Source: Gammaproteobacteria bacterium
Lineage (GTDB): Bacteria; Pseudomonadota; Gammaproteobacteria; SZUA-140
Length of the DNA stretch: 58,085 nucleotides
Direction: 5' to 3'
Assembly (NCBI GenBank): GCA_015491865.1
Contig: WFVD01000030.1
Coordinates: forward strand, 1-58,085
How positions within the stretch are numbered: the stretch's first letter is position 1; every line of letters starts with the position of its first letter. Of this stretch, positions 1-58,085 are shown piece after piece. Position numbers and translations under genes: made by a program. The notes beneath the pieces were generated by a model that was not told the DNA's origin, did not search any database, and was given only the letters and a program-made list of their open reading frames with translations.

Positions 1-2
1 GT

Positions 3-3000
3 AGTAGTGGTGATGGTGCCAGCACGACTGGCGGCCTTGATCTGGCAGCACTCGGTGCGCTTGATTTTACCTCAGGGTTGAGTCTGGCTGGGTATGATCT
101 GCGCGGTTTTGATCTTAGCGCGCTCTCTGATCTGGGTAGTCTTGATTTCAGAGGGCTGGACCTGAGTGGTGTTAATTTTAGTGGCACCAACCTGACGACT
201 CTCACTGGGCTGACCGATAGCTACCTGCGTGGTGTCGATTTCAGCGGCGTTAATTTCAACGGTGTCGGTTTCAATTTTTCTGGTCTCAACCTTGCGGGCG
301 CGAAGTTCAGTGGTGCCACCTTGATCAACGGCCTGTTTGGGAGTGGTGATAGTGGCAACGGTATCAATCTGCGCGCTGTGGATCTGGGTGGGATCGACTT
401 TGCTGGCCTGGAATTCGACTTTAGCCGTTTTGATCTGAGTGGTGCGACGTTTGCGAATGCGTTGAATATCTCGGAGCTGTCATTTGGCAGTAATCGCAGT
501 GGTAACAGCAGTGGCTCGATCCTGACCGGGGTTAATTTCAGTGGTGTTGATCTCAGAGGCTTCGATTTCAGTGGCTTCGATTTTAGTGGCACCAACTTTA
601 GTGGTGCCAGTTTGGCCGGTGTGAATTTCAGTGACGCGATTCTAAATGGCGTTGACTTCAGCGGCGTTGACCTGAGTGTTGTGGTGTCCCTTGCCGGTAG
701 TTTCTACGATGCCGCAACATCTCTGTCGCTGCCTGAATTTAACTTTGGCGATGTTGGTGCCGGCAGTGAGGTGGTGCTGGAACCGCTCGACTGGCTCACT
801 GATGAACCCGGGGTGCTGTTCAGCGGTGGATTTGAAGATAATGTACTCAAGTTCTCGCTCGATATTAATCAGGCATTTAATGAAAGTGTCGCTTTTAATC
901 TCTCAGCAGCGGACCTGCTCGATACCACAGGTGATAGCGGTTTTGACCTGACGGCAACAGGAAATGCCTTAATACAGGGGGGCTTTGCATTTGGCTTTGA
1001 GGCCGGGCTTGATCTGAATAACGCCATCGGTGAGCTTGAATCTCGTGCAAGCGCAGGCGTTGGTGGTGATTTTAATGCCATCATCAATGGGGATGATTTC
1101 CTTAGAGAGGATGATCTCTATTTTACTCTTGACCCTCTTCAGGCTGGGTTTTACGCCTCTGTCAGTGATCTAGATGTGGCGCTGGCGCTGGGCATTGGTG
1201 AAGTTAGTGTCAGTAACAGTGACTTTGCAATTGAGGCAGTCGCAACCATCGAGGTGGCTGATCCCGGTGTTGATGATGGCCGTATCACATTAGGTGAGCT
1301 AAGCGATTACAGAAACGGGGGCGGCACAGTAACAGAGCTTGTTAGCGTCGGGTTGGAAAGCGGCATGGCTGGTAATTTTGTTATGGATGCCCGTGCCAGT
1401 CTGTTTGGTGAAACGGTTAACCTGGATCAGTTAGGGCGCTTTATTGCGACGGTGACTGATAACGATTTACTTGATGGTGAGCTGCCTGGTTTTGCATTTG
1501 ATGTCGAACTAGCAGCAGAGTTGCAGACCATTATTCTTGATTTCTTACGAAGTGTCAGTGATTTCAGTGATGGCGTTATCGATGATATCAACGCGATCGA
1601 CCTGCCATTGATCGATGGCGGTTTCGGTGAGCTGCTGGCGATGGTCGTGGGTGATGTCAAGAATCCACTCGATTTTTATTCACCAGTCAATGATTACTTT
1701 GCACAGTTTTCAAGTGGCGACAGTACGGCTAATAACAATGCGGGTGGCAGTGCGCCGACCATTCGGGGGCTGCTTGAAGTGATCATGGCAACCGTTTCTG
1801 GCGGGGCAGGGAATGCGCTCGGTTTTGTGATTGAAGGGAGCACCATCGAATTTGCGCTGGAGCTTGATCGTCGTGTTGAATTTAGTGAAGCGCTGGCCCT
1901 GAACCTGGATCAGTTTGCCGGTGATGCTGCGGGTCTGTTCGATATCTTTAATATTGAAAGCAGTGGCAATGTTGCCATAACCCCAGCAGCCACCTTCGGG
2001 CTGGGTTTTGGCATCGATTTTGGTAGCACTACCCCGTCACTCTATATAGATCCTGAGGCGGGGCTGGAGCAGGCAGAGATCGATGCAGGAATCCGCAATG
2101 ATGGCCTGAGAATGAGCCTTGAGCTCCTTGCCGATGATCTTGACCTGGAGGCGTCACTTGACCTTGATGCGATGCTAACAGATCTCGCCAACGCCCTGGG
2201 TATTACAGATACCAGTTTTCTGAAAAACCTGACTCCCGGGATGTTTATTGAAAATGGGGTCGCATCACTTGATACTGGAATCGCACTGGTACTACAGGAG
2301 AAGAGTAATAGTAACAGTGACGGCAAAATTACCCTCTCTGAGCTGGAGCTCGCGCCAGTTGAGATTACCGGAGAAGGGATCGACATTGCACTGCCACTTT
2401 TCTTTCCAACGCCTGCTACTGCACTGGGTGGTGAGGGTCATCATCAACTGACTCTGAGCGCAGATATTACCACCAGTGGCCTGGCCAGTTTTGACGTTAA
2501 TGCCCCGGCGATAGACAGTACAGTTTTTCTGCGCACCCTGTGGGAGAACCCTGAGCTCATTGTAGAAGCACTTGATATGGTGCTGCGAAATATTAACGAC
2601 AGCATCAATGATCAGGTGATGGCCATTAAGCTCCCGTTGATTGGTGATCTGTCATCAATGGCTGGTTTTATAGACGATATTCGAACCAGTGTGCTGGCAC
2701 CGCTTCAGGCCGAGCTTGAGAAGGATGGTGGTGATAGAAGCGTGGGCGAGATTATAGCTGATGCACTGGGCGCGGCCTTTGGTCTGCTTGGGCTGGATGG
2801 GCTTGAGGTAACCACAGAAGAGAATTTTGAAGATGATAACCGTTATGTCGTTTTCAATATTGCCATCTCTGACAAGCTGATCAGCCAGTCACTTGCGCTC
2901 GATTTTGATGTCGGCATGCCTGGGCTGGGGCTGGATATCGATGGTGATATCAACCTCGACTTTGGCTACAACTTTGGTTTTGGCTTTGGATTCGATTTTG

Positions 3001-6000
3001 CCGCAGCAGATTTCTTTATCGATACCACGGGCAATGAACTGGAGCTCTTTCTGGATGCCTATCTGGATAAAAATGCCGCGGGTGAAAATTTCTCTGCAAA
3101 CGGCTCTCTGACATTTCTTGAGGTTGAGGTGGCTGATGTTGATGACTGGGATGCAGACTGGCAGGAACGCTGGCGTTCAGAAGAGGGGGTCGATAAACCG
3201 AGCGGTCTCTATGGTGGCTTTATCGTTGACCTGAAGGATACCGGTAACGGCGTTGGCGGTGTTGTTAATGACCGCCTGACAACGGCAGAGATGCGCGCCT
3301 CAAGCTTCAGTGAAATGTTAGAGGCAAACCTTGAGGTGGAGGCAGATGTCGATCTGTTTGCAGAAGTACGTGTTCCGGGTATCGACCTTGGCGCACTTGG
3401 TTTTGGCGATGTCATGCTGGAGCTGCCAGCCATCAGCACCACGCTTCGCTATAGCCAGATTTTTTCAGGTTCCGATTTTGGTGCCAGTGGTAGTAGCACT
3501 GAGTTGGGTGGTACACCTGAGTTTACATTTGAGGCTGTCACTGTTGATGCGGGCGAATTCATTAGTGAATTTGTCGCGCCGATCCTGGATCCGATCATCA
3601 CCATCATTGAACCAATTAAGCCACTACTGGATATGTTATCGCAGGAGATCGGTTTCCTCAAACAACTGGATTCACCCTTCACATCACTACGCGATATGGT
3701 GGCATTAATACTGGGTGAGCAGGCAGTTGCACCAATCGATGCCCTGACATCACTTTCCGACATTATTGATCTCGCCACAGGTTTTGCTGATAGTGGCGTG
3801 ATTGATTTTGGAAACTTTGATATCGCAGTTGATAGTAGTGGTAACGCTACACCGGCTCAGTCAACCGCTACCAGTCCTGGCAGTAGTTCGCCTGAAAGTA
3901 ACGCTTCGACCAAGGCCCGTATCGACGATTTTGCCAGTAATGGGAGCTTTGAGTTATCACTCATTCAGGATCCATTCAATGCGGTCAAACTGCTGCTGGG
4001 ACAGACAGCCGATATTTTCAGGTATACCCTTCCCGCGCTTGATATTGAGATGGACTTTGGTAGGTCGATACCGGTTTTTCCTGGATTAAATGCGCGAATT
4101 GGTGGTCAGGTTGACCTTGTTTCAGATTTCACTTTTGGTTTTGATACGCGTGGATTCAATGCCTTTCGCAATGATGACTGGCAAGATCCGTTGTTACTCT
4201 TCAATGGTTTTTATATGGATGATAACGTCATTAATGGCGTTGATAACCCAGAGCTAATGTTGGGTGCCACGCTCTCTGCCGGTGCTTCGCTAGGCATTGG
4301 GGGGCTGGTCGAGGCAGGTGTTGAGGGTGGCATTCGTGGTGATGTTGACTTTGACTTCAATGACGATATACAGGATGGAAAGTTCTACGCCGACGAGATG
4401 CTCAAGCGTATTGGGCAGGGGGTCGAATGTCTATTTGATATTGAAGGTGCCGTGTCGGCTTTTCTTGATGCCTTTATCTGGGCAGGGGTTGACCTGGGGC
4501 TCTTTGGTGAAGTGACCCTGTATGAATATCGTAAGAGCTTTGTGAATGAAGTGCTGGCAAACTTTACCTTTCACTGCCCAGAACCTGCAACACCAGATAT
4601 AGCTGCCTTCGATAGTACAACGGGCGCGCTAGCGCTTCGTTATGATGGGGCGAGTGCGGGAGATGCACAGAATTACACCATTGAATATGTCGAAGGCCCA
4701 CTTGACCTCGGGTCACTCTATGACTATGCCGCGAGTTCAACTGAAAAATCAGATCGCAGTGATACTGACAAGGTTCTATGGAAGGATAAGAATGGCCGCA
4801 ACCTGACCAGTGATGGCAGTGTCAACGGTACACCTCTCTCCAATCAGATCGTAATCAAATCGCGTGGTGTGATAGAGGTATACGATGCAGCATCTATCAC
4901 CTCGATTACAGCTGTCGGTACCGATGGGGCAGACAGTTATAAGATTCGCGGTGATGTTATTGAGTACAGCAGCATTACCACTATTAATATCGATGCCCGC
5001 GGCGGAGATGACACCATTAATCTCGGCGGTAACAACGAAGGCACAGGTGGGCAATTAACGAGCAGCGTGCTAAACGGTGGTGCGGGCAATGATGTGATTC
5101 GCGGTAGCGATGCTGCCGATACCATCCTGGGTGGGAGTGGTAACGATGAGATTTTCGGGCAGGGTGGTGATGACCTGCTCTATGCCGTGAACCAGAGTGT
5201 AACGCTAAATAATGAAACGAACGATCCTCTTGCTCGTAATTATGACCGTCTTGTGGGCGGGGCTGGTGCCGACAGACTCTATGGTGGTGACGGTGCGGAT
5301 CAGTTAATCGGCGATTTCGACGAAGCGTTACCAGCCAATGAGCTGATGAGTGGAAATGACACCCTTTACGGCGGTCGCGGCAACGATTATCTGTTTGGTG
5401 GCGCGGGGCTCGATGAACTGTTCGGCGAGGACGGAAAAGATCTTCTGAGTGGTGGCAGTGGTGATGATCTACTTGAAGGAGGTGGTCAAGATGATCTCCT
5501 TGAAGGCAACGCCGGTGACGACATGATGCGAGGTGGTGAGGGTAATGATTACTTCGCCGGTGGTGTTGGTGACGATATCCTCTATGGTGATCTAGGCGCC
5601 GATATTTTTGAGTGGTATCTGGGTGAAGGGAGTGATGCCATTTTTGGTGTTAGTGATGGTCTTTCCAATGTGGGCGATAGCCCGGATCGTGTCCGCCTGT
5701 TTAGTTTTACACGCGATGATGCGGGCAATCTAAATGATGCCGTGGCTGATGATGTTATCCGAGTTTCTGCGAATGGCACTGATGTGGCCCTTGACTGGAA
5801 TGGTAATCTATTTAACTTCAATAGTATCGGTAACCTTGATATTGACTCGGGAAGAGGTGCAGATACATTTGTATTTGAAGACCTTAGCGCGACAACGTTA
5901 ATGAATGTAAACCTTGCTGTCGGTAGTGAACAGCGTTTTGTTGAACAGGAGCGCCAGGCACGTGATAGTAACGGGGTACTGGCCTTTGATAGTGATGGCA

Positions 6001-9000
6001 ATCCAGTTATGGACACCTTTAACACGTTGCAGAAAACGACCGATGTTGAGCAGGACTCGATTGAAATTATCGGCAAGCTTGGCGCTGACCAGTTTGATAT
6101 CAGCTCAATCACTAAATCCGACCCTGAGACGGGACTCAATGTCGATGCGGTACGCGTAACCCAGGCATCAGGTGTCACTTTTGAGATCAGGGAGGTCAGT
6201 GATCAGAACGACATCATTACCGTTGATGGTGCAGCTGGAGATGATGAGATTGATGCAAGTGGACTGGTAAAAGATCTGATCGGTGAGCTACGTCTGATTG
6301 GAAATGAAGGTGATGACCGGCTGATCGGTTCTATGTTTTCCGAGACCATTATTGGTGGTGCAGGAAGTGACCGTATCACCGGCGGTCTGGGTGAGGATCT
6401 TTTTGTCTCAGATCAATACAGTGATATTGCGCGTGAATATCGCAATGGGAAACTGATAATCGATACATTAGTAGAACAGCGCGATGCCGATTTTGATCTG
6501 TCAAATTCAGAAGTCACAATTGGTAGTGAGGTTGAGTCTTTAAATAGTGTTTTTGAAAGTGTCGAGTTTACGGGTGGAGAGCGCGCCAATAATTTTGTGC
6601 TGGAAGACTGGAGCGGCAATGGCCTGATCGATGGTGGTGATGGCAGTGATCTTTATCGAGTCGTATTAACGCAGTCAGCAGAGGGCGCTAACTACATCAA
6701 CGTCAATGATACTGGCACCGATGGTCGTGATGTGCTCGATTACTGGGGCAGTGCAGAGATGGATCTGATTCAGATGGATACCGTCTATCAGCAGACTCAG
6801 GATCCTGATCGACAGTTTAGTAATGACCGCTGGCTGGGCTATGGTAGCTTTGGTGACGGTCTGCTGATTGCTCACTTTGGTGCCGCGCTGGCCGGTTATG
6901 GCAAGAAGGATCTTGATGATACCGATGCCCTGTTCGAAGTGGGTGTTTCAAGTCTGCTCGCCAGTGAGAGCTTTCAGGTGCTCAATTACTCTACTGTCGA
7001 AGATGTTACGGTGCGTGGTGGAGAAGGTGATGATGTCTTCATCAGTGATGACACTGCAGCCAGCCTTAATGTTTATGGCAATGAAGGTGATGATCAGTTT
7101 TACATTGGTTCCATCCTTGAAGTTGAAGAGGTGCTGGTTGAGGGGCAGGAGATTACCGTTGCGATTGAGATCACGCAGGGTACCTCTTTTGAGATGAATT
7201 TTTATGGTGGTGAAGGTGATGACTACTTTGAGGTTAACCACAATGCCGCTGATATCAACCTTTATGGCGATAACGGTGATGATACCTTCTTTATCAAAGC
7301 GCTACTGACACTGGATGAAGATGGAAAAACAGTTGACCTTGTGGGCAAAGAGGCTAATGTCAATGCAGGGAAAGAGGTTGCTGATGAGACGGACACCCGT
7401 GAAGTCGATATCGATTCACTTGTCTATGTTGAAAATGCCAATGTAAATATTGATGGTGGTGCCGGGTTTGACTCAGTAGCGGTTGTCGGTACTGTCTTAA
7501 GCGACACCTTTTATGTCTGGTCTGAAGAAAATGCTGAGGGCGATATTATTCAGCGCATATTTGGTGCTGGTATCAAACTCAATCAGTTAGTAAATATTGA
7601 ACGACTGATGTTGCTGACGGGCGGCGGTGATGATCGCGTCTTTATTAACGGAGTTGATCTGGGGCCGAATGCTGACATGATGATCAACCTTGGTGCAGGC
7701 AGTGATGAAGTGCGGGTAGGCGGGGATGAGGTTGCATTTAAAGTTAACTATCCCACACAGAATAGTATTGAGTTTGCCACGCTGACTGGCTATGACAAAG
7801 GGACTGGCTATCTCTCCTGGGGGCGAACAGTTTTTGATATCACGACATCTGAGCTGATCGTACCCTTTACGATTCGGACCCCGGCACAGAGTGAGGATAA
7901 AACGCTACCTGAGTCGAAAGCGATCAACGCGATTCAATCACCATTAACCATTATTGGTGGGCTGGGCGAAATTGACCGGCTAATCATCAACAACCAGGGT
8001 GGTGCACAGGATGTCATCATTAGCGACACTGTTTTGCTGAAGAAACAGATAGAAACAGATGATACTCGGATAGTATTGCCAGCAACCGCTGCCCGGGTTG
8101 AAGTCCCACGTGTTGATGAAGGTGGCAATCCTGTTCTTGATAACAGCAGCGTTCAAATTGTTGATGTATTCACTGACCTGCTCAATCAGGAGAAAGCGAG
8201 TGATGCCGCAGTTAAGCAGATGGCGGCTGATTTTCTGCGGAATCAGATTCTGTTTCAGGATAAGTATATCGAGACAGACCTGGTTGATCAGCTACAAAAT
8301 ATGAGTGGCGATGAGAGGCGACAGGTTGAACTTCCTGTCGGTATCAGTTACGCGGTTTTCCAGGATACCCTGGTTGAAGAAGAGAGTGCCGATACTCTGC
8401 CACAGCAGCTTGAAGCGTTCCTCAGTGGTAGCGGTTACTCTGCCGATTTTGAAGTGACCACGGTAGGTAGCAACACTTTTTATACCCTGGCAAAAGATGG
8501 GATTAGTAACGCCTCCGGTGAACTGATAAGTTTTAGCGCAGTTGTCGAAACAGTCACGATTGATGGTGTTGATTATCAGAACATAACGCAGATTAAATTA
8601 ACACTTGATGGGGAAGAGTCTCTCTTCAAAGATAGTGTCAAGGTGCTAAAAACAGCGCGAAGCCTGCTAGCTGAATTTCTCGATGGCACCGGTTTTAGCG
8701 CCGTTTATGAAGAGTATGATGTGCCTGGCTCAACAGAAACGTTCGCCCAGTTAATTCGTATCGAGAATAGTGATGGTGATCTATTGGAGTTTGAGAGCCA
8801 GAATAAAACCATTGTGGTCGATGGGGTTGAACGGCGAGACATGATCGGCGTCAGCCTGATTACCGCCTCAAAATCGCTGTTTGAGGTGAGAGCCGGTTAC
8901 ATTGAAAGTGTGAGCGTAGTCGATAGCGATCGTTTAAATACGGTTGCATTTCAGGGAGTGCCGGCCAGTATCTTCTTTGATGGTTTTGATGAGTTTAATC

Positions 9001-12000
9001 TCAGTTTGAACGCTACCGCTGAGAATACCCTGTTACTGGATAACAACTTTTTTGAAGGCGTTACCACCGTGACTGGTGGTGAGCAGCGTGATCAATTTAC
9101 GGTGCTTGGCAGTATCGGCAAGAGCCTGCTGTATGGTCAGGAAGGTGATGATCAATACAGTATCGGTGATGGTATGATCGATTCGATTTCTGCGGAGCTG
9201 TTTTTACTGGGTGGGGCTGGTGATGATTCAGTTGTTGTTAACAGTGAAGCACTTGCTGCCGATGCGAACGTCGCACTCGATAAAAATTATCTTGAACGCC
9301 AGTTTGAACAGGTGAAACTAAACAAGATTAGTAGTCTGCTGGGTTTTGGTGGTGATGATAATGTTGAAATTTCCACTACAGAAAATGAGTTGATTGTTGC
9401 AAAGCTGAAACAGCAGACAGAAGCGTATATCACGCTGCTTGGAAACGCAGGGAGCAACAATGCTGGCTTTGAACAGTTTGAACTGGTGGCTGCCCTTACG
9501 GGCAAGCGCTACGCGCCGGAACTGCAGGCACTATTTGACAGTGCGCAACAGATTTTTGATGATAAGGTTGCCGTGCTTGTCAGCGATTCGGAGAGTGCTT
9601 ATCTCGCCAGCCTTGAACAGATGATTGATGAGTATGAGGTGTTGACGATACGTGAGTCTACACTTCAGTCGGTCGAAAACTATCGCCTGATGATAGAGGC
9701 GCTGGATGATGATCGGATTGCTGCTCAGAATGCACTGCAATCTCGTCTGAATGATTTGAATGATAGCTTGCTGGCAGAATATGGCGCTGCGGGTTATACC
9801 GATGCTGATCGGGACGCCTTCGAAGAGCTGTTGGCTGGCTATGCTGCGGGTACCACAGACCTTTCGGGGTTGCTGGCCGATGGTGGGCTACTTGATAATC
9901 TACGACAGAGTACAATAGATAGCTTTAATGTTGAGTTAACTACTCTGGCTGAGGCGTATCGATCAGCCGTAGTCGCTGTGGATACACTGCTGGCTACCTA
10001 TGCAGATGTGGGGGCTGACTTTGATACTATTATTGCAACGCTTGAAGCCGATCTTACCGAACAACAGACGGCAGAGCAGGGGCTGAATGCTCAGGTAGAT
10101 TCTCTGTTGAATGACCGCTCTGCCTTTGATACACAGCTATCACTCTATCTGGAAAATAGCGATGGTTCTGTGACAGCGGCTTCGCTGATTAGCTTTGTAC
10201 AGGAGGCGTTGAATGCAGAACAGGCTGCATTTGAAGCGACGTTAACGGAACTCGCCGAAACATATAAAAACGCAGATAGTGCCTCACGCCCGGCGGCATT
10301 AGCGGCGATCGATGTCCACCTGGCAACATTAGGAAATCCACTTTCAACTGATGCCAGGGGAGTTTTTGATGGTCAGTTAGCGGCTTATCTCGCCGATACT
10401 GATGGCTCAGTAACGGTCGACTCACTGCTGAATGCAGACATTCAGGCTGCGCTGGCAGCAGATAAACTGGATTTCGAAAATGAACTAACCACACAGGCCT
10501 CAGCGTATAAAGCAGCCAATGATGTTGTTACTGCACTGGTTGATAAATATGGCACTACAGGTGTAACAACATTGCGGAATATTATTGATACCCTTGAACT
10601 GGAACGTGCCACGCTTGAACTTGCCTCCACTACTGCTGAAGCTGAATTGAGAGAGCGCATGGATGAGATCTTCGGTGAGCCCTACGCAGTAGCCACTGGT
10701 ACATCATTTGATACCGCTATGCCGAGCTTTATTGATGGTTCTATGGCAGTGAGTCTTTTGCTCGACACATTGAATGATGCTTATGAGGCGCAGGCGGTTA
10801 CCTATGAAACAGAGCTGGTTCCGATGCTGGAGGCTTATAAAGCAGAAGCTGATGAGATTTCACGCTTAACGCTGTGGCTTGCAAAGGATGGTTTATCGCT
10901 TGCCGCTGCCGAGTCTGATCTTGTCGATGCTGAAGCTGAAACGGATGTTGATAGCGCCCTGGTTGCACACCTTGAAGCGGTGATCGCCCACAAAGCAGCA
11001 CAGATGGCGGGAGGGGCGCGGATGGATAGTGTGGTGACCCCGGCAGTTGCAGCAGCCAGATTAGACCTGAACCAGTACATTAGTGAGCAGCTTCCGAGCG
11101 CCAGTTCTACTGCAGTAGATGCGGCAATCGCTACGGGTGATGAACGGTCAACCGATCAGCTTTATCAGGATCTACTAGCGGCGTTGGATACTGAGCTTAA
11201 CGAAGCGTTCGGCAGTGGCATATCAGATGAACGTCAGAACTTTGAGAATGGTGTGTTCGGGCTGGTGAGCGCTTTTAAACAGGCTCGTGAAGCAGAGCTG
11301 GCATTAATGGAAGAGCTGGCCGCCTATACAGATAGTAGCGCCGCTGTAACTGCGCTACTTCAGTCTGTGAGGAGTGCCGTTGCTGCTATCGCTGATACTC
11401 TTTCGAATAGTCAGGGGCTTGATGTCGATGATTATCTGGCTGTCGCAGATACGACAACGTTACGTGACTATTTAGGCGGGCGTGCTCTGGGCGATTCAAG
11501 CAGCACTGTTAATGGCCTGGCTCAGCCTGTTAAAGAGCGCCTGTCTGCGATCATCACAGCGATTGAAGCGCTTAGTGATGATCTGTTTGATCGTAATGAG
11601 ATTGCGGCGCTGGATACAGCCATCGAGGCGTTTGTCGACGAGGTTAATGCCATTAACGAAGGGGTGAGTGCCGAGGGTGACCTGCTCAAAACCGTAGCAT
11701 CAGGGCTGATGCCTGCTTTAGATATAGCCAATATTCAGACTCAGCTAAGCAATATTCAGAGTGTACTGGACTATCAAACAGATAACCCCGCACTGTTCAA
11801 TGTTGCAGCTGCATTTGCTAGCGATGATGTTAGCTTTGCTGATGCACAGGCACTGTTTAAAGACAGCGGTACTAAATCAGAACTGATTACCCTGATAAAG
11901 GCTTATCGCGATGTGGAAAAGCTGGCCGACGCCTATGGTATCTCCCGCTTTCAGGAGCTATCACCCTTCAACGACACATTACAGGCATTAGAACGGCTGG

Positions 12001-14960
12001 GTGTTTATGCCAGCTATCTGCCTGAAACAGGTCTGCTTGACGTGGAAGGGCTCTTTACCAGCTACGAAGCTAATCTCAGCAATTATGCAGAGATCGCAAA
12101 TGCCCCGGAACGAGTGGATAATATAAAAATAAAAGCAGAAGCCGAGGCCAGGTTGGCATCGCTTGAAAAAGACAGGCGAGTTGTTGATCAGGTTGTTGCT
12201 GACAATGGAGAGGCCGACACATACCGCTATACCATCTTCCAGTGGTGGGGGGGGTGGGTTAATAACTTTTATGAAACCCGCTTCTTCCAGGACCCCGCCC
12301 AGGTCGCGAAGATCAATAACGCGAAGGCGGCTCAGACGGAGCTGGCAAGCACCATTGCCGCATTGAACACGGACCTTGCTGTGGCCAACGCGGCATTGAG
12401 TGACACTGATGCGGTGCTGGCAGATCTTGATGAAAAGCTCGCTGCTCAGTTCCTGATGGTTAAGGTGATGAGTCCCGTTGTGCTTGAGGTCTTCTCCGAT
12501 ACTCGCTCGGGCAGTGACCTGAAAGCGTTGCTGGATAAAGATAGCAGTTTGATTGCAACCGTCAGGTCATACAGCAATGAATATTCAGTGGTCACGGAAG
12601 CGGGTGATGATGTTGTCAACGATCCTGTTTTTAGTGATGCCAACTTTAGCACGGTCACCAGCACTGTTAGCTCGCTGGATTACACGGCACTGCTCTCACT
12701 AACGGGGTTAAACAATGCGGGTATCTATGCTGATTATGAGCAGATTGAATCTTTTACCCTGAACCTTGGTGATGGCAACGACACTGTTATTATCAGCGAT
12801 AGCCTGGGGCAGCGTGATAGTCGCATGCAGATCAACAGCGCTGCTGGCGATGATACTATTCGGATTGGTAATGAACTCGATACGGTTGATGATGTACTGG
12901 GTAACCTCTTTATCGATGCCGGCGAGGGTGAAAATGCGTTGACGGTTGAAGATTCAGGCGACGTGACTGGCGACACGATCACTCAGCAGTATGCCGATGA
13001 TGACTACCTGCAGCTAAGCGGCATGAGTGACGGTGAGATATTCTATCAATCATCGGGTGGTTTCAGTAAGGGGCTGTCGATAACAAGCTCTTCAGGTGGT
13101 GATGTCATTACCATTGATGCGCTGCATGCTGATGACCTTACCGAGCTGTTCTCAGTGGCGGGTGATGATGAAATATATGTAAACGATTTCGACCTGAACC
13201 CTGCTGCAACATTAACCATCTACGCGGGTGACGGTGCTGATCTGGTGGATGGAACCGCAGCACCACTTGCACTAACGATCCTGGGCGAGAATGGTGAGGA
13301 TACTCTCTGGGGCAGTCAGCTGGGCGACCTGATAAGTGGTGGCGATGGCCGTGACTATATCTGGGGGCTGAGCGGAAATGACACCATCTGGGGTGATGTT
13401 ATTGGCGGTTCATTAGCAAACGGCAGCGATATTATCTTTGGAAATGGTGGCGATGATGAGATCTATGGCCAGGGGGGCAATGATGCGCTCTTTGGTGATG
13501 ATGGTGTTGCCACCTTCGATGCCGCGGGATACCTGGTCGATATCAGAAGCAGTGGGCTGGCTCAGGGTGGCAACGATCTGCTAAGCGGTGGCGGTGGTAA
13601 TGACATCCTGGTTGGTGGTATTGGTGATGATGCATTGAGTGGTGGCGCAGGTAATGATTTCCTGTTCGGCAGTAACGCCTTTGTCACGTTAAACCCTGTC
13701 TGGATGGTTACACAGGGTGGTGACCTCGAGACCGATGTGAGCAGCGGAAATAACAGCGAGTCATCTGCTATTGCGGCTGGCATCTCTTTTGTAGGCAGCG
13801 CGCACTCTACTATTGCTGCACCTCGCCTGGAACAGAGTGATAACGACACCTTACGTGGCAGTGATGGTGATGATGTGCTGATGGGTGGCGCTGGTTCCGA
13901 TCGCCTGTATGGCGGTGGTGGTCGTGATGACATGATTGGTGATAGTGGCCTGGTCACATATGAACGTGAACTCAATCGTTCGACCTATGAGACACGCAAC
14001 TTCTTTATCGGCGGTGACGACTACCTGGATGCGGGTAGTGGAAACGACAAGCTATTTGGTGGCTTTGGCCGTGATACGTTAGTCGGTTCGCTTTCTGACG
14101 ATCTCCTGGTCGGGGATAATGGGCGCCTGATTATGGAAAATGGTTTTGTAAAATCACTGGTTCGTCTTGGGCAGGGGGAGCTGAGCCTCACTATGTCAAC
14201 CATGTCTGCACTGTTAAACAGTAACGATGTTCGCATCAAGGAGATACTTGGCGAGATTGAGCAGAACCAGGAGATGCTTGCCGGGCGAACTGTGGGCATT
14301 AATAATGCGGAGAAACATTCATCCGAGAATAGTCTGGCGGGCAAACCGTTCCAGCTTGCCAGTATTAGTACAGTTAATAGTGCAGGCACCCAGATAGTTA
14401 ATCAGCTCCTGGAAGAGCATACGGTTGTTTATGGAGAGACATTAACGACGATCGCGGAAGATTACCTCGGTGATGCCGCACGCTGGAAAGAGATTCAGGC
14501 ACTGAACCCTGAGATTAAGGATCCTGATAGAATTCCTGAAGGGATGACCATCAAACTACCGCCGATAGATGCAGAGCCCGTAGATGTAGAGCCCGCGTTG
14601 ATAACGGCACCTCCCGTTGCACAACTTGATAAGCAGCCGCTACTTACTCACACTCTACTCGGCGGAATTGTTCCGGTTGTAAGTGGTGCTGGACAGAGCT
14701 ACGCAGGGTTGAGTTATGCCGATGCGGTTGCAGCAAATGAAGCGGATGGCGAAACAGAGATTGATGAGGTATTGCTGGGTGTCGCGGCGGTAACAGCCGC
14801 CGGGCTGGGACGTGCCCAGTTAAACTGGCGGGTACTACAGAGTCGTAAAGAACTGATGACCGATGAGGTCGGCAGTGTTAATGCCGCTGGTTTCAATCGC
14901 CTGAAAAATGAATATGAAGGAAAACAGTATCTACGGTGGGATCAAGGCTCTCTGGGTTGA
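3..14960 (+). CDS. Giant RTX/pentapeptide/LysM repeat protein (5' end outside window)
   Basis: Very large predicted secreted or surface protein. The frame is open from base 3, so the true start lies upstream; the TTG at 78 is only a formal start, used here for residue numbering (4,960 residues). Residues 1-205 are pentapeptide repeats (FSGVDLRGFDFSGFDFSGTN type). EF-hand-like loops occur near 395 (DDGRITLGEL) and 745 (NSDGKITLSEL). RTX nonapeptides (GGSGNDEIFGQGGDDLL type) fill about 1667-1858 and 4402-4685, with degenerate GG/DD-rich repeats between about 2300 and 3050. Residues 3135-4135 are predicted helical, with a recurring unit. A LysM domain lies at 4781-4829 (HTVVYGETLTTIAEDYLGD), and a short hydrophobic stretch near 4895-4910. 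RTX repeats bind calcium outside the cell; LysM binds peptidoglycan or chitin-like glycans. The downstream HlyD/M50/SecA genes are its likely export partners (inference). Adhesin, matrix or surface-layer roles are possible; no catalytic domain was recognised. Confidence 0.9.
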   Translation, partial: SSGDGASTTGGLDLAALGALDFTSGLSLAGYDLRGFDLSALSDLGSLDFRGLDLSGVNFSGTNLTTLTGLTDSYLRGVDFSGVNFNGVGFNFSGLNLAGAKFSGATLINGLFGSGDSGNGINLRAVDLGGIDFAGLEFDFSRFDLSGATFANALNISELSFGSNRSGNSSGSILTGVNFSGVDLRGFDFSGFDFSGTNFSGASLAGVNFSDAILNGVDFSGVDLSVVVSLAGSFYDAATSLSLPEFNFGDVGAGSEVVLEPLDWLTDEPGVLFSGGFEDNVLKFSLDINQAFNESVAFNLSAADLLDTTGDSGFDLTATGNALIQGGFAFGFEAGLDLNNAIGELESRASAGVGGDFNAIINGDDFLREDDLYFTLDPLQAGFYASVSDLDVALALGIGEVSVSNSDFAIEAVATIEVADPGVDDGRITLGELSDYRNGGGTVTELVSVGLESGMAGNFVMDARASLFGETVNLDQLGRFIATVTDNDLLDGELPGFAFDVELAAELQTIILDFLRSVSDFSDGVIDDINAIDLPLIDGGFGELLAMVVGDVKNPLDFYSPVNDYFAQFSSGDSTANNNAGGSAPTIRGLLEVIMATVSGGAGNALGFVIEGSTIEFALELDRRVEFSEALALNLDQFAGDAAGLFDIFNIESSGNVAITPAATFGLGFGIDFGSTTPSLYIDPEAGLEQAEIDAGIRNDGLRMSLELLADDLDLEASLDLDAMLTDLANALGITDTSFLKNLTPGMFIENGVASLDTGIALVLQEKSNSNSDGKITLSELELAPVEITGEGIDIALPLFFPTPATALGGEGHHQLTLSADITTSGLASFDVNAPAIDSTVFLRTLWENPELIVEALDMVLRNINDSINDQVMAIKLPLIGDLSSMAGFIDDIRTSVLAPLQAELEKDGGDRSVGEIIADALGAAFGLLGLDGLEVTTEENFEDDNRYVVFNIAISDKLISQSLALDFDVGMPGLGLDIDGDINLDFGYNFGFGFGFDFAAADFFIDTTGNELELFLDAYLDKNAAGENFSANGSLTFLEVEVADVDDWDADWQERWRSEEGVDKPSGLYGGFIVDLKDTGNGVGGVVNDRLTTAEMRASSFSEMLEANLEVEADVDLFAEVRVPGIDLGALGFGDVMLELPAISTTLRYSQIFSGSDFGASGSSTELGGTPEFTFEAVTVDAGEFISEFVAPILDPIITIIEPIKPLLDMLSQEIGFLKQLDSPFTSLRDMVALILGEQAVAPIDALTSLSDIIDLATGFADSGVIDFGNFDIAVDSSGNATPAQSTATSPGSSSPESNASTKARIDDFASNGSFELSLIQDPFNAVKLLLGQTADIFRYTLPALDIEMDFGRSIPVFPGLNARIGGQVDLVSDFTFGFDTRGFNAFRNDDWQDPLLLFNGFYMDDNVINGVDNPELMLGATLSAGASLGIGGLVEAGVEGGIRGDVDFDFNDDIQDGKFYADEMLKRIGQGVECLFDIEGAVSAFLDAFIWAGVDLGLFGEVTLYEYRKSFVNEVLANFTFHCPEPATPDIAAFDSTTGALALRYDGASAGDAQNYTIEYVEGPLDLGSLYDYAASSTEKSDRSDTDKVLWKDKNGRNLTSDGSVNGTPLSNQIVIKSRGVIEVYDAASITSITAVGTDGADSYKIRGDVIEYSSITTINIDARGGDDTINLGGNNEGTGGQLTSSVLNGGAGNDVIRGSDAADTILGGSGNDEIFGQGGDDLLYAVNQSVTLNNETNDPLARNYDRLVGGAGADRLYGGDGADQLIGDFDEALPANELMSGNDTLYGGRGNDYLFGGAGLDELFGEDGKDLLSGGSGDDLLEGGGQDDLLEGNAGDDMMRGGEGNDYFAGGVGDDILYGDLGADIFEWYLGEGSDAIFGVSDGLSNVGDSPDRVRLFSFTRDDAGNLNDAVADDVIRVSANGTDVALDWNGNLFNFNSIGNLDIDSGRGADTFVFEDLSATTLMNVNLAVGSEQRFVEQERQARDSNGVLAFDSDGNPVMDTFNTLQKTTDVEQDSIEIIGKLGADQFDISSITKSDPETGLNVDAVRVTQASGVTFEIREVSDQNDIITVDGAAGDDEIDASGLVKDLIGELRLIGNEGDDRLIGSMFSETIIGGAGSDRITGGLGEDLFVSDQYSDIAREYRNGKLIIDTLVEQRDADFDLSNSEVTIGSEVESLNSVFESVEFTGGERANNFVLEDWSGNGLIDGGDGSDLYRVVLTQSAEGANYINVNDTGTDGRDVLDYWGSAEMDLIQMDTVYQQTQDPDRQFSNDRWLGYGSFGDGLLIAHFGAALAGYGKKDLDDTDALFEVGVSSLLASESFQVLNYSTVEDVTVRGGEGDDVFISDDTAASLNVYGNEGDDQFYIGSILEVEEVLVEGQEITVAIEITQGTSFEMNFYGGEGDDYFEVNHNAADINLYGDNGDDTFFIKALLTLDEDGKTVDLVGKEANVNAGKEVADETDTREVDIDSLVYVENANVNIDGGAGFDSVAVVGTVLSDTFYVWSEENAEGDIIQRIFGAGIKLNQLVNIERLMLLTGGGDDRVFINGVDLGPNADMMINLGAGSDEVRVGGDEVAFKVNYPTQNSIEFATLTGYDKGTGYLSWGRTVFDITTSELIVPFTIRTPAQSEDKTLPESKAINAIQSPLTIIGGLGEIDRLIINNQGGAQDVIISDTVLLKKQIETDDTRIVLPATAARVEVPRVDEGGNPVLDNSSVQIVDVFTDLLNQEKASDAAVKQMAADFLRNQILFQDKYIETDLVDQLQNMSGDERRQVELPVGISYAVFQDTLVEEESADTLPQQLEAFLSGSGYSADFEVTTVGSNTFYTLAKDGISNASGELISFSAVVETVTIDGVDYQNITQIKLTLDGEESLFKDSVKVLKTARSLLAEFLDGTGFSAVYEEYDVPGSTETFAQLIRIENSDGDLLEFESQNKTIVVDGVERRDMIGVSLITASKSLFEVRAGYIESVSVVDSDRLNTVAFQGVPASIFFDGFDEFNLSLNATAENTLLLDNNFFEGVTTVTGGEQRDQFTVLGSIGKSLLYGQEGDDQYSIGDGMIDSISAELFLLGGAGDDSVVVNSEALAADANVALDKNYLERQFEQVKLNKISSLLGFGGDDNVEISTTENELIVAKLKQQTEAYITLLGNAGSNNAGFEQFELVAALTGKRYAPELQALFDSAQQIFDDKVAVLVSDSESAYLASLEQMIDEYEVLTIRESTLQSVENYRLMIEALDDDRIAAQNALQSRLNDLNDSLLAEYGAAGYTDADRDAFEELLAGYAAGTTDLSGLLADGGLLDNLRQSTIDSFNVELTTLAEAYRSAVVAVDTLLATYADVGADFDTIIATLEADLTEQQTAEQGLNAQVDSLLNDRSAFDTQLSLYLENSDGSVTAASLISFVQEALNAEQAAFEATLTELAETYKNADSASRPAALAAIDVHLATLGNPLSTDARGVFDGQLAAYLADTDGSVTVDSLLNADIQAALAADKLDFENELTTQASAYKAANDVVTALVDKYGTTGVTTLRNIIDTLELERATLELASTTAEAELRERMDEIFGEPYAVATGTSFDTAMPSFIDGSMAVSLLLDTLNDAYEAQAVTYETELVPMLEAYKAEADEISRLTLWLAKDGLSLAAAESDLVDAEAETDVDSALVAHLEAVIAHKAAQMAGGARMDSVVTPAVAAARLDLNQYISEQLPSASSTAVDAAIATGDERSTDQLYQDLLAALDTELNEAFGSGISDERQNFENGVFGLVSAFKQAREAELALMEELAAYTDSSAAVTALLQSVRSAVAAIADTLSNSQGLDVDDYLAVADTTTLRDYLGGRALGDSSSTVNGLAQPVKERLSAIITAIEALSDDLFDRNEIAALDTAIEAFVDEVNAINEGVSAEGDLLKTVASGLMPALDIANIQTQLSNIQSVLDYQTDNPALFNVAAAFASDDVSFADAQALFKDSGTKSELITLIKAYRDVEKLADAYGISRFQELSPFNDTLQALERLGVYASYLPETGLLDVEGLFTSYEANLSNYAEIANAPERVDNIKIKAEAEARLASLEKDRRVVDQVVADNGEADTYRYTIFQWWGGWVNNFYETRFFQDPAQVAKINNAKAAQTELASTIAALNTDLAVANAALSDTDAVLADLDEKLAAQFLMVKVMSPVVLEVFSDTRSGSDLKALLDKDSSLIATVRSYSNEYSVVTEAGDDVVNDPVFSDANFSTVTSTVSSLDYTALLSLTGLNNAGIYADYEQIESFTLNLGDGNDTVIISDSLGQRDSRMQINSAAGDDTIRIGNELDTVDDVLGNLFIDAGEGENALTVEDSGDVTGDTITQQYADDDYLQLSGMSDGEIFYQSSGGFSKGLSITSSSGGDVITIDALHADDLTELFSVAGDDEIYVNDFDLNPAATLTIYAGDGADLVDGTAAPLALTILGENGEDTLWGSQLGDLISGGDGRDYIWGLSGNDTIWGDVIGGSLANGSDIIFGNGGDDEIYGQGGNDALFGDDGVATFDAAGYLVDIRSSGLAQGGNDLLSGGGGNDILVGGIGDDALSGGAGNDFLFGSNAFVTLNPVWMVTQGGDLETDVSSGNNSESSAIAAGISFVGSAHSTIAAPRLEQSDNDTLRGSDGDDVLMGGAGSDRLYGGGGRDDMIGDSGLVTYERELNRSTYETRNFFIGGDDYLDAGSGNDKLFGGFGRDTLVGSLSDDLLVGDNGRLIMENGFVKSLVRLGQGELSLTMSTMSALLNSNDVRIKEILGEIEQNQEMLAGRTVGINNAEKHSSENSLAGKPFQLASISTVNSAGTQIVNQLLEEHTVVYGETLTTIAEDYLGDAARWKEIQALNPEIKDPDRIPEGMTIKLPPIDAEPVDVEPALITAPPVAQLDKQPLLTHTLLGGIVPVVSGAGQSYAGLSYADAVAANEADGETEIDEVLLGVAAVTAAGLGRAQLNWRVLQSRKELMTDEVGSVNAAGFNRLKNEYEGKQYLRWDQGSLG

Positions 14961-15084
14961 TGCCGATAGGGCAGGGATGAAAGCTGATGATGATTTATGG
15001 GTGAAACAGTTGAATATTTTGAGCGCGAACGGGATCTATTTTAAAGATAACAACCAACAGAAAGAGGAAGTTTTGAATGGCTGA
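14908..15084 (+). CDS. Small ORF overlapping the giant gene in +1 frame
   Basis: A 58-codon open frame in +1 relative to the giant gene. It overlaps the giant gene's last 53 bases and the first 8 bases of the DUF3467 gene (ATGGCTGA overlap). The product begins MNMKENSIYGG, is mixed charged and hydrophobic, and has no family I recognise. ATGs at 14908 and 14914 have no clear ribosome-binding site; an internal ATG at 14977 follows GATAGGG at five-base spacing and would give 35 residues. It may be a real small protein translated by coupling, the displaced true C-terminus of the giant protein (indel or frameshift), or chance. The tight overlap at both ends favours one of the first two. Confidence 0.4.
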   Translation: MNMKENSIYGGIKALWVDADRAGMKADDDLWVKQLNILSANGIYFKDNNQQKEEVLNG

Positions 15085-15397
15085 TAAAGATAAAGTGCAA
15101 GCGACTAAAGGTTTACCCAGGATTCGCTGGGATGATTCAAAAATGCGCAGTACCTATGCAAACGTCTGTAATGTCTCTAGCACCCGAGAAGAGGTGACAC
15201 TTCTGTTTGGCACAAATCAGGCGTGGCATACTGGCCAGCCGGAGGTCTCTGTTGAGTTGAGTGATCGCATTATCATGAGTCCATTTGCAGCCAAACGTCT
15301 TTTGCAGCTGTTGACCAATGTTGTGGGTGAGTATGAAAACCGTTTTGGCGTGATGGAGACACCGAAAGGTGCCCAGACGCCTGAAGCTGTTAAATAG
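15077..15397 (+). CDS. DUF3467 family protein
   Basis: A 106-residue soluble protein. The central part (YANVCNVSSTREEVTLLFGT, then VELSDRIIMSPFAAKRL and a final VVGEYENRFG) matches my memory of the DUF3467 family, small bacterial proteins of unknown function. The start ATG follows GAGGAAG at 15063-15069 with seven-base spacing, a strong ribosome-binding site, and overlaps the end of the preceding small ORF. There is no signal peptide or membrane segment, so it should be cytoplasmic. Its place between the giant repeat protein and the export-type genes suggests a helper role such as chaperone or regulator, but this is inference from position only. Confidence 0.85.
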   Translation: MADKDKVQATKGLPRIRWDDSKMRSTYANVCNVSSTREEVTLLFGTNQAWHTGQPEVSVELSDRIIMSPFAAKRLLQLLTNVVGEYENRFGVMETPKGAQTPEAVK

Positions 15398-15420
15398 CCT
15401 GTTTTTCTCGTGCTGATGCT

Positions 15421-15457
15421 CCCTCGGTCTGGTTAGTCTGGTCCGAGGGGTCTCTTT
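15421..15457 (+). terminator. Possible hairpin terminator or attenuator after DUF3467 gene
   Basis: CCCTCGG at 15421-15427 pairs with CCGAGGG at 15443-15449 across a 15-base loop, followed by GTCTCTTTG, a broken T-tract. It sits in the only gap (about 115 bases) between the giant-protein genes and the five-gene export block, so it could lower read-through between cargo and export genes. The T-tract is weak, so this is a modest call. Confidence 0.4.
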
Positions 15458-15511
15458 GTCGCCTGCTGCTGATCACACAGCTAACATTACATAACGAATT
15501 TCCCCGTTTTG

Positions 15512-17356
15512 ATGAGTAAACAATCCCCCGGAGATGGCCCAGCATTAGAGATTGACCCTGCTCTGTGGCAGCGCTTTGCTGCGGCAAAAACAGATGGCGA
15601 ATACTATCAGGCGTGGTTGCGCCTGCAATCTGTTTTTATTGGTGATGTAGAGCAGTCACTGCTAGTGCTGCGGGAGGGAGATGAAGGTCGTTTTGTTCCC
15701 ATCGCTTACTGGCCAGAAGATGCCCCCAATATTGAGCGGCTAAGTAACATTATTGAGCGGGCGATTAAAGAGAGATGTGGGCTGGTGGCCCCTCATGAGG
15801 GGTTGGGTAGTTCATATCTAGTCGCTTTCCCAGTGATCGTTGAAGACAGAGTACAGGCGGTTGTTGCGATGGTGCTGGCGGCACGATCCAGCCTTGAACT
15901 ACAGATGTCGATGGGCCGTTTACAGTGGGGTAGTGGCTGGCTTGAGTTACTGCACCAGCGGCATGGCAAGCGGGATGTGGAGGCGACGCAGCACCGCCTG
16001 GCTGCGGCGACTGAACTACTGGCGAGCGTGCTCTCTGAAAAACAGAGTGCAAGTGCGGTGATGAAGTGCGTGACCGAACTTGCCACACTACTCTCATGCG
16101 ATCGCGTAAGTATCGGCTTCCTGCACCGTCACTATATGAAGGTGATGGCGCTATCGCACAGTGCCGAGTTTGGCAAAAAGATGAATCTGATCCGTTGTAT
16201 TGGCAATGCGATGGATGAAGCGATGGATCAACGTCATGAGGTTGTCTACCCTGTGCCGGACTATCGCGAAAGCCTTTTAACGCGCGCCCATGAAACGCTC
16301 TCACGTCAACATGGTGCCGGTAACATTCTTACCATTCCACTCTATCAGGAAGGGGAATGTTACGCCGCAGTCACGTTAGAACGCCCTCATGAGATGCCGT
16401 TTAGTGAGCAAGAGGTACATTACTGCCGAAGCGTGTGTTCGCTGGTTGGACCCGCGCTGGAAGAGAAGCGCCTGAATGACCGCTGGCTACCACGCAAGAT
16501 CCTGGATGCCGCCTGGCAACAGCTGGCGCGCCTCTTCGGCCCCTATTACCTTGCTCGTAAACTGGTGCTGTTAACGATCATTACCATCGTCGTCTTTTTT
16601 AGTCTCTATAAAGGTGAATATCACCTCTCATCAGATGCTGTACTGGAGAGCTATATTCAACGCATGGTAACGGCACCCAGCACTGGCTATATTGAGAGCA
16701 CCTATGTGCGCGCTGGTGACCTGATAGAAAAGGGTGAGCTGCTCGCCACCCTGGATGATAAAGATCTGCGACTTGAGCGGATGAAATGGTTAAGCCAGCG
16801 TAGTCAGTTGAAGAAGCAGTACCAGGAGGCGCGCGCCACACGCGATCGTGCCGGGATGAATGTGATCAGGGCGCAGATCGAACAGGCCGATGCTCAGATC
16901 AACCTGGTCGAACAGAAGCTAAAACGTAGCCGCATCACTGCACCATTTAATGGACTGGTGGTGAGTGGTGACCTCAGTCAGATGCTCGGTGGTGCCGTGC
17001 AGCAGGGCGACATGCTGTTTGAACTGGCCCCACTCAACGCCTATCGTCTCATCATTTACGTTGATGAGCGTCGTATCGGTGACGTGGTCGAAAACCAGCG
17101 CGGTGTGCTGGTGCTATCTTCTCTGCCGAATGAGCGCTACCCCTTTGAGGTTAACAAGATCACACCTGTTTCGACTGTGCGTGATGGTGGTAACTTCTTT
17201 CGTGTCGAGGCGAAGCTGGATGAGATCTCTGATCGGCTTCGCCCCGGCATGGAGGGGATCGGGAAAATTTATATTGATGAGCGCCTGCTAATCTCAATCT
17301 GGACGCGCAACCTGGTTGAATGGTGGCGACTCACATCATGGGAATGGTTTTCTTAG
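15512..17356 (+). CDS. GAF domain-membrane-HlyD adaptor fusion protein
   Basis: A 614-residue protein starting at ATG 15512 (a TTG three bases earlier is less likely). The cytoplasmic N-terminal half carries a GAF-like sensor domain at about residues 180-315 (SCDRVSIGFLHRHYMKVMAL ... NILTIPLYQEGECYAAVTLE) preceded by a possible degenerate second one. A single transmembrane helix follows at about 349-368. The C-terminal part is an HlyD/RND periplasmic adaptor: biotinyl-lipoyl-like half motifs (APSTGYIESTYVRAGDLIEK, ITAPFNGLVVSGDLSQMLGG) flank a coiled-coil hairpin, then a beta-barrel segment. Adaptors link an inner-membrane pump to the cell exterior; the GAF module would let a cytoplasmic ligand or state gate it (inference). 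It is the first gene of a tight operon, nine bases before the M50 gene. Confidence 0.85.
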   Translation: MSKQSPGDGPALEIDPALWQRFAAAKTDGEYYQAWLRLQSVFIGDVEQSLLVLREGDEGRFVPIAYWPEDAPNIERLSNIIERAIKERCGLVAPHEGLGSSYLVAFPVIVEDRVQAVVAMVLAARSSLELQMSMGRLQWGSGWLELLHQRHGKRDVEATQHRLAAATELLASVLSEKQSASAVMKCVTELATLLSCDRVSIGFLHRHYMKVMALSHSAEFGKKMNLIRCIGNAMDEAMDQRHEVVYPVPDYRESLLTRAHETLSRQHGAGNILTIPLYQEGECYAAVTLERPHEMPFSEQEVHYCRSVCSLVGPALEEKRLNDRWLPRKILDAAWQQLARLFGPYYLARKLVLLTIITIVVFFSLYKGEYHLSSDAVLESYIQRMVTAPSTGYIESTYVRAGDLIEKGELLATLDDKDLRLERMKWLSQRSQLKKQYQEARATRDRAGMNVIRAQIEQADAQINLVEQKLKRSRITAPFNGLVVSGDLSQMLGGAVQQGDMLFELAPLNAYRLIIYVDERRIGDVVENQRGVLVLSSLPNERYPFEVNKITPVSTVRDGGNFFRVEAKLDEISDRLRPGMEGIGKIYIDERLLISIWTRNLVEWWRLTSWEWFS

Positions 17357-17365
17357 GCAGCCGGG

Positions 17366-19507
17366 ATGAGTGAGTCACTCTTTAGTCAGTCATGGTATCG
17401 GGTCAGCGGGCTGAAGGTACGCCTGCGCAGTCATGCACGTATCCTGCGTCACACCTACCGGAACCAGGTGTGGTTTGTATTGCAGGACCATGCAAGCGGC
17501 AAGTTTCATCGCCTGACACCTGAGGCCTGCTCGATCATCAGTCTGATGGATGGCAAGCGCACTTTGCAGCAGGTATGGGAATCAGCCTGCCGGCAGCTGG
17601 GTGATGATATGCCAACACAGGATGAGATGATCTCTCTGCTCGGGCGACTACACCGTGCCGATGTGCTGCAGGCCGACCTGTTGCCAGATATTGGTGATCT
17701 GCATGAGCGTCAACGCACTGGACGCCGGAAAAAGATCCTGCAACAGTTTAAATCTCCCCTTGGTATTCGCATTCCACTGCTCGACCCGGAACGCTTTCTG
17801 CAATGGAGCTATCCATTTGTCAGCCCTTTTCTCGGCTGGTTTGGTGCGGCGGTCTGGCTCTCAGTGGTGGTGACTGCATCCATGCTGGCAGCCATACACT
17901 GGGAGTCGCTAACTTCGAACGTTGCAGATCGCCTGCTGGCCGCTGATAACCTGATTCTGCTGATACTAGTCTATCCACTGGTAAAACTGCTGCATGAGCT
18001 GGGACACGCCTATGCGGTGAAGCGCTGGGAGGGAGAGGTACATGAGATGGGGGTGATGCTTCTGGTCTTTATGCCAGTCCCCTATGTTGAGGCTTCGGCG
18101 GCATCTGCCTATCGCAACAAATATCAGCGCGTGTTTGTCAGTGCTGCCGGGATTCTCTCAGAGGTTTTTATTGCTGGCCTTGCAATGATTCTCTGGGTTT
18201 ATACAGAACCGGGGGTGATGCGTGCCGTGCTTTTTAATGTGATGCTGGTCGCCGGTGTCTCAACGGTACTCTTTAATGGCAATCCATTACTCCGTTTTGA
18301 TGCCTATTATATGCTGGGCGATCTGCTTGAGATACCCAACCTGGGGACGCGAGGTAACCAGTATATTGCTTATCTGGCAAAGCGCTACCTGTTACGTATA
18401 AAGGATGCTATCTCACCTGTGACTGCAGCGGGTGAGGCTGGCTGGCTGGGTGGTTACGCCATCATCTCATTTTTCTATCGAATGTTTATCATGGTGGTGA
18501 TCATCATGTTTGTCGCGACTCAGTTTTTTGTCGTGGGTGTTGTGCTGGCCATCTGGGCCTTTATCAACACACTGGTTATGCCACTGTGGAAGGTTATCTC
18601 CAGTTTTTTTACCGACAGCCAACTACAGGCGCAGCGTGGACGCGCCTCGGTGCTGGCGCTGGTCTCATTATCAATCATCTTGCTGATTATCTTTGTGCTG
18701 CCGATGCCGTTAACAACTCGAGTTGAGGGGGTGAGCTGGGCTCCGGAGCAGTCGCAGATACGGGTAGGCGTGAACGGTTTTGTGGAAACAGTGGTCGCTA
18801 CTCCCGAGCAGAAGGTCATGCGTGGTGAACCACTTTTTATTACCACCAACCCAGAGGTCGATGCACAGGTAGCCATCGCTCAGGCCGAATTGAATGAGGC
18901 GCGCGCACGTTATAAAGCAAATGTAGGGGCCCGCGCTGAGCAGGCAGTGATTCGTGAAGAGATCAAACAGTTTGAAGAAGAGCTACGTCATGAAAAAGAG
19001 CGCAGGGCGGCACTCAATATCCAGAGCGATCGTGACGGTACCTTTATCGTCAGTGAGGCGCACAACCTGCCGGGACGTTATGTGACGCGAGGTGAAACGC
19101 TTGGATATGTGATCGACAGCGAGCAGATGCCAGTGCGCGCAGTCGTGTCGCAGGACTTTATTGATCTGTTAAGAAATCGGACACTCTCTGTGGAGGTGCG
19201 TTTTTCCTCTGATATTGCACAGGCCTATCCTGCAAAGGTGATTCAGGAGGTGCCGGCGGCAAGTCACCAACTGCCAAGTATGGTGCTCAGTACAGAGGCG
19301 GGGGGGGAGATTGCGGTGGATCCATCGGCAAAAGAGCCGGGTAGCGCCTTCAACAAGATCTTCCAGTTCGAGCTTGAGGTGGCTGGTGTCAATATCACGC
19401 GCATTAATGAGCGTGTCTATGTGCTTTTTCGCCATCCACCAGAACCACTGGCAAAGCGAATCTATCGTTCAGTGCGGCGGCTCCTGCTAAGCCAGTTTGA
19501 TACTTGA
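17366..19507 (+). CDS. PqqD-like / M50 metalloprotease / HlyD fusion membrane protein
   Basis: A 713-residue polytopic protein. Residues about 25-105 resemble a PqqD-type peptide-binding fold (WFVLQDHASGKFHRLTPEAC). The zinc-protease motif HELGH is at residues 210-214, and the distal motif NPLLRFDAYYMLGDLLEIPN supplies Asp312 as the likely third ligand, as in M50 site-2 proteases. Several transmembrane helices surround these. After about residue 465 comes an HlyD-like periplasmic part with a lipoyl-like segment (GVNGFVETVVATPEQKVMRG) and coiled coil. M50 enzymes cut substrates within or at the membrane; PqqD domains bind peptide leaders. This predicts recognition and processing of an exported polypeptide, probably the giant repeat protein (inference). 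The stop overlaps the SecA-like start. Confidence 0.85.
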   Translation: MSESLFSQSWYRVSGLKVRLRSHARILRHTYRNQVWFVLQDHASGKFHRLTPEACSIISLMDGKRTLQQVWESACRQLGDDMPTQDEMISLLGRLHRADVLQADLLPDIGDLHERQRTGRRKKILQQFKSPLGIRIPLLDPERFLQWSYPFVSPFLGWFGAAVWLSVVVTASMLAAIHWESLTSNVADRLLAADNLILLILVYPLVKLLHELGHAYAVKRWEGEVHEMGVMLLVFMPVPYVEASAASAYRNKYQRVFVSAAGILSEVFIAGLAMILWVYTEPGVMRAVLFNVMLVAGVSTVLFNGNPLLRFDAYYMLGDLLEIPNLGTRGNQYIAYLAKRYLLRIKDAISPVTAAGEAGWLGGYAIISFFYRMFIMVVIIMFVATQFFVVGVVLAIWAFINTLVMPLWKVISSFFTDSQLQAQRGRASVLALVSLSIILLIIFVLPMPLTTRVEGVSWAPEQSQIRVGVNGFVETVVATPEQKVMRGEPLFITTNPEVDAQVAIAQAELNEARARYKANVGARAEQAVIREEIKQFEEELRHEKERRAALNIQSDRDGTFIVSEAHNLPGRYVTRGETLGYVIDSEQMPVRAVVSQDFIDLLRNRTLSVEVRFSSDIAQAYPAKVIQEVPAASHQLPSMVLSTEAGGEIAVDPSAKEPGSAFNKIFQFELEVAGVNITRINERVYVLFRHPPEPLAKRIYRSVRRLLLSQFDT

Positions 19508-21507
19508 TGATGGCCCGTTATCCCGACATGCTTCCCGCTTCGCGTATTCTCCATCTGGAACGCTCGGAGCCAAAAATGGGACTGCTTGATAATGCGGCAA
19601 AGGCGTTGATCACACCAATAAAACTGCGCCTGACAGTTTTGCAGCGTCGCCACCTGCGTCAAATGGTACGGGAGATTATTACCCGGCATGCAACATTAAC
19701 CACACTGTCTGACGAATCGTTAAGCGCGCGTGTTAGCGCGCTGCGTTGTGAACTGTTGCAGCAGGGGATGCAGGACCCACTCATTATTGACGCCTTTGCG
19801 TTGATTCGTGAAGCGGCCCAGCGCACGCTCGGCATGGCACATTTCGATTCCCAGCTGCTGGCAGGCCTTGCCATCCTCAGAGGGATGGTGATTGAGATGG
19901 AGACAGGTGAAGGCAAGACCTTGAGCGCAACACTGCCAGCTGCGACGGCTGCGCTCGCGGGCGTACCTGTGCATGTGATCACCGTTAACGATTATCTGGC
20001 CGAGCGTGATGCCTCGATTATGGCGCCCCTCTACCGCTGGCTGGGACTCAGTATCGGCCATATTACACATGACATTGAGCATGGAAAGCGTCCTGAAATT
20101 TATGATTGCGATGTGGTTTACTGCACCAATACAGAGCTGGCATTCGATTACCTAAAAGACCGTATCGTACTCGGCAACGCCGTTCGGCCACTACATCTAC
20201 ACGCTGAAACACTACAGGGAAAGCGTAATCGTAGCCACCAGCTGCTGTTGCGTGGCCTGCATTTTGCCATTGTTGATGAGGCGGATAGTGTGCTGATAGA
20301 CGAGTCGCGAACACCGCTGGTCATCTCAGGTGGTGGTAACAGTGCGGGTAATGGTGAAGAGAAAATGATGCGCCAGGCGCTGGCGTTAGCGCAACAGCTT
20401 AAAAAGGTGTTGCATTTCACAGTTGACAGGGGTGAAGCGAAAATTGAGTTAACAGAGCAGGGTGAACTTGCCGTTGCTGAAATTGCCAGAGACTATGGTG
20501 CTACCTGGAGCAGCCCTGTGCGGCAACTGGAGCTGGCACGACAGGCGCTTTCGGCACTCTATCTTTTTCAGCTCGATAAACATTATCTGATTCGAGATAA
20601 CAAGATTCAGATTATTGATGAGCATACTGGCCGCGTAATGGAAGGGCGCAGCTGGGAGCGAGGGCTGCATCAACTGATCGAAATCAAGGAGGGGTGCGAA
20701 GTGACACGGGCGCGTGAAACTCGTGCGCGTATGAGTTATCAACGCTTTTTTCGTCGTTATCGACACCTGGGTGGTATGACCGGCACAGTCAAAGAGGTCT
20801 CGCATGATCTGTTGTCGGTCTATGCAGTGCCGACAATGGTGGTGCCGTCGCGTCGCGCCTCACGTCGCATCAATCAGGGAACACGTATCTTCGCAACGGC
20901 CGAGGAAAAGTGGCAGGCTGTTTGTGATAGAGTGAAGGCGCTGCATGAGAGTGGCCGGCCGGTATTGATCGGCGTTCATTCGGTGGCAAGCTCAGAATAT
21001 CTGAATAAAAAGTTAAATGAAATCGGTCTGCTTCATCGTGTGCTGAATGCGAAGAACGATAGCGAAGAGGCGGCGATTGTCGCAACGGCGGGTGAGCCTG
21101 GTTGCATCACAATCGCTACCAGCATGGCGGGACGAGGCACCGACATCAAGCTGGCCGATGGCGTTAATGAACTAGGAGGCCTGCATGTGATTCTCACAGA
21201 ACGTTTTGAAGCTGCGCGTATTGATCGTCAGTTGGCAGGGCGCTGCGCGCGCCAGGGTGATGCCGGCAGTTTTGAGGCGCTGCTGTCGATGGACGATTAC
21301 CTGCTTGAGCGCTGGTCAGGGCCGTTAACTGTCTGCGCGCGAAGTAGACTGCTGGCTACCCTCGGCCTACGCCAGCCACTATCACACTGGGCGATGCAGC
21401 GAGCCCAGCAGCAGCAGGAGAAGGTGCACCGAAAGGTGCGCCGCGATGTCTGTAAAATGGATGATAAGATGGGCGAGATACTCGCGTTTTCAGGAGCAAC
21501 AGAATAA
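19507..21507 (+). CDS. Short SecA-like accessory translocase ATPase
   Basis: A 666-residue SecA homologue, against about 900 in housekeeping SecA. Walker A METGEGKT is at residues 131-138, VNDYLAERD follows, the DEAD box lies at 257-260 within DEADSVLIDESRTPLVISG, and the second motor half keeps MAGRGTDIKL and GRCARQGDAG with the arginine finger. The ATPase core therefore looks active. The protein stops just inside the helical scaffold domain; the helical wing and the zinc-binding C-terminus used for SecB and lipid contact are absent. The start is ATG 19507, overlapping the stop of the M50 gene (TGATG); ATG 19510 is also possible. The context points to a dedicated motor for the neighbouring export proteins and not to general secretion (inference). 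Confidence 0.92.
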   Translation: MMARYPDMLPASRILHLERSEPKMGLLDNAAKALITPIKLRLTVLQRRHLRQMVREIITRHATLTTLSDESLSARVSALRCELLQQGMQDPLIIDAFALIREAAQRTLGMAHFDSQLLAGLAILRGMVIEMETGEGKTLSATLPAATAALAGVPVHVITVNDYLAERDASIMAPLYRWLGLSIGHITHDIEHGKRPEIYDCDVVYCTNTELAFDYLKDRIVLGNAVRPLHLHAETLQGKRNRSHQLLLRGLHFAIVDEADSVLIDESRTPLVISGGGNSAGNGEEKMMRQALALAQQLKKVLHFTVDRGEAKIELTEQGELAVAEIARDYGATWSSPVRQLELARQALSALYLFQLDKHYLIRDNKIQIIDEHTGRVMEGRSWERGLHQLIEIKEGCEVTRARETRARMSYQRFFRRYRHLGGMTGTVKEVSHDLLSVYAVPTMVVPSRRASRRINQGTRIFATAEEKWQAVCDRVKALHESGRPVLIGVHSVASSEYLNKKLNEIGLLHRVLNAKNDSEEAAIVATAGEPGCITIATSMAGRGTDIKLADGVNELGGLHVILTERFEAARIDRQLAGRCARQGDAGSFEALLSMDDYLLERWSGPLTVCARSRLLATLGLRQPLSHWAMQRAQQQQEKVHRKVRRDVCKMDDKMGEILAFSGATE

Positions 21508-21509
21508 GC

Positions 21510-22259
21510 ATGTTTCAAACTCTACGTTGTCAGCATATTATCATTTCTATGAGTGTTGTACTGACGGCAGGTATGGCTCTACCTGCTACTGCTGACAAGC
21601 TATTTGATGAGCGATTTGAATGTTTGATGGAACCCAGTACGGTTGTCAAAGTCAGCAGTGAAACCCCGGGTGTAGTCGATGAGATCATGGTCGAGCGTGG
21701 TGGCTCGGTGGAAAAAGGGGATCTTTTGTTTGCATTGACCACTGGACGTGAACGGGCAGCAGTAGCGCTGGCGCAGGCTCGGCTCGACTTTAGTCAGCGG
21801 AAAGTGGTCCGTAACGAAGAGCTTTATCAGCAGCAGTTGATCTCAATTCATGAAAAAGACGAGATGGCGACGGAGAGTCGGATTGCGGCACTGGAACTGC
21901 AGGAGGCGCAGGAGAACTTAAAAATACGCTCGGTTAAAAGCAAAATTAGTGGTGTGGTTGTAGAGCGTACGGTTGCCGCCGGTGAGTATGTGGGGGTTGA
22001 CCCGATCATCACGGTAGCGACTCTTGATCCCCTGCATGTTGAAGTCGTAGTGCCAGCGGAAGCGTTTGGCACAATCGAGAAAGGGGCGAACGCGCTGCTC
22101 TACCCTTTTGACCCTGTGGGGGGTGAATATAAGGCGAAGGTGGTAGTGGTCGATCGTTTAATCGATGCTGCCAGTGGTACCTTCGGTGTCCGTTTGAGGT
22201 TGCCGAATCCCGGTTATCGCCTGCCAGCGGGTCTCGGTTGTGAAGTGAAGTTTCTTTGA
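21510..22259 (+). CDS. Periplasmic HlyD/RND-type adaptor protein
   Basis: A 249-residue exported protein with a signal peptide (hydrophobic core about residues 10-25, cleavage near ALPATADK). The mature part begins with a lipoyl-like half (VSSETPGVVDEIMVERGGSV), then a short helical hairpin (about 75-130), the second lipoyl half (SKISGVVVERTVAAGEYVGV) and a beta-barrel. This is the layout of a small membrane fusion protein. It lies two bases after the SecA-like gene and is the third HlyD-like module in the operon, with no cognate ABC or RND pump gene nearby. It probably completes a periplasmic conduit with the two membrane-anchored HlyD fusions (inference). Confidence 0.85.
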   Translation: MFQTLRCQHIIISMSVVLTAGMALPATADKLFDERFECLMEPSTVVKVSSETPGVVDEIMVERGGSVEKGDLLFALTTGRERAAVALAQARLDFSQRKVVRNEELYQQQLISIHEKDEMATESRIAALELQEAQENLKIRSVKSKISGVVVERTVAAGEYVGVDPIITVATLDPLHVEVVVPAEAFGTIEKGANALLYPFDPVGGEYKAKVVVVDRLIDAASGTFGVRLRLPNPGYRLPAGLGCEVKFL

Positions 22260-22264
22260 GGTCA

Positions 22265-22702
22265 ATGATGAATAAAATGAGTATGACTGTCGGGGTGGTG
22301 TTACTTGCTTTGATCATGACAGCGCCTCTGCTGGCGAGCGAACGCGCCCCACAGATCATCATTGATGGCTTGCTGGCTTATAAAGCAGATGGCGCAGATA
22401 AGGCAGTTTCGGCTTGGCTAAAGGGCAGCGCACTGTCGAGCAGGAAGACCGCCGCACAGCTGGAGAAGCAGCTGCTACAGGTGGGGCGGACCTGTGGCCA
22501 GTATCGTGGTTACGAGACGGTTCATGTTAACCCTTTTTCAGATAGCGCCCGCTTTGTCTACATGCAGCTTAACTATGGGGCATGCCCACTGTTTGGCCGT
22601 TTTGTGGTCTATAACACGGGACGCGGCTGGGTGCTGACGCAGGTTAATTTCAACGCAAACCCGGAGAAGGTGCTGCCGCAGCGCCTGTTAACCTCCGACT
22701 AG
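22265..22702 (+). CDS. Small exported protein of unknown function
   Basis: About 145 residues from ATG 22265 or 22268 (GAGG at 22258-22261 sits six bases before the second). A signal peptide is visible (MSMTVGVVLLALIMTAPLLA, then SERAPQ). The mature part has a helical start (AYKADGADKAVSAWLKGSAL) and beta-rich ends with GACPLFGRFVVYNTGRGWVL, which recalls NTF2-like folds, but I cannot place it in a named family. Two cysteines may form a disulfide. It starts a few bases after the adaptor gene and ends the operon, so it is likely a periplasmic accessory of the export system (inference). Confidence 0.7.
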   Translation: MMNKMSMTVGVVLLALIMTAPLLASERAPQIIIDGLLAYKADGADKAVSAWLKGSALSSRKTAAQLEKQLLQVGRTCGQYRGYETVHVNPFSDSARFVYMQLNYGACPLFGRFVVYNTGRGWVLTQVNFNANPEKVLPQRLLTSD

Positions 22703-22739
22703 CATCGTTAGTGGGTCATTTTATGTGAGCCCCTCGCAC

Positions 22740-22816
22740 GAGAGATAGTTGACCCGGTGAGGTTAAGCATGATCTCAACGTGCTCGCTCTCAGTGGCAGG
22801 CTACGCTCTATCTCTC
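22740..22816. repeat. Distant 9-base inverted repeat in the intergenic region
   Basis: GAGAGATAG at 22740-22748 is the exact reverse complement of CTATCTCTC at 22808-22816, 59 bases apart. It lies in the 232-base gap between the export operon and the outer-membrane protein gene. It may form a stem closing a structured RNA or be chance; no T-tract follows. Confidence 0.35.
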
Positions 22817-22854
22817 ATACAAAGATATCAAAGTAAATAGCCCCTGATGGTGGG

Positions 22855-22871
22855 TGTGACATTTTGTCACA
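22855..22871. promoter_or_regulatory. Palindromic operator-like site upstream of the outer-membrane protein gene
   Basis: TGTGAC (22855-22860), five bases, GTCACA (22866-22871): a perfect 6+6 palindrome. The half sites TGTGA/TCACA are those of CRP-family regulators, but they are separated by seven bases instead of the usual six. A possible -10 hexamer TAGCAT at 22895-22900 would put the palindrome centre about 42-44 bases before the start of transcription, near the position used by class II CRP/FNR-type activators. The regulator is unknown. Confidence 0.5.
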
Positions 22872-22934
22872 TTCTGTGGGTTACTTATCTCTGCTAGCAT
22901 CATTTCTCATAAATATTCTGGATGGGAAAATTTG

Positions 22935-24107
22935 ATGCGCTGTAAATTAGTTTATGCACTATTTCTGTTAACCGTATCTGTGTGCGCACCACAGGCCAGC
23001 GCCTTTGTTGGTCTCTGTTGTGGCAAGTGCGGCGGTAACATGCCGATGAATATTCCTGGTGGCGGGATCCCCGAGACGCATGAGTTCCGCTTCAAACTCA
23101 GTGCCATGACAATGGGAATGGAGGGGCTGACCCGTGATGGCAATTCGGTGAGTGCTGAATCTCAACTCGGTATGCCTGTCATGATGGGGTCCACAACGGG
23201 AAAATTCATGGCGGTACCAACCTCGATGGATATGCAGATGTTAAATTTCACTGTGGGTTATAGCTTTAGTGACCGTCTCTTTGGCGGAGTGATGATGATG
23301 TATAAAGATAACAGCATGGAGATGAAGTTCAGTAACGCAATGTCGGGGACAACTGGGCAGGGTGGATTTACGATGGAGTCATCAGGCGTTGCTGATACGA
23401 TGCTGATGGGTAAGTACCGTCTCTTCGCTGATGATCCATTGATCCCATCTCGGCAGGCATCACTCTTTTTTGGGTTAAGCTTGCCAACGGGCTCGATCGA
23501 TGAAAAAAACCGTAATCACCCCCTCGCAGTACGCCAGAGAGAGTTGCTACCCTATAGCATGCAGCTGGGGTCCGGCAGCTACGATCCAACTATTGGTGTT
23601 CTTTATCAGCGTTCAATGTCCCCTTACTGGTGGGGGGTGAATGCAATGTATACTGCACGGCTCTATGATAACGAACGTCAATATCGTTCTGGTAGCGAGG
23701 CTCGTCTTGACCTCTACGGTATGTACCAGTTCCGCAGTAATCTGCTGGTACAGCTGCAGTTAAATATCGAACACAAAGGAAAGATCGATGGAGAAATGGA
23801 TGCTATTCTGTCGGGTACCTCTGGTCGTGCGACCGCGGGAGATGGCTCATCACCCTATATAACGCCGATGTATGATACCAGTAATTACGGTGGTGAAAAG
23901 GTGCTGGCAACAGTAGGGCTGCAGTGGCAGCCCGCGCCATTAAATATTATCGACCTCAATGTTGCAGTGCCATTCTATCAGAATCTAAATGGGCTACAGC
24001 TTGAAGAGGAGTCGCGCGTCATGCTGACCTGGTATCGTGAACTGCCGACCAAAAATAGCATCCGTTTTAATCAGCGAAAGGGTAAAGCAGATTCGCTTGG
24101 ATTTTAA
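22935..24107 (+). CDS. Methionine-rich outer-membrane barrel-like protein
   Basis: A 390-residue exported protein starting at ATG 22935 (TTG 22932 is less likely), with a signal peptide ending near PQASA. The mature N-terminus has a cysteine cluster CCGKCGG followed by NMPMNIPGGG. The rest alternates beta-strand segments ending in an aromatic strand (SRVMLTWYREL), as in the transporter or phenol-degradation MetA-like outer-membrane family often annotated only as transporter. It is strikingly rich in methionine (MGMEGL, MPVMMGSTTG, MDMQMLN, GGVMMMY), which suggests soft-metal contact such as copper, but this is inference. The cytochrome lipoprotein and TlpA-like genes follow on the same strand. 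Confidence 0.75.
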   Translation: MRCKLVYALFLLTVSVCAPQASAFVGLCCGKCGGNMPMNIPGGGIPETHEFRFKLSAMTMGMEGLTRDGNSVSAESQLGMPVMMGSTTGKFMAVPTSMDMQMLNFTVGYSFSDRLFGGVMMMYKDNSMEMKFSNAMSGTTGQGGFTMESSGVADTMLMGKYRLFADDPLIPSRQASLFFGLSLPTGSIDEKNRNHPLAVRQRELLPYSMQLGSGSYDPTIGVLYQRSMSPYWWGVNAMYTARLYDNERQYRSGSEARLDLYGMYQFRSNLLVQLQLNIEHKGKIDGEMDAILSGTSGRATAGDGSSPYITPMYDTSNYGGEKVLATVGLQWQPAPLNIIDLNVAVPFYQNLNGLQLEEESRVMLTWYRELPTKNSIRFNQRKGKADSLGF

Positions 24108-24146
24108 TAATGGCAATGGTTTAAGTCAGGAATCTCTGACTAATAT

Positions 24147-24527
24147 ATGAACGTCTACTTTCTTTCTAAAACACCCAGCCTCAGCGTTGTCAGCCGTTAC
24201 AGCTGTCCGCTACACTCTCTTCCCCGGGTGTTTGTGTGGTGCCTGAAGGTCACTGTCAGGCTACTGATTGTAGCTGTCGCAATGTTGCTGGCTGGGTGTG
24301 CCACTACTGGCACACCTATTCCACTACCGCAGTCGCAGGCGGCGCTGCTGTTTGCGGATAAATGTGGTGAGTGTCACGCTGTGCCGCACCCAGCGCGCCA
24401 TAGCGCTGATGAATGGCCCCATTATGTGGCGCTGATGGAGAGGCGGATGGCGGAGCGAAATGTTACTGCGCTGAGTGATGCGGAGCGTCAATTAATAGTG
24501 AGGTATTTAAGTGAGCATGGGCGCTAA
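24147..24527 (+). CDS. Small c-type cytochrome lipoprotein
   Basis: The 126-codon frame encodes a lipoprotein signal (VTVRLLIVAVAMLLAGC) and a single haem-binding motif CGECH, with a short C-terminal helical part (ALSDAERQLIVRYLSEHGR). After lipidation the mature protein is only about 75 residues, a minimal mono-haem domain. The ATG at 24147 leaves an unusually long arm before the signal sequence; a GTG near 24230-24240 would give a normal lipoprotein leader. The end overlaps the TlpA-like gene by 17 bases, so the two are co-translated. It probably passes electrons at the periplasmic face (inference). Confidence 0.75.
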   Translation: MNVYFLSKTPSLSVVSRYSCPLHSLPRVFVWCLKVTVRLLIVAVAMLLAGCATTGTPIPLPQSQAALLFADKCGECHAVPHPARHSADEWPHYVALMERRMAERNVTALSDAERQLIVRYLSEHGR

Positions 24528-25062
24528 ATCTATAGCGAAAATGTTATTCGCCCTGCTTCTGCTTGTAGCGACCACTATCGCCACGGCAGACCCCTTTAAG
24601 CTGCTTGGTGTTGAACAGCCGAAGGTGCGAATCGTCGCGCCCGACTTTTCGCTGGAGCTGCTGAGTGATGCCTCATACACCTCACTTTCCGATTATCGTG
24701 GAAAAGTGATTTTACTCAATTTCTGGGCAACCTGGTGTGCACCCTGTCTAGAAGAGATGCCTGCAATGCAGAAATTATGGAGGCGTTACCACGCCGCTGG
24801 TTTTGAAATACTGGCAGTGGCAGGCGATCGACGTGGACGTGTGAATGTCGCGCCATTTATAACTGAGCGTGGCTTTAAATATCCGGTTTTACTTGATGCC
24901 GACGGTGCAGTACGTAACCGATACGATGTAGTTGGTTTACCGATGAGCTATCTGATAGGGCGTGATGGTAAGATCTCCGGGCGTGTCGTGGGGGTGATCG
25001 ACTGGGATAGCCCGGCTGCTTATGAGATGGTTGAGAGCCTGCTACAGGGGCCAGCTATCTGA
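24511..25062 (+). CDS. TlpA-like periplasmic thioredoxin-fold protein
   Basis: A 183-residue protein with a signal peptide (hydrophobic core about residues 8-24, cleavage after TIATA) and a thioredoxin fold of the TlpA/ResA class: APDFSLELL, GKVILLNFWATWCAPC with the WCAPC active site, and the cis-proline strand GLPMSYLIGRDGKI. TlpA-like proteins reduce disulfides in cytochrome c or copper-site maturation. Start choice is GTG 24511 or ATG 24517, both inside the end of the cytochrome gene. The context with a CGECH cytochrome and a Cys/Met-rich outer-membrane protein fits redox or metal handling (inference). Confidence 0.88.
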   Translation: MSMGAKSIAKMLFALLLLVATTIATADPFKLLGVEQPKVRIVAPDFSLELLSDASYTSLSDYRGKVILLNFWATWCAPCLEEMPAMQKLWRRYHAAGFEILAVAGDRRGRVNVAPFITERGFKYPVLLDADGAVRNRYDVVGLPMSYLIGRDGKISGRVVGVIDWDSPAAYEMVESLLQGPAI

Positions 25063-25104
25063 GTCATCTGAGCGATTAGGGCAGCTGCGCTGTGTCGTCC
25101 CTGC

Positions 25105-25320
25105 TTACGGTTCTGTCTGGCTCTTTTCTAATGCAGTATCGTTAGCATTTTCCTCTGTTTGACCGCCGGGAGCAGGTTTAAGCGAAAATGCCTGCTGTTG
25201 CGAATAGGTGAGTGCCCACCCCATCAGAGCAGCAATGGTGATCGCAATCAGAGCATATTTGATTCTGCGGTTGCGCTGCCGACGCATGATAAGATTAAGT
25301 ACAGCGGTTTTTTTATTCAT
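25105..25320 (-). CDS. Small predicted single-span membrane protein
   Basis: A 71-residue protein on the minus strand. A basic N-terminus (MNKKTAVLNLIMRRQRNRR) is followed by one hydrophobic helix (YALIAITIAALMGWALTY) and a polar tail, the topology of a cytoplasm-in membrane anchor. Opposite-strand ORFs in this stretch have no such coherent features. No clear ribosome-binding site precedes the ATG, and no family was recognised. The 228 bases between its start and rdgC hold the rdgC promoter and nothing else I can identify. Confidence 0.5.
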   Translation of the reverse strand: MNKKTAVLNLIMRRQRNRRIKYALIAITIAALMGWALTYSQQQAFSLKPAPGGQTEENANDTALEKSQTEP

Positions 25321-25477
25321 CCAGAGGCTCTATTCAACACAGGTTTCAGGGGCCAATATCATACCCTTTGTCACCATCTGTTCACCAGTCGTTCGCACCA
25401 TTTGAGACTGAGCCAGCACTTTTGGCGCGCACTCAACGGGTGATCAATGACTTACAGAAGTCAACCCCAAAGAGGCA

Positions 25478-25507
25478 GTGACACCTGCGTTAGAGTGTCG
25501 TTATAAT
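25478..25507 (+). promoter_or_regulatory. Sigma-70 promoter of rdgC
   Basis: GTGACA at 25478-25483 (one mismatch to TTGACA), 18-base spacer, and a perfect TATAAT at 25502-25507. Transcription would start near 25514, leaving a leader of about 35 bases before the rdgC ATG at 25549. Confidence 0.7.
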
Positions 25508-25548
25508 CCTCTTCCCGCGTTGAGCGCTAATCCAGTTATTGAAGACTT

Positions 25549-26475
25549 ATGTGGTTTAAAAATCTGCAACTCTACCGTTTTACCAGACCTTTTGAATATA
25601 GTGCTGAGACGCTCGAAGCGGCGTTACAGAGTAGACCTGGCCGTCTCTGTGGCCCACATGAAGAGATGAGTCATGGATGGAGTTCACCGATGGGGCGCAA
25701 GGGCGAAATGCTGGTCCATGCGGCCAACGGTTTCCTGATGATCTGCGCGACCAAAGAGGAGAAGATCATTCCGGCTTCTGTGGTGCGGGAACATGTGAAT
25801 GAGCGTGTCGAAAAAATTGAAGAGACCCAGGCGCGCAAGGTGCGTAAAAAAGAGCGCGACAACCTACGTGACGATGTGATGAATGAGCTGTTGCCGCGTG
25901 CGCTGAGTCGTACCCTGCGCACCTTCGCCTATATCGATCCCAAAGAGGGACTGTTGGTGGTGGATAGCGCTTCGGTAGCGAAAGCCGAAGAGTTTACTGC
26001 ACTACTGCGTAAAACCCTTGGTTCACTACCTGTTGTTTCTCCGACCACCAATGAGACGCCGTACGCCGTCCTGACCGAATGGCTCACTAAAAACAATTAC
26101 CCGCCTGAGTTTGGGGTGGAAGATGAGTGTGAACTACGCTCTGCCGATATTGAAGGTAGTGTTGTGCGCTGTAAGCGTCTGGATCTTGCTAGCCCTGAAG
26201 TTAAGCTGCACCTCAAAGAAGGTAAGCTCGTCTCCAAACTGGCGCTTAACTGGCGTGACCGTTTGACCTTTGTGCTGGATGAGAACTTTTCGATCAAACG
26301 GCTGCGGTTTCTTGAGGTTGTGCAGGAGCAGGTTGATGAGGTGGAGGCAGAGGATGCCGCTGCCCGTTTTGATGTCGATTTTTCAATCATGACACTCGAG
26401 CTGTCACTTTTTATCAAACAGCTATTCGAAGCCTTTGGTGGTGAGAATATTGATGCGCTGAAGGATGCTGCGTAA
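25549..26475 (+). CDS. rdgC: Recombination-associated protein RdgC
   Basis: A 308-residue protein that matches RdgC over its full length (family about 300). RdgC is a ring-shaped nucleoid DNA-binding protein that limits RecA-driven strand exchange. Recognisable segments are the start MWFKNLQLYRFTRPFEYS, SHGWSSPMG, LHAANG-like VHAANGFLMICATKEEKIIP, and the basic helix ARKVRKKERDNLRDDVM. It stands alone with its own promoter and faces the GNAT gene convergently. The start follows only a weak ribosome-binding site. Confidence 0.97.
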   Translation: MWFKNLQLYRFTRPFEYSAETLEAALQSRPGRLCGPHEEMSHGWSSPMGRKGEMLVHAANGFLMICATKEEKIIPASVVREHVNERVEKIEETQARKVRKKERDNLRDDVMNELLPRALSRTLRTFAYIDPKEGLLVVDSASVAKAEEFTALLRKTLGSLPVVSPTTNETPYAVLTEWLTKNNYPPEFGVEDECELRSADIEGSVVRCKRLDLASPEVKLHLKEGKLVSKLALNWRDRLTFVLDENFSIKRLRFLEVVQEQVDEVEAEDAAARFDVDFSIMTLELSLFIKQLFEAFGGENIDALKDAA

Positions 26476-26485
26476 GCGCACGTTT

Positions 26486-26522
26486 CACCGCCTGATTTGC
26501 GCTCAACGTGAGTCAGGCAGTG
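26486..26522. terminator. Possible hairpin between convergent rdgC and acetyltransferase genes
   Basis: GCCTGA at 26490-26495 pairs with TCAGGC at 26513-26518, extended by CAC/GTG outside, with an inner CTCA-ACG-TGAG hairpin in the loop. It lies just after the rdgC stop and just beyond the end of the opposing gene. There is no strong T-tract on either strand, so a terminator role is uncertain. Confidence 0.35.
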
Positions 26523-26530
26523 GAAGTACG

Positions 26531-27355
26531 CTATTGTGTTTGCGGTCTATAGTTCTGGCGAATTCGCATCTCAGAAAAGCCGTGCTTAAGAATGCTACTG
26601 TGTGTCTGCTGTGGCCCATCATCAACCGCTTCGCCGCTTTCGGTGACGATATGTTTGCAGCCTGAAGCGCTGGCCTGTTCAATACAGGCCGCCATGATTG
26701 CAGACTGGCTGCCGCTACTGCGATATTCCGGCAGGGAGGCTCTCCAGTCGAGCCAGGCGATCTCATCCTGCACAAACATCGCACCAGTAGCACTCATCGT
26801 GCCGCCATCAAAACTGGCATACAGATGCCAGCGCGGGTCATTAACAAGCGCGGCAATCATCGGTGTAGCCGCATCACTCATGTTAAATGCGTGGCAGACA
26901 ATGTGTGCAAATCTCTCTGCGTTTTCGTTATCGACCTTTTCAACGCGCTGCTCACTTTCAGTTTCAAGACTACCACTCTCGTCGCCAGGCGTTGATGTAT
27001 CTCGAATAAAACGCATCCAGCCCTGGGTTTCAACAAGCCCGGCATTACGAAGCTGTTGCTGGCTTGCCTGGGGCTGGTCTTCTATGTAGAGGTGGAGGAA
27101 ATAGTTTTTGATGCCAAGCACAGAGTAGGTAGCGGCGATTTTCTGAATGGTGCTGGGTTTGATCTCTTTATTACTACAGAGTCCATGTGCGCGGTTAAGC
27201 ATAATACTGGGGTCTGATCTGGCAGTCAGCAGCAGCGCATCATCAATATTAACAATACGAAATCCCAGGGCCTTTTTAGTCGCAGCAGGGCAGTTGCTAA
27301 AGAGGCTGGTTAAGACCTCACGTTCTACCGCCTCTGTTTTTAGTTCCAGTTCCAT
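26531..27355 (-). CDS. GNAT-family N-acetyltransferase
   Basis: A 274-residue cytoplasmic protein. The C-terminal half carries GNAT-like features: a core strand with acidic and aromatic residues (AMFVQDEIAWLDWRASLPEY), the acetyl-CoA loop region YRSSGSQSAIMAACIEQA, and a final strand with GFSEMRIRQNY. The N-terminal half is more divergent and may be a second, degenerate GNAT fold. The substrate cannot be told. It lies 15 bases downstream of the YchJ-like gene on the same strand, so they are probably co-transcribed. Confidence 0.75.
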   Translation of the reverse strand: MELELKTEAVEREVLTSLFSNCPAATKKALGFRIVNIDDALLLTARSDPSIMLNRAHGLCSNKEIKPSTIQKIAATYSVLGIKNYFLHLYIEDQPQASQQQLRNAGLVETQGWMRFIRDTSTPGDESGSLETESEQRVEKVDNENAERFAHIVCHAFNMSDAATPMIAALVNDPRWHLYASFDGGTMSATGAMFVQDEIAWLDWRASLPEYRSSGSQSAIMAACIEQASASGCKHIVTESGEAVDDGPQQTHSSILKHGFSEMRIRQNYRPQTQ

Positions 27356-27370
27356 TGCTTAGTCCCAGTT

Positions 27371-27838
27371 TCATGCCTGTTTCCCGCAGCAGCGTTTAAA
27401 TTTTTTTCCGCTGTGGCAAGGGCAGGCGCTGTTCTGACTCGGTTGCGAGATTGTACCATCGACATAGTACCAGCGTCCCTCTTCTTTAATAAAGCGGCTT
27501 GTTTCGTGAATCACGGCTACCGTATTACCAGCGCTGTAACGTGCGATGAATTCGACGACTCCGCTCGCCTTATCTGCATCCTCTCTGGTGCTGCATATTG
27601 TTAGCCCCAGCCATTTGCACTGTTCCGTCTGTGATAGATCAAGGCTGGATGGTCGTGTGGTTGGGTGCCAGGTTTTGAGCAGATAGCGGCTGTTGTTAAC
27701 GGTGTAGGCGCTATAGCGGGAGCGCATCAGTTCTTCTACGCTGGATGGCGCTGAATCATTTTCAAAGTAGTGGCCGCAGCAGTGAGTAAACAAGCGGTCA
27801 CTACCGCAGGGACAGTTTGTGAGGGGTGGGGTTCGCAT
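27371..27838 (-). CDS. ychJ: YchJ-like SEC-C motif protein
   Basis: 155 residues from the ATG at 27838; a longer frame reaches 27904 but its extra N-terminus is not typical of the family and would run into the divergent promoter of yheS. Two cysteine-rich SEC-C type zinc motifs frame the protein: NCPCGSDRLFTHCCG near the start and CPCHSGKKFKRCCG at the end. The middle part (LMRSRYSAYTVNNSRYLLKT, WHPTTRP) is the UPF0225/YchJ core, an NTF2-like fold. Its biochemical role is unknown. Confidence 0.92.
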   Translation of the reverse strand: MRTPPLTNCPCGSDRLFTHCCGHYFENDSAPSSVEELMRSRYSAYTVNNSRYLLKTWHPTTRPSSLDLSQTEQCKWLGLTICSTREDADKASGVVEFIARYSAGNTVAVIHETSRFIKEEGRWYYVDGTISQPSQNSACPCHSGKKFKRCCGKQA

Positions 27839-27891
27839 GGGGGAAATGTAGCGCGTTAAGGTGGTTGCCGTAAAGACAGTACTGTTAGCAG

Positions 27892-27921
27892 CTGCCGCCG
27901 GCAACCCTGCCGTGCTAAAAT
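27892..27921 (+). promoter_or_regulatory. Possible promoter giving a leaderless yheS mRNA
   Basis: CTGCCG at 27892-27897, 18-base spacer and TAAAAT at 27916-27921. Transcription would begin at or within a base or two of the yheS ATG (27928), leaving no room for a ribosome-binding site, and none is visible upstream. The -35 is weak. Confidence 0.45.
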
Positions 27922-27927
27922 CCGCGC

Positions 27928-29832
27928 ATGATAAATTTTACCGATGTCGCGCTGCGTCGCGGCGGCAGGCTGCTATTTGAAAAGGTTTCATTCACCATTC
28001 ATCAGGGGCAGCGCGTCGGTGTGACCGGGGTCAATGGCTGCGGCAAATCGAGTCTTTTTGCGATGATCCGAGGCCAGCTGCACAGCGATGCGGGTGAGTT
28101 GACCCTGCCGCCCAATCAGGTGATTGCACATGTGGCGCAGGAGACCCCCGCGCTGAACCGCTCCGCGATTGACTATGCGATTGATGGCGATGTTGAACTG
28201 CGTACCATCGAAGCCGAACTGCTTGAGGCGGAGCAGCGGGATGACGGCAATCGTCAGGCGCAGTTGCATGCCAGACTGGAGTCAGTCGATGGCTACACCA
28301 GCCGTAGCCGTGCGGCACGGCTGCTACACGGGCTCGGTTTTACCACAGCGCAAGAAGATGCGCCGGTAGAGCGCTTCTCGGGCGGCTGGCGCATGCGCCT
28401 CAATCTGGCGCAGGCGTTGATGTGTCGCTCCGATATTCTGCTGCTTGATGAGCCGACCAACCACCTCGATCTTGATGCAGTGATGTGGCTGCAGGCGTGG
28501 CTGAGTCAATATCAGGGGACCTTGTTACTGATTTCGCATGACCGCGATTTTCTTGATGATGTCACCACCCATATAGCCCATGTCGAGCAGGGCGGTATTG
28601 AACTCTACAGCGGTAATTACAGTGCATTTGAAAAGCGCCGCGCAGAGCGGCTGGCGCAGCAGCAGTCAGCCTATCTTAAGCAGCAGGAGGAGATCGCCCA
28701 TATTCACAGTTTTGTGACGCGCTTTAAGGCGAAGGCGAGCAAGGCGAAGCAGGCGCAGAGTCGTTTGAAGACACTGGAGCGGATGGAGATGATTAGTGCT
28801 GCACATATCGATTCACCTTTTCATTTCTCATTCCTCAAGCCTGAAAAATTGCCCCATATGCTGTTGCAGATGCGTGATGCCACAATAGGTTACGGCGATA
28901 AGAGGATCCTCGCTGGTGTGAAGCTTGAGCTGGTCAGTGGCGACCGCGTAGGGCTGCTCGGTGCCAACGGCGCAGGTAAATCGACACTGATTAAAGTGCT
29001 GGCCAATGCACTGGAGCCGACCTGTGGCGATTTCACCCGGGCGCAGGATCTGCGTATCGGCTATTTTGCGCAGCACCAACTGGAGCAGCTGCACCTTGAT
29101 GAAAGCCCACTGGAACATCTGTTGCGACTCGATCCTCGCGCACGTGAACAGGTGCTGCGTGATTTTCTCGGTGGCTTTGCTTTTCATGGCGACAAAGTAA
29201 CAGACCCTGTTAAACCGTTTTCGGGTGGAGAGAAGGCGCGGCTGGTACTGGCGATGCTGGTCTACCAGCGGCCTAATCTGCTGCTGCTGGATGAGCCTAC
29301 GAATCACCTGGATCTGGAGATGCGCCACGCCTTGAGCGTTGCACTGCAGGGGTTCGAAGGAGCGCTGGTGGTGATCTCGCACGATCGTCACATGCTGCGT
29401 AGCGTGACCGACCGCTGGTTGTGGGTCGATGGTGGTTGTGTCACCCCGTTTGATGGTGATCTTGAAAGCTATCGCCAGCAGATGATTGCGCGGCGTGATG
29501 CGAATGAGGCAGCCACAGTGAGTTCAGCTGACATGGCCGGTGAAAAGCGCCCAGTGACACGCAAGGCGCGCCGTCAGCAGGAGGCAGAAGAGCGCCGCGC
29601 TTTAAAACCGCTGCAAAACCGCCTGAAGAAACTGGAGCAGCAGCTAGAACGGCTCAACGGTAAAAAAGAGGAGATAGAGGCGCTGCTGGCAGAGAGTGCG
29701 ATCTACAGTGATGCTGAAAAAGGGCGCCTGAAAGAGCTATTGGCGGCGCAGGCATCGCTGAGCGCCGAGCTGGATGAGGTGGAAGAGGCGTGGATGGCCG
29801 TTTCTGAGTCGCTGGAAGCGCAAGGCCTCTGA
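27928..29832 (+). CDS. yheS: ABC-F ATPase YheS
   Basis: A 634-residue soluble protein with two ATP-binding cassettes and no membrane domain, the ABC-F layout; these proteins act on the ribosome. Walker A sites are GVNGCGKSS (about residue 35) and GANGAGKST (about 350); signatures are FSGGWRMRLNLA and FSGGEKARLVLA; both Walker B sites read [12 protein letters not shown]. The linker is the charged arm of the family and the C-terminal tail is a coiled coil (KLEQQLERLNGKKEEIEALL). The N-terminal region, with a QETPAL segment, resembles E. coli YheS closely. It is divergent from ychJ. Confidence 0.95.
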   Translation: MINFTDVALRRGGRLLFEKVSFTIHQGQRVGVTGVNGCGKSSLFAMIRGQLHSDAGELTLPPNQVIAHVAQETPALNRSAIDYAIDGDVELRTIEAELLEAEQRDDGNRQAQLHARLESVDGYTSRSRAARLLHGLGFTTAQEDAPVERFSGGWRMRLNLAQALMCRSDILLLDEPTNHLDLDAVMWLQAWLSQYQGTLLLISHDRDFLDDVTTHIAHVEQGGIELYSGNYSAFEKRRAERLAQQQSAYLKQQEEIAHIHSFVTRFKAKASKAKQAQSRLKTLERMEMISAAHIDSPFHFSFLKPEKLPHMLLQMRDATIGYGDKRILAGVKLELVSGDRVGLLGANGAGKSTLIKVLANALEPTCGDFTRAQDLRIGYFAQHQLEQLHLDESPLEHLLRLDPRAREQVLRDFLGGFAFHGDKVTDPVKPFSGGEKARLVLAMLVYQRPNLLLLDEPTNHLDLEMRHALSVALQGFEGALVVISHDRHMLRSVTDRWLWVDGGCVTPFDGDLESYRQQMIARRDANEAATVSSADMAGEKRPVTRKARRQQEAEERRALKPLQNRLKKLEQQLERLNGKKEEIEALLAESAIYSDAEKGRLKELLAAQASLSAELDEVEEAWMAVSESLEAQGL

Positions 29833-29836
29833 ACGA

Positions 29837-29876
29837 ATGGGTGAAAGTGGAAACACCCATCAAGCCGCGCTTTTTT
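29837..29876 (+). terminator. Possible terminator after yheS
   Basis: ATGGGTG at 29837-29843 pairs with CACCCAT at 29854-29860; a T-tract follows at 29871-29876 after a small AAGC-CGC-GCTT hairpin at 29862-29872. The T-tract directly follows only the small hairpin, so strength is uncertain. Confidence 0.4.
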
Positions 29877-29930
29877 GCTAGAATGTGGCAATTTCAAATG
29901 ACTGGCACTATTTCGAGGCGCGCTTAAATC

Positions 29931-30269
29931 ATGTCTGAGCAGATCAATCTTGAGGCGATCAAAGCACTCAAAGAGAAGTACGAGAGCATTATGGTCACCA
30001 TCGGTATTTCGCTGGGAATGGCGTTAATGCTCTCTTTTTTTATGTATGCGCAGTTTATCGATCGCATGCCACCGATTTTTATCCAGGTGTGGCTGCTGGT
30101 TGTTGGCCTGATGATCGCAGCGCTCTGTTATATCAAACGTCTCTCCTTCAAATGGCTAACGCTACGTCACGGTCAGCGTGCCGCTTTTAAGCCGTTGCTT
30201 GCCAGGCTGTCGGTTGCCGATCTGGAAAAGGAAGCTAAAAATCTGCTGGATGAAAAATTCCCATCTTAG
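29931..30269 (+). CDS. Small two-helix membrane protein of unknown function
   Basis: 112 residues: a charged N-terminus (MSEQINLEAIKALKEKYES), a transmembrane helix at about residues 21-42 (VTIGISLGMALMLSFFMYAQ), a second at about 50-67 (FIQVWLLVVGLMIAALCYI), then a basic cytoplasmic tail with a short amphipathic helix. Both ends should face the cytoplasm. No family recognised. It lies between yheS and the convergent YgjP-like gene. Confidence 0.7.
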   Translation: MSEQINLEAIKALKEKYESIMVTIGISLGMALMLSFFMYAQFIDRMPPIFIQVWLLVVGLMIAALCYIKRLSFKWLTLRHGQRAAFKPLLARLSVADLEKEAKNLLDEKFPS

Positions 30270-30318
30270 CCTTAAACATAGAGACCTTTGCGCGGAAACT
30301 ATTTCTCGAGCAGGGCTT

Positions 30319-31029
30319 TCAGAGCGGCAATGCCCAGCGCGGTAGTTGCCTTATCCCGTCGTTAAGTATCGCTTCATGTTGCTGATAATCTGGCATGTAC
30401 TCTGCGACCATGCGCCAGTAACGGGGGGAGTGGTTCATCTCTTTTGTGTGGCATAACTCATGAATAAAGAGATAACGAACGGTTCCGGGCGGCATAAAAA
30501 GCAGCGCACGGTTGATGCTGATCGTGCCGCTCGATGAGCAGCTCCCCCAGCGGGTTTTCTGGGCGCGAATGACAGCGCGGGTGAAGGGGAGTCCGAGTTC
30601 ATCACTAACGTTGTGTAGCCACGGGGTCAGCACTTCAACCGCACACCGTGTTAACCAGCGCAGCAGCGCCTCTCTTGCCCCTTCATCATTCTGACTATAG
30701 ACATTTAAAACGCCTTCGACTGCTGCCACGCGGCTGCGCTTTCCTTCGAGATATTCCAGTTGCCACTGTTCACCTGTGGCGGCCAGGTGGAGCGTGCCGG
30801 GGAGCTGCTCTTCAGGGGGATAAAGCGCTGCCATCTGCTGCTGCCTCTCTCTGATCCAGTGTTGATGTTCGGCGACAAACGGTGCTACATGGCGGGGGCT
30901 AATGCGTCTGGGGAGTATCACTTCAACCTCACCAAGAGGGGAGACTTTTAGCTGCATCCGCCTGGCACGCTGGCTGATACGGATCTGGTAGGGCGGCAGG
31001 CTGCCCGGACTCTCTTCAACGTCGCTCAT
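30319..31029 (-). CDS. YgjP-like zinc metallopeptidase (M48/DUF45 family)
   Basis: A 236-residue cytoplasmic protein. The zinc motif appears as HELCHTKEMNHSPRYW (the HELxH pattern with the downstream NHSPxFW-type signature), and the conserved segment TRWGSCSSSGTISINRALLF is typical of YgjP/SprT-like DUF45 peptidases. Its substrates are unknown. It is separated from the ybiT stop by about 95 bases and probably lies in the same minus-strand transcription direction as ybiT. Confidence 0.92.
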   Translation of the reverse strand: MSDVEESPGSLPPYQIRISQRARRMQLKVSPLGEVEVILPRRISPRHVAPFVAEHQHWIRERQQQMAALYPPEEQLPGTLHLAATGEQWQLEYLEGKRSRVAAVEGVLNVYSQNDEGAREALLRWLTRCAVEVLTPWLHNVSDELGLPFTRAVIRAQKTRWGSCSSSGTISINRALLFMPPGTVRYLFIHELCHTKEMNHSPRYWRMVAEYMPDYQQHEAILNDGIRQLPRWALPL

Positions 31030-31123
31030 AGTGCTCTATTGTCAACGAGAAGAGGGGGGTGTCAATGGTTAATCTTAATTCACAGTGAAGTGAGTTGAGT
31101 CAGGCAGGTTGGTCAGGTCCGAG

Positions 31124-32740
31124 CTAGCTTGCCGCTTTCTGTGCGGCTTCTTCTATCCCCTGACTACGCAGGTATTCATCATAAGTGCCGTGATAATCAA
31201 CCAGCCCTTCAAGTGTTAGCTCGATGATACGGGTCGCCAGTGATGAGACAAATTCACGATCATGGCTAACGAAGAAGAGTGTGCCGGGGTAGTTCTCCAG
31301 TGCCAGATTCAGTGCTTCGATCGATTCCATATCAAGGTGATTGGTTGGCTCATCCATTAACATGATATTGGGTTTCTGCTGCATCAGCTTACCAAACAGC
31401 ATACGTCCCTGTTCTCCACCGGAGATCACCTTAACAGATTTGTTAATCTCATCGCGTGAGAAGAGCAGCCGTCCAAGAGTGCCGCGAATAACCTGCTCGT
31501 CATCACCCGCCTGTCCCCAGCGACTCATCCAGTCGAACAGGTTCATCTCTTCTTTAAAGTCATCGGCATGGTCCTGTGAAAAATAGCCGAGGTTGGCATT
31601 TTCCGACCATTTAACCTCACCACTGTCCGGTTCAAGATCACCAGCAAGGCTGCGTAGCAAGGTTGTTTTACCAATACCGTTGGGGCCGATAATGGCGATG
31701 CGTTCACCCACTTCTACCATCATGTTCAGGTTCTCAAACAGCGGGGTGCCATCAAACCCTTTGCCAAGGTTGCTCACTTCAAGTGCGAGGCGGTGCAGTT
31801 TTTTATCCTGATCAAAGCGGATGAAAGGGCTGATACGGCTCGATGGCTTGATCTCATCAAGTTTGATTTTTTCAATCTGTTTAGCACGAGAGGTCGCCTG
31901 TTTTGCCTTTGATGCGTTGGCCGAGAAACGGCTGACAAAGGTCTGTAGCTCAGCGATCTGCGCCTTCTTCTTTGCGTTGTCGGCGAGCTGCCTTTCGCGC
32001 ACCTGCGTTGAGGCGGTCATGTATTCATCGTAATTACCCGGATAGACGCGAAGCTCGCCATAGTCGAGGTCGGCCATATGGGTGCAGACGCTATTTAGAA
32101 AGTGACGATCATGCGAAATGATAATCATGGTGCTGTTTCGTTGGTTAAGGATATCTTCCAGCCAGCGAATAGTGTTGATATCGAGGTTATTGGTCGGTTC
32201 ATCGAGCAGCATGATATCGGGGTCAGCGAAAAGTGCCTGCGCCAGTAATACTCGCAGTTTCCAGCCAGGGGCGACAGCACTCATCAGCCCAGAATGTTGC
32301 TCCAGTGGAATTTCAAGGCCGAGTAGTAGCTCGCCAGCACGAGATTCAGCGGTATAGCCATCCAGTTCGCCAAATTCAACTTCCAGCTCTGCAACCTTCA
32401 TCCCCTCTTTTTCAGACATCTCTGGAAGACTATATATGCGGTCGCGCTCCTGTTTGACTGCCCACAATTCTGCATGCCCCATGATGACGGTGTCGATGAC
32501 GCTATACTCTTCAAAGGCGAACTGATCCTGGCCCAGTTTGCCGACACGTTCATTTGCATCGATCACAACGTTACCGGCAGTTGGTTCAAGCTCGCCGCCA
32601 AGAATCTTCATGAGGGTTGATTTGCCGCAGCCATTGGCACCGATCAGGCCGTAGCGATGCCCCCCCCCAAATTTGACGGAGATATCTTCAAAAAGCGGTT
32701 TGGCACCAAATTGCATTGTGATATTGGCAGTGGTTAGCAC
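31124..32740 (-). CDS. ybiT: ABC-F ATPase YbiT
   Basis: A 538-residue ABC-F protein that matches E. coli YbiT end to end. Walker A sites are GANGCGKST and GPNGIGKTT; Walker B sites [11 protein letters not shown] and [11 protein letters not shown]; signature regions [16 protein letters not shown] and [15 protein letters not shown]. The interdomain arm with [20 protein letters not shown] is characteristic. ABC-F proteins bind the ribosomal E site and tune translation. A run of eight G (minus strand) codes the glycines of KFGGGHRYG; the frame is intact. It lies 54 bases downstream of rhlE. Confidence 0.97.
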
Positions 32741-32794
32741 GGGCGTCGTTCCTGAGAGTTAGTGATCAATAGAGTCAAATAGCTGGGGCGAAAA

Positions 32795-34312
32795 CTAGCC
32801 GCCAAAAAGCGATGCGACTTCACGCGGCTTTTTATTGCTACCTTTATTGCGCCCCTGTCCCTGGCGTCTGGCCTGTTTCGGTTTGCTGGGTTTGTAATGA
32901 ATGCTATTGCCGTTTACCTCAGTTGTTGTGCGTGGCAGATCGACCTGAAGCCCCATGCCGTCACTCGCCTGATGCATGTGGGCTTCCTGGCTAGATGGGC
33001 TTTGCTGGCTGCTTTTGTTCCTGTTGCTGCTGCGGCCTCGTTGAGGCTGTTTACGTTGCGGCGTGCTACTGCGTTGTGTTCGCGCCTGGTTCGATGGGCG
33101 TCTGCCTTGCTGTTTTCTACCACTGGCATTATTGCGCCCGTTAGGGATCGCTTCAGCCTTGATCGTTGGGTCTGGGGCAAATCCCTCGATGATCTCTTTT
33201 TTAATTTCACGATTGATGAGTCGCTCAATGCCACTGAGTAGTTTAAGCTCGTCGACGCAGACCAGCGAGATTGCCTCGCCCTCGTTGCCGGCGCGTCCAG
33301 TACGGCCGATACGATGCACGTAATCTTCCGCAACATTGGGCAACTCAAAGTTAATCACATGGGGCAGTTGATCGATATCGAGGCCACGCGCGGCGATATC
33401 GGTGGCGACCAGGACGCGAATATCATTTGTTTTAAAGGACTTTAGTGCTTTGGTTCGTTGTGCCTGGCTCTTGTTGCCGTGAATGGCAGCGGCAGTAATG
33501 CCGCTCTGTTCCAGCTGTTTGCTCAGGCGGTTAGCACTATGTTTTGTACGAGTGAAGACCAGCACCTGTTTCCACTCGCCTCTATCGATGAGGTGGGTGA
33601 GCAGTTCGCGTTTACGTGCGCGGTCTACCGGGTGTACCAGCTGAGAGACGGTTTCTGTTGCGGTATTTTGACGCGCCACTTCAATCAATGTCGGGTCGTT
33701 TAATAGCTGTTGCGCCAGCTGTTTGATCTCATTCGAGTAGGTGGCAGAGAAGAGCAGGTTCTGGCGTGTGCTGGGTAGTTTTGCCAGAATCTTTTTTATA
33801 TCGTTGATGAAACCCATATCGAGCATGCGGTCGGCCTCATCCAGCACCAGGATTTCAATCTGCGACAGGTCTACTGTTTTCTGGGTTGCATGGTCTAGCA
33901 GGCGGCCGGGGGTTGCGACGATGATATCGACCCCCTGGCGGAGTTTATCGATCTGAGGTTTGATGTTGACCCCACCAAATACTACCGTCGATTTGAGTGC
34001 CAGATGTTTGCCGTAATTCTGCGTACTCTCCGCAACCTGCGCGGCAAGTTCTCGGGTTGGGGTTAGCACCAGCGCGCGTACCGCGCGTTTGCGTTTAGCG
34101 GTTGTTTCAGCCCCTGATTCAGATAAACGTTGCAACATCGGCAGGGTAAAGGCGGCTGTTTTGCCGGTGCCAGTCTGTGCGCCGGCAAGAATATCACCGC
34201 CTTTTAGAATGGCAGGAATGGCCTGAGACTGTACCGGTGTTGGGGTGGTGTAGCCCTGTGTTTCGATTGCACGAAGTAATTCAGCCTTCAGGCCGAGTGT
34301 GTTAAACGACAT
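32795..34312 (-). CDS. rhlE: DEAD-box ATP-dependent RNA helicase RhlE
   Basis: A 505-residue helicase. The motifs run in order: F and Q motif ([17 protein letters not shown]), Walker [60 protein letters not shown] and [10 protein letters not shown]. The C-terminal 125 residues are a basic, glutamine and serine-rich tail ([18 protein letters not shown]), as in RhlE of Pseudomonas, for RNA binding. It remodels RNA in ribosome assembly and mRNA decay. A likely promoter lies about 190 bases upstream, giving a long leader. AGGAG precedes the ATG at a long 12-base spacing. Confidence 0.96.
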
Positions 34313-34503
34313 CTATTTAATATGCTCCTAAAGCGCGCCTACCAAAGTGTTTCACCTGGTGTAGTCTGAGGCGGGGTGATCTGATTATTCAGTTCGGGGT
34401 GCGCTGCGATCCAGCTCCGGGAGCAGTTGCAGTGCTGTTATCTGTTTACGGCTAATGTTTAGCAGAGGGCGTTATGACCACAGTCACCCAGATAAGTGGC
34501 CCG

Positions 34504-34533
34504 ATTATACAGGGATTCACCGGGAAATCGCAA
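34504..34533 (-). promoter_or_regulatory. Sigma-70 promoter of rhlE (long leader)
   Basis: Read on the minus strand: TTGCGA (34533-34528), 18-base spacer, TATAAT (34509-34504), preceded by TG (extended -10 character). Transcription would start near 34497, leaving a 5' leader of about 185 bases before the rhlE ATG at 34312. It lies just past the rmuC stop codon. Confidence 0.6.
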
Positions 34534-34564
34534 ATTGACCGCTTTCCTGTCGATAGCAGTCGGT

Positions 34565-35884
34565 TTAAATCGCACGGTTATCGCTCTCTGCCGAGGGCGC
34601 GCTGTTACTGCTCTCTTCTAGCTTCGGCTGCTCTTCCAGTGTCCGCGCCAGTTTCTCAATCGGCTCTAACGCTTCGGGGGCTTTTGTTGCGCTGATGCCC
34701 ATTTCGGTAAATTTTCGTGCGCCGCTTAACACCTGCCGTTCAAATGAACCGACAGCTTTATTATAGTGCTCAAGGCTGTTGTTGAGCCCTTTGCCGACTC
34801 TGCTCATGTGGCCGGTAAAGGTGCAGAGCCGTTTGTAAAGGTCTTCGCCGAGATCACGGATTTTCTCCGCATTGTCGGTGATCGCCTGCTGGTTCCAGCC
34901 AAAGGCAACCGCACGCAGTAGCGCAACCAGACTGGTAGGGGTGGCAAGGACCACTTTCTGTTTGAGCGCATCTTCCAGTAGTGCGCTATCTTTTTCGAGC
35001 GCAGCACTGAGAAAATGGTCGCCAGGGATAAAGAGCACCACAAAATCCGGGCTCTGTTTGAACTGTCCCCAGTAACTTTTGCTGGCGAGCTCACGGATAC
35101 GTTCGCGCACTTTTTTTGCATGATGGCGCAGGTGTTGGTCACGCTGCTCATCGTTGTCGGCTTCGATTGCGTTGAGGTAGGCGTCCAGTGGTGTTTTTAC
35201 ATCGATCACAATCTCGCGTCGCCCCGGCATGCGCACAATCATGTCGGGGCGGATGTGACCTTCGTCTGTTTCAGTATGCTCCTGCTCAAAGAAGTCGCAA
35301 TGCTCCACCATGCCGGAAAGTTCCACTAGCCGTTTAAGTGTCATCTCTCCCCACTGTCCACGCACTTCGGGGCGACGCAGCGACTTCACCAGATTGCGTG
35401 TTTCGTTATGTAGCATCTGCTGTGTCTGCGCCATATTTTCGAGGTGTTTGCTGATCGAGCCGTACGCCTCTTTACGCTCATGTTCGATCTCGCGGATCTG
35501 TTTCTCAGTCTTCTCTAACACCACTTTAATCGGCTGGATGAGGTGTTCAATCGACTGCTCTTTTTTTGCGAGATCGCCCTGCGCCTGCACGTTGAACTGT
35601 TTCAGGTTCTCCTGTGCCAGCTTCAGAAACTGTTCACTATTATGTTTGAGCGCCTCACTGGAGAGCGTGCTGAAGGTGTCGCTGAGCTGTGCCCTGGTTT
35701 TTTCAAGTGCTTCGATCTTCTCATTCGCGCTGCTCTGCTGCATCTCAAGTGTGGTTGTCAGCGTGCTGTTCTGGCGCTGTAGTCTGGCGATCTGTTTCTG
35801 CGCGCGCAGGTGAGCAAGGAGTGCGCCGATGAGCAGTGATAGTACGGCGGTAATGGCGATAAGGATATAGTGAGTGGTCTCCAT
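34565..35884 (-). CDS. rmuC: DNA recombination protein RmuC
   Basis: A 439-residue protein with an N-terminal membrane helix (about residues 5-25), a long coiled coil (about 28-170) and the RmuC domain, a PD-(D/E)XK nuclease-like fold, at about 175-385 (RRPEVRGQWGEMTLKRLVEL, RPDMIVRMPGRREIVIDVKT, FVVLFIPGDHFLSAALEKD). RmuC limits inversions at short inverted repeats. It starts nine bases after the phosphatase gene and ends the minus-strand mtaD-ubiG-phosphatase-rmuC run. Confidence 0.96.
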   Translation of the reverse strand: METTHYILIAITAVLSLLIGALLAHLRAQKQIARLQRQNSTLTTTLEMQQSSANEKIEALEKTRAQLSDTFSTLSSEALKHNSEQFLKLAQENLKQFNVQAQGDLAKKEQSIEHLIQPIKVVLEKTEKQIREIEHERKEAYGSISKHLENMAQTQQMLHNETRNLVKSLRRPEVRGQWGEMTLKRLVELSGMVEHCDFFEQEHTETDEGHIRPDMIVRMPGRREIVIDVKTPLDAYLNAIEADNDEQRDQHLRHHAKKVRERIRELASKSYWGQFKQSPDFVVLFIPGDHFLSAALEKDSALLEDALKQKVVLATPTSLVALLRAVAFGWNQQAITDNAEKIRDLGEDLYKRLCTFTGHMSRVGKGLNNSLEHYNKAVGSFERQVLSGARKFTEMGISATKAPEALEPIEKLARTLEEQPKLEESSNSAPSAESDNRAI

Positions 35885-35893
35885 GGTCTCTCT

Positions 35894-36589
35894 TCAGGTT
35901 TGATTAAAGCGCTGTTGCCATAGCAGGATCTCATCTGGGTGCTCAATCATACCGTCGGCGTTCCAGCTTGCAGGGTTGTCGTCATCGGTGATGTAGCCAA
36001 ATAGCGCGGCGATGGTTTTCATCCCGGCACGCTGCCCCGCTTCCACATCGCGTCGGGCATCGCCAACGTAGAGGCACTCGGCGGCAGTGACCCCCATTAA
36101 ATCGCAGGCGTGGAGTAGTGGTTGTGGATGTGGCTTTTTATGTTCAACGGTGTCACCGCTCACCACACAGGCGGCGCGCTGTGCCAGTCCTAGCGCTTCC
36201 ATTAAAGGGTCGGTGAGCCACGACGGTTTGTTGGTCACGACCCCCCAGCGCCCGCCCCGCGCTTCAATCGTCTCAAGCAGCTCTGCCATGCCGGGGAAAA
36301 GGACGGTCTTATGGGTGAGGTGGTTCTGGTAGATATCAAGAAACGCTCTGGTCAATTGTGAAAATTTACCTGCCGGCAGGTCATCTCCAAAGCCGAACTC
36401 GATCAACGCGCTGGCGCCGTTGGAGACGATCGGGCGAACGTGCTCGAATGGTAACGGCCTGCGACCTTCGGTTTGCAAAAGTTGATTGAGGGTGAAGACG
36501 AGATCCTGCGCGGTGTCGGCCAGTGTGCCGTCAAGGTCGAGCAGGATATGTGTGATGGCACTTCGCTGCTTGTTCACGCCAGTACTCAA
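35894..36589 (-). CDS. HAD-family phosphatase, Gph/MupP type
   Basis: A 231-residue HAD hydrolase. Motif I is [15 protein letters not shown] (nucleophile and acid Asp), motif II VVTNKPS, motif [13 protein letters not shown], and motif [16 protein letters not shown]; the helical cap lies between I and II. By sequence it is annotated as phosphoglycolate phosphatase, but the gene directly after ubiG in the Pseudomonas-type gyrA region is MupP, which dephosphorylates N-acetylmuramate 6-phosphate in cell-wall recycling. Context therefore favours MupP; sequence alone does not decide. Its start overlaps the ubiG stop by four bases. Confidence 0.85.
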
Positions 36590-37332
36590 AGTGTGCTCTG
36601 CTGCGTGTGCATCATATAGTTAACATCGAGATCATCACCGACTGAGTAACGCTGGTTGAGAGGGTTATAGCTAAGGCCGCTGATGTTATGGGTGGTGAGC
36701 CCCGCTTCGCGCGCCCATGTACTGAGTTCAGAGGGGCGGATGAATTTGGCAAAGTCATGGGTTCCCCTGGGTAATATTTTTAACAGGTACTCTGCGCCGA
36801 TAATCGCAAACAGATAGGCCTTTGGGTTGCGGTTGATAGTCGAGAAAAAGAGGTGGCCACCCGGTTTCACCAGTGCTGCACAGGCGCGAATCACCGAGGC
36901 TGGGTCTGGTACATGCTCCAGTAGCTCCATGCAGGTGACGACATCAAAGCGCTGCGGATGCTGCTCGGCAAAGGCTTCAGCGGTGGTGCGCTGATAATCG
37001 ACCTCAAGGTTAGATTCATAGAGGTGCAGTCTCGCCACTTCGATTGACGGCGCCGACATGTCGATACCGCAGACGGCTGCACCACGTTGTGCCATGCTCT
37101 CGCTGAGGATGCCGCCGCCGCAGCCGACATCAACCACCGCTTTACCGGCGATGCCGCCTGATCTCGCATCGATATAGTTTAGACGCAGCGGGTTGATCTT
37201 GTGTAGCGGTTTACATTCGCCATTCAGATCCCACCAGCGACTCGCCATCGCTGCAAACTTGGCGACCTCATGACGGTCTACATTGCTCTCTGGAATCGAT
37301 GTGGTTTCCACACTACTTTCTGCTTGCTGCAT
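36586..37332 (-). CDS. ubiG: Ubiquinone biosynthesis O-methyltransferase UbiG
   Basis: A 248-residue class I methyltransferase. The SAM-binding motif I is [16 protein letters not shown] at about residue 65, with motif post-[15 protein letters not shown], and the region [20 protein letters not shown] is a strong UbiG signature at the N-terminus, followed by NPLRLNYID. The C-terminus has the ubiquinone-type [16 protein letters not shown]. It carries out both O-methylations in ubiquinone synthesis. It lies 32 bases after mtaD and overlaps the phosphatase gene by four bases. Confidence 0.97.
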
Positions 37333-37364
37333 CGCTCTTCTCTTTAATCATTATTCAATACCGC

Positions 37365-38693
37365 TTACTGTTGTTTGTCAGCCGTTGCGATCTTCTCTCG
37401 CCACTGGCGCGTCTTTTCGAGGATGTGGTTCTCATCCAGTGTGGTCAGGGCGCGCGCTTTTAACAGGTGGCGGCCATTGATCCAGACATGGCTCACTTTA
37501 TCACGATTGGTGGCGTAGACGATCTGCGAAACGGGATGGTAGAGCGGCTGAGACTCCAGCTCGCTGAGGTCAACCGCCACCACATCGGCAGCCTTGCCAA
37601 CGGTGAGCGAGCCGATCTCTTTATCCAGCCCCAGTGCGCGCGCGCCGTTGAGGGTGGCCATCTGCAATGCAGTAGCAGCGGGGATCGCGCTGGCATCTTC
37701 CCCCACCGCCTTGGCCAGCAGGGCGGCGGTACGCATCTCGCCAAACATGTCGAGATCGTTATTGCTGGCTGCACCATCGCTGCCCAGCGCCACATTGATG
37801 CCTGCCTGGTGGAGTCTATGGACCGGGCAAAAACCGCTGGCGAGTTTAAGGTTGGACTCAGGGCAGTGCACCACATGGGCACCGGCAGTGGCGATCTGTT
37901 CAATTTCATCATCAGTCAGTTGCGTCATATGGACGGCGATCAGGCGCGGTGTCAGTAGCCCCAGTGCTTCGATGCGTTGCAGTGGGCGTTGGCCGTTCTG
38001 CTGTTCGGCATCGTTCACTTCATGGGCGGTTTCGTGCAGGTGAATATGGAGTGGAACATCGAGCTCTTCGGCGTACATCTGTAGTTTTTTCAGCGGCTCA
38101 TCAGAAACGGTGTACGGTGCGTGGGGCGCGAAGGTGGTGGTGATCAGCGGGTTGTGGCGATAGTCGTCATGCACCTTTAGCCCTTTGGAGAGATATTCAT
38201 CGGGACCACCTGCCCATGCGGTGGGGAAGTCGATCATGATCAGCCCGACCGCCGCGCGCATGCCACTCTGGCTGGCAACGTGGGCAACCTCATCGGGAAA
38301 GAAGTACATATCGCTAAAGCAGGTGGTGCCGCCGCGTAGCATCTCTGCAATCGCAAGGCGGGTGCCGTCGTGGACAAAATCACCATTGGCCCATTTCCCT
38401 TCGGCGGGCCAGATGTGATTATTAAGCCATTCCATCAGCGGCATGTCATCCGCAAGGCCGCGAAACAGCGACATCGCCGCATGGGTGTGGGTGTTGACCA
38501 GCCCGGGGATCAGTGCCTGCTCATCCAGCGTTAGCTCACTCTTGCCATGGTACTGCTGCCGAGCTTCACTGGTTGGCAGGATGGCGGCGATGCGGCCGTC
38601 ATCAATCGCCAGGCTGTGATGTTCCAGTGCCACATCAGCAGGCTCGACTGGAATGACCCAGCGGGCATGAATAAGGGTGTCGATCTGTTTCAT
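37365..38693 (-). CDS. mtaD: TRZ/ATZ amidohydrolase, 5-methylthioadenosine/SAH deaminase
   Basis: A 442-residue metal-dependent amidohydrolase. Metal and active-site motifs are VNTHTHAAMSLFRG (about residue 66), the central HIHLHETAHEV, VHMTQLTDDE and LGSDGAASNNDLDMFGEM with the catalytic Asp. The family includes triazine hydrolases, but the position next to ubiG and mtnA and the length match MtaD, which deaminates methylthioadenosine to methylthioinosine in methionine salvage. It heads the minus-strand run mtaD-ubiG-phosphatase-rmuC. A perfect hairpin lies in its leader a few bases before the start. Confidence 0.9.
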   Translation of the reverse strand: MKQIDTLIHARWVIPVEPADVALEHHSLAIDDGRIAAILPTSEARQQYHGKSELTLDEQALIPGLVNTHTHAAMSLFRGLADDMPLMEWLNNHIWPAEGKWANGDFVHDGTRLAIAEMLRGGTTCFSDMYFFPDEVAHVASQSGMRAAVGLIMIDFPTAWAGGPDEYLSKGLKVHDDYRHNPLITTTFAPHAPYTVSDEPLKKLQMYAEELDVPLHIHLHETAHEVNDAEQQNGQRPLQRIEALGLLTPRLIAVHMTQLTDDEIEQIATAGAHVVHCPESNLKLASGFCPVHRLHQAGINVALGSDGAASNNDLDMFGEMRTAALLAKAVGEDASAIPAATALQMATLNGARALGLDKEIGSLTVGKAADVVAVDLSELESQPLYHPVSQIVYATNRDKVSHVWINGRHLLKARALTTLDENHILEKTRQWREKIATADKQQ

Positions 38694-38700
38694 GGGTGAT

Positions 38701-38720
38701 CCATCGATTTTGTTCGATGG
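38701..38720 (-). promoter_or_regulatory. Hairpin in the mtaD leader
   Basis: CCATCGA (38701-38707) and TCGATGG (38714-38720) form a perfect seven-pair stem with a six-base loop, seven bases upstream of the mtaD ATG (38693). A -10-like TATACT on the minus strand lies at 38728-38723, just before it, so the hairpin would be at the very 5' end of the mRNA, close to the ribosome-binding region. Confidence 0.4.
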
Positions 38721-38800
38721 CAGTATAGCTCAGATAGCGGGGTTATGGGGGGAGCAAGGGATGCGTATTTCTGGTGTCGTTTATATTGCGCTTACGTTAA

Positions 38801-38831
38801 TGGATCAAAGGGGGCTAATCTCATTGATCCA
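38801..38831. repeat. Inverted repeat between mtaD and the OmpA-like gene
   Basis: TGGATCAA (38801-38808) pairs with TTGATCCA (38824-38831) over a 15-base loop. It is about 70 bases beyond the stop of the OmpA-like gene. There is no T-tract, so it may be an mRNA end structure or a protein site. Confidence 0.35.
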
Positions 38832-38898
38832 GAATTTAGGTGGCTGGAGTAGGTCTGGATGCGACGGATTGTGTCACCTTAATTTGTCCGTTGAGTGG

Positions 38899-39540
38899 TT
38901 ACAGTGAGTTCTGTTTCTGGATGAGGTATAGCTCCACCCGGCGGTTACGCTTGCGGCCGTTGTAGGTCCAGTGCTCATCTGTTGGGTGCCCTTCGCCCCA
39001 GCTGGTGGTGCGCATCAGGTGGGTTGGAACACCGATATATCTGAGGTATTCACGCACGACAAAGGCGCGTTTGGCTGAGAGCTTTGCGTTGTAATCTTCA
39101 CTGGCCGTTTTGTCAGCGAAGCCGTTGATCAACAGGCGTTCGGCGGCCTCATTGTCCTGCAGGTAGGCGGCAATATCGTTGAGTATCTGTTTTGCTCTAT
39201 TATCAAGCGCGGTGCCGTTGTGGGTAAATAGCACACTGTTCAGGGTGATAAATTCGATCGCTTTATTACGCTGTGCGAGGGTATCGATGGTGGGCCTGAC
39301 TGGCGCTCTGTCAGCGGCAGGAGGGGTGTCATGTTTGTGCAGATCGGCGTGGTTATCTACCGCAACAGCGGGCAGGTGTGGGCTGCCTGGTTTTTCATTG
39401 CTGGCGACTGACTGTATCTCTAGTGGCGGTTCCTCCACGATCACGACAAGTTTGTCGTCAGCCAGAGTGCTCAACGGTAGCAGCATGGCGCTCATGAGTG
39501 CGCTATTTCTAAGCCATTGGGGTGGTTTTTTTCTGCTCAT
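38899..39540 (-). CDS. OmpA-family cell-envelope protein
   Basis: 213 residues from ATG 39540. The frame runs open to 39816, but the upstream part is antisense to mtnA and lacks sense; from 39540 a signal peptide is seen (MSRKKPPQWLRNSALMSAML, cleavage near STLADDKL). A proline-rich linker follows, then an OmpA-like peptidoglycan-binding domain at about residues 100-210: SVLFTHNGTALDNRAKQIL, LLINGFADKTASEDYNAKLS, SAKRAFVVREYLRYIGV, and ending NGRKRNRRVEL, with the conserved Asp and Arg that hold diaminopimelate. It probably anchors the outer membrane or a complex to the wall. It is divergent from mtnA. Confidence 0.87.
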   Translation of the reverse strand: MSRKKPPQWLRNSALMSAMLLPLSTLADDKLVVIVEEPPLEIQSVASNEKPGSPHLPAVAVDNHADLHKHDTPPAADRAPVRPTIDTLAQRNKAIEFITLNSVLFTHNGTALDNRAKQILNDIAAYLQDNEAAERLLINGFADKTASEDYNAKLSAKRAFVVREYLRYIGVPTHLMRTTSWGEGHPTDEHWTYNGRKRNRRVELYLIQKQNSL

Positions 39541-39656
39541 AAACGGAATATCGGCCGCCTGTGGAGAGGCCTTAACATCAGTAGAGGCTTCTGCGGTAAG
39601 ATGGCGTCGCTTATCTATCTTGGAATCCTTGGTAATGTCTATTTTCGGAGCGGGCG

Positions 39657-40700
39657 ATGTCGCAGCAGGTTGAACAGGTTCGGGCGGTAATTTGGGGTGA
39701 GGGGGCGTTGAGGCTGCTGGATCAGCGTCTGTTACCCCTGGAGCAGCGCTATATTGTGTGTGCGGATGTGGCTGGCGTGGCGGCCGGCATTCGCGATATG
39801 GTGGTGCGCGGCGCACCCGCGATCGGGGTGGCAGCGGCTTATGGGGTGGCGATGGCGGTTGCCGCGCGCTATGCGGAAAACAGAGCCGGATGGCAGCAGG
39901 CAGTTGAGGCCGATTTGACGTTGCTGGCAGAATCTCGCCCCACTGCGGTTAACCTCTTCTGGGCGCTTGAGCGGATGCGCGCGCTAATCGAAAAGCTGGA
40001 TGGCGATCCGCGTCAGGCAGTGGTCGCTGAGGCGTGCCGTATCGATGCGGAAGATCTGGCGGCCAATCGCCGTATGGGTGAGTTGGGTGCAGCATTGATT
40101 GGGTCGCGCTGCGCAGTGATGACCCATTGCAATGCGGGGGCGCTGGCGACAGCCGGTTACGGCACGGCGCTTGGGGTGATTCGTGCGGCACATGCGGCGG
40201 GTAAGGTGAGCCGGGTCTATGCCGATGAGACCCGACCTTGGCTACAGGGTTCACGCCTCACTGCATGGGAACTGTTGCAGGACGGTATCCCGGTAATGCT
40301 GCTGGCCGACGGCGCAGGAGCGCACCTGATGAAGCAGGGCGAGGTGAAATGGTTGATTGTCGGCTCTGATCGCATCGCGGCGAACGGTGATGTCTGCAAT
40401 AAGATCGGCACCTATCACGCCGCTATCACTGCCCGTTATCACGGGGTGAAGCTGATGGTGGTGGCACCGACCTCGACCATCGATATCTCACTCGCAAGCG
40501 GTGAACAGATCCCGATCGAGGTGCGCGATGAGGACGAGCTGCTCACATTTAGTGGAAAGCAGGTGGCGGCAACAGGCGCACGGGCGTGGAACCCGGTCTT
40601 TGATGTTACTCCGGCGGAACTGGTCGATGCGATAGTCACCGAGCGCGGTGTGGTGATGCAGCCGAATGCGGAAAAAATGGCCGCTTTGGTGGCAGAATAA
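39657..40700 (+). CDS. mtnA: Methylthioribose-1-phosphate isomerase MtnA
   Basis: A 347-residue isomerase of the methionine salvage pathway, converting methylthioribose-1-phosphate to methylthioribulose-1-phosphate. Clear motifs are [17 protein letters not shown], the active-site Cys in [38 protein letters not shown] and the catalytic Asp in [17 protein letters not shown]. It is related to eIF2B subunits but the RGAPAI and NAGALAT motifs mark MtnA. It lies divergent from the OmpA-like gene and 272 bases before gyrA. That gap holds a possible TACTAT -10 at 40817 and small hairpins near 40722-40743, none convincing. Confidence 0.97.
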
Positions 40701-40972
40701 CCTCGTATCGACATCATTCCTCCCCCGTCACCGTAGGTAGGGGTGGCTTTGAAAAGGAAAAGCGCTCAGATCGGCGCTGCTGCGCCACAAAGGTGTGGTG
40801 TCGGTGGGGTTTATGGTACTATTTGCCGCTTAATGCGAATGCGCGGCGTGTGGTTGCCAGTTAGCGGGAAAATATCCGCGGGTGGCAGCGAAAAACAGCC
40901 GGTGTTCAGATAGTGTCGATGCTCGACATCAGACGTTTAATGTGCCATTCAGACAGGACAGATTGATCCCCG

Positions 40973-43567
40973 ATGAGCGAAATCGCGAAAGAGATACTCT
41001 CCACTAATATTGAGGAGGAGATGAAGCGCTCCTATATGGAATACGCGATGAGCGTTATTGTGGGGCGTGCCTTGCCGGATGTTCGTGATGGTCTCAAGCC
41101 GGTGCATCGCCGAGTTCTTTATGCGATGCACGGTCTCGGAAACGACTGGAACAAACCTTATAAGAAGTCGGCACGTGTTGTCGGTGATGTGATTGGTAAG
41201 TACCACCCTCACGGTGACTCTGCCGTATATGACACCATTGTGCGCATGGCACAGCCCTTTTCGCTGCGTTACATGCTGATCGATGGACAGGGTAACTTCG
41301 GTTCTGTCGATGGCGACTCGCCGGCGGCGATGCGTTACACCGAAGTGCGAATGTCGAAGATCGCCCACGAGATGCTGGCCGATCTCGACAAGGAGACAGT
41401 CGATTTCATCGCCAACTATGATGAATCTGAGAAAGAGCCTGTTGTCTTCCCGGCGCGTATTCCCTCTCTGCTGGTTAACGGTTCGGCGGGTATCGCGGTC
41501 GGCCTGGCGACCAACATTCCGCCCCACAATCTGACCGAAGTGATCAACGCCTGCCTTGCGGTGATTGATGATCCTGAGATCGGCATCGCCCGCCTGCTCG
41601 AAATTATTCCCGGCCCCGATTTTCCAACCGCCGCAATCATCAACGGTGTGCGTGGTATTCAGGAGGCCTACTACAGCGGTCGTGGGCGTATCCATCTTCG
41701 TGCGCGTACCCACTTTGAGCCTTACGGAAAACATAATGATCGCGAGCGTATTGTTGTTACCGAGCTGCCGTATCAGGTGAACAAGGCCAACCTGCTGGAG
41801 AAGATTGCACAGCTAGTTCGAGAGAAGAAAATAGAAGGTATCAGTGAGTTACGCGATGAATCTGATAAAGATGGCATGCGCATGGTAATTGAACTTAAAC
41901 GTGGCGAAGTGACCGAGGTGGTGCTGAATAACCTCTACAAGCACACCCAGATGCAGAACGTTTTTGGCATTAACATGGTGGCGCTGATCGATGGCCAGCC
42001 AAAGCTGCTAAACCTTAAGCAGATTCTGGAGGCGTTTATTCGCCACCGTCGTGAAGTGGTGACACGCCGCACCGTATTTGAGCTGCGCAAGGCGCGTGAC
42101 CGCGGCCACATCCTCGAAGGGCTGGCGGTGGCGCTCTCTAATATTGATGAGGTGATTGCGCTGATTAAGGCCGCGCCCAACCCTGCCGAGGCGAAGCGCC
42201 AGCTGGTCTCAAAAGCGTGGCGGCCTGGCGCGGTCAGCGACATGCTGGATCGTGCCGACGCAACGGCGCGCCCTGAAGCGCTGGCGGCCGAGTATGGCCT
42301 GGGTGATGAAGGTTATCGCCTTTCTCCGATCCAGGCGCAGGCGATTCTGGATCTACGCCTGCACCGCCTGACAGGGCTTGAGCAGGATAAAATTCTTAAG
42401 GAATACCGGGAGATACTGGATGTTATTGCAGAGTTGCTTGAAATTCTGACTAATCCAGATCGCCTCATGGAGGTGATTCGTGAAGAGCTGACCGCGATTC
42501 GAGATCAATACGGTGATGAGCGCCGCACCGAGATCCTCGCATCGTCTCACGATCTCTCGCTGGAAGATCTGATTAGTGAAGAGGATGTCGTTGTGACGCT
42601 CTCCCATGCGGGTTATGTGAAGGCGCAATCGCTCGACACCTACCAGGCACAGAAGCGTGGCGGGCGTGGTAAGTCGGCGACCAATATGAAAGATGAAGAT
42701 TTCATCGACAAGCTGGTGGTCACCAATACACATGATACGATTCTCTGCTTCTCCAGTCGCGGCAAGGTCTACTGGAAGAAGGTCTACGAGCTGCCGCAGG
42801 CGAGCCGCACCTCGCGTGGCAAACCGATCATTAACCTGCTGCCACTGGAAGAGGGTGAGCGCATTAATGCGATCCTGCCTGTGCGTGAATACGACGCCGA
42901 TAAATATATCCTGATGGCGACCAGTAGTGGTGTGGTGAAAAAGACGCCACTGGAGGATTTCTCTCGCCCACGCTCAAACGGCATTATTGCGCTGGAGCTG
43001 CGTGATGATGACTGCCTGATCGGCGTCGATATCACCGACGGTACAAAAGATGTGATGCTGATCACCAGTGCCGGTAAGGCGATCCGCTTTAACGAAGAGA
43101 CCGTGCGCCCGATGGGGCGTACCGCGCGCGGTGTTCGTGGCGTGAAGCTGGGGCCGGGACAGACGGCGATCTCGCTGATTGTGGTGAATGACGGTGATGT
43201 CCTTACCGTTACCGAAAAGGGGTACGGCAAGCGCACCGCGATGAGTGACTACCCGCTGCACGGCCGTGGTGGCCAGGGGGTCATTTCGATTCAGACCTCG
43301 TCACGCAACGGCAATGTGGTCGGCGCAGAACTGGTGCATGATGATGATGAGCTGATGTTGATCACCAACGGCGGCACACTGGTGCGTACGCGTGTCAATG
43401 AGGTTTCGATACAGGGGCGTAACACACAGGGTGTGCGCCTGATCCGCCTGAGTGGTGATGAGCGCCTGGTCGGACTTGACCGTATCGCAAACCTTGTGAC
43501 GGATGATGCCGATGCTGATAGCAGTGCAGCAGATGATGCCGCTGAACCAGCCAGAGAAGATGAATAG
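40973..43567 (+). CDS. gyrA: DNA gyrase subunit A
   Basis: An 864-residue type IIA topoisomerase subunit that breaks and rejoins DNA for negative supercoiling with GyrB. The active-site Tyr is residue 122 in [14 protein letters not shown]. The quinolone region reads [20 protein letters not shown], with Ser83 and Asp87 in E. coli numbering, the susceptible state. The GyrA box, QKRGGRG, is present in the C-terminal domain, followed by the beta-pinwheel repeats. The C-terminus ends in an acidic tail ([20 protein letters not shown]). The gene precedes serC by 46 bases. Confidence 0.98.
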
Positions 43568-43613
43568 CAATAGTTGATTTTACTGTTAAGAGAAGATCTG
43601 AAAGGAAACGTTG

Positions 43614-44696
43614 ATGTCACCGATTTATAATTTTAGTGCAGGCCCCGCCTGCCTGCCCGAGGCGGTCCTGAAACAGGCACAGCAAGAGCTGCTCGACTGG
43701 CAGGGTGCTGGAATCTCCGTGATGGAGATGAGCCATCGCGGCAAAGCGTTTATGTCGATTGCGGCGCAGGCAGAAGCCGATCTGCGTGATCTAATGGCGA
43801 TACCAGACAGTTATAAAGTGCTCTTTCTGCAGGGCGGTGCCAGTGCGCAGTTTGCTAACGTGCCGCTGAATCTGCTGCGCGGCAAAAAGAGCGCGGACTA
43901 CATCTACAGCGGGCAGTGGTCGAAAAAGGCGATTGCCGAGGCGAAACGCTTCTGTGATGTCAATGTGGCGGCGAGTGCTGAGGCGAGTCATTTTAGTGTG
44001 CTGCCGGCGCAGTCAGAATGGAGGCTCAATAGCGATGCGGCCTATCTGCATTACACCCCGAATGAGACGATTGGCGGACTGGAGTTTCACTGGGTACCGG
44101 AGGTGGGCGACGTACCGTTGGTGGCCGATATGTCATCGACTATCCTGTCGCGTCCGATCGATGTCTCAAAGTTTGGTGTGATTTATGCCGGGGCGCAGAA
44201 AAACATCGGGCCGGCCGGTCTGACTGTGGTGATTGTACGTGAGGATCTGATCGGTGACACACTGCCGGGCATGCCGACGATGTGTGATTACAAAACAATG
44301 GCGGACAACGACTCAATGTACAACACACCGCCGACCTACAGCTGGTACCTGGCGGGGTTGGTCTTTGCGTGGCTGAAGAAAAACGGTGGGCTTGCTGCGA
44401 TGGCCGAGATCAATGAGCGTAAAGCAGGCAAGCTTTACGATGCGATTGATCGCTCCGATTTTTATGCCAATCCGATCGACCCGAGCTGTCGTTCGTGGAT
44501 GAATGTGCCGTTTACGCTCGCAGATGCTGCACTCGATGACGCGTTTCTGAGTGGCGCGAAAGAGGCAGGACTGATGACATTGAAGGGACACCGTTCAGTG
44601 GGTGGCATGCGCGCCAGTATCTACAATGCGATGCCAGAAGCGGGTGTCGATGCGTTGATCAGCTTTATGGCTGATTTTGAAAAACGTAACGGATAG
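43614..44696 (+). CDS. serC: Phosphoserine aminotransferase
   Basis: 360 residues from ATG 43614 (a TTG just before is not needed; AAAGGAAA lies at proper spacing). The start [19 protein letters not shown] is diagnostic. The PLP lysine is about residue 196 in [10 protein letters not shown]. It makes 3-phosphoserine from phosphohydroxypyruvate in serine synthesis and also acts in pyridoxal synthesis. It lies nine bases before serA, so the last two substrate-linked steps are coupled in one operon, as the gyrA-serC order of many gammaproteobacteria would predict. Confidence 0.98.
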
Positions 44697-44705
44697 GCCG
44701 CCGTC

Positions 44706-45878
44706 ATGTATAAAGTCCAGACGCTGAACAACATCTCTGACCTCGGTCTGAAACGGCTACCGCTGGGGCAGTATACCGTGGACGATGAGGTGGCGGAGCC
44801 CGATGCCATTCTAGTGCGTTCCACCAAAATGCACGACATGGCGCTTGCCAATTCGCTCAAGGCGATTGGCCGCGCGGGTGCGGGTGTTAATAACATTCCT
44901 GTTGATGCGATGACGAAACGCGGCGTGGCGGTGTTTAACTCGCCCGGTGCCAACGCCAACGCGGTGAAAGAGCTGGTGCTTGCCGGGATGCTGCTGGCGA
45001 GCCGCAACATCTGTCAGGCGTGGGACTATGCACGCAACCTTGAAGGCGATGATGCCGCCATTCATAAACAGGTAGAAGCAGGCAAAAAACACTATGTTGG
45101 GGTTGAACTACCGGGGCGCACACTGGGCGTGGTCGGGCTGGGTGCGATCGGCGTACAGGTGACCAATGCCGCGCTTAAACTGGGGATGAATGTGGTGGGG
45201 TATGACCCCAGCATCACGGTACGCAGCGCGTGGCGACTGTCTGCCGAGGCGACGCAGGCGCATAGCATCGAAGAGCTGCTGTCGCAGGTAGACTATGTCT
45301 CTTTCCATGTTCCTCTGGTTGAGGCGACCACGCAGATGATCAATGCCGAACGGATCAAACTGATGAAAGACGGCGCGGTGGTGTTGAACTTTTCGCGCGA
45401 CGGGATCGTCGATGATGCCGCCGTATGTGATGCGATTGAAGCGGGCAAGCTCTACGCCTATGTCTGTGACTACGCCAGCAACACCCTGAAGCGCCATGAG
45501 CGTGTGATTACGTTGCCGCATATCGGCGCTTCAACCGTAGAAGCGGAGGATAACTGTGCAGTGATGGTGGTTGACCAGATTCGCGACTATCTGGAGAATG
45601 GCAATATTGTCAATTCGGTTAACTTCCCTGAGGTGGTGATGCCACGCAGTGGAAGCCCGGCGGATTCACGTATCGCGATCGTCAACTCAAATGTACCGAA
45701 TATGGTCGGGCAGATCTCAACCGCGATGGCCGATGCCAACCTTAACATTATCGATCTGCTGAACAAATCGCGTGGCGATGTCGCTTACACACTGGCGGAT
45801 GTCGAAGGTGACATCCCTGCGGCTGTGGTGGAGAAAATCAGAGCGATTGATGGTGTGGTGTGTGTCCGAACACTATAG
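44706..45878 (+). CDS. serA: D-3-phosphoglycerate dehydrogenase
   Basis: A 390-residue D-2-hydroxyacid dehydrogenase. The NAD-binding motif is LGVVGLGAIGVQVTNAALKL, the substrate region includes GRAGAGVNNIPVDAMTKRGV, and the catalytic triad residues lie in NFSRDGIVDDAAV, YVCDYASN and TLPHIGASTVEAE. A C-terminal ACT domain (about 310-390, VPNMVGQISTAMADANLNII) suggests allosteric serine control. It is the short, ACT-bearing serA type found between serC and pheA in some gammaproteobacteria. It oxidises 3-phosphoglycerate, feeding SerC upstream. Confidence 0.94.
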   Translation: MYKVQTLNNISDLGLKRLPLGQYTVDDEVAEPDAILVRSTKMHDMALANSLKAIGRAGAGVNNIPVDAMTKRGVAVFNSPGANANAVKELVLAGMLLASRNICQAWDYARNLEGDDAAIHKQVEAGKKHYVGVELPGRTLGVVGLGAIGVQVTNAALKLGMNVVGYDPSITVRSAWRLSAEATQAHSIEELLSQVDYVSFHVPLVEATTQMINAERIKLMKDGAVVLNFSRDGIVDDAAVCDAIEAGKLYAYVCDYASNTLKRHERVITLPHIGASTVEAEDNCAVMVVDQIRDYLENGNIVNSVNFPEVVMPRSGSPADSRIAIVNSNVPNMVGQISTAMADANLNIIDLLNKSRGDVAYTLADVEGDIPAAVVEKIRAIDGVVCVRTL

Positions 45879-45902
45879 GTTTTTTGCTTTGGGTCAATTG
45901 AG

Positions 45903-46985
45903 ATGAGCGATACAGATGGTCTGCAGGCGGTGCGTGCGCGTATTGATGAGATCGACGAAAAGATTCAGGCGTTGATTTCCGAGCGGGCCAGATGTGCCGA
46001 GGAGGTGGCGCGCCACAAGGGCGATGGCCCCGATGTTGTTTACTACCGCCCGGAGCGTGAAGCGCAGGTGCTGCGCACGGTGATGGCGCGTAATAAAGGA
46101 CCGCTCGATGATGAGACGATGGCGCGCCTTTTTCGTGAGATTATGTCGTCATGTCTGGCGCTGCAGTATCCAATGAAGATTGCCTTTCTGGGGCCTGCCG
46201 GCACCTTCACCCAGGCGGCCGCAACCAAACATTTTGGCAGTGCGGTGACGACGGTACCGATGGCGGCGATTGATGATATTTTCCGCGAGGTTGAAGCGGG
46301 TCGCGCAAACTACGGTGTCGTGCCGGTAGAAAATTCAACCGAGGGGGTAGTGAACCACACCCTTGATATGTTTATGAACTCACCACTGAAGATCTGTGGT
46401 GAAGTTGAGCTGCGTATTCACCATAACTTGATGAGCAGGTCGAAAACGTTGGCGTCGATTAATAAACTATACGTGCATCACCAGGCGCATGCACAGTGCC
46501 GCGGCTGGCTGGATGCCAATCTGCCCGGAGTCGCTTACGTGGTGGTCAGCAGCAACGCAGAGGCGGCAAGGTGTGCGGCTGAAACGGAAGGGGCGGCCGC
46601 GATTGCCGGTGAGATGGCTGCTGAGATCTACCAGCTTGAGATTGTGGCGAGTAATATTGAAGATGAGCCAGACAACACCACCCGCTTTTTAGTGATTGGT
46701 AACCATCTGGCACAACCGAGTGGTCACGATAAAACATCATTACTGGTCTCGACCGCCAACAACCCGGGGGCACTGCACAAACTATTAAAAGTGTTTGCAG
46801 AAAATGATATTTCGATGACACGTATCGAATCGCGCCCGTCGCGGCGTGGTATGTGGGACTACGTCTTTTTTATCGATATTGAAGGGCATGAGCAGGACCC
46901 TGCAGTTGCGAAATCGCTACAGACCCTGCAACAGACGGCCTATATGGTCAAGGTGCTAGGCGCCTATCCCGATGCGGTGCTGTAA
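45903..46985 (+). CDS. pheA: Chorismate mutase / prephenate dehydratase
   Basis: A 360-residue bifunctional enzyme of phenylalanine synthesis. An AroQ-type chorismate mutase is at about residues 5-92 (LQAVRARIDEIDEKIQALIS, VVYYRPEREAQVLRTV), prephenate dehydratase at about 95-275 (FLGPAGTFTQAAATKHFG, VPVENSTEGVVNHTLD, DNTTRFLVIG) with the TRF motif, and a C-terminal ACT domain with the ESRPS phenylalanine-sensing motif (MTRIESRPSRRGMWDYVFFI). Feedback inhibition by phenylalanine is expected from the family. It lies 24 bases after serA. Confidence 0.97.
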   Translation: MSDTDGLQAVRARIDEIDEKIQALISERARCAEEVARHKGDGPDVVYYRPEREAQVLRTVMARNKGPLDDETMARLFREIMSSCLALQYPMKIAFLGPAGTFTQAAATKHFGSAVTTVPMAAIDDIFREVEAGRANYGVVPVENSTEGVVNHTLDMFMNSPLKICGEVELRIHHNLMSRSKTLASINKLYVHHQAHAQCRGWLDANLPGVAYVVVSSNAEAARCAAETEGAAAIAGEMAAEIYQLEIVASNIEDEPDNTTRFLVIGNHLAQPSGHDKTSLLVSTANNPGALHKLLKVFAENDISMTRIESRPSRRGMWDYVFFIDIEGHEQDPAVAKSLQTLQQTAYMVKVLGAYPDAVL

Positions 46986-47056
46986 CGTGCAGGCGCGATC
47001 CACTATCATCTTTTGCATTAACCATTTAACAATATTTTAGAACCAGGAAAAGTAAC

Positions 47057-48073
47057 ATGATTATTATCATGAGTAACAAGGCTGCGGATGAGCAGGTAAA
47101 CGCAGTGGAAGAGAAACTGGCCCAGATGGGGCTTAGCTCGAATGTGTCGCGCGGTATTCAGCGTATCGTCATTGGTGCGATTGGTGACGAGCAGGCGGTG
47201 GATCAGGAGGCGCTTGAGGCGCTGCGTGGCGTTGATAAAGTGGTGCGGGTGATGAAGCCCTATAAGATTGTGGCGCGTGAATCACATGAAAAGAGCACCG
47301 TGATTGATGTTGCTGGAGTACCGGTCGGTGGCGCTACTGTACAGGTGATCGGTGGCCCTTGCTCGGTTGAGACTGCGGCGCAGATGGCCGCCTCTGCTGA
47401 AGGGGTAGCAGCGGCAGGTTGTCGTTTGATGCGCGGTGGCGCGTTTAAGCCTCGTACCAGTCCCTACTCCTTTCAGGGGGTCGGGGTGGACGGTTTGACG
47501 ATGTTTCGCGAAGCGGCAAACCAGCACAATCTACCTATCGTGACCGAGCTGATGGATGTGCGCATGCTTGACACCTTCCTTGAACACCACGTTGATGTGA
47601 TCCAGATTGGAACCCGAAATATGCAGAACTTTGATCTGCTGAAAGAGGTGGGGCGAACACAGGTACCGGTGATTCTGAAGCGTGGCATGTGCGCGACTAT
47701 CTCTGAGTGGCTGATGTCTGCGGAGTACATCGCCGCGGGTGGTAACCACAACATCATCTTCTGTGAGCGTGGCGTGCGTTCATTCGAGACCGCATACCGC
47801 AATATGCTCGATGTGACTGCGATTCCAGTCTTAAAGCGTGAAACGCATCTGCCGGTGATTGTCGATCCAAGTCATGCCGGCGGTAAGGCGTGGATGGTGC
47901 CGGAACTGTCACGCGCAGCGGTCGCAGCCGGTGCGGATGGGCTGCTGGTTGAGATGCATCCGTGTCCGCAGGATGCGTGGTGTGATGCGGATCAGGCGCT
48001 AAGCCCTGTCGAACTATCTGCGTTGATGGTTGAACTGGGCGGCATCGCACGCGTTATTGGGCGTGACATCTAA
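47057..48073 (+). CDS. aroF: 3-deoxy-7-phosphoheptulonate (DAHP) synthase, type I-beta
   Basis: A 338-residue enzyme that starts the shikimate pathway from phosphoenolpyruvate and erythrose-4-phosphate. An N-terminal ferredoxin-like regulatory domain (MIIIMSNKAADEQVNAVEEK to about residue 72) precedes a TIM barrel with GGPCSVET, RGGAFKPRTSPYSFQG, VILKRGMCATISEWLMSAEY, and VDPSHAGGKAWMV. This is the I-beta (Bacillus/Thermotoga) type, not the E. coli AroFGH type. It sits where Pseudomonas has hisC2 between pheA and tyrA. CAGGAAA gives a good ribosome-binding site. Confidence 0.93.
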   Translation: MIIIMSNKAADEQVNAVEEKLAQMGLSSNVSRGIQRIVIGAIGDEQAVDQEALEALRGVDKVVRVMKPYKIVARESHEKSTVIDVAGVPVGGATVQVIGGPCSVETAAQMAASAEGVAAAGCRLMRGGAFKPRTSPYSFQGVGVDGLTMFREAANQHNLPIVTELMDVRMLDTFLEHHVDVIQIGTRNMQNFDLLKEVGRTQVPVILKRGMCATISEWLMSAEYIAAGGNHNIIFCERGVRSFETAYRNMLDVTAIPVLKRETHLPVIVDPSHAGGKAWMVPELSRAAVAAGADGLLVEMHPCPQDAWCDADQALSPVELSALMVELGGIARVIGRDI

Positions 48074-48088
48074 CCAGGGCTTAATCCA

Positions 48089-48970
48089 TTGAGCAGACCC
48101 AGTCAGCCATTCTCCAGCCAACGTTTGACAATTATCGGCGTTGGCCTGATTGGTGGCTCGCTGGCGCGCGCGCTGCGTCGTACCGGGCGATGTGGTGAGA
48201 TTGTAGGCTGTGGCCGTGATGAGGCGCATCTACAGAAAGCGCTTGAACTAGGGGTGATTGATCGCTACGAGCTGGAGGTGGCGTCGGCCGTTGCGGGTGC
48301 CGATGTGGTGGTGCTGGCGGTCCCTTTGCGTGCGATGCTCTCTGTGTTAAAGCAGATGGTGCCAGCACTTTCACCAGCGGTGGTGATCACCGATGTCGGT
48401 AGCGCCAAAGGGTGTGTGGTTGAAGAAGCGCGAGCGGTTCTCGGTAGTCGATTGGCTGACTTTGTGCCGGGACACCCCATTGCCGGTACGGAAAAAAGCG
48501 GTGTTGAGGCGTCGTTTGCTGAGCTGTTTGACCATCGCAGCGTGATTCTAACCCCGGTTGAAGAGACTGATGCAGCGAAGTGCGCACGCGTCAGCGCAAT
48601 GTGGCAAGCTGCTGGCGCTAATGTCACGGAGATGGCCGTACCGCACCATGATGAGGTGTTGGCGGCAACCAGCCATCTGCCACACCTGCTGGCATTTTCG
48701 CTGGTTAATACACTCGCCAGTCTTGATGAAAGTAGAGATATCTTTGCATACGCTGCGGGTGGGTTTCGCGATTTTACCCGTATCGCCTCGAGTGACCCGC
48801 TGATGTGGCGTGACATCTGTATGGAAAACCGCGATGCGGTACTGGAGGTGCTACAGCACTTCAATAACGACCTCCGGCAGCTTGAAGAGGCGGTGCGCGA
48901 TAATGATGGTGATGCAGTAGTGAATGTCTTTACGCGAGCAAAAGAGACGCGTGACCGTTTTTGCGGTTGA
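48089..48970 (+). CDS. tyrA: Prephenate dehydrogenase
   Basis: A 293-residue NAD(P)-dependent enzyme of tyrosine synthesis. The Rossmann motif is TIIGVGLIGGSLARALRRTG, followed by VGSAKGCVVEEA, the HPIAGTEKSGVEAS substrate loop and SHLPHLLAFSLVNTLASL. No in-frame ATG is available near the start; TTG 48089 with AGGG at 48076-48079 is the best start. It is a separate gene here, whereas in Pseudomonas tyrA is fused to aroA. It ends before aroA with a 48-base gap. Confidence 0.95.
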   Translation: MSRPSQPFSSQRLTIIGVGLIGGSLARALRRTGRCGEIVGCGRDEAHLQKALELGVIDRYELEVASAVAGADVVVLAVPLRAMLSVLKQMVPALSPAVVITDVGSAKGCVVEEARAVLGSRLADFVPGHPIAGTEKSGVEASFAELFDHRSVILTPVEETDAAKCARVSAMWQAAGANVTEMAVPHHDEVLAATSHLPHLLAFSLVNTLASLDESRDIFAYAAGGFRDFTRIASSDPLMWRDICMENRDAVLEVLQHFNNDLRQLEEAVRDNDGDAVVNVFTRAKETRDRFCG

Positions 48971-49018
48971 GCCGTCGGCTCCCGTTTAATTTTTAATGAC
49001 TGTTTGGAAATTGTAGAT

Positions 49019-50341
49019 ATGTCAGGTTCAAACCTAGTATTCAACCTCTCGCCGGGGGGGCATCTCAGCGGTGAAATCCGTGTCGCAGGAGATAAGTCGA
49101 TTTCACACCGCGCCATTATGCTCGGCTCACTGGCCAATGGCGTGACTGAGATCAGCGGGTTTCTTGAAGGTGACGACAGCCTCGCGACATTAAATGCCTT
49201 TCGTGCGATGGGGGTTCAGATCGATGGCCCGACCAACGGCAAGGTCACTATTCATGGTGTCGGGATGCATGGCCTCAAGCCACCTCAAGGTGTACTGGAT
49301 CTGGGTAACTCAGGCACCTCGATGCGGCTACTTTCCGGGTTGCTGTCGGGGCAGTCGTTTGATGTTGAGATGGTGGGTGACCGCTCATTAAACGCGCGCC
49401 CGATGAAGCGTATCACTGTGCCGCTGGCGATGATGGGGGCGGTGGTAGAAGGAACCGACGCCGGCACACCACCATTAAAGGTGAAAGGGGGCCAGCAGCT
49501 GAAGGGGATTTTATATAAAATGCCGATGGCCAGTGCGCAGGTCAAATCATCGTTACTGCTGGCGGGGCTCTATGCCGAGGGTGAGACCTGCGTGATCGAG
49601 CCGGCACCGACCCGGGACCACACCGAACGGATGTTACAGGGGTTTGGTTATGAGGTGCGTGTCAATGGTCACGCCGCCTCGCTTTCAGGTGGGGGCGAGC
49701 TACAGGCGACGCGCATCGATGTCCCTGCCGACATCTCGTCCGCGACCTTTTTTATGGTGGGCGCCGCAATTGCACCCAAATCAGATGTGTTGTTACAGCA
49801 TGTCGGCATCAATCCAACCCGTATCGGCGTGATCAACATTCTGCGTCAGATGGGGGGGGCTATCGAAGTGCAGAATGAACGTGTGGTTGGTGGTGAGCCG
49901 GTGGCCGATATTCGTGTGCGATCAAGTCAGCTACGCGGCATTCAGATCCCGCAGGATCAGGTGCCTCTGGCGATCGATGAATTTCCAGCGCTATTTGTCG
50001 CAGCCGCCTGCGCCGAGGGTGAGACGGTGTTGACGGGAGCAGAGGAGCTGCGCGTTAAAGAGACCGACCGGATTCAGGTGATGGCCGATGGACTGAAGGC
50101 GCTGGGGGTGGCGGCGACACCCACTGCGGACGGGATGGTGATCCGCGGTGGAGAGATTTGCGGTGGCTGTGTCGATAGTGGCGGCGACCACCGCATCGCG
50201 ATGTCGTTTGCGATGGCGGCGCTGCGCGCCAGTGGCGAGATCAAAATCCTCGACTGTGCCAACGTAAACACCTCCTTTCCAGGGTTTGTAGCGCTCGCCC
50301 AGCGTGCCGGGCTGTCGATCTCCAGCGATCATCAGGGGTGA
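49019..50341 (+). CDS. aroA: 3-phosphoshikimate 1-carboxyvinyltransferase (EPSP synthase)
   Basis: 440 residues from ATG 49019; the frame extends to TTG 49004 but the start at MSGSNLVFNLSPGG fits the family better. Motifs are VAGDKSISHRAIMLGSLANG, LGNSGTSMRLLSGLL, the substrate motif TVPLAMMGAVVEG, and the C-terminal EELRVKETDRIQVMADGLKA with active-site Glu and Asp. The GDKSISHR sequence makes it class II-like (as in Pseudomonas and Bacillus), while the glycine of GNSGTSMR is kept. It produces EPSP for chorismate. It overlaps nothing and precedes cmk by eight bases. Confidence 0.97.
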   Translation: MSGSNLVFNLSPGGHLSGEIRVAGDKSISHRAIMLGSLANGVTEISGFLEGDDSLATLNAFRAMGVQIDGPTNGKVTIHGVGMHGLKPPQGVLDLGNSGTSMRLLSGLLSGQSFDVEMVGDRSLNARPMKRITVPLAMMGAVVEGTDAGTPPLKVKGGQQLKGILYKMPMASAQVKSSLLLAGLYAEGETCVIEPAPTRDHTERMLQGFGYEVRVNGHAASLSGGGELQATRIDVPADISSATFFMVGAAIAPKSDVLLQHVGINPTRIGVINILRQMGGAIEVQNERVVGGEPVADIRVRSSQLRGIQIPQDQVPLAIDEFPALFVAAACAEGETVLTGAEELRVKETDRIQVMADGLKALGVAATPTADGMVIRGGEICGGCVDSGGDHRIAMSFAMAALRASGEIKILDCANVNTSFPGFVALAQRAGLSISSDHQG

Positions 50342-50349
50342 AATGAGCG

Positions 50350-51048
50350 ATGAGTGAGCGGAAGATTGCATCAGAGGTCGCCCCCGTCATCACCATTGAT
50401 GGCCCCAGCGGCTCCGGAAAAGGGACCGTGAGCCGCCTCATTGCGAACCACCTCGGCTGGCATTTTCTGGATAGCGGCGCGCTATATCGCCTGGTGGCGC
50501 TGGCGGCATTAAAACGCCAGCTTGAGCTGGATAAAGAATCTGAGATCTCCCAGGTTGCCAGAGGGTTGGCTGTTGAGTTTAAGGTTGATTCTAGCGCAGG
50601 TGAGCCGCAGATATTACTTGAAGGGCGCGTCGTTGGCAGTGAGATCCGCAGCGAGACGTGCGGCGATGCAGCTTCAAAGGTGGCGGCGCTGCCGGCTGTA
50701 CGTGAGGCGCTGCTGGCGCGTCAGCGTGACTTTAGAGTCATGCCGGGCCTGGTGGCCGATGGGCGAGATATGGGGAGTGTCGTTTTCCCGGACGCTGCGC
50801 TTAAGATTTTCCTCGATGCAAGCCCCGAGGAACGCGCCCAGAGGCGCTATAAACAGTTGAAAGAAAAGGGGATGAGTGCTAATCTCTGCGATCTTCTGGA
50901 AGAGATCAAAGCGCGAGATGCGAGGGACAGAAATCGCAGCGTAGCGCCGTTGGTACCCGCACCCGGAGCGATATTGATCGATTCAACGAAACAAAGTATC
51001 GATGAAGTGGTCGCGGGGATTTTAGAAAAATACTCCAGACTCGGCTGA
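50350..51048 (+). CDS. cmk: Cytidylate kinase
   Basis: A 232-residue P-loop kinase that phosphorylates CMP and dCMP. The Walker A is TIDGPSGSGKGTVSRLIA, followed by FLDSGALYRLVALAALKR, the nucleotide-binding VADGRDMGSVVFPDAALKIF and the lid DASPEERAQRRYKQLKEKG with RDRNRSVAPLVPAPGAILID. Length is in the usual range of 220-230. The aroA-cmk-rpsA order is widely conserved; cmk starts eight bases after the aroA stop and probably belongs to the same operon. Confidence 0.98.
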   Translation: MSERKIASEVAPVITIDGPSGSGKGTVSRLIANHLGWHFLDSGALYRLVALAALKRQLELDKESEISQVARGLAVEFKVDSSAGEPQILLEGRVVGSEIRSETCGDAASKVAALPAVREALLARQRDFRVMPGLVADGRDMGSVVFPDAALKIFLDASPEERAQRRYKQLKEKGMSANLCDLLEEIKARDARDRNRSVAPLVPAPGAILIDSTKQSIDEVVAGILEKYSRLG

Positions 51049-51233
51049 GTGAGGGGTGGATTTGTACAGGATGTTCTTCGATTTTGATGGTATTAATGTA
51101 TGGTTTTATCGATAACAGAGTCTTGGGGCAGTTTATTAACTAAATAACCGTGTAAGCGGTTTCAACAATCGGGTTCGCTGCATAACGCTATTGAGGCTGG
51201 ATGTGTTTAAGTGGATCAAGGGTTTTTTAAATA

Positions 51234-52910
51234 ATGAGTGAAAGTTTCGCGCAACTCTTTGAAGAGAGTCAGGTAGAAAAATTAATGCGTCCAGGCGCTA
51301 TCGTAACTGGTGTTGTGATGGCGGTTGGGCCCGATGTGGTCGTTGTTAATGCAGGGCTTAAGTCTGAAGGTGTTATTCCCCTTGAGCAGTTCCTGAATGA
51401 GAAGGGTGAGCCCGAAGTCGCTGTTGGCGATGAGGTTGATGTCGCCCTTGATGCAATTGAAGATGGTTTTGGCGAAACAAGACTTTCTCGTGAGAAAGCG
51501 AAGCGAGCGAAACTTTGGGACGAGCTTGAAGAGGCTCTTGAAAGCAGTGCAATTGTAACCGGTGTTATCACTGGCAAGGTGAAGGGCGGCTTCACCGTTG
51601 AGATTGGTGCAGTGCGCGCATTCCTGCCGGGTTCTCTGGTCGATGTTCGTCCAGTGCGCGACACCTCATATCTTGAAGGTAAGGACCTTGAATTTAAGGT
51701 TGTCAAACTTGATCGTAAGCGTAACAACGTCGTTGTCTCTCGCCGTGCAGTGGTTGAGAAAGAGAGCAGTGCCGAGCGTGAAGAGCTGCTTGCTAACCTT
51801 CAGGAAGGGCAGGTTATTAAGGGCGTGGTTAAGAACCTTACCGATTACGGTGCATTTATCGACCTGGGCGGTATCGATGGCCTGCTCCATATTACCGACA
51901 TGGCGTGGAAACGGGTCAAGCAGCCTTCTGAGATCGTTAACATTGGTGACGAGATCGACGTTAAGGTGCTGAAATTTGATAAAGAGCGTAACCGCGTGTC
52001 GCTTGGCCTGAAACAGATGGGGGAAGATCCATGGGGTAATCTGACCCGTCGCTATCCAGTCGGCCATCAGGTCTTCGGTAAAGTGACCAACATCGCAGAT
52101 TACGGCTGCTTTGTTGAGATTGAAGATGGCGTTGAGGGGCTGGTTCACGTCTCTGAAATGGACTGGACCAACAAAAACATCCACCCTTCCAAGGTTGTTC
52201 ACCTGGGCGATGAGGTTGAGGTTAAAGTACTGGATATCGATGAAGAGCGCCGCCGTATTTCGCTTGGCATGAAGCAGTGTTTCTCGAACCCATGGGAGGA
52301 GTTTGCCGCTACCCATAATAAGGGTGACAAGCTGACCGGTACCATTAAGTCGATCACTGATTTTGGTGTATTCGTTGGGCTGACCGGTAGTATTGATGGG
52401 CTGCTGCATCTCTCTGATCTTTCGTGGAACGTCTCTGGCGAAGAGGCGGTTCATAACTACAAGAAGGGTGACGAGATCGATGCGGTCATTCTTGCGATCG
52501 ACCCGGAGCGGGAGCGTATTTCACTGGGCGTTAAGCAGCTTGAGCGCGACCCGTTTTCCAACTATGTTGCCGATCATCCTAAAGGTGAGATCGTTAAGGG
52601 TGTCGTGAGCGAGGTTGATGCCAAGGGTGCAATTGTGACGCTGGCCGAGAGTGTTGAAGGTCATCTTCGCGCATCTGAGCTAGCGCGTGATCGTGTAGAA
52701 GATGCGCGTACCGTGTTGACAGTGGGCGATGAAATTGAAGCGCGTTTCATGGGCGTTGATCGTAAGAACCGCACAATCATGCTCTCTGTTAAAGCGAAAG
52801 ATGCCTATGAAGAGGCGGCCGCAGTTAAAGATTACAGCCAGTCTTCTGCATCAACAGGCTCAACTACACTGGGCGATCTGTTGAAAGAGAAAATGGAAGG
52901 CAACTCGTAG
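51234..52910 (+). CDS. rpsA: 30S ribosomal protein S1
   Basis: A 558-residue protein with six S1 (OB-fold) repeats, starting near residues 20, 105, 190, 277, 364 and 450. It binds mRNA upstream of the start codon and helps unfold it on the 30S subunit. Repeats show typical text such as [40 protein letters not shown] and [20 protein letters not shown]. The ribosome-binding site is weak (AAGGG, 11 bases before the ATG), as expected of a gene repressed by its own product in enterobacteria. The 185-base AT-rich leader region after cmk likely holds its promoter, which I could not define. Confidence 0.98.
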
Positions 52911-52921
52911 TTGATTCATGT

Positions 52922-52974
52922 CTGATCGGCTCTCCCTTGTTATTGCAAAATATCGTGTAACAAGGGATGATCAG
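52922..52974 (+). other. Large hairpin between rpsA and ihfB
   Basis: CCCTTGTTA (52934-52942) pairs exactly with TAACAAGGG (52958-52966), and outside it CTGATC (52922-52927) pairs with GATCAG (52969-52974). The loop is 15 bases. There is no T-tract, so it looks like an mRNA processing or stability element more than a terminator. Confidence 0.5.
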
Positions 52975-53021
52975 ATATATACAGTCGTGTGTAGCGCTTT
53001 ATCTGTTTTGGGGCGGAATAA

Positions 53022-53327
53022 ATGACAAAATCTGAGTTAATTGAAATCATCGCGCAGAAGCAAAAGCATCTATCGTATAAGGATATCGAATATGCTGTGA
53101 AAACCATGATCGAACAGATGGCTCAGTCACTCGCGAGTGGTGAGCGAATCGAAATTCGTGGTTTTGGTAGCTTCTCCTTGCATTTTCGTCCACCAAGAAT
53201 GGGGCGCAATCCAAAGACAGGTGAGCCGGTACCGCTTTCAGGGAAGTATGTACCGCACTTTAAACCAGGTAAGGAATTGCGTGAACGGGTGAATGAGAGT
53301 ATCGGGACAACAACGATTCAGGAATGA
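53022..53327 (+). CDS. ihfB: Integration host factor subunit beta
   Basis: A 101-residue HU/IHF-fold DNA-bending protein. It has the IHF-beta start [20 protein letters not shown], the [20 protein letters not shown] arm and the intercalating-proline segment [20 protein letters not shown], ending [12 protein letters not shown]. With IhfA it bends DNA sharply at promoters and recombination sites. The position after rpsA is the standard one. GGGGCGGAATAA lies before the ATG. Confidence 0.98.
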
Positions 53328-53402
53328 TCTTGTTTGATTGGCCTAATGATAACTTCAAAGCCTATCGAGCAGAAGAACTTCACATAGAAGGGGTGTGATG
53401 AC

Positions 53403-53636
53403 ATGATGAAAATCTTTTTATTTATTTTTACGTTGGTAATTCTGATACTCGGCGCGAGCTTTACACTACTGAATGCAGAGCCGGTCCAGGTGAATTACTA
53501 CTTTGGAACGGCTGAGGTTGCATTGTCAGTAATCCTGGTGGGTACATTGGTCGTTGGGGCGCTAATTGGTGTCTCTGCCACCATGGGTAAGCTGCTATGC
53601 CTTAAGCTTCAGCTATCCAGATTGCGTCGCTCCTGA
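53403..53636 (+). CDS. lapA: LapA-like membrane protein (DUF1049)
   Basis: A 77-residue protein with two transmembrane helices (about residues 2-22 and 37-58), the LapA layout: MKIFLFIFTLVILILGASFT, then LNAEPVQVNYYFGTAEVALS, and VILVGTLVVGALIGVSATMG. In E. coli LapA works with LapB to control LpxC turnover and lipopolysaccharide amount. This copy ends soon after the second helix, shorter than E. coli LapA (about 100 residues), and the lapB gene that usually follows is missing. ATG 53403 or 53406 may be used. Confidence 0.88.
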   Translation: MMKIFLFIFTLVILILGASFTLLNAEPVQVNYYFGTAEVALSVILVGTLVVGALIGVSATMGKLLCLKLQLSRLRRS

Positions 53637-53689
53637 TTAATAGCGTCTGCAAATCCTGCTGATCTGGCAGTCATAATGTTTGAATACGA

Positions 53690-53715
53690 AGCCCCATTTT
53701 ATAATGGGGCTTTTT
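53690..53715 (+). terminator. Rho-independent terminator after lapA
   Basis: AGCCCCATT (53690-53698) pairs exactly with AATGGGGCT (53703-53711), loop TTAT, followed by TTTT (53712-53715). It is a compact strong terminator ending the rpsA-ihfB-lapA side of the region. It lies inside the longest open frame of pyrF, so the pyrF start must be further downstream. Confidence 0.85.
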
Positions 53716-53775
53716 GTTATGAGCAAGGCTCATATCTGTTTGTCGATTAACGATCTGTTGTTGGAGGTGTGCGCC

Positions 53776-54513
53776 GTGAGTGGGAAGGAAAATAGAGTGA
53801 TCGACCCTAAGTGCGTTATTGTCGCGCTTGATTTCTCAGACTCAGGGGAGGTGATGGAGCTGGTTAGTGGGCTTGATGCGGCCAACTGCCGCCTCAAGGT
53901 TGGAAAGGAGCTCTATACCCACTGTGGTCCCGCGTTAGTTGAGCGTCTGGTAGCCGATGGGTTTGATGTTTTTTTAGATTTAAAGTTTCACGACATTCCA
54001 AATACAGTGGCTGGGGCGTGTGCTGCTGCTGCAGAGCTGGGTGTCTGGATGGTGAATGTACATGCGCTGGGCGGACGCCGCATGATGGAGGCTGCACGTG
54101 CAGCGCTTGAGCAGAAATCACACCGGCCACTGCTGATCGCGGTGACGATTCTAACCAGCATGGGTGAAAGTGACCTGCTGGAGATCGGTCTGTCAGGGTC
54201 AGCGCAGGAGAATGTGATACGGCTCGCAAAATTAGCAGAACAGGCAGGTTTAAATGGTATCGTCTGCTCACCACTTGAGGTCGATGTGTTAAATAAACTA
54301 TGTGGCGAAACATTCGGCTTTGTTACGCCAGGCATCCGCCCTGTTGGCGCGCAGGTCGATGACCAGAAAAGAGTCACCACGCCGGTTGATGCGCTAAATG
54401 CCGGCTCGGACTACCTCGTGATCGGACGGCCAATCACTGCTGCCGATGATCCGTTAGCCGCGCTTCAGGCAATTAATAGCGATATACGCCAATCATTCCC
54501 GATCACTGCTTGA
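53776..54513 (+). CDS. pyrF: Orotidine 5'-phosphate decarboxylase
   Basis: 245 residues from GTG 53776, which follows GGAGG (53763-53767) at eight-base spacing. GTG 53797, after GGAAGGAA, is an alternative. The frame reaches back to 53680, but that part contains the lapA terminator and is unlikely to be translated. Motifs are [21 protein letters not shown], the catalytic [13 protein letters not shown] (Asp-Lys-Asp), and [15 protein letters not shown] with VIGRPIT. It catalyses the last step of UMP synthesis. It is in the usual position after lapA (and lapB). Confidence 0.96.
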
Positions 54514-54619
54514 CAGCGAATTTGTTCTGAGTTTAGCTATCAAAACTGACGCCAGGACGGCGTTGGAGTGGCCTTATTGTAACAAGGCGATCATTGATTG
54601 GATAACAGGGAGGTTAATG

Positions 54620-54901
54620 ATGCGATATCTAAGAGAGTTGCTGTTACTGGTTTTTATCTGCTTAAGTCCTTCATCTCTATTGGCAGACAGCGTCGATATT
54701 AATACTGCCAATGCCGATGTGCTGGCAGCTGAACTTCACGGTATTGGTGAAAAAAAAGCGGCCGAGATTGTGAAGTATCGAGAGGCCAATGGATCATTTA
54801 AATCCATAGAAGAACTGATAAAAGTAAAAGGAATTGGTGATACAATTCTAAAGAAGAATAGAGAGCGAATAGTCATTGGCGGGATGGATGAAGAAACCTG
54901 A
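54620..54901 (+). CDS. ComEA-like helix-hairpin-helix protein
   Basis: About 93 residues from ATG 54620, preceded by GGGAGG (54608-54613) at six-base spacing; ATG 54617 is adjacent, and the open frame to 54563 is not needed. A signal peptide (LRELLLLVFICLSPSSLLAD) leads to a double helix-hairpin-helix domain: VDINTANADVLAAELHGIGE, KKAAEIVKYREANGSF, IEELIKVKGIGDTIL. ComEA-type proteins bind incoming double-stranded DNA in the periplasm during natural transformation, but solo copies near pyrF are common and their role is less certain. A terminator follows. Confidence 0.9.
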   Translation: MRYLRELLLLVFICLSPSSLLADSVDINTANADVLAAELHGIGEKKAAEIVKYREANGSFKSIEELIKVKGIGDTILKKNRERIVIGGMDEET

Positions 54902-54934
54902 AAAGTCTTTTTTTAACAACATATAATGGTTGAT

Positions 54935-54965
54935 AGCTTCCGGCGTGAAAACCGGAAGCTTTTTT
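54935..54965 (+). terminator. Rho-independent terminator after the ComEA-like gene
   Basis: AGCTTCCGG (54935-54943) pairs exactly with CCGGAAGCT (54952-54960), loop CGTGAAAA, followed by TTTTT (54961-54965). It separates pyrF and comEA from the polysaccharide genes. Confidence 0.9.
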
Positions 54966-55008
54966 ATGCGGGCCTTATGTGGATATTATTGAATAGTAGC
55001 GACCGAGA

Positions 55009-55905
55009 ATGGAAAAAGGAAGTTGTGTGGAGGTATCAAAAGTCGATAAGGAGCTGATTGATGCTGATGAAATTAGCCTGATGGAACTATGGGCTGTACT
55101 TCTCCGTCGCTGGAAAACAATGGCTACAGTATCTGCTTTGTGCCTGCTCATTGGTATTGCTGCGGTACTCTCCACATCAACAAAATTTCTCTTTTCAACA
55201 ACTATTGAGCTAGCGAGAACGAGTTCGCAATTAATAAAACCTGTTGCAGCTATTCAGGCAGAATTAAAGGAAAGCTACATCCCCCGGATGATCGCTGCAG
55301 AAAATAGAACAGAAGTGTTGGAGAGTGATGTCAAAAATCCGCGGGGTAGTCAGGTTCTGGTTTTGACAAGCCTGGGGCGTAGTGCTGATGAGGACGCAAT
55401 AAGAACCCTTCACCGCTCTATACTGGATCTTTTAATAAAAGATCAGGCAGTGTTGATAGAGGAAGTGAAGGCCCCGCTCAGGAAGGAGTACTCATTATTA
55501 GAGGCTCGAGTAAAAGTTGATACGCAGCGTATCAACAAGCTTAAGCAGAGTGAAGTGCGATTAGAAAAAGCGCTCACGGCAATTGAATCTAGTCCCGTTT
55601 CATCGAAAGAAGTCGCCGTAGCCAGTATATTACAGGCGGCTTCACTCAACTTGCGAGCATTGATGGATGCAGAGCATACTATTACCGATCACCAGTTAGC
55701 ATTAAATGACCTGAAATCCAAGATCGATATGGTACAGCCGGCTACTGCTGATCGGATTGCAGTAAGATCACTGAAGCCTGTTGGTATAGGGACGGGGGCA
55801 ATGGTTCTATTATCCGTAGTGGTAGGGTTATTTTTAGGGGTTCTGGCCGCTTTTTTTCAGGAATTTATCGCTAAGGTGTCTCGTTCACGGAGTGTGATTG
55901 AATGA
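55009..55905 (+). CDS. wzz: Wzz-like polysaccharide chain-length regulator
   Basis: A 298-residue inner-membrane protein with the Wzz/PCP layout: a cytoplasmic start with EISLMELWAVLLRRWKTMAT, a first transmembrane helix at about 37-56, a large periplasmic coiled-coil part (about 60-255), and a second helix at about 262-287 preceded by the proline-containing motif RSLKPVGIGTGAMVLL. It sets O-antigen or capsule chain length with a Wzy polymerase. GTG 55027, with AAAGGA six bases before it, is a rival start to ATG 55009. manC and gmd follow. Confidence 0.88.
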   Translation: MEKGSCVEVSKVDKELIDADEISLMELWAVLLRRWKTMATVSALCLLIGIAAVLSTSTKFLFSTTIELARTSSQLIKPVAAIQAELKESYIPRMIAAENRTEVLESDVKNPRGSQVLVLTSLGRSADEDAIRTLHRSILDLLIKDQAVLIEEVKAPLRKEYSLLEARVKVDTQRINKLKQSEVRLEKALTAIESSPVSSKEVAVASILQAASLNLRALMDAEHTITDHQLALNDLKSKIDMVQPATADRIAVRSLKPVGIGTGAMVLLSVVVGLFLGVLAAFFQEFIAKVSRSRSVIE

Positions 55906-55942
55906 TGGGTATATCTATAAAAAATTGTAAAGGCCAGCCGAA

Positions 55943-57406
55943 ATGAACATCCAGCCTGTGATTCTATCTGGTGGTGCGGGTACGCGGCTGTGGCCGCTTT
56001 CCCGAGAGCTTTTTCCTAAACAGCTGCACGCCCCTTTTGGTGGTGAATTTACATTATTACAGCATACCGTTAAGCGCCTGGAAGGGTTGGAAGATCAGCA
56101 GAAAGGGGTCAGTGTGCTACCTCCAATCCTGGTGAGTAATGAAGAGCACCGTTTTCTGGTCGCCGAACAGATGCGCCAGATAGGTACTGATATGAATGGC
56201 CTTTTACTCGAACCTGTCGGTAAAAATACGGCACCTGCGCTAACACTGGCTGCGCTCCAGGCTAGTCAGGTCGCTGGTGATCCAGTGATGCTGGTGATGC
56301 CGGCAGATCATGTTATTCGTGATGTGGCCGCTTTTCAGAAAATTGTTATGGAGGGGGCTAACAAAGCTGTTATGGGCGATGTCGTCACCTTTGGCGTGGT
56401 ACCCACATTTCCTGCGACGGGCTATGGCTATATCAAGCGTACAACTGTTCCAGCCGATGGGAACGCCTTCCTGGTTTCCTGTTTTGTCGAGAAGCCTGAT
56501 GTTGATACGGCGCTGAAATTTTTTGAAGGTTCGGATTATTTATGGAACAGCGGGGTGTTTATGATGAAACCCTCTGTCTGGTTGGCACAGATACAGATGT
56601 TGCAGCAGGATATTTATAATGTTTGCCTTGGCGCCTACGAGGCGGGCAGTGCTGATGGCGATTTTCAACGAGTCGATAAAGCGATATTTGAGCGTTGTAC
56701 AAGTGACTCAATCGACTATGCCGTTATGGAGCATCTATCGGGTGCCCAGTCAAAAATAGATAAGCAGGTCTCTCTATATGTGTTACCACTCGATGCAGGG
56801 TGGTCGGATGTCGGTGGTTGGGCAAACCTTCAGGAAGAGGCGCCTCATGATGAGCATGGCAACGCGGTACAAGGCGATGTCATCACCCATAATGTTAAAG
56901 ATTCGCTACTACTGTCGAGTCACCGCCTGATTGCTGGTGTCGGGCTTAAAAATATGATTGTGGTGGAGACAGCAGACGCGGTACTGGTGGCTAATAAAGA
57001 TGATGCGCAAGAAGTGAAGCAGATTGTAACGCAACTCAAACTGGATGAACGGAGTGAACACCAGATTCATAAACGTGTCCATCGCCCCTGGGGGGATTAT
57101 GAAGGGATCGATTTGGGTGAGCGCTATCAGGTGAAGCGTATTACTGTGACGCCTGGTGCATCATTATCGCTACAAATGCATCACCATCGCGCTGAGCACT
57201 GGATTGTTGTCAGCGGCACAGCAAAGATCACACGTGGTGAAGATGAATTCCTGTTGAGTGAGAATGAATCAACCTATATACCGGTTGGCGTGAAGCACCG
57301 TCTTATGAACCCAGGGCAGGTGCCATTGGAAATCATTGAAGTACAGTCGGGAAGTTATCTGGGCGAAGATGATATTGTCCGTTTTGATGATGAATATGGG
57401 CGCTAA
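55943..57406 (+). CDS. manC: Mannose-1-phosphate guanylyltransferase / mannose-6-phosphate isomerase
   Basis: A 487-residue bifunctional enzyme that makes GDP-mannose. The N-terminal nucleotidyltransferase has the pyrophosphorylase loop SGGAGTRLWPLSRELFPKQL and MPADHVI, FVEKPDVDTA, YLWNSGVFMM and the GWSDVGGWANLQ motif. The C-terminal cupin isomerase domain (about 370-487) shows HRPWGDYEGIDLGERYQVKR, LSLQMHHHRAEHWIVVSGTA and YIPVGVKHRLMNPG. The length is usual for the ManC/AlgA/XanB type. It lies five bases before gmd, which uses its product. Confidence 0.97.
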   Translation: MNIQPVILSGGAGTRLWPLSRELFPKQLHAPFGGEFTLLQHTVKRLEGLEDQQKGVSVLPPILVSNEEHRFLVAEQMRQIGTDMNGLLLEPVGKNTAPALTLAALQASQVAGDPVMLVMPADHVIRDVAAFQKIVMEGANKAVMGDVVTFGVVPTFPATGYGYIKRTTVPADGNAFLVSCFVEKPDVDTALKFFEGSDYLWNSGVFMMKPSVWLAQIQMLQQDIYNVCLGAYEAGSADGDFQRVDKAIFERCTSDSIDYAVMEHLSGAQSKIDKQVSLYVLPLDAGWSDVGGWANLQEEAPHDEHGNAVQGDVITHNVKDSLLLSSHRLIAGVGLKNMIVVETADAVLVANKDDAQEVKQIVTQLKLDERSEHQIHKRVHRPWGDYEGIDLGERYQVKRITVTPGASLSLQMHHHRAEHWIVVSGTAKITRGEDEFLLSENESTYIPVGVKHRLMNPGQVPLEIIEVQSGSYLGEDDIVRFDDEYGR

Positions 57407-57411
57407 TTTTA

Positions 57412-58085
57412 ATGACTAAGCGTGCATTAATCTGTGGAGTTTCAGGGCAGGATGGCGCCTATCTTGCCCAGTTATTACTGAGCAAAGGTTATGACGTGTT
57501 TGGAACCTCTCGTGATGCTCAGATGTCATCATTCCAGAATTTGAAAACTTTAGGGATCAAAGAGCAGGTTCGCTGTGAATCGATGAGTCTTAACGACTTT
57601 AGAAGCGTGATTCAGGTGTTGATCAATGTAGAGCCCGATGAGGTTTATAATTTAGCCGGTCAAAGTTCAGTTGGGCTTTCATTTCAACAGCCAGTAGAGA
57701 CGCTTGAAAGTATCAGCGTTGGCACGTTGAATCTGTTAGAAGCTATTCGCCTGACTGATAAATCAATAAAACTCTACAGCGCAGGATCAAGTGAATGCTT
57801 TGGTGATGTTGGCAATCAGTGTGCTGACGAAAATACCCCGTTTCATCCAAGAAGCCCATATGCAGTGGCAAAAGCAGCAGCCTACTGGGAGGTCGCAAAT
57901 TACAGAGAAGCGTATGAGCTGTTTGCCTGTTCTGGAATACTGTTTAACCACGAATCCCCGTTGAGGCCTGAGCGCTTTGTGACTAAAAAAATAATCTCTT
58001 CCGTGTGTAAGATTGCTGAAACTGGAGGGGGAAAGATTCGATTAGGTAATATGGATATTAAGCGAGATTGGGGGTGGGCGCCTGA
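57412..58085 (+). CDS. gmd: GDP-mannose 4,6-dehydratase (3' end outside window)
   Basis: The first 224 codons of a short-chain dehydrogenase/reductase; about 100 or more residues are missing beyond the window. It starts at ATG 57412, five bases after manC. The NAD(P)-binding motif is ICGVSGQDGAYLAQLLLSKG, the structural LAGQSSVGLSFQQPVET is typical of Gmd, the catalytic Ser-Ser-Glu lies in YSAGSSECFGD and the Tyr-Lys pair in SPYAVAKAAAYW; HESPLRPERFVTKKI and LGNMDIKRDWGWAPE complete the match. It turns GDP-mannose into GDP-4-keto-6-deoxymannose for fucose, rhamnose or perosamine-type sugars of surface glycans. Confidence 0.96.
   Translation, partial: MTKRALICGVSGQDGAYLAQLLLSKGYDVFGTSRDAQMSSFQNLKTLGIKEQVRCESMSLNDFRSVIQVLINVEPDEVYNLAGQSSVGLSFQQPVETLESISVGTLNLLEAIRLTDKSIKLYSAGSSECFGDVGNQCADENTPFHPRSPYAVAKAAAYWEVANYREAYELFACSGILFNHESPLRPERFVTKKIISSVCKIAETGGGKIRLGNMDIKRDWGWAP

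Follow-up and report, generated by a model that had tools for sequence, protein, structure and literature searches.

The locus and its conserved gene order

The window, which is the whole stretch of 58,085 nucleotides that was analysed, contains the following genes around a short SecA paralogue:

3..14960, + strand: C-terminal part (4985 aa) of a giant protein, carrying pentapeptide, LysM and RTX calcium-binding repeats; the probable cargo
15077..15397, + strand: DUF3467 protein, 106 aa (Pfam PF11950, 86 bits); equivalent position in G011, G007, G014 and many other loci
15509..17356, + strand: GAF domain, transmembrane helix and HlyD membrane-fusion protein; conserved in related loci
17366..19507, + strand: fusion of an M50 (site-2 type) metalloprotease and HlyD, with a PqqD-like N-terminal domain; HExxH and D312 invariant
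19507..21507, + strand: short SecA paralogue, 666 aa from its ATG, terminating inside the first scaffold helix, with the conserved tail L[AS]F[ST]G
21510..22259, + strand: periplasmic adaptor of the HlyD_D23/RND_mfp type (TIGR01730, 117 bits, cut-off 94.9), directly 3' of the short SecA gene and kept in most loci
22256..22702, + strand: 148-aa protein whose gene overlaps that of the adaptor; the G011 orthologue lies in the equivalent place and a 26% identical one adjoins TolC in G007

The conserved gene order is TolC, giant RTX protein, DUF3467, GAF-HlyD, M50 protease-HlyD, short SecA and adaptor. In the host genome (G000), the TolC-like gene is placed on contig C18 by a presumed join to the window. 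The operon is kept in about 80 loci, from Pseudomonadota, Desulfobacterota, Nitrospirota, Nitrospinota and others, with the short SecA gene immediately after M50-HlyD, for which 237 relatives were found. The DUF3467 protein matched no solved fold, either among PDB sequences or with Foldseek on a model of middling confidence (pLDDT 74.5), and the idea that it is a SecB-like chaperone was supported neither by these searches nor by comparison with the E. coli SecB profile.

The M50 part of the M50-HlyD fusion has about seven helices, and its HExxH residues and D312 are invariant among 57 homologues. In the predicted structure (pLDDT 86.7), residues 447-692 adopt a HlyD fold (Z 14.7, rmsd 3.4, 218 aligned); this half filled the list of structural matches, which therefore says little on solved site-2 protease and PqqD folds. 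The N-terminus resembles PqqD (PF05402) with 18.3 bits and an E-value of 0.003, under the gathering score of 23.4, and homologues are annotated as PqqD family.

A SecA paralogue that ends before the helical wing

The frame of the short SecA spans 19504-21507 (+), so that a TTG start would give 667 aa, while the ATG at 19507 shares TGATG with the stop codon of M50-HlyD. The protein matches the Pfam profiles SecA_DEAD (PF07517, 331 bits, residues 48-436), SecA_PP_bind (PF01043, 91 bits) and P-loop_SecA (PF21090, 170 bits), and GEGKT, VDEAD, MAGRGTD and GRCARQGD are all found. The protein thus keeps the two ATPase halves together with the domain that binds preproteins, and has no helical wing, two-helix finger or C-terminal linker. 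The stop lies in the first long scaffold helix, 81 residues past GRCARQGD, at about residue 662 of E. coli SecA by our own count, and hence before the start of the E. coli helical wing, which we take to be residue 672. In a MAFFT alignment, occupancy by short SecAs is 0.00 in the helical-wing and C-linker columns of E. coli SecA; about 8 finger columns are filled by short SecAs, apparently with a misplaced C-terminal tail, and were treated as an alignment artefact.

The same end point recurs throughout the family. Among the 89 homologues having a stop codon within the locus, 88 have 69 to 83 residues between the last motor motif and the stop (the single outlier is shorter), compared with 305 to 360 in housekeeping SecA. 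They share the C-terminal L[AS]F[ST]G tail, and Walker A, the DEAD box, motifs V and VI and the preprotein-binding domain (PPXD) are conserved across them; the orthologues in the family, 95, 84 and 50% identical, are likewise of about 666 aa. The earlier note had proposed a SecA paralogue with both motor halves intact, ending just inside the helical scaffold and lacking the wing and C-terminal domains, and this description is borne out by the profile matches, the motifs, the alignment and the ends of the homologues. It had also raised the possibility of a frameshift hiding the missing domains downstream; this can be dismissed, because 88 of the 89 homologues end alike and share the tail.

As the earlier note had anticipated, the host genome also encodes a full-length SecA (926-aa frame, G000:C21), to which the short SecA is 40% identical across query residues 49-554. 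The two have NBD1, PPXD, NBD2 and the start of the scaffold helix in common, but the housekeeping protein has the wing, the two-helix finger and the C-linker, and DEVD where the short SecA, which has a tail of its own, has DEAD. Gram-positive SecA2 of the accessory Sec system is likewise a second SecA devoted to special cargo. However, SecA2s retain much more of the scaffold and have SecY or SecY2 as their partner, whereas the host has one SecY and no SecY2 was found in its genome; moreover, the short SecA scores 534, 509, 430 and 377 bits against curated SecA2 cut-offs of 1085, 930, 725 and 1100, so that membership of this family is rejected. E. coli SecA N68, a laboratory fragment with unregulated ATPase activity, also lacks the C-domain, but the short SecA is natural, conserved and equipped with partners of its own.

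Kamneva, Poudel & Ward 2015 (PMC4452313) reported secondary SecA_DEAD proteins from loci of this kind; the proposals that SecA replaces the ABC transporter as the ATPase and that M50 acts as a pore are both theirs. Their proteins, from Gram-negative bacteria, contain SecA_DEAD and lack all or most of the wing-scaffold, and are encoded beside M50, GAF-HlyD, HlyD and sometimes OEP proteins, with no ABC exporter. The short SecA has SecA_DEAD with the wing-scaffold missing or present as a fragment only, accompanies a full-length SecA as a second copy within one Gram-negative genome, and belongs to a locus that holds M50, GAF-HlyD and HlyD proteins. By its sequence, it is therefore a further example of these experimentally uncharacterised proteins. 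In our tree, short SecAs, including those of Methylorubrum loci close to the M. extorquens locus of that study, group together and separately from the sampled SecA, with a support of 100; the sampling included neither the sequences of the 2015 study nor actinobacterial SecA2. To the 2015 description we add the link to a cargo, the end point and L[AS]F[ST]G tail common to the family, a PqqD-like domain in M50-HlyD, and variants of the locus without SecA.

Giant LEPR-XLL proteins as probable cargo

In the host assembly, the LEPR-XLL motif (NF012209) is found on a different contig from the C-terminal part of the giant protein, at G000:C18:143694, with 29.7 bits against a curated cut-off of 17 bits. 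It belongs to a frame that is open from G000:C18:143595 onward, at the contig's end, and that, with LEPR-XLL and DUF4347, would be the N-terminus of the giant; we infer the join because G011 has a contiguous homologue of 7839 aa. In a sample of 397 genomes of the phylum, LEPR-XLL is present in 29 of the 30 with a short SecA, versus 29 of the 367 without (p 9e-27). In RefSeq, the 12,918-aa neighbour in one complete genome is named 'LEPR-XLL domain-containing protein', and a Mesorhizobium giant adjoining a short SecA gene starts, at its N-terminus, with ...FEALEPRLLLSAD. The giant LEPR-XLL protein is thus the probable cargo of the locus. The main text of PMC4452313 does not mention giant, LEPR, RTX or DUF3467 proteins and, as far as we could find, the link between giant LEPR proteins and short SecA loci is new in the literature.

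The LEPR leaders that are readable in frame consist of a basic stretch and a short apolar run only, with a maximal 15-residue hydropathy mostly below 1.7, and do not look like clear Sec signal peptides. Median lengths of the giants are 9,714 aa with SecA and 3,939 aa without (p 1e-5 per genome), but this rests on about two to five independent switches, of which two fall on branches with good support, and significance is lost once the tree is taken into account, so that length cannot be read as a consequence of SecA presence.

Comparison with type I secretion

Type I secretion (HlyB-HlyD-TolC, or the LapB type for giant adhesins) has HlyD-type fusion proteins, a TolC-like protein and giant RTX-type cargo in common with the present locus. 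It differs in its ABC exporter (HlyB/LssB/PrtD type), which the present locus lacks, and in that the supposed tag here is the N-terminal LEPR-XLL leader. One ABC-type ORF was detected in 80 loci (1.2 Mb), and the host genome has no type I exporter ATPase, its four full-length ABC exporters scoring under every type I cut-off. At 1e-10, the type I HlyD model had no hits in a search of the whole genome, but this search was discarded as evidence because it overlooked the window's own HlyD proteins.

Proposed role and alternatives

We propose, with a probability of about 0.55, that the short SecA is a cytoplasmic ATPase dedicated to a type-I-like machine that exports giant LEPR-XLL proteins, in the place usually held by an ABC exporter. 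On the cytoplasmic side, the basic, non-hydrophobic leader with its LEPR-XLL motif would be read, possibly through the PqqD-like domain of M50-HlyD. The short SecA would hold the unfolded chain with the preprotein-binding domain and both halves of the motor, and ATP hydrolysis would drive the chain into a membrane portal containing the M50 part. The fused HlyD domain, the GAF-HlyD protein and the adaptor would span the periplasm to the TolC-like outer-membrane protein, and the M50 protease may trim the leader. Lack of the wing, the two-helix finger and the C-linker would fit a motor freed from its customary contacts with SecY and SecB and from those of autoinhibition. Translocation by the short SecA, like the identity of the cargo, the recognition of the leader, M50 as the portal and the direction and energy of transport, is what we infer from sequence. 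The fuller picture, a one-step, ABC-free secretion of giant LEPR-XLL proteins powered by SecA, with leader reading by the PqqD-like domain, a possible built-in site-2-type cut and a wing-less SecA serving the longest cargoes, is put forward tentatively.

SecA is normally tied to SecYEG. If it is rewired here, a natural and widespread SecA that lacks the parts engaging the channel, and that is encoded next to a protease-adaptor fusion and a giant protein, would show that the motor can serve another portal. It would also hint at the way in which bacteria lacking type I exporters export proteins of 7,000 to 15,000 residues. The LEPR-XLL link makes the orphan locus of 2015 a testable export pathway.

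The earlier note had suggested a motor adapted to the M50 and HlyD partners, in place of or in addition to SecYEG. The association holds, with strong support from synteny in about 80 loci, and action with these partners in place of SecYEG is plausible and was put forward in the 2015 study; the dependence, however, is not strict. G297 and G184 encode a giant LEPR protein, M50-HlyD and GAF-HlyD with SecA absent, and all sampled weakly similar M50-HlyD loci also lack SecA, which is therefore not obligatory for M50-HlyD; the degenerate SecA of G392, described below, likewise speaks against the proposed role. Such loci could rely on the housekeeping SecA if the short SecA acted at SecYEG, alone or aiding that protein, to bring the giant into the periplasm, M50-HlyD, GAF-HlyD and TolC intervening only later, in processing and outer-membrane passage. 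SecYEG is the known partner of SecA, the host has its single SecY, and the nucleotide-binding and PPXD surfaces that contact SecY are retained; the whole family nevertheless lacks the wing and the two-helix finger, with which SecA engages SecY, and the leaders readable in frame do not look like clear Sec signal peptides, so that we regard this as unlikely. Alternatively, since no other recognised ATPase lies beside M50/HlyD in the SecA-less loci, the core machine may have another power source, and the short SecA would then be an ATP-driven chaperone, unfoldase or timing factor keeping very long nascent chains export-competent. It does accompany the longest giants, but retention of the preprotein clamp and of every motor motif, together with a translational overlap with M50-HlyD that suggests a stoichiometric partner, makes such a role quite improbable.

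It is hardly credible that the short SecA is a functionless remnant, degraded or truncated, of an ordinary SecA. Domains are missing, and a decayed copy does exist in the related locus G392, whose degenerate SecA has lost Walker A; against this stand the uniform end and conserved tail of some 90 homologues, their intact catalytic motifs and an operon conserved over several phyla.

A shortened SecA

The SecA paralogue of the window (short SecA, 666 aa) was identified by domain matches:

19504-21507, + strand: open reading frame of short SecA, a SecA paralogue

It probably starts at the ATG at 19507, which overlaps the stop codon of the preceding M50 gene by one base (TGATG). Pfam finds three domains, SecA DEAD, preprotein cross-linking and second P-loop; both motor halves are present, as the earlier note had said. 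Solved SecA structures align over residues 47-658, and the top NCBIfam matches are SecA models (575-591 bits, each below its cut-off), the SecA2 models all scoring lower still. That note had also described the protein as lacking the helical wing and C-terminal domains, and rightly so: short SecAs aligned with E. coli SecA leave the helical-wing and C-linker columns unfilled, and 81 residues follow the last motor motif, versus 305-360 in housekeeping SecA. A frameshift hiding the missing domains can be dismissed, since homologues end alike: among the 89 whose stop falls within the locus, the tail measures 69-83 residues, with a median of 82 and a single outlier at 22. Short SecAs moreover have a conserved end of their own, L[AST]F[ST] within the last 12 residues (37 of 42 aligned homologues), and the expected other secA of the genome is present, as a full-length, 926-aa frame on contig C21. 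The shortening is therefore neither an artefact nor a frameshift, and the short SecA is a real shortened protein. In RefSeq, short SecAs at L244:19923-21947 and L233:15986-17947 are labeled 'prepilin peptidase' or 'DEAD/DEAH box helicase'.

The locus across bacteria

A scan with an alignment of M50-HlyD, the neighboring M50 (site-2 type) metalloprotease fused to HlyD, gave 237 relatives. The best 80 loci span Pseudomonadota, Desulfobacterota, Nitrospirota, Nitrospinota, Rokubacteria and others; nearly all that are sufficiently long keep the order GAF-HlyD (GAF, TM helix and HlyD), M50-HlyD, short SecA, mostly followed by the adaptor and often preceded by DUF3467. These 80 loci (1.2 Mb) contain a single ABC-type ORF. 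The same gene set is borne by plasmids of complete isolates. In a 71-row SecA tree, made by a quick method, with some long branches and a sample lacking actinobacterial SecA2, a branch with support 100 separates the short SecAs from the other rows.

In the window, an outer-membrane-type protein (Phenol_MetA_deg), a c-type cytochrome-like protein and a ResA-like thioredoxin (22932-25062) separate the locus from the next conserved gene; they are not at that place in the related genome G011. Two Rhodobacterales have SapC family proteins in or beside the locus (L244:19109-19930, L241:758-1555).

Residues H210, E211, H214 and D312 of M50-HlyD are kept in 57 sequences. Its model (pLDDT 86.7) shows, besides a HlyD fold, a membrane part made of helices and a small N-terminal domain of alpha-beta type; the N-terminal domain is PqqD-like according to a sub-threshold Pfam match and the annotation of homologues. 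Judging from hydropathy and the model, the protein probably has about seven membrane helices, given which the N-terminal domain would lie inside and HlyD outside.

The giant neighbor

Two of the 31 contigs of the 2.54-Mb host genome apparently share the giant gene, with the break inside pentapeptide-repeat coding sequence:

Window 1-14960: piece of the giant gene
C18:143595-146515: piece of the giant gene

The window, which is contig C30, opens within a giant protein bearing pentapeptide, RTX and LysM repeats. The end of C18 carries a TolC-like gene, then a frame starting MLARLKQ...FEPLESRFLLSADA, which continues with DUF4347 and pentapeptide repeats and is open up to the contig end. No exact overlap between the two contig ends was found; we infer that C18 probably joins the window within the giant gene because the order is contiguous in G011 (TolC, 7839-aa giant, DUF3467, GAF-HlyD, M50-HlyD, 665-aa short SecA, adaptor). 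In the related G007 this set recurs, there with a giant of 7211 aa. The LEPR motif of the N-terminal fragment (residues 33-48 of the C18 frame) weakly matches PF07595, the 'Planctomycete extracellular' motif of Pfam (E 0.025), a hint that these two tags may be related.

In a set of 397 genomes from the phylum, each with a completeness of 90% or more, 58 match the model (NF012209) of LEPR-XLL, the supposed export tag of giants; M50-HlyD occurs in 84, split into a strong and a weak group, and short SecA in 30 (only the three best candidates per genome scored). LEPR-XLL is present in 29 of the 30 genomes with short SecA versus 29 of the 367 without (Fisher p 9e-27, which overstates independence, as related genomes have common ancestry). 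Within the family of the window, LEPR-XLL and short SecA coincide without exception where loci are readable: the host, G007 and G011 have both, and in G014 short SecA lies on a short contig whose end cuts the giant gene. Farther afield, RefSeq names a 12,918-aa neighbor in Pseudosulfitobacter sp. DSM 107133 a LEPR-XLL protein, and the leader at the start of the Mesorhizobium giant contains FEALEPRLLLSAD; the annotated start of the Alisedimentitalea giant has no such LEPR motif.

Possible role of the short SecA

Secondary SecA_DEAD proteins without the wing-scaffold domain were described by Kamneva, Poudel and Ward in 2015 (PMC4452313), in loci with M50, GAF-HlyD and HlyD proteins, sometimes OEP, where no ABC exporter was found; they suggested SecA as the ATPase and M50 as the pore. 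The main text of that paper does not mention giant, LEPR, RTX or DUF3467 proteins, and the literature searched, in which most subscription journals are missing, yielded no later work on this system. Such loci, with this putative role, have thus been known since 2015, and what is new here is the cargo hypothesis.

In the best-supported view, to which we give a probability of about 0.55, the short SecA is a putative dedicated ATPase of a type-I-like exporter for LEPR-XLL giants. The four full-length ABC exporters of the host resemble SmdA, SmdB, MsbA and a relative of MsbA; all four stay below the cut-offs for type I secretion. Action via SecYEG, for which the host genome has one SecY, is unlikely in our judgment, and a chaperone-like role even more so.

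Not every such locus has a SecA. Giants have a median length of 9,714 aa with SecA versus 3,939 aa without (per-genome p 1e-5). In a paired test on the tree, where only some five switches are available, this difference is not significant. No SecA occurs in the loci sampled from the weak M50 group, which likewise lie next to LEPR or other giants. In G392, the place of the short SecA is taken by a 600-aa SecA relative that is degenerate and has no Walker A (L219:8681-10480). Finally, G297 (with DUF3467 and TolC too) and G184 have GAF-HlyD, M50-HlyD, adaptor and a LEPR giant, with neither a SecA nor another recognizable adjoining ATPase at these loci (L217, L218); SecA is therefore a regular but not obligatory part of the system.
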